A stretch of DNA of 34,074 nucleotides from a gamma proteobacterium symbiont of Ctena orbiculata (GTDB lineage: Bacteria; Pseudomonadota; Gammaproteobacteria; Chromatiales; Chromatiaceae), in the NCBI GenBank assembly GCA_003094555.1, contig NATW01000087.1, positions 1 through 34,074 on the forward strand. The letters are read 5' to 3'. Of this stretch, positions 1-34,074 are shown piece after piece; position 1 is the stretch's first letter, and each line of letters starts with the position of its first letter. Both the position numbers and the translations under genes were made by a program. Under the pieces are notes generated by a model. The model ran no database searches, was not told the origin of the DNA, and saw only the letters and a program-made list of their open reading frames with translations.

Positions 1-2
1 CC

Positions 3-455
3 GCCCTGCTGGAACTGCTGCAGGGACGTGCCGGTTATATTCACCTTTCCGCCATCAGTTGTGTCGACTGGATCGATGATGACGAGTTCGAGCTGGTCTA
101 CCATGTCTGGTCCTACGAGAGCCACTCCCTGGTCTCCGCCCACATCCGTATTGCCCGTGAGCCGGGGGTCTATCTGTCGGTCTACGACCTCTACCAACCG
201 GCCGCCTTTTTCGAACGCGATATCCACGAGATGTACGGCATCCACTTCGAAGGCAGCCCGAATATGGAGAAATTCATCCTCACCGAGTGGGACGGACCGC
301 CTCCGATGCGCAAGGAGTTCGACAGCGAAGCCTACATCAACGAACACCTGAGCTGGCAGAACTACAACCCGGAGTGGCTGCAGGAACTGGTCGCCGAGGG
401 AGGGGGAGTGATTATTCCGCCGGAGGAGCAGCGGTTTAGTCAGAAGAAAAAATAG
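3..455 (+). CDS. nuoC: NADH-quinone oxidoreductase subunit C-like protein (30 kDa subunit), 5' end outside window
   Basis: The reading frame is open from base 3, so the start lies outside the window; about 150 C-terminal residues are present. The segment ERDIHEMYGIHFEGSPN matches the signature of the complex I 30 kDa subunit (E-R-D/E..E-M/L-Y/F-G-I..GHP/SPN), and the preceding YDLYQPAAFFERD is typical of that fold. NuoC forms part of the hydrophilic connecting module, next to NuoD, of complex I and of related group 4 hydrogenase complexes. The C-terminus has a short extension ending in KKK. It is followed, after an intergenic repeat, by a NuoD-like gene, so the two are probably co-transcribed. 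The family is clear; whether this is classical complex I is doubtful because of the neighbouring subunits. Confidence 0.88.
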   Translation, partial: ALLELLQGRAGYIHLSAISCVDWIDDDEFELVYHVWSYESHSLVSAHIRIAREPGVYLSVYDLYQPAAFFERDIHEMYGIHFEGSPNMEKFILTEWDGPPPMRKEFDSEAYINEHLSWQNYNPEWLQELVAEGGGVIIPPEEQRFSQKKK

Positions 456-463
456 TCATAAAA

Positions 464-541
464 GTTGTGAGTTTTTAGATTGAAGAGTGTGAGCGTAGCG
501 AACACCGACAACTCAAAACTCATAACTAAAAACTCAAAACT
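464..541. repeat. ACTCAAA-type intergenic repeat, copy 1
   Basis: A spacer between the nuoC-like stop (455) and the nuoD-like start (562). The left arm (464-479, GTTGTGAGTTTTTAGA) is shortened. The core holds GAGCGTAGCGAACACC. The right arm (510-541) is 32 nt long and begins AACTCAAAACTCATAACT; it is identical to the right arm of copy 4 at 19128-19159. It belongs to the same family as the four other copies in this window. Confidence 0.8.
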
Positions 542-561
542 TACGAGCGCAGCGAGTACAA

Positions 562-1704
562 ATGAGACCTGAGAATTACGAAGCCCAACGCCAGCCGCCG
601 AGCAACGAATTCGAGCTCAACTTTGGCCCTAACCATCCCGGCATCGAGGGCAACTATGCCTTGAAGGTGAAGCTGCACGGTGATGTGGTGCTGGAAGCCA
701 AGGCCGATGGTGGCTATCTGCATCGAGGTTTCGAAAAGTTGATGGAGCAGCGCCTGTGGATTCAGAACATCGCCCTGGTGCCGCGTATCTGCGTACCCGA
801 CCCATCCCCCATGGAGCTCTGCTACTCCATGGCGGTGGAACAGCTGTGCGGCCTGCATGTCCCACAACGGGCTACCTGGATCCGGGTCATGCAATTGGAG
901 CTGTCGCGTATTGCCGCCCATCTTTTTACCTTCGGCGGACATGCCGCCACCACCGGCATGTACAGCACCATGTATTGGGGGGTTGCGGATCGGGATCTGG
1001 TCCTGGATCTATTCGAGGAGTTCACCGGGGGCCGTGTCTACAGTATCTACAACATCCCCGGCGGAGTGCGGCGGGAACTGCCACCCGGCTTTCTGCAACG
1101 TGTGAGTGAAACCCTCGACTATATCGAGTCCCGTCTCCCCGACTACGACGACCTCTTCTTCAAGAACCAGGTCTTCGTCAAGCGCGCCAAAGGCGTCGGC
1201 GTATTGAGCCGGGAGCAGGCCCTCGCATGGGGTGTAACCGGACCGAACCTGCGCGCCACCGGTCTCGAGTTCGACGTCCGCCGGGACGATCCCTACCTGA
1301 TCTACGATCAACTGGATTTCGATATACCCACCGAAGAGAGCGGTGATGCCTGGGCCCGCACCCTGGTAAGGCGGCATGAATTGATGCAGAGCATCCGCAT
1401 AGTACGTCAGGTAGTAGAAGCGCTTCCCGATATCCATGGTCCGATTCGCGCCCCCATACCCAACCCGCTGGCCTGGAATGTACCGGCGGGAGAGGTCTAC
1501 ACCCGGGTCGAATCATCCAAGGGCGAACTCTGCTACTACGTGGTCTCGGACGGTGGTCCCAAACCCTACCGGGTACACGTGCGGGGGCCCTCGTCGATGC
1601 ATGCGGTACAGGTCCTGGAAAAACTATCGGTGGGGTCGCGTATCGAGGATATTGCACAGACTATGTTTTCGCTAGATGCCTGTCCTCCAGAAGTAGACCG
1701 ATGA
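562..1704 (+). CDS. nuoD: NADH-quinone oxidoreductase subunit D-like protein (49 kDa / hydrogenase large-subunit family)
   Basis: 380 residues of the NuoD / [NiFe]-hydrogenase large-subunit family, which forms the quinone-site-bearing core of complex I. FGPNHPGIEGNYAL near residue 22 and GGYLHRGFEKLMEQR are family hallmarks. Odd features: the segment VPRICVPDPSP stands where group 4 hydrogenases have RICGxC, and the end DACPPEVDR stands where they have DPCxxC. Thus the first cysteine of each nickel-ligand pair is kept and the second is lost. Classical NuoD lacks these cysteines, and this half-conserved state is known from MbxL/MbsL-type complexes. It therefore should not bind NiFe, but may belong to an Mbs/Ehr-like ion-pumping complex. 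The ATG at 562 has only a weak upstream purine stretch, but it is close to the conserved start of the fold. The gene stops just before repeat copy 2. Confidence 0.88.
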   Translation: MRPENYEAQRQPPSNEFELNFGPNHPGIEGNYALKVKLHGDVVLEAKADGGYLHRGFEKLMEQRLWIQNIALVPRICVPDPSPMELCYSMAVEQLCGLHVPQRATWIRVMQLELSRIAAHLFTFGGHAATTGMYSTMYWGVADRDLVLDLFEEFTGGRVYSIYNIPGGVRRELPPGFLQRVSETLDYIESRLPDYDDLFFKNQVFVKRAKGVGVLSREQALAWGVTGPNLRATGLEFDVRRDDPYLIYDQLDFDIPTEESGDAWARTLVRRHELMQSIRIVRQVVEALPDIHGPIRAPIPNPLAWNVPAGEVYTRVESSKGELCYYVVSDGGPKPYRVHVRGPSSMHAVQVLEKLSVGSRIEDIAQTMFSLDACPPEVDR

Positions 1705-1710
1705 CTGAAG

Positions 1711-2244
1711 AGTTTTGAGTTGTGAGTTTTTAGTTTTGAGTTAATGGAGTGTCACAGGGAGGTGGCTGAATGACTGAGAGCAGACATGTTTCGATGGAGA
1801 AGAGTTTTAAATTTGCAATAAGAGTAGTGCATTTGGCAAGACACCTGCAACGTGAGAAGAAGGAGTTTATGCTTTCGAAACAAGTTCTGCGTTCAGGTAC
1901 CAGCATTGGTGCAAACATTGAAGAGGCGAAGGCTGGTGAATCTAGGAAGGATTTCAAATCGAAAATGTCCATAGCATCAAAAGAGGCACGTGAAACTTTG
2001 TATTGGCTCAGATTATTGAAAGAGACAGATTATCTTGAACAACGCATTGCCGAATCACTGATTCGGGATTGTGAAGAGTTGGTGTCTATCCTGACATCCA
2101 TCGTCAAGACAACAACAATGGCTAGCAAAGCATGAAAAGACAGAAATTATTGAAATCCATTCAGAATGCACCCAAACAGAAGCGGCGCAGAGAGCCCTGA
2201 TATGAGCGACCAAACTAAAAACTCAAAACTCATAGCTCAAAACT
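1711..2244. mobile_element. Candidate small mobile element: repeat copy 2 bracketing an S23-type gene
   Basis: The left arm is 1711-1742 (31 of 32 bases identical to the left arm of copy 4 at 19042-19073). The right arm is 2213-2244, starting AACTAAAAACTCAAAACTCA. The arms are approximate inverted repeats built of ACTCAAA/ACTAAAA units. Between them lies a complete, AT-richer gene for a four-helix-bundle protein with its own Shine-Dalgarno. The other four copies in the window lack this gene. The layout, separating a nuoD-like gene from its co-directional partner, suggests insertion into an operon. No transposase and no clear target-site duplication are visible, so the mobile reading is inference. 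Confidence 0.55.
1770..2135 (+). CDS. Four helix bundle protein, S23 / 23S rRNA intervening-sequence protein family
   Basis: 121 residues, all predicted helical. Features of the S23 family (TIGR02436, also related in fold to the Avd accessory proteins of diversity-generating retroelements) are the LSKQVLRSGTSIGANIEEAK segment at about residues 33-52 and the following SKEARETLYWLRLL. Family members are small basic pentameric nucleic-acid-binding helical bundles; a molecular role is not established for most. The start at 1770 is supported by GGGAGGT six bases upstream. It is clearly more AT-rich than its GC-rich neighbours and lies within inverted repeat arms (1711-1742 and 2213-2244) that interrupt the complex I-like operon, both signs of acquisition. 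It does not look like a complex I subunit. Confidence 0.85.
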   Translation: MTESRHVSMEKSFKFAIRVVHLARHLQREKKEFMLSKQVLRSGTSIGANIEEAKAGESRKDFKSKMSIASKEARETLYWLRLLKETDYLEQRIAESLIRDCEELVSILTSIVKTTTMASKA

Positions 2245-4061
2245 CGGCGCCCATCGCACATGAGAATAGCGGCTCCATCCTGGCGCCGTTAAAGGCACTC
2301 CAGTTCTTCGCTCGCAAGCCCGTCACCGTGCCTCTGGAGCCGAGACCGGCGGCAGCCAACTATCGCGGCTTTCACCTCAATGATCACGAAAAGTGTATCG
2401 GCTGCAGCTCCTGTCAGAAGGTCTGCGACAACGCGGCGATTACCATGGTGAAGGTCCCTCATCTGCCCGAGGATCCGATCAACGGCATACGCAACCTGCG
2501 TCCTGCCATCGACTATGGACGCTGTTGCTGGTGTGCCCTGTGTGTCGATATCTGCCCCACCGGGTCCATATCCCTCTCCCGGGAGTATGTCCATACCTGT
2601 ACCCAGGAGGAGATCGACAGCTATTTCATTCTGCCGGACGAGACCGGCATTCATGGTAAGTTCTACGGCCTGGGGTGGCAGAAGAGTGTCGACTCCGACA
2701 TGCTGGACCTGGATCGGCAGCAGATGCAGGAGATGGAACCGGCAGCCAGGATCGATAATTTCAATGAGATCGTGCATGGCTACAGTGAACAACAGGCGGT
2801 GATCGAGGCCTCGCGCTGTGTACAGTGCGGCATGTGTAACGATGCCTGCCCGACCCATATGGATGCACCGGAGTATATCCGCGCGATCTGGCAGGGCAAG
2901 CCTGAAGAGGCCGTGCGCTGGATCTATAAAAGCAACCCCTTCTCCCATGTCTGCGGTCGTGTCTGTACCCATCGCTGCGAGGATGCCTGTTCCATCGGCC
3001 GGCGTGGCGAGCCGGTAGCGATTCGCTGGTTGAAGCGCTATGCCATGGATGCGGTGGATCATGAGCGGATCAAACAGATCGCCGCCGAGGAGAAGGTCGA
3101 CTATCTGAGCGGCAGACGGATTGCCATCATCGGCGCCGGCCCCGCCGGTCTCACTGCCGCCTACGATCTGGTTCGAAAAGGCCATCAGGTGACCGTGTTC
3201 GAGGCCAGGGAAGCGGCCGGCGGTATGCCCAGATACGGCATTCCCTCCTATCGCCTGCCCTACGATATGCTCGACCGGGATGTCGATGTCATCACCTCCT
3301 TGGGGGTGAAGATCCAGACCAACACCCGGGTCGGCGTGGATATCAGCATGCAACAGTTGCAGAGCGATTACGATGCCGTGGTGCTGGCGATCGGTCTCCA
3401 CCTGGGACGCTCTACCCGGATACCAGGGGCGGATCACAAGCAGGTCACAAAAGCGGTGGATCTGCTACGCATGATCACCAATGATGAAAAATTCAAACTA
3501 CCCAAAAAGGCCGTTGTTATCGGTGGCGGCAATGTGGCCATGGATATCGCCCGCAGCCTGGCCCGAATGCAGAAACGCAAGCATGGCCAGGTGGCCGTAA
3601 CGGTGACCGCCCTTGAAGACAAGGCCCACTTCCTTGCCGATCCGGTGGAGGTCAAGGAGTGTCATGAGGAGGGTATTGAGATTTTCGACGCACGGGGCCC
3701 CCAGGCCTGCATAGTCGAACGAGGCCGTCTGAAAGGTCTGAAGACCTGGAAGGTTCGCTCCATCTTCGATGACCAGGGTCGCTTCGCTCCCGCCTATGAT
3801 GAAAGCGATGAGCAGATACATGAGGGCGATATGGTGATCGAGGCCATCGGCCAGATGTCCGATGTCTCGATACTCGGAGAGAACCTCAGTGAAGAACTGG
3901 AGTGGAACCGGGGGCGTATCAAGATCGATGAAAACGGCCGCACCTCGGTGGAGTGGCTCTGGGCCGCGGGTGACTGCGTCAACGGACCGGACGTGGTGCA
4001 TGCCGTCGCGGATGGTCATCGGGTGGCGAAGAGCATCGAAACATGGCTGGGGAGAACGTAG
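2202..4061 (+). CDS. NuoI-like ferredoxin domain fused to GltD-type NAD(P)H:FAD oxidoreductase
   Basis: 619 residues from the ATG at 2202 (GAGAG about 7 bases upstream; an ATG at 2166 is in frame but lacks a ribosome site). Residues 65-76 carry CIGCSSCQKVC and about 108-118 CCWCALCVDIC, two 4Fe-4S sites as in NuoI. Residues 206-217 (CVQCGMCNDAC) and the CGRVCTHRCEDAC segment match the GltD/NfnB/DPD-type iron-sulfur N-terminus. Then follow an FAD site GAGPAG (311-316) and an NAD(P)H site GGGNVA (441-446), ending with the flavoprotein motif WAAGDCV. The fusion suggests that NAD(P)H (or ferredoxin) electrons pass directly to the connecting module, replacing NuoEFG. About 15 N-terminal residues are encoded by the right arm of repeat copy 2, so the original N-terminus may have been altered. 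Confidence 0.87.
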   Translation: MSDQTKNSKLIAQNSAPIAHENSGSILAPLKALQFFARKPVTVPLEPRPAAANYRGFHLNDHEKCIGCSSCQKVCDNAAITMVKVPHLPEDPINGIRNLRPAIDYGRCCWCALCVDICPTGSISLSREYVHTCTQEEIDSYFILPDETGIHGKFYGLGWQKSVDSDMLDLDRQQMQEMEPAARIDNFNEIVHGYSEQQAVIEASRCVQCGMCNDACPTHMDAPEYIRAIWQGKPEEAVRWIYKSNPFSHVCGRVCTHRCEDACSIGRRGEPVAIRWLKRYAMDAVDHERIKQIAAEEKVDYLSGRRIAIIGAGPAGLTAAYDLVRKGHQVTVFEAREAAGGMPRYGIPSYRLPYDMLDRDVDVITSLGVKIQTNTRVGVDISMQQLQSDYDAVVLAIGLHLGRSTRIPGADHKQVTKAVDLLRMITNDEKFKLPKKAVVIGGGNVAMDIARSLARMQKRKHGQVAVTVTALEDKAHFLADPVEVKECHEEGIEIFDARGPQACIVERGRLKGLKTWKVRSIFDDQGRFAPAYDESDEQIHEGDMVIEAIGQMSDVSILGENLSEELEWNRGRIKIDENGRTSVEWLWAAGDCVNGPDVVHAVADGHRVAKSIETWLGRT

Positions 4062-4187
4062 TTATTAGTTTTGAGTTTTGAGTTATGGTGTGCGCTTCGC
4101 GCACGCTCTAATAGATTAAGAAAATAAGCTTGAGCGAAGCGAACTCATCCAACTCAAAACTAATAACTCAAAACTCAAAACTCAAAA
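4062..4187. repeat. ACTCAAA-type intergenic repeat, copy 3
   Basis: It starts at the base after the stop codon ending at 4061 and finishes 17 bases before the next ATG. The left arm (4062-4087) reads TTATTAGTTTTGAGTTTTGA onward; the right arm (4151-4187) is its inverted counterpart with AACTCAAAACTAATAACTCA. The core contains GCGCTTCGCGCACGC (4092-4106), itself a hairpin, and GAGCGAAGCGAAC (4132-4144), which pairs with it. Confidence 0.8.
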
Positions 4188-4203
4188 CATACCGGGGTTG
4201 GAT

Positions 4204-4707
4204 ATGAACGAAGGACAAAGTAGCGGCCGAGACAGGCTGCAATCAAAAAAGAGCCTCAGCGAGATCCTCGAGGTGGCGATCGAGTTCGAGCGCACTGCGC
4301 GGGACTTCTACACCGCCCTGATCCCCAAGGTCAGCAAACAGATCCGCTATCTGGTGGAGGAACTTGCTGACGAGGAGCAGCGCCATTTCGATCTGTTCAA
4401 CGAGCTCAGGTCACGACCCGATATCGGACAGCATATCCAGGCCATGGTGGAGACCCCGGCCAGTGACAAGCGCTTTTCGGATTGCATCCACCTGCCTGAA
4501 CTGGGAGATAAACCCGACGATCAGGCGGTTCTTCAATATGCCCTGGGTCGCGAACACGCAGCCATGGAACAGTATCATGCGCTGGCAAAAAGCACCGAAC
4601 CGGGACCGATCAGGGATCTGTTTCTCTTCCTCGCCAACGAGGAGACCCTGCATAAGAACCAATTGGAAAAAATCTATTACGAGACGATTCATAGTGGTGG
4701 CGTTTGA
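4204..4707 (+). CDS. Ferritin-like / rubrerythrin-type diiron domain protein
   Basis: 167 residues from ATG 4204, preceded by GGGG five bases upstream (a TTG at 4198 is in frame). The four-helix diiron ligand pattern is visible: EFERTARDFY (helix 1), DEEQRHFDLFN (helix 2, ExxxH), REHAAMEQYH (helix 3) and NEETLHKNQLEKIYY (helix 4, ExxxH). There is no C-terminal rubredoxin CxxC domain, so it is an erythrin-type protein rather than full rubrerythrin. Such proteins bind two irons and act in peroxide or oxygen detoxification or iron handling. Its place directly after the NuoI-GltD fusion suggests protection of, or electron supply from, that complex; this is inference. It is probably in the same operon, separated only by repeat copy 3. 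Confidence 0.8.
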   Translation: MNEGQSSGRDRLQSKKSLSEILEVAIEFERTARDFYTALIPKVSKQIRYLVEELADEEQRHFDLFNELRSRPDIGQHIQAMVETPASDKRFSDCIHLPELGDKPDDQAVLQYALGREHAAMEQYHALAKSTEPGPIRDLFLFLANEETLHKNQLEKIYYETIHSGGV

Positions 4708-4738
4708 TCGTCCACGTAGAATATGAGAATTAGCTTAT

Positions 4739-4772
4739 TTGCTACAAATTTAGAATAAATCTAGACTATTAT
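4739..4772 (+). promoter_or_regulatory. Possible promoter region before the TolC-family gene
   Basis: An AT-rich stretch between the ferritin-like gene and the TolC-family gene holds TTGCTA (4739-4744), a 17-bp spacer and TAGACT (4762-4767), with a second -10-like TATTAT at 4767-4772. These are weak matches to sigma-70 elements. The leader to the start codon at 4884 would be over 100 nt. Confidence 0.3.
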
Positions 4773-4883
4773 TAATGTAGTAAATGGAACACTACACCTC
4801 TCGGTTGGAAACTAAGAGGGACTCTGTTGGCAGCCTGCATTGCGTGTTCATGGCTGGACACAGTCATTGCAGAGGATAATAAA

Positions 4884-6311
4884 ATGAAAAAACGACTTAC
4901 AAGGGAGGCTGCACAGCCTGCCCCGTCTCTCATTGGGTTTATTCCAGCATTTGCCTTACTACTTTTATTCCTGTTACTCCCCTTTATCAAGCCAGTATCG
5001 GCTAATAGCGCCAAGTCCTACACACTGGATGAGGCAATCGCCACGGCGCTGGAAAACAATCGACTGAAAACCATTTCGCAAAAATCAGTCGCGATTGCGG
5101 AGGCCCAGTACCAGCAGGCCCGATCCACCTACTGGCCGACACTCAGCCTGAATGCCAATTTCCTACGTCGGGATGAGACGGCAATTTTCGAGTATCCGGC
5201 ACAACGTTTCGATGTGGCCCCAGGTATGCTGCCACCGGTGCAAGTACCCGCACTGGATATCGATATGTTGGGCAGAGACACTTCTCACTACTCCCTGGAA
5301 ATGACTTACCCGCTCTACACCGGGGGCAAACGTTCGAGTCTGATTGAACAGGCGAGGCTCGGGGTCGATATCGCCACCAAGGAGGTACATAGAACCAATC
5401 TGCAGATCGTTCAGGATGTAAAACGTTACTACTATACCGCACTCTATACTCAGCAGCTTGCCTCCCTGGCGCAGGATATCACCATCTCCTTCGAAGTATT
5501 GAGAGATATCACCCAGGCCTTCTACGATGGTGGTTCCGATTCGGTTAACAAGCTCGATCTACTGCAAAGCAAACTGGCCCATGCCCTGGCGGAATCGACC
5601 TATGAAGAGCTGGCAGCTAAAAATCAGGCCGCGTTGGCCGCACTGGCCTTTACCATGGGGCTGGAGTGGCAGGTGCAGATCCAGCTCGGCACAAAAGAGT
5701 ATCCGGATACCGGGAAAGATCTGCAACTTGACCGACTCATCGAACAGGCACTGAAATTCAATCCCCAGATTGAACAGTTGTCACTGGCCGTGGAGGCCTA
5801 TGAGGCAAAAGTCGATACTGCCAAAAGTGATCACTATCCAACTATCGGCCTGATGGCCTCGGTGAATGGCTTCGAAAATGACCTGGATGGCGGCCTGAGT
5901 GTGGTTGAAAACAAACATGCCTGGCATTTGGCAATCGGCATGGAGCTGAAGCTGTTTGATGGCGGCCTGATCAAAAATCGCGTCGCGGCAGCCAAGGCGG
6001 AACAGGCACAAAAGGAGCAGCAGAAGCTGCTCCTCAGCGAAAGCACTGCGACACAGATCAAACACCTCTTCCTACAGGCCGGGGCCGCACGGAAACAGAT
6101 CAACATCACACAGCAAGCGGTCGACACCTCGGAGCAAAACCTCGATCTTAGCAATCGTGCCTACCAGACCGGTGCGGTGAAAACCGAAAAGGTCATCGAG
6201 GCAAATCTAATGGATGCCATGGTACGCGCCAACCTTGCCCGTGCCGCCCATGATCAGGCACTTCACCTGGCCGAAATCGCCTACCTCTTGGGAAGCGAGG
6301 CGATTGAGTAA
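4884..6311 (+). CDS. TolC-family outer membrane efflux/secretion protein
   Basis: 475 residues from ATG 4884, chosen because AGAGGA lies seven bases upstream; an upstream in-frame ATG at 4827 would add 19 residues before the signal peptide. The N-terminus has a basic start, a long hydrophobic stretch (FALLLLFLLLPFI) and a cleavage region near PVSANS, as expected for an exported protein. YTLDEAIATALENN is the classical start of the outer membrane efflux repeat, and the second repeat is visible around LDRLIEQALKFNPQIEQL. Much of the chain is heptad-like alanine-rich helix with no further membrane segments, the TolC pattern. No inner-membrane pump or adaptor gene is adjacent. It is followed after 20 bases by a PhnD-like gene, so it probably heads the operon containing the GGDEF-EAL protein. 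Confidence 0.88.
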   Translation: MKKRLTREAAQPAPSLIGFIPAFALLLLFLLLPFIKPVSANSAKSYTLDEAIATALENNRLKTISQKSVAIAEAQYQQARSTYWPTLSLNANFLRRDETAIFEYPAQRFDVAPGMLPPVQVPALDIDMLGRDTSHYSLEMTYPLYTGGKRSSLIEQARLGVDIATKEVHRTNLQIVQDVKRYYYTALYTQQLASLAQDITISFEVLRDITQAFYDGGSDSVNKLDLLQSKLAHALAESTYEELAAKNQAALAALAFTMGLEWQVQIQLGTKEYPDTGKDLQLDRLIEQALKFNPQIEQLSLAVEAYEAKVDTAKSDHYPTIGLMASVNGFENDLDGGLSVVENKHAWHLAIGMELKLFDGGLIKNRVAAAKAEQAQKEQQKLLLSESTATQIKHLFLQAGAARKQINITQQAVDTSEQNLDLSNRAYQTGAVKTEKVIEANLMDAMVRANLARAAHDQALHLAEIAYLLGSEAIE

Positions 6312-6331
6312 AGCGCAATGATTTCAATTCA

Positions 6332-7234
6332 GTGAATAGAAAGCTTAGCCATCTGCACGGATTGATCGGAATCATAGGAATGGTTTTTTTGGTATCGGTC
6401 TCGGCTGCTGCCGATGATCGGACCGTTATTCGTGTCGGTGGCAGTGTGGAATCCACCTATGACATGCGGATCGCTGACCTGGAGATTCTCATAAGTCTAC
6501 TGTTCAACGAGATGTACAAGGATGAGAATAATCAGCTCAAGATCAAGATATACGAAACGGACCAGATACTGGAAAACCAGCTTACTTCTGGCAAGCTTGA
6601 TGCCTTATTCATGAGTCCGGTATTTTTTCTTAACAATATCGAATACCTAAGCAGTGAGCACATCTATGCAGTACAACATGGACCATCCATCAAGTCAAAA
6701 TATATTCTTCTTGTAAGACGTGACAGCGGTATCGATAGTTTAGAAGCACTACGTAACAAAAAACTTATCGTACCTACCGGGCATATGGTTGGCCGGCGGT
6801 ATCTCGATATTGTTTTGATGCGCGCAGGCATGCCCGTGGCGGCCGATTTTTTTTCAGAAGTACGTTATACGGGCGAAACCAACGCTGCCATAGTCAACCT
6901 CTTCTTCGGCCAGGTCGATGCCGCCCTGGTGACAGACTTTTCCTTTGAAGTCGCAAGTGAACTGAATCGTCAAATTCCACAGTCTCTGCTAACGAGCCTT
7001 AGCTCTCCACCATTGATCCACATGGTAATTGGCATGCGGAAAGGATTTTCACCCCATCTAGTTGAGAAGTATCTACCTTTCGCGGAGACACTCAATGACT
7101 TTCCCCGTTTGCGATATCTGAAAAAGAACTTTCGTTTTGCGGGGGTAAAAAAGATTACCAATGATGATTTTCGCACTCTGGGTAGACTCAATAAAGAGTA
7201 CGCAAAACTGAAGAATAAAGTTACATCTCAATGA
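6332..7234 (+). CDS. PhnD-like periplasmic substrate-binding protein (paralogue 1)
   Basis: 300 residues from a GTG start at 6332; no in-frame ATG precedes the hydrophobic signal peptide (about 8-27, ending SAAADD). The body fits the phosphate/phosphonate-binding PhnD family (PF12974-like): GKLDALFMSPVFF, then LVRRDSGIDSLEALRNKKLI, PTGHMVGRRYLDIVLMRAGM and NAAIVNLFFGQVDAALVTDF. There are no transporter permease or ATPase genes, so it is likely a receptor rather than a transport component. Its stop overlaps the start of the GGDEF-EAL gene by ATGA (7231-7234), indicating translational coupling and a shared task. The ligand cannot be read from sequence. Confidence 0.82.
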   Translation: MNRKLSHLHGLIGIIGMVFLVSVSAAADDRTVIRVGGSVESTYDMRIADLEILISLLFNEMYKDENNQLKIKIYETDQILENQLTSGKLDALFMSPVFFLNNIEYLSSEHIYAVQHGPSIKSKYILLVRRDSGIDSLEALRNKKLIVPTGHMVGRRYLDIVLMRAGMPVAADFFSEVRYTGETNAAIVNLFFGQVDAALVTDFSFEVASELNRQIPQSLLTSLSSPPLIHMVIGMRKGFSPHLVEKYLPFAETLNDFPRLRYLKKNFRFAGVKKITNDDFRTLGRLNKEYAKLKNKVTSQ

Positions 7235-9681
7235 AACAGGCCACGATCTTCAGACATCTCTTTAAACGGATCGCCTTGATTCTGCTGGGTGTCAATATCA
7301 TTTTTTCCATCATCCTGCTGCCTCTCTATAACAGCAAACTGGTACGAATGATCGCTATTCAAGGGGATACCTTCGCCCATTCAACCATAGCTGCTTGCAG
7401 TGAAGCGTTATATACAGAGGACTTCAGCTTTATTATATCCTATGTCAGAAAGGTCTTAAAGCAGTCACCTGAAATATCATTTGTGACATTTACATCGTCG
7501 GACGGCATTAGGATCAAGCTCACCGTTGATGAGTGGACAGTTGATAGTTTGGAACAGCCTTTTGATCGCTCTCTATTAGAATCTACTTCCCCATATACGA
7601 TCGAACATGTAAAGAGTGTCAGTAACGATGATGCTGCCAACGAATTTATTTTTACCACGCCAATTAATATCAGCGGCCTCAACTGGGGTATCTTCACCCT
7701 CGGTTTATCTGCCACTGAATATGAATCCTTAAAATCAAGCTATTACATAAATGTAATGATATTCAGCTTTATTTTGGTGTTCATATCCCTTTTACTTCTG
7801 CACACCAGCTCATTGAGACTTGGGCAGCAACTGAGCAAACTGCGGGATACAGCCAATAGATTGGCAAATGGCGAATTGACCGCACGCGCGCCCACCGATG
7901 CGATTGGTGAAATTAGCGTGCTAGCGAATACCCTTAATGGCATGGCGGAAAGTCTCGACAGTAACACCCGGGATCTGCGCCGTCTTGCACGCCTGGTTGA
8001 AGATACCAATGATGCCATCGCCATATTCGATAATAACGATAAGCTCATTTTCGTAAACGCTGCCTTGAAAAATATTATTAATCAAAGTGACGACTACTTC
8101 ACTGGCATGTCTCTTTACACATTTCTCAATCATTTGAAGGTAGGTAGAAGCAAACAGCACGAAATCACAAATGAATTCTCAAATCTCGACCAACACGACT
8201 GGTCGACAGATATCACCATCAGCACGATCAATCACGACCTGACCCACATGACCATGCGCATTGAGCGCTTTGATATTGATGAAGTGGATAGCGGTGGTTA
8301 TTTTGTCATACTCTCCGACATTACCCGACGCAAGCAGCTGGAACACGAATTGGAGGTTCTTGCCTATATCGATAAATTGACAAAACTGCCCAATCGTCGC
8401 TATTTCATGGACCGCCTCACCGAGGCCGTCGATGAATCGGAAGCATTCAACAGCGGCTTGGCTGTCATTTTTCTCGACCTGGACAACTTCAAGATCATTA
8501 ACGACTCCCTCGGCCATGAGGTTGGTGATATTGTCCTGAGTGAATCAGGCTGGCGTATCCAGGAGGCCCTGCGTAGCGATGATATTGTCTGCCGACTCGG
8601 CGGCGATGAATTTACAGCCATTATAAAGGGGGTCAAAAGCAAGGAATCCATCAGCCAGGTTACCGCTGCCATCCTGAGACGCTTTCAGGTTCCATTCTAT
8701 TGCAATGACCGTGAATTACGTGTCAGTGCGAGCATTGGCGTAGTGGTCTACCCTAATGACGGCTTAAATACAAAAGAGTTGATCAAAAATGCCGACACAG
8801 CCATGTATGCAGCGAAAAAGAGTGGTAAAAATGCATTTCGTTTCTTTTCGGAGGAGATGCACCATGACATACGTGACTATCTTGACATCGAAAGCTCACT
8901 CAGAAAGGCGATTGCTACGTCCGGACTCTATATGGTCTATCAACCATTCGTTGATAGCGAAAATCGTGAGATCCACCACTGTGAGGCTCTGCTACGCTGG
9001 AAACACCCTGATCGTGGCATGATACCACCAGGCAAATTCATCCCCATCGCTGAACAGGCTGGTTTGATCCGTGATGTCGGTGAGTGGGTTTTTGACAAAG
9101 TCTGCCAACAGATCAAAGCATGGGATTTTGATATCACCGTTTCCATCAATGTCTCTGGCAATGAACTACTCGATACTAACTTTACCGAACGACTGCAAAA
9201 AACCCTCATCGAGTATGACGTCTCTTCACATCATATTCAGCTTGAGTTTACTGAACACGTACTGGTCAGCAAAGAGGGTAAGAATCTTCCTCTCCTAAAT
9301 CAATTGAAAAGGTTGGGTTTTGGCCTGGCGGTTGACGATTTCGGTACCGGATTTTCATCACTCAGCTATCTTACTGAACTGCCTATCGATGTAATAAAGA
9401 TCGATAAATCGTTTATCAACAGAATACCTCACGACCGCAAAACGATTGCAGTCTCGAACTCGATTATATCACTGGCCCGTGACCTGGAGATCATCACCAT
9501 AGGTGAGGGCGTTGAAAATCAAGCTCAGGTAGAGTGGTTGAGAACCCATGGTTGTAAATTGATTCAGGGTTACTACTTCCACAAACCGATGAGTGCAGAC
9601 GAACTCGAGGCATTAATTAAAAAAACCAATGTAACCTTACTCAATACTCATCGTAAAAAAGAAGGGAGGCTAATAAACTGA
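7231..9681 (+). CDS. Membrane-bound HAMP-PAS-GGDEF-EAL protein (c-di-GMP synthesis and/or breakdown)
   Basis: 816 residues. One membrane segment lies at about 10-32, a periplasmic region of about 135 residues follows, a second membrane segment is near 170-192, then HAMP (about 193-246), PAS (about 255-365), GGDEF and EAL. The cyclase signature RLGGDEF (near 454-460) is intact and is preceded by RSDD exactly five residues upstream, a complete RxxD inhibitory I-site. The EAL motif (EALLRW, near 584) and DDFGTGFSS (near 702) are also intact, so both activities are possible. The start overlaps the end of the PhnD-like gene upstream, and two more PhnD-like genes follow. This resembles Vibrio ScrB/ScrC and NspS/MbaA, where a periplasmic binding protein sets the balance of a GGDEF-EAL enzyme. 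Confidence 0.93.
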   Translation: MKQATIFRHLFKRIALILLGVNIIFSIILLPLYNSKLVRMIAIQGDTFAHSTIAACSEALYTEDFSFIISYVRKVLKQSPEISFVTFTSSDGIRIKLTVDEWTVDSLEQPFDRSLLESTSPYTIEHVKSVSNDDAANEFIFTTPINISGLNWGIFTLGLSATEYESLKSSYYINVMIFSFILVFISLLLLHTSSLRLGQQLSKLRDTANRLANGELTARAPTDAIGEISVLANTLNGMAESLDSNTRDLRRLARLVEDTNDAIAIFDNNDKLIFVNAALKNIINQSDDYFTGMSLYTFLNHLKVGRSKQHEITNEFSNLDQHDWSTDITISTINHDLTHMTMRIERFDIDEVDSGGYFVILSDITRRKQLEHELEVLAYIDKLTKLPNRRYFMDRLTEAVDESEAFNSGLAVIFLDLDNFKIINDSLGHEVGDIVLSESGWRIQEALRSDDIVCRLGGDEFTAIIKGVKSKESISQVTAAILRRFQVPFYCNDRELRVSASIGVVVYPNDGLNTKELIKNADTAMYAAKKSGKNAFRFFSEEMHHDIRDYLDIESSLRKAIATSGLYMVYQPFVDSENREIHHCEALLRWKHPDRGMIPPGKFIPIAEQAGLIRDVGEWVFDKVCQQIKAWDFDITVSINVSGNELLDTNFTERLQKTLIEYDVSSHHIQLEFTEHVLVSKEGKNLPLLNQLKRLGFGLAVDDFGTGFSSLSYLTELPIDVIKIDKSFINRIPHDRKTIAVSNSIISLARDLEIITIGEGVENQAQVEWLRTHGCKLIQGYYFHKPMSADELEALIKKTNVTLLNTHRKKEGRLIN

Positions 9682-9742
9682 TTCGATTCACAGCCAAGTT
9701 TCACAGTCAACAAATTGTGACGATCTGTATTTTTATCCTGAC

Positions 9743-10699
9743 ATGAACACTCGATTTTCCATTACCTGCCTGATGTGCTGTTGCTTGCTTCTTTTGTCAA
9801 CACATGCCGGCACGACACCCTTATCAGAAAGATATCAGGGCGACATACCCGATATTGGGTATTTCGGCCGCATGGAAAAAGTCTTGTATTCTGCCGATGC
9901 GAAAGACACAACCATTGCCACCAATGTGCTTATCAAAGAGATCTTTGGCCAGATAGGCATGAAGTCTGAAATCAAGCTTTATGTGGACGTTGAAAAACTA
10001 AAACAGGACTTGTCCAATAATTATATTGATGCAGTATTCATTGACATATTTGACTATTTCAAAATGGAGCATCTACTCAATACCGATTACATACACACAG
10101 TACTATTCTCCCCGAATATCCATCAAAAAATACTTCTGATTACTCGAAAAAAAGACCATATCTCTAAAGTTGAGGAATTACGAGGTAAATCCATATCCAT
10201 CCCAAGTGGGCATTTTAATGGCAACTACTACCTCGATACTGAACTGCTAAAGAGAGGACTTCCACAAAGTGCAAACTTTTTTGCTCACATTGAAGAGGTA
10301 AACGATATCAACACAGCAGTAATCGATCTGTTTTTTGGTAAAACAGATTGCGCTCTTGTGACAGATGTTACATATGAACTAGCTGCTGAATATAACAAGC
10401 AGATTCCGAAGAACCTGGAGATACTCTTATCATCCGTCAATATAGTTCCTCAGATTATTGCTATGAATAAAAATATTCCGATTTCCATAACTCAAGAAGT
10501 CAGCAGCCATCTCACCAAGGCTAATGAAAACCCGCGTATCAAGAATTTGCTCTCACTATTTCAAGCTAAAAAGTTTGTTAAATTGAAAAAGAGTCAAATA
10601 CTCGAAAGCCGTCGCTTATTCAGTGAATATCAGGTAATGATGAAACTGCTTGGATCGAGGAAACATGATTACCCTAGCAGCTCAGGCGATGCAAAATAA
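9743..10699 (+). CDS. PhnD-like periplasmic substrate-binding protein (paralogue 2)
   Basis: 318 residues beginning with a signal peptide rich in cysteine and leucine (MCCCLLLLSTHAG). The family core is clear: LSNNYIDAVFIDIFDYF, SIPSGHFNGNYYLDTELLKR, NTAVIDLFFGKTDCALVTD and a terminal helical region. The sequence corresponds in order to paralogues 1 and 3, including the shared V/I-D-L-F-F-G/N-K/Q-x-D block. It lies 61 bases after the GGDEF-EAL gene and its end overlaps the start of paralogue 3. No permease or ATPase is present. The lone cysteines in the signal region do not form an obvious lipobox. The ligand is unknown. Confidence 0.8.
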   Translation: MNTRFSITCLMCCCLLLLSTHAGTTPLSERYQGDIPDIGYFGRMEKVLYSADAKDTTIATNVLIKEIFGQIGMKSEIKLYVDVEKLKQDLSNNYIDAVFIDIFDYFKMEHLLNTDYIHTVLFSPNIHQKILLITRKKDHISKVEELRGKSISIPSGHFNGNYYLDTELLKRGLPQSANFFAHIEEVNDINTAVIDLFFGKTDCALVTDVTYELAAEYNKQIPKNLEILLSSVNIVPQIIAMNKNIPISITQEVSSHLTKANENPRIKNLLSLFQAKKFVKLKKSQILESRRLFSEYQVMMKLLGSRKHDYPSSSGDAK

Positions 10700-11597
10700 C
10701 TCGCACAAAGGGCGACTGTTAATCGGGTTATGCCTGACGTTTTTTTTCATTCATGGAAGTTACGCTAACGACCCTTACGATCGCGATACTGCCATTATCG
10801 GTATCATGTCGCGTTTGATGTTTTCCACCAACCGTATCGATACCCGCATTGCAACCGAAATGATTTTTCTCGATTTCATGAAAAACATTGGCAAGAAAGG
10901 GATGTTTATCGACGTTAAATCACCACAGGATGCCATTCAAGATATGCGGCAACATCAACTTGATGCAGTCCTGACCAACACCCTGGACTACCTCGAAATC
11001 GATCACATGATCAACCCATCCTATCGCTACTCGGTCGTTATCGGGCCGAATAAATTACAAAATATTATTCTATTGACCCGGCGCTCAGACAAAATACAAA
11101 ATCTGTCGCAACTGAGACAAAAACGTCTGATCCACCCTACAGGGTTTAATCTCGGACTGCTATTTCTCGACGTAGCGCTCATGAAACAGGGGCTTCCCGT
11201 TGCCGAGAGATTCTTCTCAACTTCAAATACGGTTACTGACATCAACACTGCAATTATCGATCTGTTTTTCAACAAGGCCGATGCGGCCCTGGTCACAGAT
11301 GCTTCCTTCAACCTGGCAAGTGAATTGAACACACAAATTTCCCACCAATTGGAGGTCCTGATCGCTTCGGAACCCATGGTCCCCATGGTCATTGGCGTGA
11401 ATAAATCTGTACCATCTGATTTTACCCGGCAAGTTGACCAGATGATGGTTCGGTTGGATGAATACCCAAAAACCATCCACCTGCTATCCCTATTCAAGGC
11501 AAAAGGTATGACAAAAATAACTGATCAGGACCTGCACTCAGCCCGCGTGTTAAAACAGGAGTTTGAAGAACTGATATCCGCCAATGGTGGAGAGTGA
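10665..11597 (+). CDS. PhnD-like periplasmic substrate-binding protein (paralogue 3)
   Basis: 310 residues from ATG 10665, chosen because CGAGGA lies just upstream; a TTG at 10650 is also in frame. It overlaps the previous gene by 35 bases. The hydrophobic signal sequence (LLIGLCLTFFFIHGSYA) is followed by a PhnD-type core with DAVLTNTLDYLEI, LTRRSDKIQNLSQLRQKR, HPTGFNLGLLFLDVALMKQG and NTAIIDLFFNKADAALVTD. The three paralogues differ most in the strip that faces the binding cleft (PTGHMVG, PSGHFNG and PTGFNLG), so they may see different ligands or states. Likely a sensor partner of the GGDEF-EAL protein encoded in the same operon. Confidence 0.8.
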   Translation: MITLAAQAMQNNSHKGRLLIGLCLTFFFIHGSYANDPYDRDTAIIGIMSRLMFSTNRIDTRIATEMIFLDFMKNIGKKGMFIDVKSPQDAIQDMRQHQLDAVLTNTLDYLEIDHMINPSYRYSVVIGPNKLQNIILLTRRSDKIQNLSQLRQKRLIHPTGFNLGLLFLDVALMKQGLPVAERFFSTSNTVTDINTAIIDLFFNKADAALVTDASFNLASELNTQISHQLEVLIASEPMVPMVIGVNKSVPSDFTRQVDQMMVRLDEYPKTIHLLSLFKAKGMTKITDQDLHSARVLKQEFEELISANGGE

Positions 11598-11610
11598 TTG
11601 GGATAAAATA

Positions 11611-11636
11611 ACCCGCGTGTGGGGAGACACGCGGGT
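11611..11636 (-). terminator. Rho-independent terminator for the PKD multiheme cytochrome gene
   Basis: A perfect 10-bp stem (ACCCGCGTGT at 11611-11620 with ACACGCGGGT at 11627-11636) and a six-base loop. On the minus strand it is followed by TATTTTATCC, a U-rich tail. It lies 17 bases past the stop of the minus-strand cytochrome gene; convergent plus-strand transcripts would also meet it, though without a T-run. A near copy lies at 15005-15029. Confidence 0.7.
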
Positions 11637-11652
11637 AAGTGTAACCAACCAA

Positions 11653-14600
11653 TCAATCGTGATTTATCTGATTCTCATGACATTCGACACAGCCAACCAT
11701 ATAGCCCTTGGTGAACTCGGCGCTGTTACCGTCAGGACAGAAGCTGGTGCGGTTGTCACATTCAAGCACGCGATCTGTGGCCATGCGGGAGAGTACGGTA
11801 CCTAACCCGTCTTCGCCGTGACACGCCTTGCACTGATCCGAATTACGTTCAACAAGGCTGGCATGACCTCCGTCGGCAAAGCTTGTTGCACCGACCGGAT
11901 GCATACCGTGCGGACCACCCAGGGTGTCGCCGAGATTGCCTTCATGACAGGTACTGCACTCGATGATAGTGCCCTTGTGACCCTGTAACTGCCCGGCCGC
12001 CACGTTGTCATTCGCCAACTCGTTCTTATTCGGCCAAATGCCGTGGGTCGATCCATGACAGGCTTCACAGAAGACCCCTTCATGCCCGGTGCTGACACGA
12101 TACAGCATGGGATTCCCGATGCGTGGATCGTTTGGACCCGACACTGCAGGATTGTCGGCTTCGATGACATTCTCTGCAAAACGCTTATTGGTCGGCACAA
12201 TTGGGGTAGCCTTGGCATCACCCGAGCGAAAGGCCTGGAAGAGACGGATATTATCCTCATTCCCGTCCGCATCGGCAGGATTGACCACGGTTCCGGCTGT
12301 GCCGGCCAGGTTACTCATGGCATCACCGGTGTGGCAGGAACCGCAACCCGGCTCATTGGCCCAAGGTACACGAGGCTGATCTGCATTGGTGTAGAAATCA
12401 CCTCCCAGTTCAAACGCACCTGGGGTTGTCGGTGATACACCTCGGGTGAAATCGTCACCTACCTGCTCCATATCACCATGGCAATCCTGACAAAGCATGC
12501 CGCCGTTGGACATCGCGCCGCGCAGACAGTCGGTACGACGACCTGGATGACACTGATAACAGGTCTCTTCCAAGACCTGTCGGCGTTCTTCATGATTGGC
12601 GACGATACCAAACTCATCCTTGATCGCTGCAGGCATATCAGGGAAGAGCTTGTTACCTGCCCCGTCTGTCACACTGCCATGATGGCTATGCATCACGTTT
12701 GACATACTCTTGACGTTGCCCTGTCTACGGCCATTCGCGGTGGTGCCTACATCCCCGTCCAGCGGTCCAAGCTGGGCAAGATCGAGGGCCGGCGTATAGT
12801 GACACTGCTGACAGACGACAGGCGTATTCTCTTCTAGCGTGCCAAAACCCTCGGGATATTTATCACTGTGCTTCAAGTCATGCAAACGCACCAGATTCAA
12901 GTCTGCCGCATACTCCTTGCTGACCTCCAGAGGTACAACGCCATATTGCGGATCATCGTCGAAAGCGCTAGCAACATAGGCAAGCTGCCCTGTTGCTGTA
13001 CCATTGCCACCATCCTCTGCAGCACCATGACAGGCGCCACAGTTGGCTTCTCCGGAGATCGGGACGACCGTATCCACAGAGGCAACCACATTCCCAGCAA
13101 CCTTTGCCTGGACACGATAAAGCGGCCATGGATTCTCTCTGCCGTCATCGTCAAATGCCGTCACGGGAATACCGGGTGCTTCAAACCAGTTCACACCTTC
13201 TTTGACATAGCCAAATTGAAATGCCGGATTGATGAAGAAGGGCTGATCCACAACATAGGCTTCGAACTTCTGTTCAGCATTCACGAGATATGGACCATCA
13301 CGACCAGGCATGTCTTGTTGATCTGCCTCCAATGTCCCGGGACTTGTCAGGTAAAAGAGCTCCACATTCGGCATCGGAAGACCCACATCGAGAATGTCTG
13401 CCACTGGTCCATCCGGATAGAAAAGTGAAAGCACACCATCCGCAAAGAATGGTTCAGCCGGATAGAATGGTGCATAGGCCTCTCGCGCCACATCCCAGAA
13501 ATTGGTCTTGAATACCTCACCTGTAATCGGGTTTCTGCTGGAATAGACTGGTCCGGAACCCGCGGAGTTTTCGCCCGTCAAAATCGGATCATCCGGATTC
13601 GATGCCGCTGAATAGTAGACTTCGGCGCCATCATCACGACCCAGGATATTGGGCTCTTGACCACGCTGTATAACCGTCGCATGCAGCACATTGAAGGGTG
13701 GCAGGATACTTGAAATACGGGTATCGAAATCTCCGCAATGCATACCCAGGTCATTCACCGCAAATACCTTATAGTCGTTACCATTGATCAGTTGCAGCTC
13801 TGACACAGCCGCACCTGTCGGCACACCATTCTGACTGGTGGAGTTGATTGACACACCCGATGCTGGCGGTGGCGGCTGATCGTCCTGGATCGTCGCGGTC
13901 GTTGAATCGCTGTCTGAGAGCCCATCGGCATCCGCTACAGTCAGGGATACATCGTACACATCAGGGGCATCATAGGTGTGGGTTGGATTGGCCTCGGTAC
14001 TGCCATTCCCATCTCCAAAATCCCATGTATAAGTCAGTGCGGAATTTTCAGGATCGTTCGAACCCGCGCTGGTGAAACTCACAGCCTCACCGGCCATACC
14101 GTCATAAGGACCATTGGCGTTCGCCGTCGGTGGCTCATTGCCCGGTTGTTGATCATCTTCAACGCTGGCGGTCGTGCTGTCACTATCGCTGTCGCCATCA
14201 TTATCCGTAACCGTCAAGGTTACCGTATAGGTGCCTGGATCCGCATAAGTATGGCTGGGGTTGGTGTCACTACTTTCATTGCCGTCACCGAAGTTCCAGG
14301 CATAGGAGTCAATAGTGCCATCCGTATCACTGGAGCCGGCGCTACTGAAATCGGTGGCAGAACCGGTAATGGCGCTATACGGGCCATTGGCTTGCGCTGT
14401 GGGCGGCTCATTTGGGGTGTCACCAGATCCGTCATCGCAGTTGCTTGGCGCTCGGCTAACATCCTTCTCAACTGTCGTTCCGTCCGATGTGCGAACAGCT
14501 GATACCCGACAGGGAACCTGAGCATCATCGGTGATCGTTAGCTTGAATCGCCAATCACGACCTGAGGCGACTGTACCAAGTACCTCCCCAGTCGCTGCGT

Positions 14601-14802
14601 TCAATATGGTCACATCCTGGTTTGTGGCACCTCCTCCCTTAACTTCAAGCCGATCTTTCCTGGAATCCCATTTTGCCCGATCGATATCGAAAACGGAGGG
14701 TCGCTTTGCGGCAAGAAGAGTGCTTGAAAAGCCGAAAATCAAAGCAGTGCAAAGCAGCAGATGCAAAGCTCTGCTGGATGGTCGTTTTGTACTGGTACCC
14801 AT
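11653..14802 (-). CDS. Nine-heme cytochrome c with PKD domains
   Basis: 1049 residues from the ATG ending at 14802, which has GGGGAGA eight bases upstream and opens a proper signal peptide (RALHLLLCTALIFGFSS); an upstream ATG at 14880 lacks this. After an Ig-like region (WDSRKDRLEVKGG) come two PKD domains (NGPYSAITG..WNFGDGN and NGPYDGMAG..WDFGDGN), a domain with NDLGMHCGDF and LPPFN, then nine CxxCH sites from about residue 590: CGACH, CQQCH, CYQCH, CQDCH, CGSCH, CEACH, CSTCH, CKACH and CVECH. It is thus exported and should bind nine c-type hemes; PKD domains suggest a cell-surface or extracellular position. A role in electron transfer at the outer surface is inference. A PmrA-type box lies 119 bases upstream. 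Confidence 0.92.
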   Translation of the reverse strand: MGTSTKRPSSRALHLLLCTALIFGFSSTLLAAKRPSVFDIDRAKWDSRKDRLEVKGGGATNQDVTILNAATGEVLGTVASGRDWRFKLTITDDAQVPCRVSAVRTSDGTTVEKDVSRAPSNCDDGSGDTPNEPPTAQANGPYSAITGSATDFSSAGSSDTDGTIDSYAWNFGDGNESSDTNPSHTYADPGTYTVTLTVTDNDGDSDSDSTTASVEDDQQPGNEPPTANANGPYDGMAGEAVSFTSAGSNDPENSALTYTWDFGDGNGSTEANPTHTYDAPDVYDVSLTVADADGLSDSDSTTATIQDDQPPPPASGVSINSTSQNGVPTGAAVSELQLINGNDYKVFAVNDLGMHCGDFDTRISSILPPFNVLHATVIQRGQEPNILGRDDGAEVYYSAASNPDDPILTGENSAGSGPVYSSRNPITGEVFKTNFWDVAREAYAPFYPAEPFFADGVLSLFYPDGPVADILDVGLPMPNVELFYLTSPGTLEADQQDMPGRDGPYLVNAEQKFEAYVVDQPFFINPAFQFGYVKEGVNWFEAPGIPVTAFDDDGRENPWPLYRVQAKVAGNVVASVDTVVPISGEANCGACHGAAEDGGNGTATGQLAYVASAFDDDPQYGVVPLEVSKEYAADLNLVRLHDLKHSDKYPEGFGTLEENTPVVCQQCHYTPALDLAQLGPLDGDVGTTANGRRQGNVKSMSNVMHSHHGSVTDGAGNKLFPDMPAAIKDEFGIVANHEERRQVLEETCYQCHPGRRTDCLRGAMSNGGMLCQDCHGDMEQVGDDFTRGVSPTTPGAFELGGDFYTNADQPRVPWANEPGCGSCHTGDAMSNLAGTAGTVVNPADADGNEDNIRLFQAFRSGDAKATPIVPTNKRFAENVIEADNPAVSGPNDPRIGNPMLYRVSTGHEGVFCEACHGSTHGIWPNKNELANDNVAAGQLQGHKGTIIECSTCHEGNLGDTLGGPHGMHPVGATSFADGGHASLVERNSDQCKACHGEDGLGTVLSRMATDRVLECDNRTSFCPDGNSAEFTKGYMVGCVECHENQINHD

Positions 14803-14892
14803 TGAAGAGATCTCCCCAGGTATAGCTGTGAATATGGCTAATACCAGACTGTAGCTGTAGGTGTTTTCCCTACTTTCCATTGCGGACTGGTG

Positions 14893-14937
14893 GCTATCGA
14901 GATCAAATTAGCAAGATTATATTAAGGTTTGCTTAAG
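14893..14937 (-). promoter_or_regulatory. PmrA-type response-regulator box and promoter of the PKD cytochrome
   Basis: Read on the minus strand: CTTAAG-CAAAC-CTTAAT (14937 to 14921), then 7 nt, TGCTAATTT (14913 to 14905), 6 nt, and a -10-like GATAGC (14898 to 14893). The box fits the YTTAAK-N5-YTTAAK consensus of PmrA/QseB-class regulators, with an 11-bp repeat period. The same layout occurs at 15198-15242 and 27556-27600. Confidence 0.65.
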
Positions 14938-14993
14938 GCAGGCTGGATGTGCTTCTCATTCAGATAATTTCCCTGCGCCAGGTCGCAAATTCA

Positions 14994-15191
14994 GATAAAA
15001 AAAACCCGCATGTGGGGAGGACACGCGGGCAAGGGTAAATCGACCAATCGTCTATGATTATTCGTAATATGCAAGCCGTTATATTGCCCGTTCAGGGTTT
15101 GTTAAAGTTCCCGCCATGTGCGAATCTAACGATTATCAATTTGATAATTTCTCTCCGATCCTGGCCGTTTTTTGTCTATAAAAATCAGAGA
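14994..15191 (-). ncRNA. Candidate small RNA between a PmrA-type promoter and a strong terminator
   Basis: The promoter at 15198-15242 predicts a start near 15191, and the terminator at 15005-15029 an end near 14994-15000, giving a transcript of about 190-200 nt on the minus strand. The only ORF seen is a 12-codon one without ribosome site. The early part contains the perfect palindrome ATTATCAAATTGATAAT (15134-15150). The segment next to the terminator resembles the 3' end of the PKD cytochrome gene, so a remnant of a deleted gene is the alternative reading. Confidence 0.35.
15005..15029 (-). terminator. Strong rho-independent terminator downstream of the histidine kinase
   Basis: Stem CCCGCATGT (15005-15013) with ACACGCGGG (15021-15029), one A-C mismatch, loop of seven bases. 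On the minus strand it is followed by eight T residues and ATC. It should end transcripts from the histidine kinase gene and from the promoter at 15198-15242. It is a near copy of the terminator at 11611-11636. Confidence 0.8.
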
Positions 15192-15197
15192 AATCGT

Positions 15198-15242
15198 CTT
15201 ATAGTATGTAAATTAGCAGGCGATAATTAAGATCTTCTTAAA
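15198..15242 (-). promoter_or_regulatory. PmrA-type box and promoter overlapping the 3' end of the histidine kinase gene
   Basis: On the minus strand: TTTAAG-AAGAT-CTTAAT (15242 to 15226), 7 nt, TGCTAATTT (15218 to 15210), 6 nt, and TATAAG as -10 (15203 to 15198), the best -10 of the three related promoters. The box overlaps the last codons and stop of the kinase gene. No gene lies directly downstream before the terminator at 15005-15029. Confidence 0.6.
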
Positions 15243-16579
15243 CAAGGAAAGAACAAATTCACAATTAAGCCACTACCCTGTTCAGGATTGCTGAGGGTGA
15301 TGGATCCTTGATGGATCTCGCAGATCTCCTTGACGATGGACAGGCCTAATCCTGCGCCCGCTTCGGTCTCACCGGGCAGACGATTGAGGCGTTCGAACAC
15401 CCATTTTTTCTTATCATCCGGAATGCCCTGTCCCTGATCTTCCACAATCAGGAGCACACCGTCCCCTACCCGGTCAATTTTGATCGTGACACTACTCTTG
15501 TTGGGAGTGAATTTGATGGCGTTGCTGACAAGATTGTTGAGTAATATTCCAATCAACTCCCGATTACCTTGCATGGTGACCGATTCACTGCACTCCAGTG
15601 CCATTTCGATATCTTTACTCAATGCCTGCGGTGAAATGTCCGCCAGGGTCTCCTGCGCCAATGCCTCAAGATCCAGTTCGTTAAAACCATGACGAATCTT
15701 TTCCGGTTCGATGGAGGCCAGCACCAGTAATTGATTTATCACATGGTTGAGACGATTCAATCCTTTCTTGACCTGTGAGAAACCCGAGCTGCCCTTTTCC
15801 TCCTCAGATCCGTTTGTGCCCGACTGAAGCTGTACGAGCATACCCGCGATCGGTGTGCGTAACTCATGCGCCACATCCGCTGTAAAGCGGCTATTACGAT
15901 CGATGGATTGTTTCAATCTTGCCAATAGTCTATTCAGCTCATCCACCACTCCAGCAAACTCTTTGGGTACATGACTTGGCTGAATGGGATTGAGATGAGC
16001 ATAATCGCGTTCTCTGATCAGACGTGTCACCTCCCGCAACGGTTGCAAACCCTGATGCACGATAAGCCAGAGAATTCCCGACAAAGGTAGGGCGATCAAT
16101 AGCGGCCTGATGACATCCACAACGAAATCACGTGCCAATTGATGGCTTGTCAGATGGCTGCGGGCAACCTGTACCCGGAAATCATGATTTGTCAGGTTCA
16201 TGGTATAGACACGCCACATCTGACCATTTATATCGCTGTCTGTGTAACCATCAAGAATAGAACTGGACAACGGGAAATCAGGTGCTTCAGGGCCGCGTAT
16301 CATCAACCTGTCTTCATGGGACCAAACCTGAAACAGCAAAGGAAATGTATATTTGGATTCATTTAAGTCGGTTTGATACTCATCCAGGTCGAACTCTTCC
16401 GATTCGTGCTCGGTTGCAACCGCCAACAACTGGCCTACCAATGCCAATTCGGCATTGTAGACCTGGTTGATTTCACTGCTGGTTCGCCACCAGGTGAAAT
16501 AGAGGATCGTGCCCCATAACAGCAATGTCGAAATCAGTAACATCAGCAGCAGGCGCATGCTTAGGGAACGCACGATCAT
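15227..16579 (-). CDS. Sensor histidine kinase, QseC/PmrB-like class
   Basis: 450 residues; the ATG at 16579 has AAGGAG six bases upstream. Two membrane segments (about 10-30 and 160-180) enclose a periplasmic domain of about 130 residues rich in acidic residues (EHESEEFDLDEYQ). A HAMP region follows, then the HisKA box FTADVAHELRTPIAGM (phosphorylated histidine near residue 238), the N box LLNNLVSNAIKFTP, the D/F box VEDQGQGIPDD and the G box GAGLGLSIVKEI. All catalytic motifs are intact. It should sense an envelope signal and phosphorylate the regulator encoded upstream at 16885-17577. A gap of 305 bases separates the two genes, unusual for a pair. The signal is unknown; acidic sensor domains of PmrB type often meet metals, which is only suggestive. 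Confidence 0.92.
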   Translation of the reverse strand: MIVRSLSMRLLLMLLISTLLLWGTILYFTWWRTSSEINQVYNAELALVGQLLAVATEHESEEFDLDEYQTDLNESKYTFPLLFQVWSHEDRLMIRGPEAPDFPLSSSILDGYTDSDINGQMWRVYTMNLTNHDFRVQVARSHLTSHQLARDFVVDVIRPLLIALPLSGILWLIVHQGLQPLREVTRLIRERDYAHLNPIQPSHVPKEFAGVVDELNRLLARLKQSIDRNSRFTADVAHELRTPIAGMLVQLQSGTNGSEEEKGSSGFSQVKKGLNRLNHVINQLLVLASIEPEKIRHGFNELDLEALAQETLADISPQALSKDIEMALECSESVTMQGNRELIGILLNNLVSNAIKFTPNKSSVTIKIDRVGDGVLLIVEDQGQGIPDDKKKWVFERLNRLPGETEAGAGLGLSIVKEICEIHQGSITLSNPEQGSGLIVNLFFPCLRRS

Positions 16580-16884
16580 CTATAACTCCTTTGCACGGTG
16601 ATACTTCAGGACACTGAATCCATCTATTCCTACCCAGCCGGTTCGCTACCTGCTAATTCAAAAATGAGCCTGAAACCGCTTCCAATCACCATCTGCAACA
16701 TAACAATCAGCACATGGCAGGAACTGAAAACAAGGAAAAATCGAGTTTTCGATTCATCCATGCTCAACACAGTAAGATACATTGCTGAGATATCGAATCA
16801 GGAATGGCTATCAGACCAGAGACCTGATGTTAACCAAGTCGCTTATGGACAGGAACACGAAGCTTTCTGAAATTCTACGATAAA
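16580..16884. other. 305-bp gap between response regulator and histidine kinase genes
   Basis: No supported gene. A plus-strand frame at 16598-16870 (90 codons) has no family resemblance, no good ribosome site, and runs antisense to a region between co-directional genes. It could hold a leader, a separate kinase promoter or the remains of a deleted segment. No hairpin terminator was recognised. Confidence 0.5.
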
Positions 16885-17577
16885 CTAGCGTCTTGCTGAT
16901 CCACCCATGGGTTTTTCTATGACGTACCCCACTCCCCTCACGGTGCGTATCGGGTGTTCTCCCAATTTTTTTCGTAGATGATGGATATGGACCTCGATGG
17001 CATTGCTTTCAACATCGTCATCCAGACAGTAGACCTTTTCGCTCAGCTTCCTGCGCGACATGACCCGTCCCATGTTTTCCATCAGACTCTGGAGAATATC
17101 GAACTCCTTCACCGATAGTGACACTTCATCATTTTGAATGGTTACCGTATGGGCCGAAGGATCCAGCACCAAATCACCGTGACGCAGAATCTCTTCTTCC
17201 AGACCGCTGTGGCGACGGTGCAGCGCGCGAATACGTGCACACAACTCCTCGATATCGAATGGTTTGACCACATAGTCATCAGCACCGCCGTCCAGTGCCT
17301 GGACGCGGTCGACAACCTCTGAACGTGCCGTCAACACAAGCACGGGTATCTGATTTCCCTCCGCTCGCAGACGCGCCAAGACCTCCAAGCCGGAGAGCCA
17401 CGGAATGTTCAGATCCAACAGCAGAACATCATAGCGGACACTCTTCAAGGACTGCATGGCACTGAGACCGTCGCGCACCCAGTCAATGGCTAATCCACGC
17501 CGTTCGAGTACGGTCTGGATACCATCACCTAGCATTTCATCGTCTTCTACAAGCAGCAAATTTATTCCACTTGTCAT
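16885..17577 (-). CDS. OmpR/PhoB-family response regulator, PmrA/QseB-like class
   Basis: 230 residues from the ATG at 17577, preceded by GGGGGA (TTT-poor spacer of three to five bases); a longer frame from 17613 adds 12 residues without benefit. The receiver has the acidic pair VEDDEM, the phosphorylated Asp in LLLDLNIPWLSG (near residue 52), the Thr in LVLTAR and the Lys in YVVKPFD. The C-terminal winged helix shows SVKEFDILQSLMENMGRVMSR, NAIEVHIHHLRKKLG and the hairpin VRGVGYVIEKP. This subclass typically binds direct hexamer repeats of the CTTAAK type. Three such boxes occur in this window, upstream of both cytochromes and after the kinase. No such box was seen upstream of this gene. Confidence 0.92.
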   Translation of the reverse strand: MTSGINLLLVEDDEMLGDGIQTVLERRGLAIDWVRDGLSAMQSLKSVRYDVLLLDLNIPWLSGLEVLARLRAEGNQIPVLVLTARSEVVDRVQALDGGADDYVVKPFDIEELCARIRALHRRHSGLEEEILRHGDLVLDPSAHTVTIQNDEVSLSVKEFDILQSLMENMGRVMSRRKLSEKVYCLDDDVESNAIEVHIHHLRKKLGEHPIRTVRGVGYVIEKPMGGSARR

Positions 17578-17913
17578 AGATCCCCCACGCAACAATTTTG
17601 TATGCCTGGCCATTCAGGTGTAAGCGCTGCTACGCCCACCTCGCCTCAGTCGGTTATTCTCCTGTTTGCGCTGCTCCGTTTCTGCTGAGTCTCATTCACT
17701 ATAGATCAGACTCAATAGCTGATTGATCGGTCTAGCTGGACTCTATAATTGGGAATTATATACCAATTTCACCCAATACCAGAAGTTTATTGTTTCGATT
17801 TTAGACGCATTTAACGAATTCCATTCCTCAATGCCCGCGCCAGGACTTGACAGCTACCAAGCTGGGTAATGTTTGTTATTGATTTTAATACAAAAAGTTG
17901 GCAGATATAGCTT
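17578..17913. other. Intergenic region upstream of the response regulator
   Basis: 336 bases without a credible gene. It contains the inverted repeat AATTGG-N10-CCAATT (17747-17768) in an AT-rich context, and a small hairpin CAGCT-ACCA-AGCTG (17851-17864). The promoter of the regulator gene probably lies here on the minus strand, and the end of the 17914-18267 gene is at the other side, also reading minus. I could not fix a -10/-35 pair. Confidence 0.4.
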
Positions 17914-18267
17914 TTAGACAAGCAGAAAGAAGGCCACAGCGGCAGCGGTTACCAGACTGATAGTGGTGGGCAGGGTCACCAGCATGTCACCGGAACCCAG
18001 CATCAGGTAGGCGGTCTCCACCACCAATATGGCCATGGCGACGCCCAGCGCCCGTGGTGTTTCCAACCAACGGGTAACGCCGGCCAGTGAAATGAAGGCC
18101 AATCCCAGCAGGGCGGCCCCCATCATGCCCGCGAAGGCCTGATTGACCGGCTCAACACTGAAATAACCCGCAATCAGGTGGGGATCGACGATCAGGATCA
18201 CTCCCCACACACTCAACATCACGATAGCGAGAACAAGAGAAAGACGCTGCAGCACCCGGTTAGGCAT
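17914..18267 (-). CDS. Small integral membrane protein, four predicted membrane segments
   Basis: 117 residues from the ATG at 18267 with GGGGAT just upstream; a TTG at 18279 would add four residues. Hydrophobic segments lie at about 9-28 (LVLAIVMLSVWGVILIV), 45-64 (MMGAALLGLAFISLAG), 72-92 (ALGVAMAILVVETAYLML) and 97-117 (ISLVTAAAVAFFLLV). The short loop between segments 1 and 2 has DPHLIAGYFSVEP. I do not recognise the family with confidence; small DUF4345-like proteins have a similar layout. No functional link to the neighbours is visible. Confidence 0.7.
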   Translation of the reverse strand: MPNRVLQRLSLVLAIVMLSVWGVILIVDPHLIAGYFSVEPVNQAFAGMMGAALLGLAFISLAGVTRWLETPRALGVAMAILVVETAYLMLGSGDMLVTLPTTISLVTAAAVAFFLLV

Positions 18268-18382
18268 GGCTATCCCCAAAATATCTTTTATTTATCATGC
18301 GAATATAGAGAATTTCTCGACCAATTACAAAACACTTTAGTTTAATTTTGAATTTTCAATTCACAATCCCCCCCTATCAACA

Positions 18383-18433
18383 GTTCTCCTAATGTTCTAC
18401 AATCTATGTCACCATGAAGAACATTTGGAGAAC
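18383..18433 (+). promoter_or_regulatory. Two facing LexA-type operators upstream of the lexA-like gene
   Basis: Box A is GTTC-TCCTAAT-GTTC (18383-18397). Box B is GAAC-ATTTGGA-GAAC (18419-18433), the same GTTC-N7-GTTC motif in the opposite orientation. Together they form an imperfect 19-bp inverted repeat (16 of 19 bases). A TACAAT -10-like hexamer lies between them at 18398-18403. The GTTC-N7-GTTC form is the LexA box of Alphaproteobacteria, not the CTGT-N8-ACAG box of most Gammaproteobacteria. Confidence 0.75.
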
Positions 18434-18438
18434 TCAAT

Positions 18439-19035
18439 ATGCTAACCCCTACCCAGGACCGCACCCTGAGCTTCATCCGCCGCTACCTGAAGAGGCGGGG
18501 ATACGCCCCCTCGCTGATTGAGATTGCCGAAGGCATAGGTATCACTTCCAAAGGCACCGCCCATCGCCACGTACAGGCCCTGGCCGAGGCGGGCGCGATA
18601 CGCCTGATCACCGGGCGTAAGCGCGGCATCGAGCTGGTGGACGAGGAGGCGCTGTCGAAAACCAGCCTGCCCCTGCTGGGCCGCATCGCAGCGGGCCAGC
18701 CCATCGAGGCCATCGCCGGTCAGGACCGCCTCGAGCTGAACGACCTGTTCGGCCCCAACCGCTACGCCCTGCAGGTGAAGGGGGACTCCATGATCGACGC
18801 CGGCATCCTCGATGGCGACCTGGCGGTGATCGAACGCTGCGACACCGCCGACGACGGCGCCATCGTGGTGGCCCTGATCGACGACGAGGAGGCCACTCTG
18901 AAGCGCCTCAGACGTCTCAAGAGCGGCCGTATCAAGCTGATCGCCGAGAACCCCGGCATCCCCCCCATGATCTATGCGGCAAAGCGGGTGAGGATCCAGG
19001 GGGTGTTGGTGTGTCAGCTGAGACGCTACAAGTGA
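18439..19035 (+). CDS. lexA: LexA-family SOS repressor / autopeptidase
   Basis: 198 residues, the usual LexA length. The N-terminal winged helix-turn-helix (residues 1-65) begins MLTPTQDRTLSFIRRYLKRR and includes the recognition region TSKGTAHRHVQAL. A peptidase S24 domain follows. The self-cleavage site is Ala85-Gly86 in GRIAAGQP, the catalytic serine is Ser117 (KGDSMID) and the lysine Lys155 (EATLKRL), all at positions matching Escherichia coli LexA. It should therefore be cleaved on RecA activation. The recognition helix differs from that of gammaproteobacterial LexA, in keeping with the unusual GTTC-N7-GTTC operators just upstream, which imply autoregulation. It is followed by a Y-family polymerase and an SRAP-like gene, each separated by a repeat, forming a damage-inducible cassette. 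Confidence 0.92.
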   Translation: MLTPTQDRTLSFIRRYLKRRGYAPSLIEIAEGIGITSKGTAHRHVQALAEAGAIRLITGRKRGIELVDEEALSKTSLPLLGRIAAGQPIEAIAGQDRLELNDLFGPNRYALQVKGDSMIDAGILDGDLAVIERCDTADDGAIVVALIDDEEATLKRLRRLKSGRIKLIAENPGIPPMIYAAKRVRIQGVLVCQLRRYK

Positions 19036-19041
19036 ATGGGA

Positions 19042-19159
19042 AGTTTTGAGTTATGAGTTTTTAGTTTTGAGTTGCGGTGTTCGCTTCGCTCACGTTGGAT
19101 AAAAAACGTGTGCGTAGCACACTCATCAACTCAAAACTCATAACTAAAAACTCAAAACT
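19042..19159. repeat. ACTCAAA-type intergenic repeat, copy 4
   Basis: The clearest full copy. The left arm is 19042-19073 (starting AGTTTTGAGTTATGAG), the core pair is GTGTTCGCTTCGCTCACG (19077-19094) and CGTGTGCGTAGCACACTC (19107-19124), and the right arm is 19128-19159. It begins seven bases after the lexA stop and ends 11 bases before the polymerase ATG. The order of ACTCATA and ACTAAAA units in the right arm is swapped relative to a true inverse of the left arm. Confidence 0.85.
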
Positions 19160-19170
19160 CTTGAGCAATC

Positions 19171-20436
19171 ATGTATATCGACGACACCCTCCCCCACACC
19201 CACTGGTCCCGCGCCATGATCCTGGTGGACATGAACGCCTTCTTCTGCAGCGTGGAGCAGATCGACCACCCGGAGCTGCAGGGACGCCCCATCGGTATCA
19301 CCAATGGCGCCCAGGGGACCTGCATCATCACCTGTTCCTATGAGGCCCGCGCCTATGGCGTGCATACCGGCATGCGTCTGAAAGAGGCCCAGCGGATCTG
19401 TCCCGGGTTTGTCCAGGTGCCGGCCCATCCGGAACGCTATGCCCAGGTCTCCACCCGCATCATGGAGGCACTCTCCAGCATCACCCCGGACATGGAGATC
19501 TTCTCCGTGGACGAGGCCTTCCTCGACATCACCCATTGCCAACGCCTGCTCGGTACCCCGCAACGGATCGCCCGGCAGGTCAAGCAGACGGTGCTGGAGG
19601 CCTCCGGGGGGGTGCTCTGCTCGGTGGGGGTCAGCGGCGACAAGACCAGCGCCAAGTACGCCGCCAAACTCAACAAACCCGACGGCCTGACCATTATCCC
19701 CCCCGGTACCGCGCAGCAGACCCTCGCCAAGGTGCCGGTCACCGAGTTGTGCGGTATCGCCAAGGGCATCGGCCGCTACCTGGCGGAACGGGGCGTCTAT
19801 ACCTGTGGCGACATGTGCCGCCTGCCCATCGGCGAGATCGGACGCCGTTTCGGCAACCCGGGGCGGCGTATCTGGCTGATGACCCAGGGACTCGATCCCG
19901 ACCCGGTGCACAGTGAGGTCGATGCGCCGAAATCCATCGGCCATGGCAAGGTCATGCCCCCCGACACCCGCCGGCGGGAGGTGATCGAAACCTTCCTCCT
20001 GCATATGGCGGAAAAGGTGGCCACCCGGCTGCGCCTGCACCATTTCCGCGCCAGCCACTTCTACATCGGGGTGCGTATCGACGCGGGCTATCTGGCCCGC
20101 AAATACCGTTGCAACCCGCCCACCGACCACGGCCCGGAGATCGTCGCCATGTGTCAGGACTTCCTCGACCACCACTGGGCCGGCCAGGGCTGCCACCAGG
20201 TGCAGATCACCGCCCTGGATCCCAGGTACGCCGACTACCAGTTCGACTTCCTGCAGCCGAACCATCAGCGCCAGGACCGCCTCAACCAGGCCATGGACCA
20301 TATCAACCAGCGCTACGGTGAATTCGCCCTGGCCCCCGTGCGCCTGCTGAACCGCTCGAAAATGCCGAATGTCATCGCCCCGGCGTGGAAGCCGTTTGGG
20401 CATAGGGAAACGATACTGATGAGTTGTGAGTTATGA
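19171..20436 (+). CDS. Y-family DNA polymerase (DinB/UmuC-type), SOS translesion synthesis
   Basis: 421 residues. The palm catalytic carboxylates are present: LVDMNAFFCSVEQ (Asp near residue 20) and SVDEAFLDIT (Asp-Glu near 110). SVGVSGDKTSAKYAAKLNKP and the helix-hairpin-helix thumb (VTELCGIAKGIGRYLAERG) are typical, as is the little-finger domain around SIGHGKVMPP and VATRLRLH. A possible beta-clamp-binding motif QFDFL is near residue 371. It lies between lexA-like and SRAP-like genes and is likely under the same LexA control. The C-terminal residues SCEL and the stop codon are encoded by the left arm of repeat copy 5, so the original end may have been changed. Its closest subgroup (Pol IV or a plasmid-type UmuC) is not settled. 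Confidence 0.9.
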   Translation: MYIDDTLPHTHWSRAMILVDMNAFFCSVEQIDHPELQGRPIGITNGAQGTCIITCSYEARAYGVHTGMRLKEAQRICPGFVQVPAHPERYAQVSTRIMEALSSITPDMEIFSVDEAFLDITHCQRLLGTPQRIARQVKQTVLEASGGVLCSVGVSGDKTSAKYAAKLNKPDGLTIIPPGTAQQTLAKVPVTELCGIAKGIGRYLAERGVYTCGDMCRLPIGEIGRRFGNPGRRIWLMTQGLDPDPVHSEVDAPKSIGHGKVMPPDTRRREVIETFLLHMAEKVATRLRLHHFRASHFYIGVRIDAGYLARKYRCNPPTDHGPEIVAMCQDFLDHHWAGQGCHQVQITALDPRYADYQFDFLQPNHQRQDRLNQAMDHINQRYGEFALAPVRLLNRSKMPNVIAPAWKPFGHRETILMSCEL

Positions 20437-20586
20437 GTTATGAGTTTTTAGTTTTAAGCGGTGACGCTCGCTGCGCTCACAACGCTTTGGTCCCCTCACC
20501 CTACCCCTCTCCCCAAAGGAGAAGAAAAAAAACCGTGAGCCCAGCGAACACCAAAACTAAAAACTCAAAACTAAAAACTCAAAACT
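20422..20586. repeat. ACTCAAA-type intergenic repeat, copy 5, with a nested CCCTCACCCTA element
   Basis: Left arm 20422-20456 and right arm 20553-20586. The core contains GGTGACGCTCGCTGCGCTCA (20460-20479) and CCGTGAGCCCAGCGAACACC (20533-20552). Nested at 20491-20520 is a stretch starting TCCCCTCACCCTACCCCTCT, similar to a repeat common between genes in many proteobacteria. The left arm overlaps the last codons of the polymerase gene. Confidence 0.8.
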
Positions 20587-20603
20587 CCTTGGCACGCTAA
20601 GCC

Positions 20604-21020
20604 ATGTGCACCGCCGTCCACTACACCCTCAACGGCCAGGAGTTCCGTACCAAGTTCCCCACCCCTGGGGCCTGCCTACCGGTGAGAAACAGGCAGGGTG
20701 GCGCCGAACTGCTGCCCTGGGGGCGGCGCAAACATCAGCTTGGGAAACTGCCGCTGGGGGGCTGGGCCAGGCTCGACGCCATCTATAGCGGACGCTGGGA
20801 CCGCTGGCGGCCGATTCCGGTAAAGCTGCTGGTCAGCCAGTTCATGGAGGTGGACATGGAGGGCGCCAGCCACTGGTTCGATGTCACCCCGGGGAAATGG
20901 ATCCAGGGCCTGGTGGCCCGCTGGGAACAGGAGCGGCGCATCTACGTGGTCACCATCACCCCGGAGATGGAGGATGCCGCCTACGAACGCTGGCCGCGCA
21001 TACTCAGCTACCGGGGGTGA
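20604..21020 (+). CDS. Short SRAP-like (YedK/HMCES-type) protein in the SOS cassette
   Basis: 138 residues, shorter than typical SRAP proteins (about 200-230). It starts MCTAVHY, giving Cys2, the residue that HMCES/YedK links to abasic sites in single-stranded DNA. ARLDAIYSGRWDRW resembles the NARAETxxxxPxFR block, SQFMEVD the catalytic glutamate segment, and AAYERWPRIL the closing HDRMPxIL block. The usual asparagine and the histidine of HDRMP are replaced (tryptophan and tyrosine). It may bind abasic-site DNA without all of the classical chemistry, or be a distinct subfamily. Its position behind lexA and a Y-family polymerase supports a DNA-damage task. Its last 137 bases before the stop are duplicated at 22061-22197. 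Confidence 0.68.
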   Translation: MCTAVHYTLNGQEFRTKFPTPGACLPVRNRQGGAELLPWGRRKHQLGKLPLGGWARLDAIYSGRWDRWRPIPVKLLVSQFMEVDMEGASHWFDVTPGKWIQGLVARWEQERRIYVVTITPEMEDAAYERWPRILSYRG

Positions 21021-21356
21021 TCATAGGTGAAGACTTGCCGCTGATGGTTGCAAATAGATAGGCCAAGGGGCATGTTGCGAAAACGGTCAATCTGATTCAT
21101 ATCCTGCTGCGCGAGGCCCTGGAGGAGTAGCTCGAAGGGGTTACACCAGGCGCGGCGCCGGCGCGCCATTCTGTAACCCCCGCAGCGGGGTTACACCTGG
21201 CCGGGCCTCGAGGCCGGGATCTGTGACCCTCCGCTAGTCAGCACTAGGCACATTGCAACCGACCATTGATGATTTAAAAGCCGGCTATCAACCTTGCTCA
21301 ACGGGATTGAACGCAAATAGATATGGCAACAGAAGCTTTGCGAGACGCCTCCACGT
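21021..21356. other. Gene-poor stretch between SRAP-like gene and toxin-antitoxin pair
   Basis: No intact gene seen. From 21044 a frame reads MVANR, stop, then AKGHVAKTVNLIHILLREAL, a possible broken remnant of a small helical protein that I cannot identify. Two palindromic units occupy 21137-21230. The rest (21231-21356) shows nothing recognisable. Confidence 0.5.
21137..21230. repeat. Tandem pair of GC-rich palindromes (REP-like)
   Basis: Unit 1 (21137-21180) has ends GGGGTTACA and TGTAACCCC, a perfect 9-bp inverted repeat with an inner GGCGCG/CGCGCC. Unit 2 (21187-21230) has GGGGTTACA and TGTGACCCT (7 of 9) with the inner palindrome GGCCTCGAGGCC. Both units are exactly 44 bases and six bases apart. 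The outer ends are conserved while the inner stems differ. Confidence 0.65.
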
Positions 21357-21647
21357 TCATGCCGCCTCGGACTCCACGGTTATTTTCACGTGACATCCAA
21401 CTTTTGCGAGCATCTGTACCAGTCTATCGATGGAACATTTATCGATACGTCCCTTCATGACATCACTGATGCGTGGCTGAGTCGTATCCATCAGTTCGGC
21501 AGCTTCTCTTTGGTAGAGACCCTTTTCCTCGATATAGCGACGAACCTCAAGCATGAGTTGTGCCCGCAGTCTGAGGTTTTCGCTATCCTCCAATCCCAGT
21601 TCTTCGAATATGTTTGCCCCTGCCGGGGTAACGTGTTCAATGCTCAT
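21357..21647 (-). CDS. higA: XRE-family antitoxin, HigA-like
   Basis: 96 residues. The helix-turn-helix is visible in LYQREAAELMDTTQPRISDV followed by MKGRIDKCSIDRLVQMLAKVG, the form seen in HigA-type (HTH_37) antitoxins that follow Gp49-like toxins. The start ATG at 21647 overlaps the stop of the toxin gene (ATGA), so translation is coupled and the order is toxin first, as in higBA. It should neutralise the toxin and, with it, repress the operon through the palindrome at 21979-22000. Confidence 0.87.
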   Translation of the reverse strand: MSIEHVTPAGANIFEELGLEDSENLRLRAQLMLEVRRYIEEKGLYQREAAELMDTTQPRISDVMKGRIDKCSIDRLVQMLAKVGCHVKITVESEAA

Positions 21648-21970
21648 GACTTCCTCGCTCGCATCAACTCACGGAATCTATCCTTTGCCATTTGAATGTC
21701 AGCATTCGATGTCTTTTGAGTCTTTTTCTCAAAAGCATGCAAAACATAAACACCTTCTTCGAACTTGGCTATGTAAAGCACCCTGTATTCACCCTCGGTG
21801 TGCAAGCGAACTTCCCGGACACCCGAGCCAATGATTTTCATCGGCTTCCAATCATCAGGCTCGAAGCCTTGCTGAAGAAGATGCAGTTGATAACCGGCAG
21901 CCTGTTTTACGGCTTTCGGCCAATTGCCAACTACCTTGTAACTAGTACCAATCCATAGCAATTGCTTCAT
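21644..21970 (-). CDS. higB: RelE/HigB-type toxin, phage Gp49-like family
   Basis: 108 residues from the ATG at 21970 (MKQLLWIGTSYKV), which is where Gp49-like toxins normally begin; an ATG at 21988 adds six residues but lies inside the likely operator. Family features are KAVKQAAGYQLHLLQQG, the MKIIGSGVREVRL strand and YRVLYIAKFEEGVYVLHAFEKK, with the closing helix AKDRFRELM. Members are ribosome-dependent mRNA endonucleases. The stop overlaps the antitoxin start. The pair is encoded against the SOS cassette and is enclosed by the duplicated SRAP 3' sequence, so it probably arrived as a module. Confidence 0.86.
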   Translation of the reverse strand: MKQLLWIGTSYKVVGNWPKAVKQAAGYQLHLLQQGFEPDDWKPMKIIGSGVREVRLHTEGEYRVLYIAKFEEGVYVLHAFEKKTQKTSNADIQMAKDRFRELMRARKS

Positions 21971-21978
21971 CTTCTCAG

Positions 21979-22000
21979 AATATATCATTTTTGATATATT
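21979..22000 (-). promoter_or_regulatory. Palindromic operator of the toxin-antitoxin operon
   Basis: AATATATCA-TTTT-TGATATATT, a perfect 9-bp inverted repeat with a four-base spacer. It covers the alternative toxin start at 21988 and sits just upstream of the preferred start at 21970. Such palindromes are usual binding sites for HigA-type antitoxins. Confidence 0.6.
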
Positions 22001-22060
22001 TTCAAAGATAAAACAGCCGCTTTCAATGGATAACAGTGGCCAGGAAATGTGTCTGCCGCC

Positions 22061-22197
22061 GGTTCGATGTCACCCCGGGGAAATGGATCCAGGGCCTGGT
22101 GGCCCGCTGGGAACAGGAGCGACGCGTCTATGTGGTCACCATCACCCCGGAGATGGAGGATGCCGCCTACGAACGCTGGCCGCGTATACTCAGCTAC
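22061..22197 (+). pseudogene. Duplicated 3' fragment of the SRAP-like gene
   Basis: 137 bases match 20875-21011 with four differences (about 97 percent), three of them silent in the shared reading frame. The frame is open from a GTG at 22036 to a stop ending at 22224, giving up to 62 residues, but the N-terminal half with Cys2 is missing and the last residues differ. I take it as a non-functional fragment left by duplication or recombination around the toxin-antitoxin pair. Confidence 0.8.
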
Positions 22198-22262
22198 AGC
22201 GCAAGCCGCACCATAGACGATTAAAAACACCGAGTTTGCGTTTATTCGCGTTCACCAGCGGC

Positions 22263-23702
22263 CTATTCGACAAGTGCCTTCATCTCCTCGAGGATGATGC
22301 GGGCGCGCTCAGGATTTTGCTCCATCTCCCTGCTCTTGGCGGCGATCCACTGCGCCTCCTCCTGCATCAATCGATTCAGGTTCTCCTCATAGACCACCAC
22401 TGGATAATCCTGTTTGCGCAGTCCAACCACATAGTCGTTGAGGCGCTCCTTGAGCAACAGCCGACGGGTCTGTTGCTGGGTATCGGGATCTTCGATATCG
22501 GTATATTTCGACGCCCTTTGGTCGGTTATACGTAGAATATGCCAACCGGCCGGGGTCTCCACCGGGCCTCCCAGTTCACCGATCTCAAGGGCGAATGCCT
22601 CCTCGTCCAAGGCTGGAAAACCGCTGCCCTCCTCTACCCAGCCGAAGTCGCCCAGGGTCTGTTTTGCCCGGGGATCGATGGAGTGGTCGCGCGCCGCCTG
22701 GTAGAGGGTAAGCTCTCCCTTTTCCAGTTTTTCCATGATCTCCAGTGCCGTCTGCTCATCCTTCACCACCACCATCTGCAACTTGCGGTGTTCATTGAAG
22801 GTGATACCTTTTTTATGCTTTTCAAAATAGTCCCGTACCTCCTGCTCGGTCGGCTCCATGCCTTGCGCCAACGCCTTGCGATGTAGATTTACCAGGCGTG
22901 TGAGGCTGAATTCGGCCAGGGCGGCTTTAAAGTCAGGGCCCTGATCCAACCCCGCTTGACGCCCCTTTTTCGCCAGCAGATAGTTGTCTATCAGACCGTT
23001 CAGGGTCTCCAGGCGTCGCTCGATGTTGATGGCGTTATTCAATGTGGCAAGGTACTTTTTGCTCTCGCCCCAGGTCATTGCAATGCCGTCGAATTCAGCG
23101 ATCACCTGATCATCACTACGTAGACTGTCCTCTTCGATATCGAGATGACGGGTGTGTATCTTCACGTCCATTCCGGCATGCAGATGTTTGCGCAAGCCCT
23201 GTTTGCGGGTGATATATTTTGCCTTTTTTACCTTTGCCTCGATCAGGGGGCGCAAGGTATCGTCCACCTCAATATCCTTGGCGAAGTGCTTTTTTACATA
23301 GCCATCGATCTCTTGCTCACTGATATCCTGGGCCGCCTTCAAATAGTGTCTGCGATAGAGTCCCGCCAACATGCCATCGGCGTAGGTCTGCAGCTCGCGC
23401 TTGAATACCGGATCCTCCTGCAGGCCCTTGCCGACACCATCCAGATAGAGCAGATTGACGCTGATCGCCTTGTCCAGCAGAGTCAACATGACGGTACGCC
23501 TTTCGGGCGTACCCAGGGCCGGCGTGGATAGACCCACCACGGCAGTGCTATTCAATTGGGTGTTCAGCTGGGAGAAGGTGACGATCCGATCGCCAACCCG
23601 GGCCAGGACATTGACATCGGATTGTGCCGGCTCAGCAGCCGTGTCGCCCCATGCTGAAGTGGCCAGAAGACAAGCGGCCATCAATGTTACAGGAATTCTC
23701 AT
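22263..23702 (-). CDS. Periplasmic parvulin-type peptidyl-prolyl isomerase (SurA/PpiC-like)
   Basis: 479 residues with a signal peptide (VTLMAACLLATSAWG). The N-terminal half is a helical chaperone-like region (VGDRIVTFSQLNTQL and following). The parvulin rotamase domain lies at about 300-400: HRKLQMVVVKDEQTALEIME, YQAARDHSIDP, LGDFGWVEEGSGFPALDEEAFAL and VETPAGWHILRI. It acts in the periplasm on folding of exported proteins. It is transcribed in the same direction as, and 200 bases after, the nine-heme cytochrome gene, with a thioredoxin-like gene on the other side of that cytochrome. A role as dedicated folding helper for the cytochrome, or for outer membrane partners, is a reasonable inference from context. 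Confidence 0.9.
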   Translation of the reverse strand: MRIPVTLMAACLLATSAWGDTAAEPAQSDVNVLARVGDRIVTFSQLNTQLNSTAVVGLSTPALGTPERRTVMLTLLDKAISVNLLYLDGVGKGLQEDPVFKRELQTYADGMLAGLYRRHYLKAAQDISEQEIDGYVKKHFAKDIEVDDTLRPLIEAKVKKAKYITRKQGLRKHLHAGMDVKIHTRHLDIEEDSLRSDDQVIAEFDGIAMTWGESKKYLATLNNAINIERRLETLNGLIDNYLLAKKGRQAGLDQGPDFKAALAEFSLTRLVNLHRKALAQGMEPTEQEVRDYFEKHKKGITFNEHRKLQMVVVKDEQTALEIMEKLEKGELTLYQAARDHSIDPRAKQTLGDFGWVEEGSGFPALDEEAFALEIGELGGPVETPAGWHILRITDQRASKYTDIEDPDTQQQTRRLLLKERLNDYVVGLRKQDYPVVVYEENLNRLMQEEAQWIAAKSREMEQNPERARIILEEMKALVE

Positions 23703-23902
23703 TTTGCCTCCGAATGACCTGTTCCAGCCAACTGTTTGCTACATCGGCGATAGGACAGGTCTTTGGATATTTATAATCGTTGAATGATGCTACTCACCCT
23801 AAAAATGGCTGACGACCGCGAAGCGATTGGGAGGGGAGACCGAGATCCCCCCTCCCAGATGCAACTGCCATCCGCCAATATGACAGCTGACCTTTCCGCC
23901 TG

Positions 23903-26900
23903 CTACCAACCGCAGGTGGAGCCGGTACGATCCTGGGAGACATGCTCCCAAACGCTTTCCGACACCCGGCCTTCTGAGAGGTGGAGCTTCCACTCCAGAC
24001 CATCCTCACCGTTACAGGCCACCTCTTGCCATTCATCATCATGGCAACCCTGACAGACGGTGTTGCGTGGATCCGTGGTACCGAATACCTCACCCGAAAT
24101 AAGTTCCTCCACCTGATCCATGGTCTTGCGCGATACCCGACCCTTCATGGCATGTTCCAGCCACTCGCCTTCTGAGGCACTGACTTCGTCGTTTTCGTTC
24201 TCATGACAGTTGACACAGAAGTCTTCACGGGGATCGTGATTATCGGTAAAGGTATGGGCCCAACTGACCGCCGCATCGAAGTCGCTGGCGATCGATCTGC
24301 CGTCGAAATGCATACCCTCGCCATTATCGCACTCACCACCATCTTCACCCGGCTCACAGACCCGTACAGGAATCTGGGCATCCACATTGTCGGCCAGGGT
24401 GTCGTACATATGACATGAACCACACTTCAGCGGACCGTGGCTGTCATCGCTGTTGAGATAGGCCGCCTGGGCATAGGTGGTGGCATCCACACCGTCCACA
24501 CCCGGTCCCTGCTCAAGATGGGGAGCGACCGGATAGAGGCCATGGATCGACTCATGACAACCCTGACAGGTGATGTCCCGATGACCGCGGGAGTATCGCA
24601 TCAGTCCAGCCTTGCGCGGATAGTTGAAGGGTGGATGGTCATTACCCGGTTGATGGCCACTCGGCTCCACATAGGGCGCGGTGTGACAATCGGCGCAATG
24701 GGGTTCGCCGGCAGCCAGCCAGTGGTCGCGTCCATCGGTTGCCGCCGAGAAGGGTACCGGGGCCGCCATCGATCCGCTCAGGGTCTGCTGGGCAGCGGTC
24801 ACACAGTCGTCGGTGGTACAGAAGTCCAGGATGCTGACACTGAAGTCCCCATCCCCATCGAAGCTGCCGCAGATCTGGAAATCCGCATTACCATCACCAT
24901 CACAATCGGGACCTGGTGCCGCTGCACCTGTGGTACATGCGCTGGCGTCACCAGCCACCTCAATGGTGGCCAACTTGGCGTCGATGGCCGGATCGGTACT
25001 GCCGCCCAGGTAGGCGCAGAGACCCGGATCACGGCGCCAGATGGCCATTGTCTCTTCCGAAGTACGAATTGCACCGTCCTCAGGGAACACATTGGGATCC
25101 CGAGGATCGAGCCAGTCCAGGGCCTGCTGTGTATCTACCCCAACTGCAGCGGCAATATCATCCAAGGAGGCCAGGGCGCGTATGTTGCTCGCCCCTGGAC
25201 CGGGTATGCCATCTATCAGGCTCTCCATGTTCTCTTTCTTCCAGATCTCCTGGCTCAACTGGTTGTGGCAGTTGGTGCACCAGATACCCCGGTCGTCGCG
25301 ATCGCTGCCCGCAAGACCCGCCTGATTACGGGAGACATTATCCCGCAACCATTCTCCAATGGCGGTCAAGTGTTCAGGGGTTCCCGCACCATCGATATCC
25401 TTGAATGGATTGGAGTGAACGTCACGGCCGACGAAACAGCCGCCCGCGCCCAGACGGTTATCCGTACTGGCATAGAAGTTGTCGCCACTTTCGGTAATAG
25501 GATAACCGGCCATGTCGCCATTGGAACGGTGAGCGGGATGACAGCCCTGGCAACCGCCGAAGCGGCCGAGACTGTCGCTGAAGGCGATGGGGCCACCCTC
25601 GCCGACACCGCGATGGGTCTGATGAATCGCCTCGGACATGGGCAGAATCACCTTGCTGCTCCCATCATCATCGGTGAACGATGCCGATTTGACCACCGCA
25701 ATGACATTGTCCGCATGGCAACGCTGGCAGAGCACGGTGGTATTCCCGATACGGGTGCTCTGGGCGAATACGGGACGATTGTTCTCCGCCGACAGATCGG
25801 CGGCCAGTGCATCGCACTCCGCCGGTGTGCCGCAGGCCGGGTAGTTGTCCAGGAATCCAGTACCCTGGTTCTTGTCATGCAGACCGAGAATACTGATGGC
25901 GGCACTCTTGAGGCGCGGATACCAATCCGAGTCGCCTGGCCCTATGTTGTAATAACTCATCCAGAAGTTATATTCCTGCTGAACCTTGGACCAGATCTCA
26001 TCACCGCTCTTATGGGGTGAATTGGTGGTATCCACCTCTGAGTGGCAACGTTCGCAGTTGGGGATATCGATGGGCGCGGTGCCGAATCCCTCCACCGGCG
26101 TGCCATTCTGCAGCACCGGATCACCCATACCGCCATAGGCATTCTCATCGTAGTGACGCAACCTGGCCTTCATCGCCACGAAAGGACGTACCGAATCTTC
26201 GAACATCGCGCCCGGATCGGCAAAGAAATTGATGGAGTCCTCGAACGGGGTCAGGGGAAGCCCCAGGGCCTCCCAGATCCGTGGCGAGGTGAGGGTGATC
26301 GGCAGGTTCTCCAACACCTTCATCTGGGTATAGACAACGGTGCCGTGCTCGCCGGAGAAGGTCAGTACATTACCGTTGGAAGCGCCGCCGCAATCATTAA
26401 GTACAGCGGGATTGGTCGGTACGCCATCCGGGTGGGAGACCGGTCCCATCGGGTGCAGACCGGCACCGCAATCGTCCGGATACTCGATGTGGCCGGTTAC
26501 GCCAAGCCGGATCTTATCCGACTCAGCCGTCGAACCGGTGGGATTGGAGCCTTCCAGGTCGGCGTAGATATAGAGGTGATTCCAGACCGCATTCCAGTAG
26601 TCGTCGGTGGGATCATTGAAATCGCCGTCACCCAGCATGGCGCCGCTGACACCGTTCCAGGTCGGGTTGCCGTCTTGACCCGAGAGCACCAACGAACCGT
26701 CCGGATTGACCGCCGCGGAATCGGCGAGGGTGTTCCACATCAGCAGTGAATTACCCTCGGTGGCGCTGATCAGTGTCGAAGTCTGGGGTACGACGTTGGG
26801 ACGAGTTTCCCGTGGTTGTGCTTCATGCCAATACTCGAGGACATATTTCTGGAAATCCCCGTTTGCATCGAGATCGGGATCCCGCAGTACAGTCTGGCGT

Positions 26901-27352
26901 CCCAGGGCATCGAGACCTTCAGCGGGGTCCCCCTCCAGGAGTCGCGCAAAGGCTGTCTGGCCCTCATCACTCTGCTGCGTCTTCACAACCTGGGCCAGGA
27001 TCGAGTTATAAGGAGGCAGCACACAACAATAGGCGAACTCGAAACCGGTACAGTGCATACCAAGTTCATAATTCATCATGATGTTGAAGGTATTCTTAGG
27101 ACGCAGCGCCAGGCCGTTGCCACCACCACCTTCGGAATTACCCTCTTCGGAACCATTCTCATCTTTAGAACTGCTACTGTCCTCTTCCTTACTGCTTTCA
27201 CTACTCCTTTCTTCTTTTTCGTAGCGGTCCTCCTCCTCATCACCATCACTCGCCCAGGTATTACCCATGGCTACAACCGACATGAGGATGAATGAAATCG
27301 CGTATGTTACGAAGCGATAAGTTTTATTGGATAGTAATTGATTGCACTTCAT
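23903..27352 (-). CDS. Nine-heme cytochrome c with acidic serine-rich linker
   Basis: 1149 residues from the ATG at 27352, with GGAGGAG seven bases upstream; a TTG two codons earlier is possible. The signal peptide runs to about residue 34 (FILMSVVAMGNTWAS). A highly acidic, serine-rich low-complexity stretch (about 36-80) follows. Near residue 96 NYELGMHCTGF and LPPYN repeat the domain seen in the PKD cytochrome. Nine CxxCH sites begin near residue 433: CERCH, CQRCH, CQGCH, CTNCH, CADCH, CQGCH, CGSCH, CVNCH and CQGCH. A calcium-type DxDGDGxxD stretch lies between sites 4 and 5. An exported nine-heme electron carrier is clear; surface exposure and substrate are not. It is flanked by thioredoxin-like and PPIase genes and has a PmrA-type promoter 232 bases upstream. 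Confidence 0.92.
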   Translation of the reverse strand: MKCNQLLSNKTYRFVTYAISFILMSVVAMGNTWASDGDEEEDRYEKEERSSESSKEEDSSSSKDENGSEEGNSEGGGGNGLALRPKNTFNIMMNYELGMHCTGFEFAYCCVLPPYNSILAQVVKTQQSDEGQTAFARLLEGDPAEGLDALGRQTVLRDPDLDANGDFQKYVLEYWHEAQPRETRPNVVPQTSTLISATEGNSLLMWNTLADSAAVNPDGSLVLSGQDGNPTWNGVSGAMLGDGDFNDPTDDYWNAVWNHLYIYADLEGSNPTGSTAESDKIRLGVTGHIEYPDDCGAGLHPMGPVSHPDGVPTNPAVLNDCGGASNGNVLTFSGEHGTVVYTQMKVLENLPITLTSPRIWEALGLPLTPFEDSINFFADPGAMFEDSVRPFVAMKARLRHYDENAYGGMGDPVLQNGTPVEGFGTAPIDIPNCERCHSEVDTTNSPHKSGDEIWSKVQQEYNFWMSYYNIGPGDSDWYPRLKSAAISILGLHDKNQGTGFLDNYPACGTPAECDALAADLSAENNRPVFAQSTRIGNTTVLCQRCHADNVIAVVKSASFTDDDGSSKVILPMSEAIHQTHRGVGEGGPIAFSDSLGRFGGCQGCHPAHRSNGDMAGYPITESGDNFYASTDNRLGAGGCFVGRDVHSNPFKDIDGAGTPEHLTAIGEWLRDNVSRNQAGLAGSDRDDRGIWCTNCHNQLSQEIWKKENMESLIDGIPGPGASNIRALASLDDIAAAVGVDTQQALDWLDPRDPNVFPEDGAIRTSEETMAIWRRDPGLCAYLGGSTDPAIDAKLATIEVAGDASACTTGAAAPGPDCDGDGNADFQICGSFDGDGDFSVSILDFCTTDDCVTAAQQTLSGSMAAPVPFSAATDGRDHWLAAGEPHCADCHTAPYVEPSGHQPGNDHPPFNYPRKAGLMRYSRGHRDITCQGCHESIHGLYPVAPHLEQGPGVDGVDATTYAQAAYLNSDDSHGPLKCGSCHMYDTLADNVDAQIPVRVCEPGEDGGECDNGEGMHFDGRSIASDFDAAVSWAHTFTDNHDPREDFCVNCHENENDEVSASEGEWLEHAMKGRVSRKTMDQVEELISGEVFGTTDPRNTVCQGCHDDEWQEVACNGEDGLEWKLHLSEGRVSESVWEHVSQDRTGSTCGW

Positions 27353-27775
27353 AACCAAACTCCTCCACTTGCCTGTATGGTTTCAAGTACTCGCAGGGTG
27401 TCAATCCTGGCGGTCTTGTGGTGTTGTTGTTATTGCATACTGCTTGCAATGATCCCCCGACCAATAGCTGCCACTGACTCGTGTGTTAATTCCATCTAAT
27501 TGTTTTTATGCACTTTTTGTCCGACATCACAGAGACGGCATTTATTAATTTGGGCAGGTTATCCCAAAAAGTAGCAAAGCAAGATTAAGAGTGACTTAAG
27601 ATGAAGTGATGATTGGGAAATTTATTCCCAGGTAGGTATTAATATGTGATCCAGTTCATATTCTTTTTTTATTGAGAAATCGACACGATATTTCACTTCA
27701 CATCCTCAACCCTCATTTTCGATGCGAGTGATCCCAAAGCTATTCAGCACAACATAGGAGGCTGCCAAACGCACC
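27353..27775. other. Intergenic region between TlpA-like gene and nine-heme cytochrome
   Basis: 423 bases. It contains the promoter described at 27556-27600. Next to it are two small inverted repeats: TTTGGG-N8-CCCAAA (27550-27567), which overlaps the -10 region, and TGGGAA-N5-TTCCCA (27614-27630), just upstream of the regulator box. No gene is seen. The remaining leader, about 200 nt before the cytochrome start, shows no riboswitch that I recognise. Confidence 0.5.
27556..27600 (-). promoter_or_regulatory. PmrA-type box and promoter of the second cytochrome
   Basis: On the minus strand: CTTAAG-TCACT-CTTAAT (27600 to 27584), 7 nt, TGCTACTTT (27576 to 27568), 6 nt, then TAACCT (27561 to 27556), or GATAAC two bases earlier, as a weak -10. 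The hexamers and the spacings equal those at 14893-14937 and 15198-15242. The predicted leader to the start at 27352 is about 200 nt. Confidence 0.62.
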
Positions 27776-28306
27776 CTACTCCTGTATCAATTGGTTAACA
27801 ATCGAAGTGATCTCATCACTATCCCACTCAACCGGACCAATTGCCTTATGGCGCAAGCGCCCCTGGGCATCCACCAGAAAACTGCTGGGAAAGACCTTAA
27901 CCTTCCATGCATTGCCCGCCTCTCTTTTTGGATCAAGTAGGACGGGGAAAGTAACATTCAAGCGTGTTGCTATGTTACTGACACGACGCTTGTTTTCCTC
28001 TACATTGACAGCGAGGATGACAAATTCCTCCTGGCTCATCTCCGCTGCCAGTCTTATCAACGACGGCATCTCTTCAATGCAGGGTGGGCACCAGGTTGTC
28101 CAAAAGTTGACTAAAACCGTTTTGCCTTTGAGATCACTTATTCGATAGCTTACCCCGTCCAGATCCTCAAGATTCAATGCAGGTGCAACATGGACAGTCT
28201 CCATTGTCTCAAGCCATCCACCTCTCGCAAGCCCGCCAGCTGAAACCAATAACAAGATCAGTGCTGGTACGAGATAGAGAAAATCCGATCTTTTTAAAAG
28301 TCTCAT
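27776..28306 (-). CDS. TlpA/ResA-like membrane-anchored thioredoxin
   Basis: 176 residues with an uncleaved N-terminal membrane anchor (about 10-28, FLYLVPALILLLVSAGG) and a periplasmic thioredoxin domain. LKGKTVLVNFWTTWCPPCIEEM holds the WCPPC redox site, and VKVFPSSFLVDAQGRLR has the cis-proline-like position (here VFPSS). TlpA/ResA proteins reduce disulfides of apocytochromes c before heme attachment. Being just upstream of the nine-heme cytochrome and in the same direction, it may support its maturation, which needs eighteen free cysteines. Whether it shares a transcript is unclear, because the cytochrome has its own promoter. Confidence 0.88.
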   Translation of the reverse strand: MRLLKRSDFLYLVPALILLLVSAGGLARGGWLETMETVHVAPALNLEDLDGVSYRISDLKGKTVLVNFWTTWCPPCIEEMPSLIRLAAEMSQEEFVILAVNVEENKRRVSNIATRLNVTFPVLLDPKREAGNAWKVKVFPSSFLVDAQGRLRHKAIGPVEWDSDEITSIVNQLIQE

Positions 28307-28684
28307 GATGTTGTGTATTACCCAGTCAGTGTCAGCAGCACGATAGACGGACCCGGCATTTTGCGGAACGCCGTTCCTCCTATCGACATAATAATATCCT
28401 TATAAAATATCATTAGCCTTATGATATTGAAGTATATTTCATTATTCACAAGGTATTTTTTTTCAAGCCGACTCGGCCTGCCACACTCTAAAGTTTTAAA
28501 TTTCGAAGACGATATATCCTGCAACCAAGGAGTATATGGGTTTGATATTGGAGCATCATATTTAACCCCTGGTTCACTGTAATAATTACACAGCTAGCAC
28601 GTGAACAATGTTTCACAGCGCTATACATATTAAAAAACAGCATATGGATTTGAAGTAGGGATGGTCCATATCAGGGAAAAGATC
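28307..28684. other. Divergent intergenic region before the chemoreceptor gene
   Basis: 378 AT-rich bases without a supported gene. An 8-bp inverted repeat AATATCAT-N7-ATGATATT lies at 28406-28428, next to ATAATATCC and TATAAAATATC. Promoters for the TlpA-like gene (minus) and the chemoreceptor gene (plus) should both lie here; I could not assign them. Confidence 0.45.
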
Positions 28685-31069
28685 ATGTCAATTCTGCACA
28701 ATCTATCGATCCGCACAAAGCAGTGGTTTGGCTTCGGGCTCATCCTCTGCGTGCTTAGTGTCTCGTCTATTTTCACCCTCATCAGCTTGAGTAATGTTGA
28801 ACAGAGTGTGAATGGTGTGGTGCTTAAAAGCCAGCCAAGGTTGATCTTGACTAAAGACCTCGCGAGTAGTTTAAAACAGTCTGTAGAGTCTCTGGGATTC
28901 TATCTCCTGACAAAGGAAGATACTCATTTAAAGGATTTTTCAACTCAAAAGGAGCAGACTCATTACATTCTTCAATCACTTATAACAAAAAGTGTAGAGG
29001 CGAAGGATAACGTCGCATCTCAACTGCTCGTGCTGCTGAACGATGAAGTAAAGCAGTTCGACCAGACTGCTGAGGCTTTACTCAGCCAGACAGCGACATA
29101 TGAGGGTAACTTCCCTGGCATAGCCTACGCGAATGAGCATATTAATCCTATCAGCCGTAATCAGATGCAACTCACATCTCAGATGATTATATCTGAAATG
29201 GAGGAACCCGCGGACGAAGAACGAAAACAGATTTTGAATGATCTTACCGAGTTGAGGTATGCCTGGAGCAATATCATGAATGGTATCCGGGGCTATCTCG
29301 CGTTTCGCAATGAATCAAATATAAACGACCTGAACCTTTACCTTGGAAGAACAAAAAAACTCGTTGACAAGCTGAATGGGTTAAGTGATCTGCTGACCCT
29401 GGATCAATATGATTCCATCGAACAATTCACGGCTAATCTGGCCCAATTTGATAACCACTATAAAGAGCTTCTAGAGATTCACGGCAGTGATAAGTGGCGC
29501 AGTGATGCATGGCTGGTACGCAGCCAGATAACTCCCCTGCTGACAATAATCGATCAACAGCTTGGTCAGCTTGTGGCACACCATGAGTCCACGATTTCAC
29601 AAACCAGTCAACGTCTGATTGAGGATACCAGTTCAACCACTACACTTGTATCCAGTCTTTTGCTGCTTGGCCTGATAATCGGGCTGTTCATAAGCTGGTT
29701 GACGACACGACTCATCTACCATCCGATTCTGGATGCGGTCAGGACCATGCAAGACATAGCCAATGGCAATGGCGACTTGATGAAACAGCTTGATCAGAAA
29801 GGCAATGATGAACTTGGACTACTCGCTGCAAGCTTCAATCAGTTTGTCGGCAAGATCCGTATCCTGATACAGCAGACGGCACAATCGACTGAATCGGTTA
29901 TCAGCGCTGTCGCCCAAACATCAGAAAATACCAGCCACATCAGCCGGCGTATCCAGAAACAGGAACATGAAACAGAACAGGTGGCGACAGCCATGAACCA
30001 GATGGCGAACTGTATCTCGGATATAGCGAAAAATGCATCTGTTGCGGAAGAAGCCACCAAAGCAGCCTCCACCGAGGCGCAATCCGGCTGCACGATCGTT
30101 AAGCAGACTGCGGATGCAATTCAGGCATTGGCAGATGAAGTGGAACTTGCAGAGAAAACGATACTGCAAGTGGAACAGGAAAGCGTGAGTATAGGATCTG
30201 TCCTGGATGTGATCAAAAGTATTGCTGAACAGACCAATCTACTCGCCCTCAATGCTGCCATCGAAGCCGCAAGAGCAGGTGAACAGGGACGCGGCTTTGC
30301 TGTTGTAGCCGATGAAGTTCGTGGACTGGCCAACCGCACCCATCAATCCACGGGTGAGATTGAGACCATGATCCAGGCGTTGCAGAACGGCACGCAACAA
30401 GCGGTATCGGTCATGGCCGCCGGTAGAGAGAACGTGGATAACAGGGTGCTGCAGGCATCGGAGACGCTTCACTCCCTCAGCGAGATAAACAAAGCGATCG
30501 AGACCATCAACGAAATGAATACCCAAATCGCCACAGCTGCAGAGGAGCAGTGCTCGGTGGTTGAAGAGATAAACCTAAACATCACCAATATCAGTGAAAA
30601 CAGCAAACAGACATCCCAGAACGCCAAAGACACCTCTGAAACCGCCAACGACTTGGGAAATCTTGCCTCTGATCTACAAGGCGTTGTACAACAATTTAAA
30701 TTTTCCGGTGATTCAAGTTTCGATTTCAGCTCGGCAAAGTCTGCCCATCTGGCATGGAAGGCCAGGGTGCGTTCCTTCCTCGATGGTAAACAATCCCTGA
30801 CCCACGCGGAGGCTGTCTCACACCATGATTGCGCCCTTGGTAAATGGTACTACTCTGAAGCACTCAGTCGGTATAGCGAAATATCAGAGATCCATGCCAT
30901 TGAACAGCCTCATCAGCAGCTACATGCCTTGATAAAAGAGATTATCAGCCATATGGAGAGTGGCGACACGGATAGGGCAGAAAAGCTCTACAACGAGATC
31001 GAACCCCTGTCTGCCAAGATCATAGGACTGCTCAACGGGGTTGAACGACAGATATTAGAAAGCGATTAA
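28685..31069 (+). CDS. Methyl-accepting chemotaxis protein with C-terminal CZB zinc-binding domain
   Basis: 794 residues from ATG 28685 (AGGGA eight bases upstream); the ATG at 28661 adds eight residues. A membrane segment at about 10-32 and another near 310-332 enclose a helical periplasmic sensor of about 280 residues. HAMP follows, then the signalling hairpin tip [20 protein letters not shown] with [16 protein letters not shown]. The last 110 residues form a CZB domain: [21 protein letters not shown] and PHQQLHALI supply the His-His-Cys-His zinc ligands. CZB chemoreceptors have been tied to zinc and hypochlorous acid sensing. There are no methylase or CheA genes nearby, so it feeds a chemotaxis pathway encoded elsewhere. 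Confidence 0.94.
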
Positions 31070-31101
31070 TGGGTAGGGATCGGCCTGATCGTCAAACAAT
31101 C

Positions 31102-31290
31102 TCATTTTTCGCTGTTGCCGCCATGTCTCTGCCATATCAGGACACCGATTGTGGTAACGCCGAGGGCGACACCGGCTGATAGCAACATACGCGCCAACCA
31201 CTCCGGCCAGGCCGGTTCAGGTGTCAGTAATGCCATGCTGCCGATGACTATCAACCAGAACGATATTTTTGCCAGGAGCGCGGATTTCAA
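31102..31290 (-). CDS. Small membrane protein, two predicted membrane segments
   Basis: 62 residues. Hydrophobic stretches at about 4-22 (ALLAKISFWLIVIGSMALL) and 35-53 (MLLSAGVALGVTTIGVLIW) are joined by an acidic, tryptophan-rich loop (TPEPAWPEWL). The tail is charged (QRHGGNSEK). The only usable start is TTG at 31290, because an in-frame stop lies five codons upstream; there is no clear ribosome site. The composition looks like a real protein, but I do not recognise the family. Confidence 0.5.
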   Translation of the reverse strand: MKSALLAKISFWLIVIGSMALLTPEPAWPEWLARMLLSAGVALGVTTIGVLIWQRHGGNSEK

Positions 31291-31409
31291 CTGAATTCTG
31301 CCTTACAGCCAGTGTACTGTCTCATACCATAAAATCTATCGGCAATCATAATTCTCGAGTCGGATATACTCTTATAGCATATCCTATAAGCGCTCGAAAT
31401 AAGACCGGC

Positions 31410-32030
31410 ATGCCTCATCTCTACTATATCCACGATCCAATGTGCAGTTGGTGCTGGGGATTTCGCCCGGTACTCCAGGCACTTATGGCAGGGCTACCAA
31501 ATACCATCTCAAGCAGTTACCTGTTGGGAGGACTGGCCGCGGATACCTCTCAACCGATGCCTGACGAAATGCAGACCCGCTTACAGGCCACATGGCGGGA
31601 GATAGAGAAGAGAATACCAACTGCTCGATTTAATTTCGATTTCTGGACACGAAACACTCCCAGAAGAGCCACCTACCCCGCCTGTCGCGCGGTCATCGCT
31701 GCCAGAACAATGGATCCTGAAACAGAACAGCCCATGATACTCGCGATTCAGCAGGCCTACTACCTGCAGGCAAGAAACCCCTCGGATGACACCACTCTCA
31801 TCGCGCTGGCAACCAAGATTGGCCTGGACAAACAGCAGTTTACCCAACTGCTAAAGCACCATTCCACACAGCGGATACTCGAGGTCGAAATAGGACAAGT
31901 ACAGCGGATGGGGGTGCGCAGCTTCCCTACACTGGTACTTCAACATGAGAAAAGTCATTGGCCGGTCGCCATTGATTATTTGAATGTGGAACCGATGCTG
32001 AAACTCATCCAGGATATCCTGGTTGACTGA
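31410..32030 (+). CDS. DsbA-family thioredoxin-fold protein (COG3531-like)
   Basis: 206 residues from ATG 31410; the frame is open from 31269, but the fold begins with MPHLYYIHDPMCSWCWGF, so the upstream part is not expected to be protein. The active site is CSWC, typical of DsbA-family cytoplasmic oxidoreductases and isomerases (FrnE/COG3531). The inserted helical domain (ATYPACRAVIAAR, AIQQAYYLQARNPSD) and the cis-proline strand GVRSFPTLVL are present. No signal peptide is seen, so it is probably cytoplasmic. The substrate is unknown. Confidence 0.82.
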   Translation: MPHLYYIHDPMCSWCWGFRPVLQALMAGLPNTISSSYLLGGLAADTSQPMPDEMQTRLQATWREIEKRIPTARFNFDFWTRNTPRRATYPACRAVIAARTMDPETEQPMILAIQQAYYLQARNPSDDTTLIALATKIGLDKQQFTQLLKHHSTQRILEVEIGQVQRMGVRSFPTLVLQHEKSHWPVAIDYLNVEPMLKLIQDILVD

Positions 32031-32083
32031 TTTTGTCCTGCCGGGATTGACTTGAAGATAGTCTCGGGTAACACTCCGCCACC

Positions 32084-32674
32084 ATGTTGAGCAAAGAGAA
32101 ACTGAACAGACTGCGTGAAGATATCATCTTTACGGACGAACTGGCGGGTGAGCGTCTGCAATTTCACTCCACCTGGGGTATCTTCTCCCCACGCGAAATC
32201 GATGAGGGAACCAGGCTACTGGTGGAATATATGCAGATTGCCCCCACGGACGACTGTCTCGACCTGGGCTGCGGTTATGGTCCCATTGGTCTCTACATGG
32301 CACGTAAGGCACCGAAAGGAGAGACGTTGATGGTCGACAAGGATTTTATGGCCATCAAATACAGTAATGCCAATGCCGAGCACAATCAATTGACGAATGC
32401 CAAAGCCATCCTCAGCAACGGTTTTGAGCATATCGATCCGGCCTTACAGTTCAACATTGTAGCGTCCAACATTCCAGCAAAGGTGGGCAAGGAAATGCTA
32501 TGCCTTATCCTGCATGATGCCATGCACCGTCTTAAAGCTGGTGGAAAGCTCTATATCGTGACCATCAATGGATTAAGGCAATATATGAAACGCAATCTTA
32601 ATGAGGTTTTTGGCAATTACAAAAAGCTCAAACAGGGTAAAACCTATACCGTTGCATTGGCCATAAAACAGTGA
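32084..32674 (+). CDS. RsmC-like class I SAM-dependent methyltransferase
   Basis: 196 residues. The core matches the MTS (RsmC C-terminal) domain: FHSTWGIFSPREIDEGTRLL, the SAM-binding loop DLGCGYGPIGLYMAR, the acidic residue in LMVDKD, and NAKAILSNGF. Motif IV reads SNIPAKVG where RsmC has NPPFH, so the catalytic loop differs and the target may not be 16S rRNA guanine. It lacks the N-terminal half of RsmC (E. coli RsmC is about 340 residues). Similar stand-alone versions are annotated as small-subunit rRNA or general methyltransferases. It follows the DsbA-family gene after about 50 bases. Confidence 0.8.
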   Translation: MLSKEKLNRLREDIIFTDELAGERLQFHSTWGIFSPREIDEGTRLLVEYMQIAPTDDCLDLGCGYGPIGLYMARKAPKGETLMVDKDFMAIKYSNANAEHNQLTNAKAILSNGFEHIDPALQFNIVASNIPAKVGKEMLCLILHDAMHRLKAGGKLYIVTINGLRQYMKRNLNEVFGNYKKLKQGKTYTVALAIKQ

Positions 32675-32721
32675 TTATTTCCGGTTTTTACCCGCCAAAC
32701 GTGGTTAATGTCGCCCTACAC

Positions 32722-33501
32722 CTAGCCTGTATTACTTGCCTCGGAGATCCGCCTTAATACATAGGAAACCGCCACCAAACCGAAACTCGCGGTTACCGTC
32801 ATCACTGAGCCGTATCCTCCGCAGTTCAATGAACTCTCAATGCCAGACGGTCGTTCCAGACAAACATCACCCTGGGCATCGGGATAGCACTGCTGCTCAG
32901 ACGAGAAGACACAGGGAATATTGAATCTGCGTTTGGTGTTACTCGGGAAGCCATACTCCTTGCGCAGCAGTTTGCGACATTTCGCAAGCAGTGGATCCTG
33001 CTCACTACGGCTTAGGTCCGCCAAGCGGATTCTGGTTGGATCAGTCTGGCCACCAGCACCGCCGACTGTAATGACCGGGATCTTATTGCTTCGGCAGAAC
33101 GCGATCAAAGCTGTTTTTACTCTGAAATTATCGACACAATCGATCACATAATCGAATTCACCGTCAAGCAGCATTCCGAATGTGGTTTGGTCAATAAAGA
33201 GCTCTACAGGATTGACCTGGCAGTGTGGATTAATGGTCAATACCCGTTCAGCCAGAGCTGCCACCTTGGCTTTGCCAAAGTTACCTTCAACAGCATGTAG
33301 CTGACGATTTACATTCGACTCCGCAATATGATCTAGATCATACAGAGTAAGCATACCGATACCACTGCGCGCAAGGGCCTCAACAGCCCAAGACCCCACG
33401 CCACCTACACCTATCACGGCAACATGAGAATCAGAAAGCCGTTGCAATGCCTGTTGCCCATAGAGGCGTGCTATACCCCCAAATCGTCTCTCATTGTTCA
33501 A
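32722..33501 (-). CDS. tcdA: tRNA threonylcarbamoyladenosine dehydratase TcdA (CsdL)
   Basis: 259 residues from a TTG at 33501, preceded by GAAGG seven bases away; another TTG at 33537 follows directly after an in-frame stop and has no good ribosome site. RFGGIARLYGQQALQRL is the TcdA start. The E1-like Rossmann fold shows VIGVGGVGSWAVEALARSGI, LYDLDHIAESNVNRQ and DCVDNFRVKTAL; CGGYGSVMTVTASFGLVA closes the domain. TcdA uses ATP to cyclise t6A37 to ct6A in tRNAs that read ANN codons. All nucleotide-binding motifs are intact. Confidence 0.92.
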   Translation of the reverse strand: MNNERRFGGIARLYGQQALQRLSDSHVAVIGVGGVGSWAVEALARSGIGMLTLYDLDHIAESNVNRQLHAVEGNFGKAKVAALAERVLTINPHCQVNPVELFIDQTTFGMLLDGEFDYVIDCVDNFRVKTALIAFCRSNKIPVITVGGAGGQTDPTRIRLADLSRSEQDPLLAKCRKLLRKEYGFPSNTKRRFNIPCVFSSEQQCYPDAQGDVCLERPSGIESSLNCGGYGSVMTVTASFGLVAVSYVLRRISEASNTG

Positions 33502-33533
33502 GTTGGAACCTTCGGTGACATGACAAGTGAGGA

Positions 33534-34074
33534 TCAATTAAATGAAGATGCCTCTGCTTCAATTTCATCCAGGTTCTCAATTAGACTTATCATTCGCTTG
33601 CTCATTGCCATTAGATCACTAACACCCTGCTGAGTTTTTTCTATATTACCACTATTTTTAATACTGACTAATTTGTAACCCAGCGCATGGATCTCTTCAT
33701 GTAGTCTATTGATATCTTTATATTCAGGTATATTTCCATATTGAACAAATCCTATCCCATTGAACCAGTAACTGAAGGTACAGTGTTTACTGTCCAGTTT
33801 GCTATGATCCAATGAGTTTTCCTGAGAAATAAATCCTAATATATTATCCATCCATTTCCGGTGGCTTGATATCGCCACATCGACACCAACCTGATCGCAT
33901 TTCAAGAGTCTGTTCTTTAGGCCGCGCCAAAGCTGATCCTCTTTCCACTGTTTTAACCAGGATGGAATATTCTCCGCCGGCATCGGTTTAGCAATACCAT
34001 AACCCTGACCGAATCGACAACCTAAGGTAAGCAGTGCGGAGGCATGCTCGATTGACTCAACACCTTCCGCTATC
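33534..34074 (-). CDS. EAL-domain phosphodiesterase with C-terminal CZB-like domain, 5' end outside window
   Basis: The frame is open to the window edge, so only the last 179 residues or so are present. The visible start, AEGVESIEHASALLTLGCRF and GQGYGIAKPMPAE, is the end of an EAL domain (motifs after the catalytic loop). The following 130 residues resemble a CZB zinc domain: AISSHRKWMDNI, SKHCTFSYWF and INRLHEEIHALG give the His-Cys-His-His order, as in the chemoreceptor at 28685-31069. CZB on a diguanylate cyclase is known from DgcZ; CZB on an EAL enzyme would let zinc or oxidant control c-di-GMP breakdown. It is AT-richer than its neighbours. Confidence 0.8.
   Translation of the reverse strand, partial: IAEGVESIEHASALLTLGCRFGQGYGIAKPMPAENIPSWLKQWKEDQLWRGLKNRLLKCDQVGVDVAISSHRKWMDNILGFISQENSLDHSKLDSKHCTFSYWFNGIGFVQYGNIPEYKDINRLHEEIHALGYKLVSIKNSGNIEKTQQGVSDLMAMSKRMISLIENLDEIEAEASSFN

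Follow-up and report, generated by a model that had tools for sequence, protein, structure and literature searches.

Two nine-heme cytochrome genes flank a two-component system

The window analysed here, a whole stretch of 34,074 nt from a symbiont of Ctena orbiculata that groups with Candidatus Thiodiazotropha, the lucinid clam symbionts, carries two nine-heme cytochrome genes with a two-component system between them, all on the minus strand. Cytochrome 1 (11653-14802; likely start ATG at 14802, within an open reading frame open from 14880) has nine CxxCH motifs, two PKD domains identified with Pfam and a signal peptide recognized by reading, and a terminator-like hairpin lies directly 3′ of it (11612-11635). 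Cytochrome 2 (23903-27352) likewise has nine CxxCH motifs and a signal peptide by reading. Upstream of cytochrome 1 are a QseC-like histidine kinase with 2CSK_N, HisKA and HATPase_c domains (15227-16579) and an OmpR/PhoB-family response regulator of the PmrA/QseB class (16885-17577; frame open from 17613). Beside the cytochrome-1 locus, positions 6332-11597 hold three genes resembling those of PhnD-type binding proteins and one GGDEF/EAL-like gene, all named by reading only; these genes recur in several relatives.

An envelope or surface location of the cytochromes is plausible, given the signal peptides, the PKD domains of cytochrome 1 and the lipobox-like N-termini seen in several distant homologues; signal peptides and PKD domains are compatible with surface exposure and are no proof of it. 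Nine CxxCH motifs were counted in 28 of the 30 tabulated cytochrome-1 homologues, the other two having eight (L190) and seven (L193). Similarity of the cytochromes to the Pfam family Mtrc-MtrF_II-IV_dom was weak and below cut-off, and when the sequences of solved structures were searched with cytochrome 1, only its PKD domains were matched convincingly. The MtrB/PioB porin of an MtrCAB-type conduit was not detected in the genome by a PF11854 (MtrB_PioB) search, for which no strong positive control was available, as none of 14 control genomes scored above cut-off either. The surface electron-transfer role suggested in the first-pass annotation stays a guess. Because of the missing porin match, and because a rhodanese-like exported protein belongs to the regulon of some relatives, "envelope redox regulon" is the furthest label that the evidence allows.

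Three exact PmrA-type sites lie in the window

Three minus-strand sites of uniform spacing had been reported in the first-pass annotation, and re-reading confirmed all three. The site at 15242 (P1) reads TTTAAG-aagat-CTTAAT, 7 nt, TGCTAATTT, 6 nt, TATAAG; the site at 14937 (P2) reads CTTAAG-caaac-CTTAAT, 7 nt, TGCTAATTT, 6 nt, GATAGC; and the site at 27600, upstream of cytochrome 2, reads CTTAAG-tcact-CTTAAT, 7 nt, TGCTACTTT, 6 nt, TAACCT. The box of P1 (15226-15242) overlaps the stop codon of the kinase gene, that of P2 (14921-14937) lies upstream of cytochrome 1 and has orthologous sites, and that of the cytochrome-2 promoter spans 27584-27600. Their description as PmrA-type agrees with the Salmonella PmrA box, given as CTTAAG-N5-NTTAAT in a report on that regulator (PMC3973317): P2 and the cytochrome-2 site match both half-sites, 5 bp apart, exactly, and P1 has TTTAAG as its first half.

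Exact boxes numbered three in the window versus 13 in total over 400 first-order Markov simulations of it (0.03 each), and the full 33-nt signature, YTTAAK-N5-YTTAAK-N7-TGCTANTTT, never arose in the same simulations. The first-pass annotation had proposed scanning the whole genome, and a scan of its 4.07 Mb (193 contigs) with the 33-nt form revealed no scatter of equally good matches: three were exact, all inside the window, one more had two mismatches, and the reversed pattern had no match anywhere in the genome. The box alone gave 14 matches at 12 places (two palindromic places being counted twice) versus six for its reversed control; since this is only about a twofold excess, the discriminating signal is the box together with the spaced TGCTANTTT. 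The three sites are genuine, exact and far above chance expectation.

A putative extended -10 element follows each box

A hexamer 6 nt beyond TGCTA(A/C)TTT had previously been read as -10-like, a reading that the comparison did not bear out. The three hexamers (TATAAG, GATAGC and TAACCT) are mutually unlike, and over 54 distinct related sites from six groups, weighted by group, their six columns carry 0.05-0.37 bits, comparable to flanking DNA, versus 1.6-2.0 bits per column for the TTAA cores and GCTA..TT. As the 54 sites were gathered by pattern, the half-sites and GCTA..TT are to some extent bound to look conserved; no pattern included the hexamer columns, and their non-conservation is therefore unbiased. 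The motif TGCTAnnTT, 10 bp after the box, would itself be the -10 and fits the extended form TGN-TAnnnT, in which the T of the TG is kept at about half of the weight and the G and C mostly. The extended -10 would thus comprise TGC plus TAATTT in P2 (14905-14913, with the hexamer at 14910-14905) and in P1 (15210-15218), and TGC plus TACTTT in the cytochrome-2 promoter (27568-27576). We take the C at -13 to be reminiscent of sigma-S promoters.

This layout corresponds to that described for PhoB: in E. coli its boxes are followed after 10 bp by a TAN3T/A -10 (PMC1906773), and strict spacing is reported as important for its promoters (PMC10294691). As in class II promoters of the OmpR/PhoB family, the box stands 10 bp upstream of a TAN3T -10 and a -35 is lacking; scanning 14700-15500 by consensus yielded no sigma-70 promoter, which is the expectation for an activator-dependent promoter. 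The -35 of PmrA promoters is placed at half-site 1 (PMC4660055), and in the window promoters it would likewise fall there. As CTTAAG reads identically on both strands, the repeat takes its direction from the second half-site and the -10, not from half-site 1.

A palindrome, TTTGGG-N8-CCCAAA (27549-27568, minus strand), touches or just follows the cytochrome-2 -10. It is exact in 10 of the 11 genomes that have cytochrome 2, occurs once in this genome, and also precedes the small exported protein of genome G018. Its rarity is uninformative alone, as the reversed control occurs at 1-4 places per genome; its fixed place is informative, and it is possibly a repressor operator. Positions 27645-27658, some 50 bp upstream from the cytochrome-2 box, read TGAACYKGNTCACA, which is mostly conserved among relatives and altered in G007; a similar sequence, CTGNTCACACTTT, is present in promoters of the small exported protein.

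The sites mark a probable regulon across the genus

With a relaxed model, TTAAK-N6-TTAAK-N8-GCTANNTT with one mismatch allowed, 92 sites were found in 22 genomes of the genus, which form a non-independent sample, versus four for the reversed pattern. Six recurring target groups account for 88 of the 92, and three of the four sites outside them are one orthologous sequence. The cytochrome-1 position contributes 24 sites, one in each of the 22 genomes plus the extra P1 in both genomes of this species, and these sites are weaker in one clade (G005, G018, G014 and G015). A family of 156-residue proteins has 20 sites, a small exported protein 17, cytochrome 2 11, a rhodanese-like exported protein nine (one of them, in L282, at a contig end that hides the gene) and a QseB-like paralogous regulator seven, of which those in G001 and G003 lie about 590 nt upstream of the gene. 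Cytochrome 2 is present in 11 of the 22 genomes and has the site upstream in every one. The small exported protein, which belongs to no Pfam family, occurs at 21 places in 20 of the 22 genomes, 17 of them with the site; the places without a full site are an incomplete copy (L239) and divergent ones in three species (L246-L248), where L246 has box-like half-sites but no matching -10.

This genome has six sites, and the regulon is accordingly wider than the pair of cytochromes originally proposed. Besides the three in the window, sites precede the small exported protein (C116:40863-40895), the 156-residue protein (C119:40919-40951) and the paralogous regulator (C89:32064-32095).

Two further observations concern the small exported protein. 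In 14 of its 17 promoters with a site, a second, weaker box (for example CTTAAT-N5-CTTAAC) stands exactly 51 bp upstream of the main box (L229, L230, L234-L238, L240-L245 and L249). At L141 (7146-9142, oriented), the neighbourhood of the small exported protein includes genes for a 413-residue one-heme protein and a two-heme cytochrome, which both lie upstream of the site; the first 150 residues of the one-heme protein have no Pfam match, and we take the protein to be reminiscent of cytochrome-porin fusions.

The site tracks the regulator-kinase pair beyond the genus

Of 50 loci with cytochrome-1 homologues, 41 were assessed, a pair being scored when regulator and kinase lay within 3.5 kb upstream and gene starts outside the 30-homologue table being estimates. 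L183 and L185, which have too little upstream DNA, and L174, L175, L176, L180, L191, L192 and L196 were left out; several of these start at a contig end, and L176 shows no site close to the gene. Sites that fit a relaxed form without mismatch were found at 16 of the 16 homologues with the pair versus one of the 25 without it, with the qualification that 14 of the 16 belong to one genus and to the same genomes as the genus survey, the other two being tubeworm symbionts. The one exception, L167, has a site, and no regulator is encoded in the 4 kb available upstream. L202 has no pair and a site with one mismatch, and its genome yielded one match and one control match when one mismatch was allowed. 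Second cytochrome-1 paralogues in the same genus (L161 and L162) have neither pair nor site. Sites, spacing, conservation and co-occurrence with the regulator-kinase pair are directly observed.

The tubeworm symbionts of Escarpia laminata (L168) and Lamellibrachia barhami (L173) share the regulator-kinase-cytochrome block and its site, even with strongly diverged proteins (regulator 58% and kinase 40-41% identical). With one mismatch allowed, three tubeworm-symbiont genomes had two matches each, and one of these genomes had one reversed-control match. One site lies before cytochrome 1 and the other before a secreted protein (L226-L228) that is homologous to the small exported protein (31% identity over 103 residues; pairwise BLASTP 1.5e-14; HHalign probability 96.8). 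A Sedimenticola genome had no site at one mismatch, and among 35 sampled genomes outside the genus, seven had matches, all with two mismatches (16 versus five for the reversed control).

At L199, a Chromatiaceae locus with a cytochrome-1 homologue, the DNA upstream of 9569 reads TTTCAG-N5-TTTCAG-N7-CGCTAGGGT, and a distant regulator-kinase pair lies downstream of the homologue; this is perhaps the same promoter design with another half-site.

The neighbouring regulator has a PmrA-like recognition helix

The regulator class and the adjoining kinase named in the first-pass annotation were borne out by domain and family searches. Response_reg and Trans_reg_C both scored above cut-off in the regulator, whose top NCBIfam ranks were QseB, PmrA and TctD, and the top rank of the kinase was QseC, all below the equivalog cut-offs. 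Against the PmrA equivalog NF007928 the regulator scored 223 bits (cut-off 330) and against the QseB equivalog NF007663 233 bits (cut-off 345), and the kinase scored 235 bits against the QseC equivalog NF007664 (cut-off 475), so that none qualifies as an orthologue by this measure. In PmrA, Asn188 and Asn196 are described as contacting bases and Thr187, Val192 and His195 as making hydrophobic contacts (PMC4660055), and a docking model led to the proposal that His193 and His195 determine specificity (PMC3973317). The window regulator keeps Asn188, Val192, His193 and His195 and has His in place of Asn196: its helix reads EVHIHHLR, that of PmrA EVHIHNLR, and those of the tubeworm symbionts EVHIHNLR or EVHVHNLR. 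The regulator was found in all 22 genomes of the genus at 83-100% identity, being split by a contig end in G012. Reported stops had suggested a dead regulator in G019 and G006; these precede the true start and the gene is open throughout, and the suggestion was rejected. Two species, at L110 and L111, have an orphan regulator, the gene being open and the sites kept with the kinase and cytochrome 1 lost.

A second regulator of this class, 47-52% identical, is present in 16 of the 22 genomes; in this one it is the QseB-like paralogue at G000:C89:32181-32837, 51% identical to the neighbour. Since its gene has an upstream site of this type in seven genomes, the paralogue could share or own the sites, and its recognition helix is similar (EVYIHHLR here, EVYVHHLR in G010). 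That the sites belong mainly to this paralogue, or to both regulators, nevertheless seems unlikely to us. Six of the 22 genomes lack a paralogue at 47-52% identity (E <= 1e-45; three have only 41-42% matches and three none), and all six keep the cytochrome-1 site, one of them, G007, having five sites. Moreover, the site tracks the neighbouring regulator-kinase pair, tubeworm symbionts included, and His193 of PmrA, kept in the neighbour, is Tyr in the paralogue. The missing paralogues and the PmrA-like helix residues together favour control by the neighbouring regulator, although both regulators may share binding.

P1 is probably a leftover promoter

P1 probably drives no intact gene and is a leftover of a deleted cytochrome-1 copy, as judged from the loci of relatives. 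About 180 nt separate it from an intrinsic terminator (15004-15030), and this stretch (15031-15209), which holds no intact gene, is a probable remnant of such a copy. The terminator hairpin or a close form of it stands directly 3′ of the cytochrome-1 stop codon in eight of nine relatives other than the two genomes of this species; the ninth, G005, has another hairpin there. In the window, a hairpin of this kind follows P1 and a second one follows the present cytochrome 1. At L107, cytochrome 1 is gone and its last codons remain between site and hairpin, and at L110 and L111 only remnants of the kinase and of cytochrome 1 are left. The simplest history would be a tandem promoter-cytochrome-terminator copy whose first cytochrome was lost, leaving P1 behind. 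Too little of the remnant's interior sequence survives to prove this history: in eight comparisons of the stretch with cytochrome-1 ends or remnants, each against 500 shuffles, only the G019 remnant beat all, four others (G012, G007, G004 and G011) fell at 0.01 to 0.05 and the remaining three at >= 0.18. Because nucleotide similarity is weak, the remnant reading rests on position, the terminator and the L107 case, with L110 and L111.

Alternatively, P1 might still work as the promoter of a small regulated RNA, some 180-200 nt long, that terminates at 15030-15004; this, too, we hold to be improbable. Box, extended -10 and terminator are all intact, and only five of 179 positions from P1 to the terminator differ between the two genomes of the species, but identity within a species is little informative here. 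The stretch has no Rfam match at the gathering threshold, its folding z-score is -1.5 without the terminator, and the codons left at L107 point to deletion. As the terminator in relatives belongs to cytochrome 1, the small-RNA reading ranks second to that of a leftover promoter.

A model for control of the cytochromes

Taken together, in sulfur-oxidizing symbionts of clams and tubeworms a single promoter layout of exact spacing very probably places large nine-heme cytochromes and a small exported protein under the control of a PmrA/QseB-related two-component regulator. With good confidence, we regard the sites as operator-plus-core-promoter units of a PmrA/QseB-class activator, most likely the neighbour at 16885-17577, with P2 and the promoter at 27600 driving the cytochromes. 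The QseC-like kinase would phosphorylate this regulator, which would then bind both half-sites head to tail, at the -35 place without a -35 consensus, and hold RNA polymerase on the extended -10 TGC-TAnnTT exactly 10 bp downstream. Cytochrome 1 would be driven from P2 and cytochrome 2 from the 27600 promoter, and any transcript begun at P1 would end at the terminator (15030-15004); elsewhere in this genome, promoters of this design precede the small exported protein, the 156-residue protein and the second QseB-like regulator. We infer binding, phosphorylation, activation rather than repression, and the remnant history from these patterns.

The central proposal of the first-pass annotation, control of both cytochromes by the neighbouring system, thereby gains strong, sequence-based backing from the co-occurrence of pair and site and from the site found before cytochrome 2 in all 11 genomes that have it, whereas the 15242 promoter is likely a leftover and the regulon is wider than proposed. 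Counted against the model are the loss of the kinase at L110 and L111, which keep regulator and sites; the presence of the paralogue in 16 of 22 genomes, with a site before its gene in seven; and L167, L246-L248, the weaker sites of one clade and the roughly twofold excess of the box alone. It is very improbable that the pattern is merely a common sigma-70 promoter form or a chance likeness with no dedicated regulator, for although the -10 part is ordinary by itself and the box alone only about doubles its reversed control in this genome, the 92 sites versus four, the six recurring target groups and the absence of the site at 24 of 25 homologues without the regulator pair argue otherwise.

Multiheme cytochromes are common in the genomes of uncultured bacteria, but the factors that switch them on have seldom been identified. 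For the clam and tubeworm symbionts, which are investigated chiefly by genome sequencing, a promoter signature here exposes a small regulon in its entirety and opens the regulator, its targets and an exported protein outside any Pfam family to direct tests in a surrogate host. The regulator class, the box and the promoter form have all been described before; neither the target set nor the lineage turned up in the open-access literature searched, where titles and abstract beginnings of work on Thiodiazotropha, Endoriftia, the PmrA box, QseB and multiheme cytochrome regulation revealed no paper on this regulon. As a tentative reading, to which we give somewhat less than an even chance, a PmrA/QseB-class system was recruited in the common ancestor of the clam and tubeworm symbionts to switch a dedicated envelope redox regulon (the nine-heme cytochromes, the exported protein without a Pfam family and the rhodanese-like exported protein), cytochrome 2 having a second, repressor-like operator, and tunes electron flow to conditions inside and outside the host.

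Comparison with known systems

The cytochromes resemble those of the MtrC/OmcA type in their weak, sub-cut-off Mtrc-MtrF_II-IV_dom similarity and in the lipobox-like N-termini of some distant homologues, and differ in that the genome has no MtrB_PioB match and no solved structure matched convincingly beyond the PKD domains. With PhoB class II promoters, as described in PMC1906773, the sites share tandem repeats placed 10 bp before a TAN3T -10 and the lack of a -35 consensus, whereas the half-site sequence differs. In NCBIfam, the regulator scores highest against QseB (233 bits) and the kinase against QseC (235 bits), and the 2CSK_N sensor domain is a further feature shared with QseBC, but both scores are far below the equivalog cut-offs (345 and 475), and by that test the proteins are not orthologues. 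As in PmrA/BasR of Salmonella and Klebsiella, the box is CTTAAG-N5-NTTAAT with head-to-tail half-sites, and Asn188, Val192, His193 and His195 of the recognition helix are kept, although the regulator reaches only 223 bits against the PmrA equivalog cut-off of 330. Enteric PmrA targets serve lipid A modification; the targets here, in contrast, are nine-heme cytochromes and small proteins, which suggests that a PmrA-type recognition code stayed nearly unchanged while its targets became entirely different.
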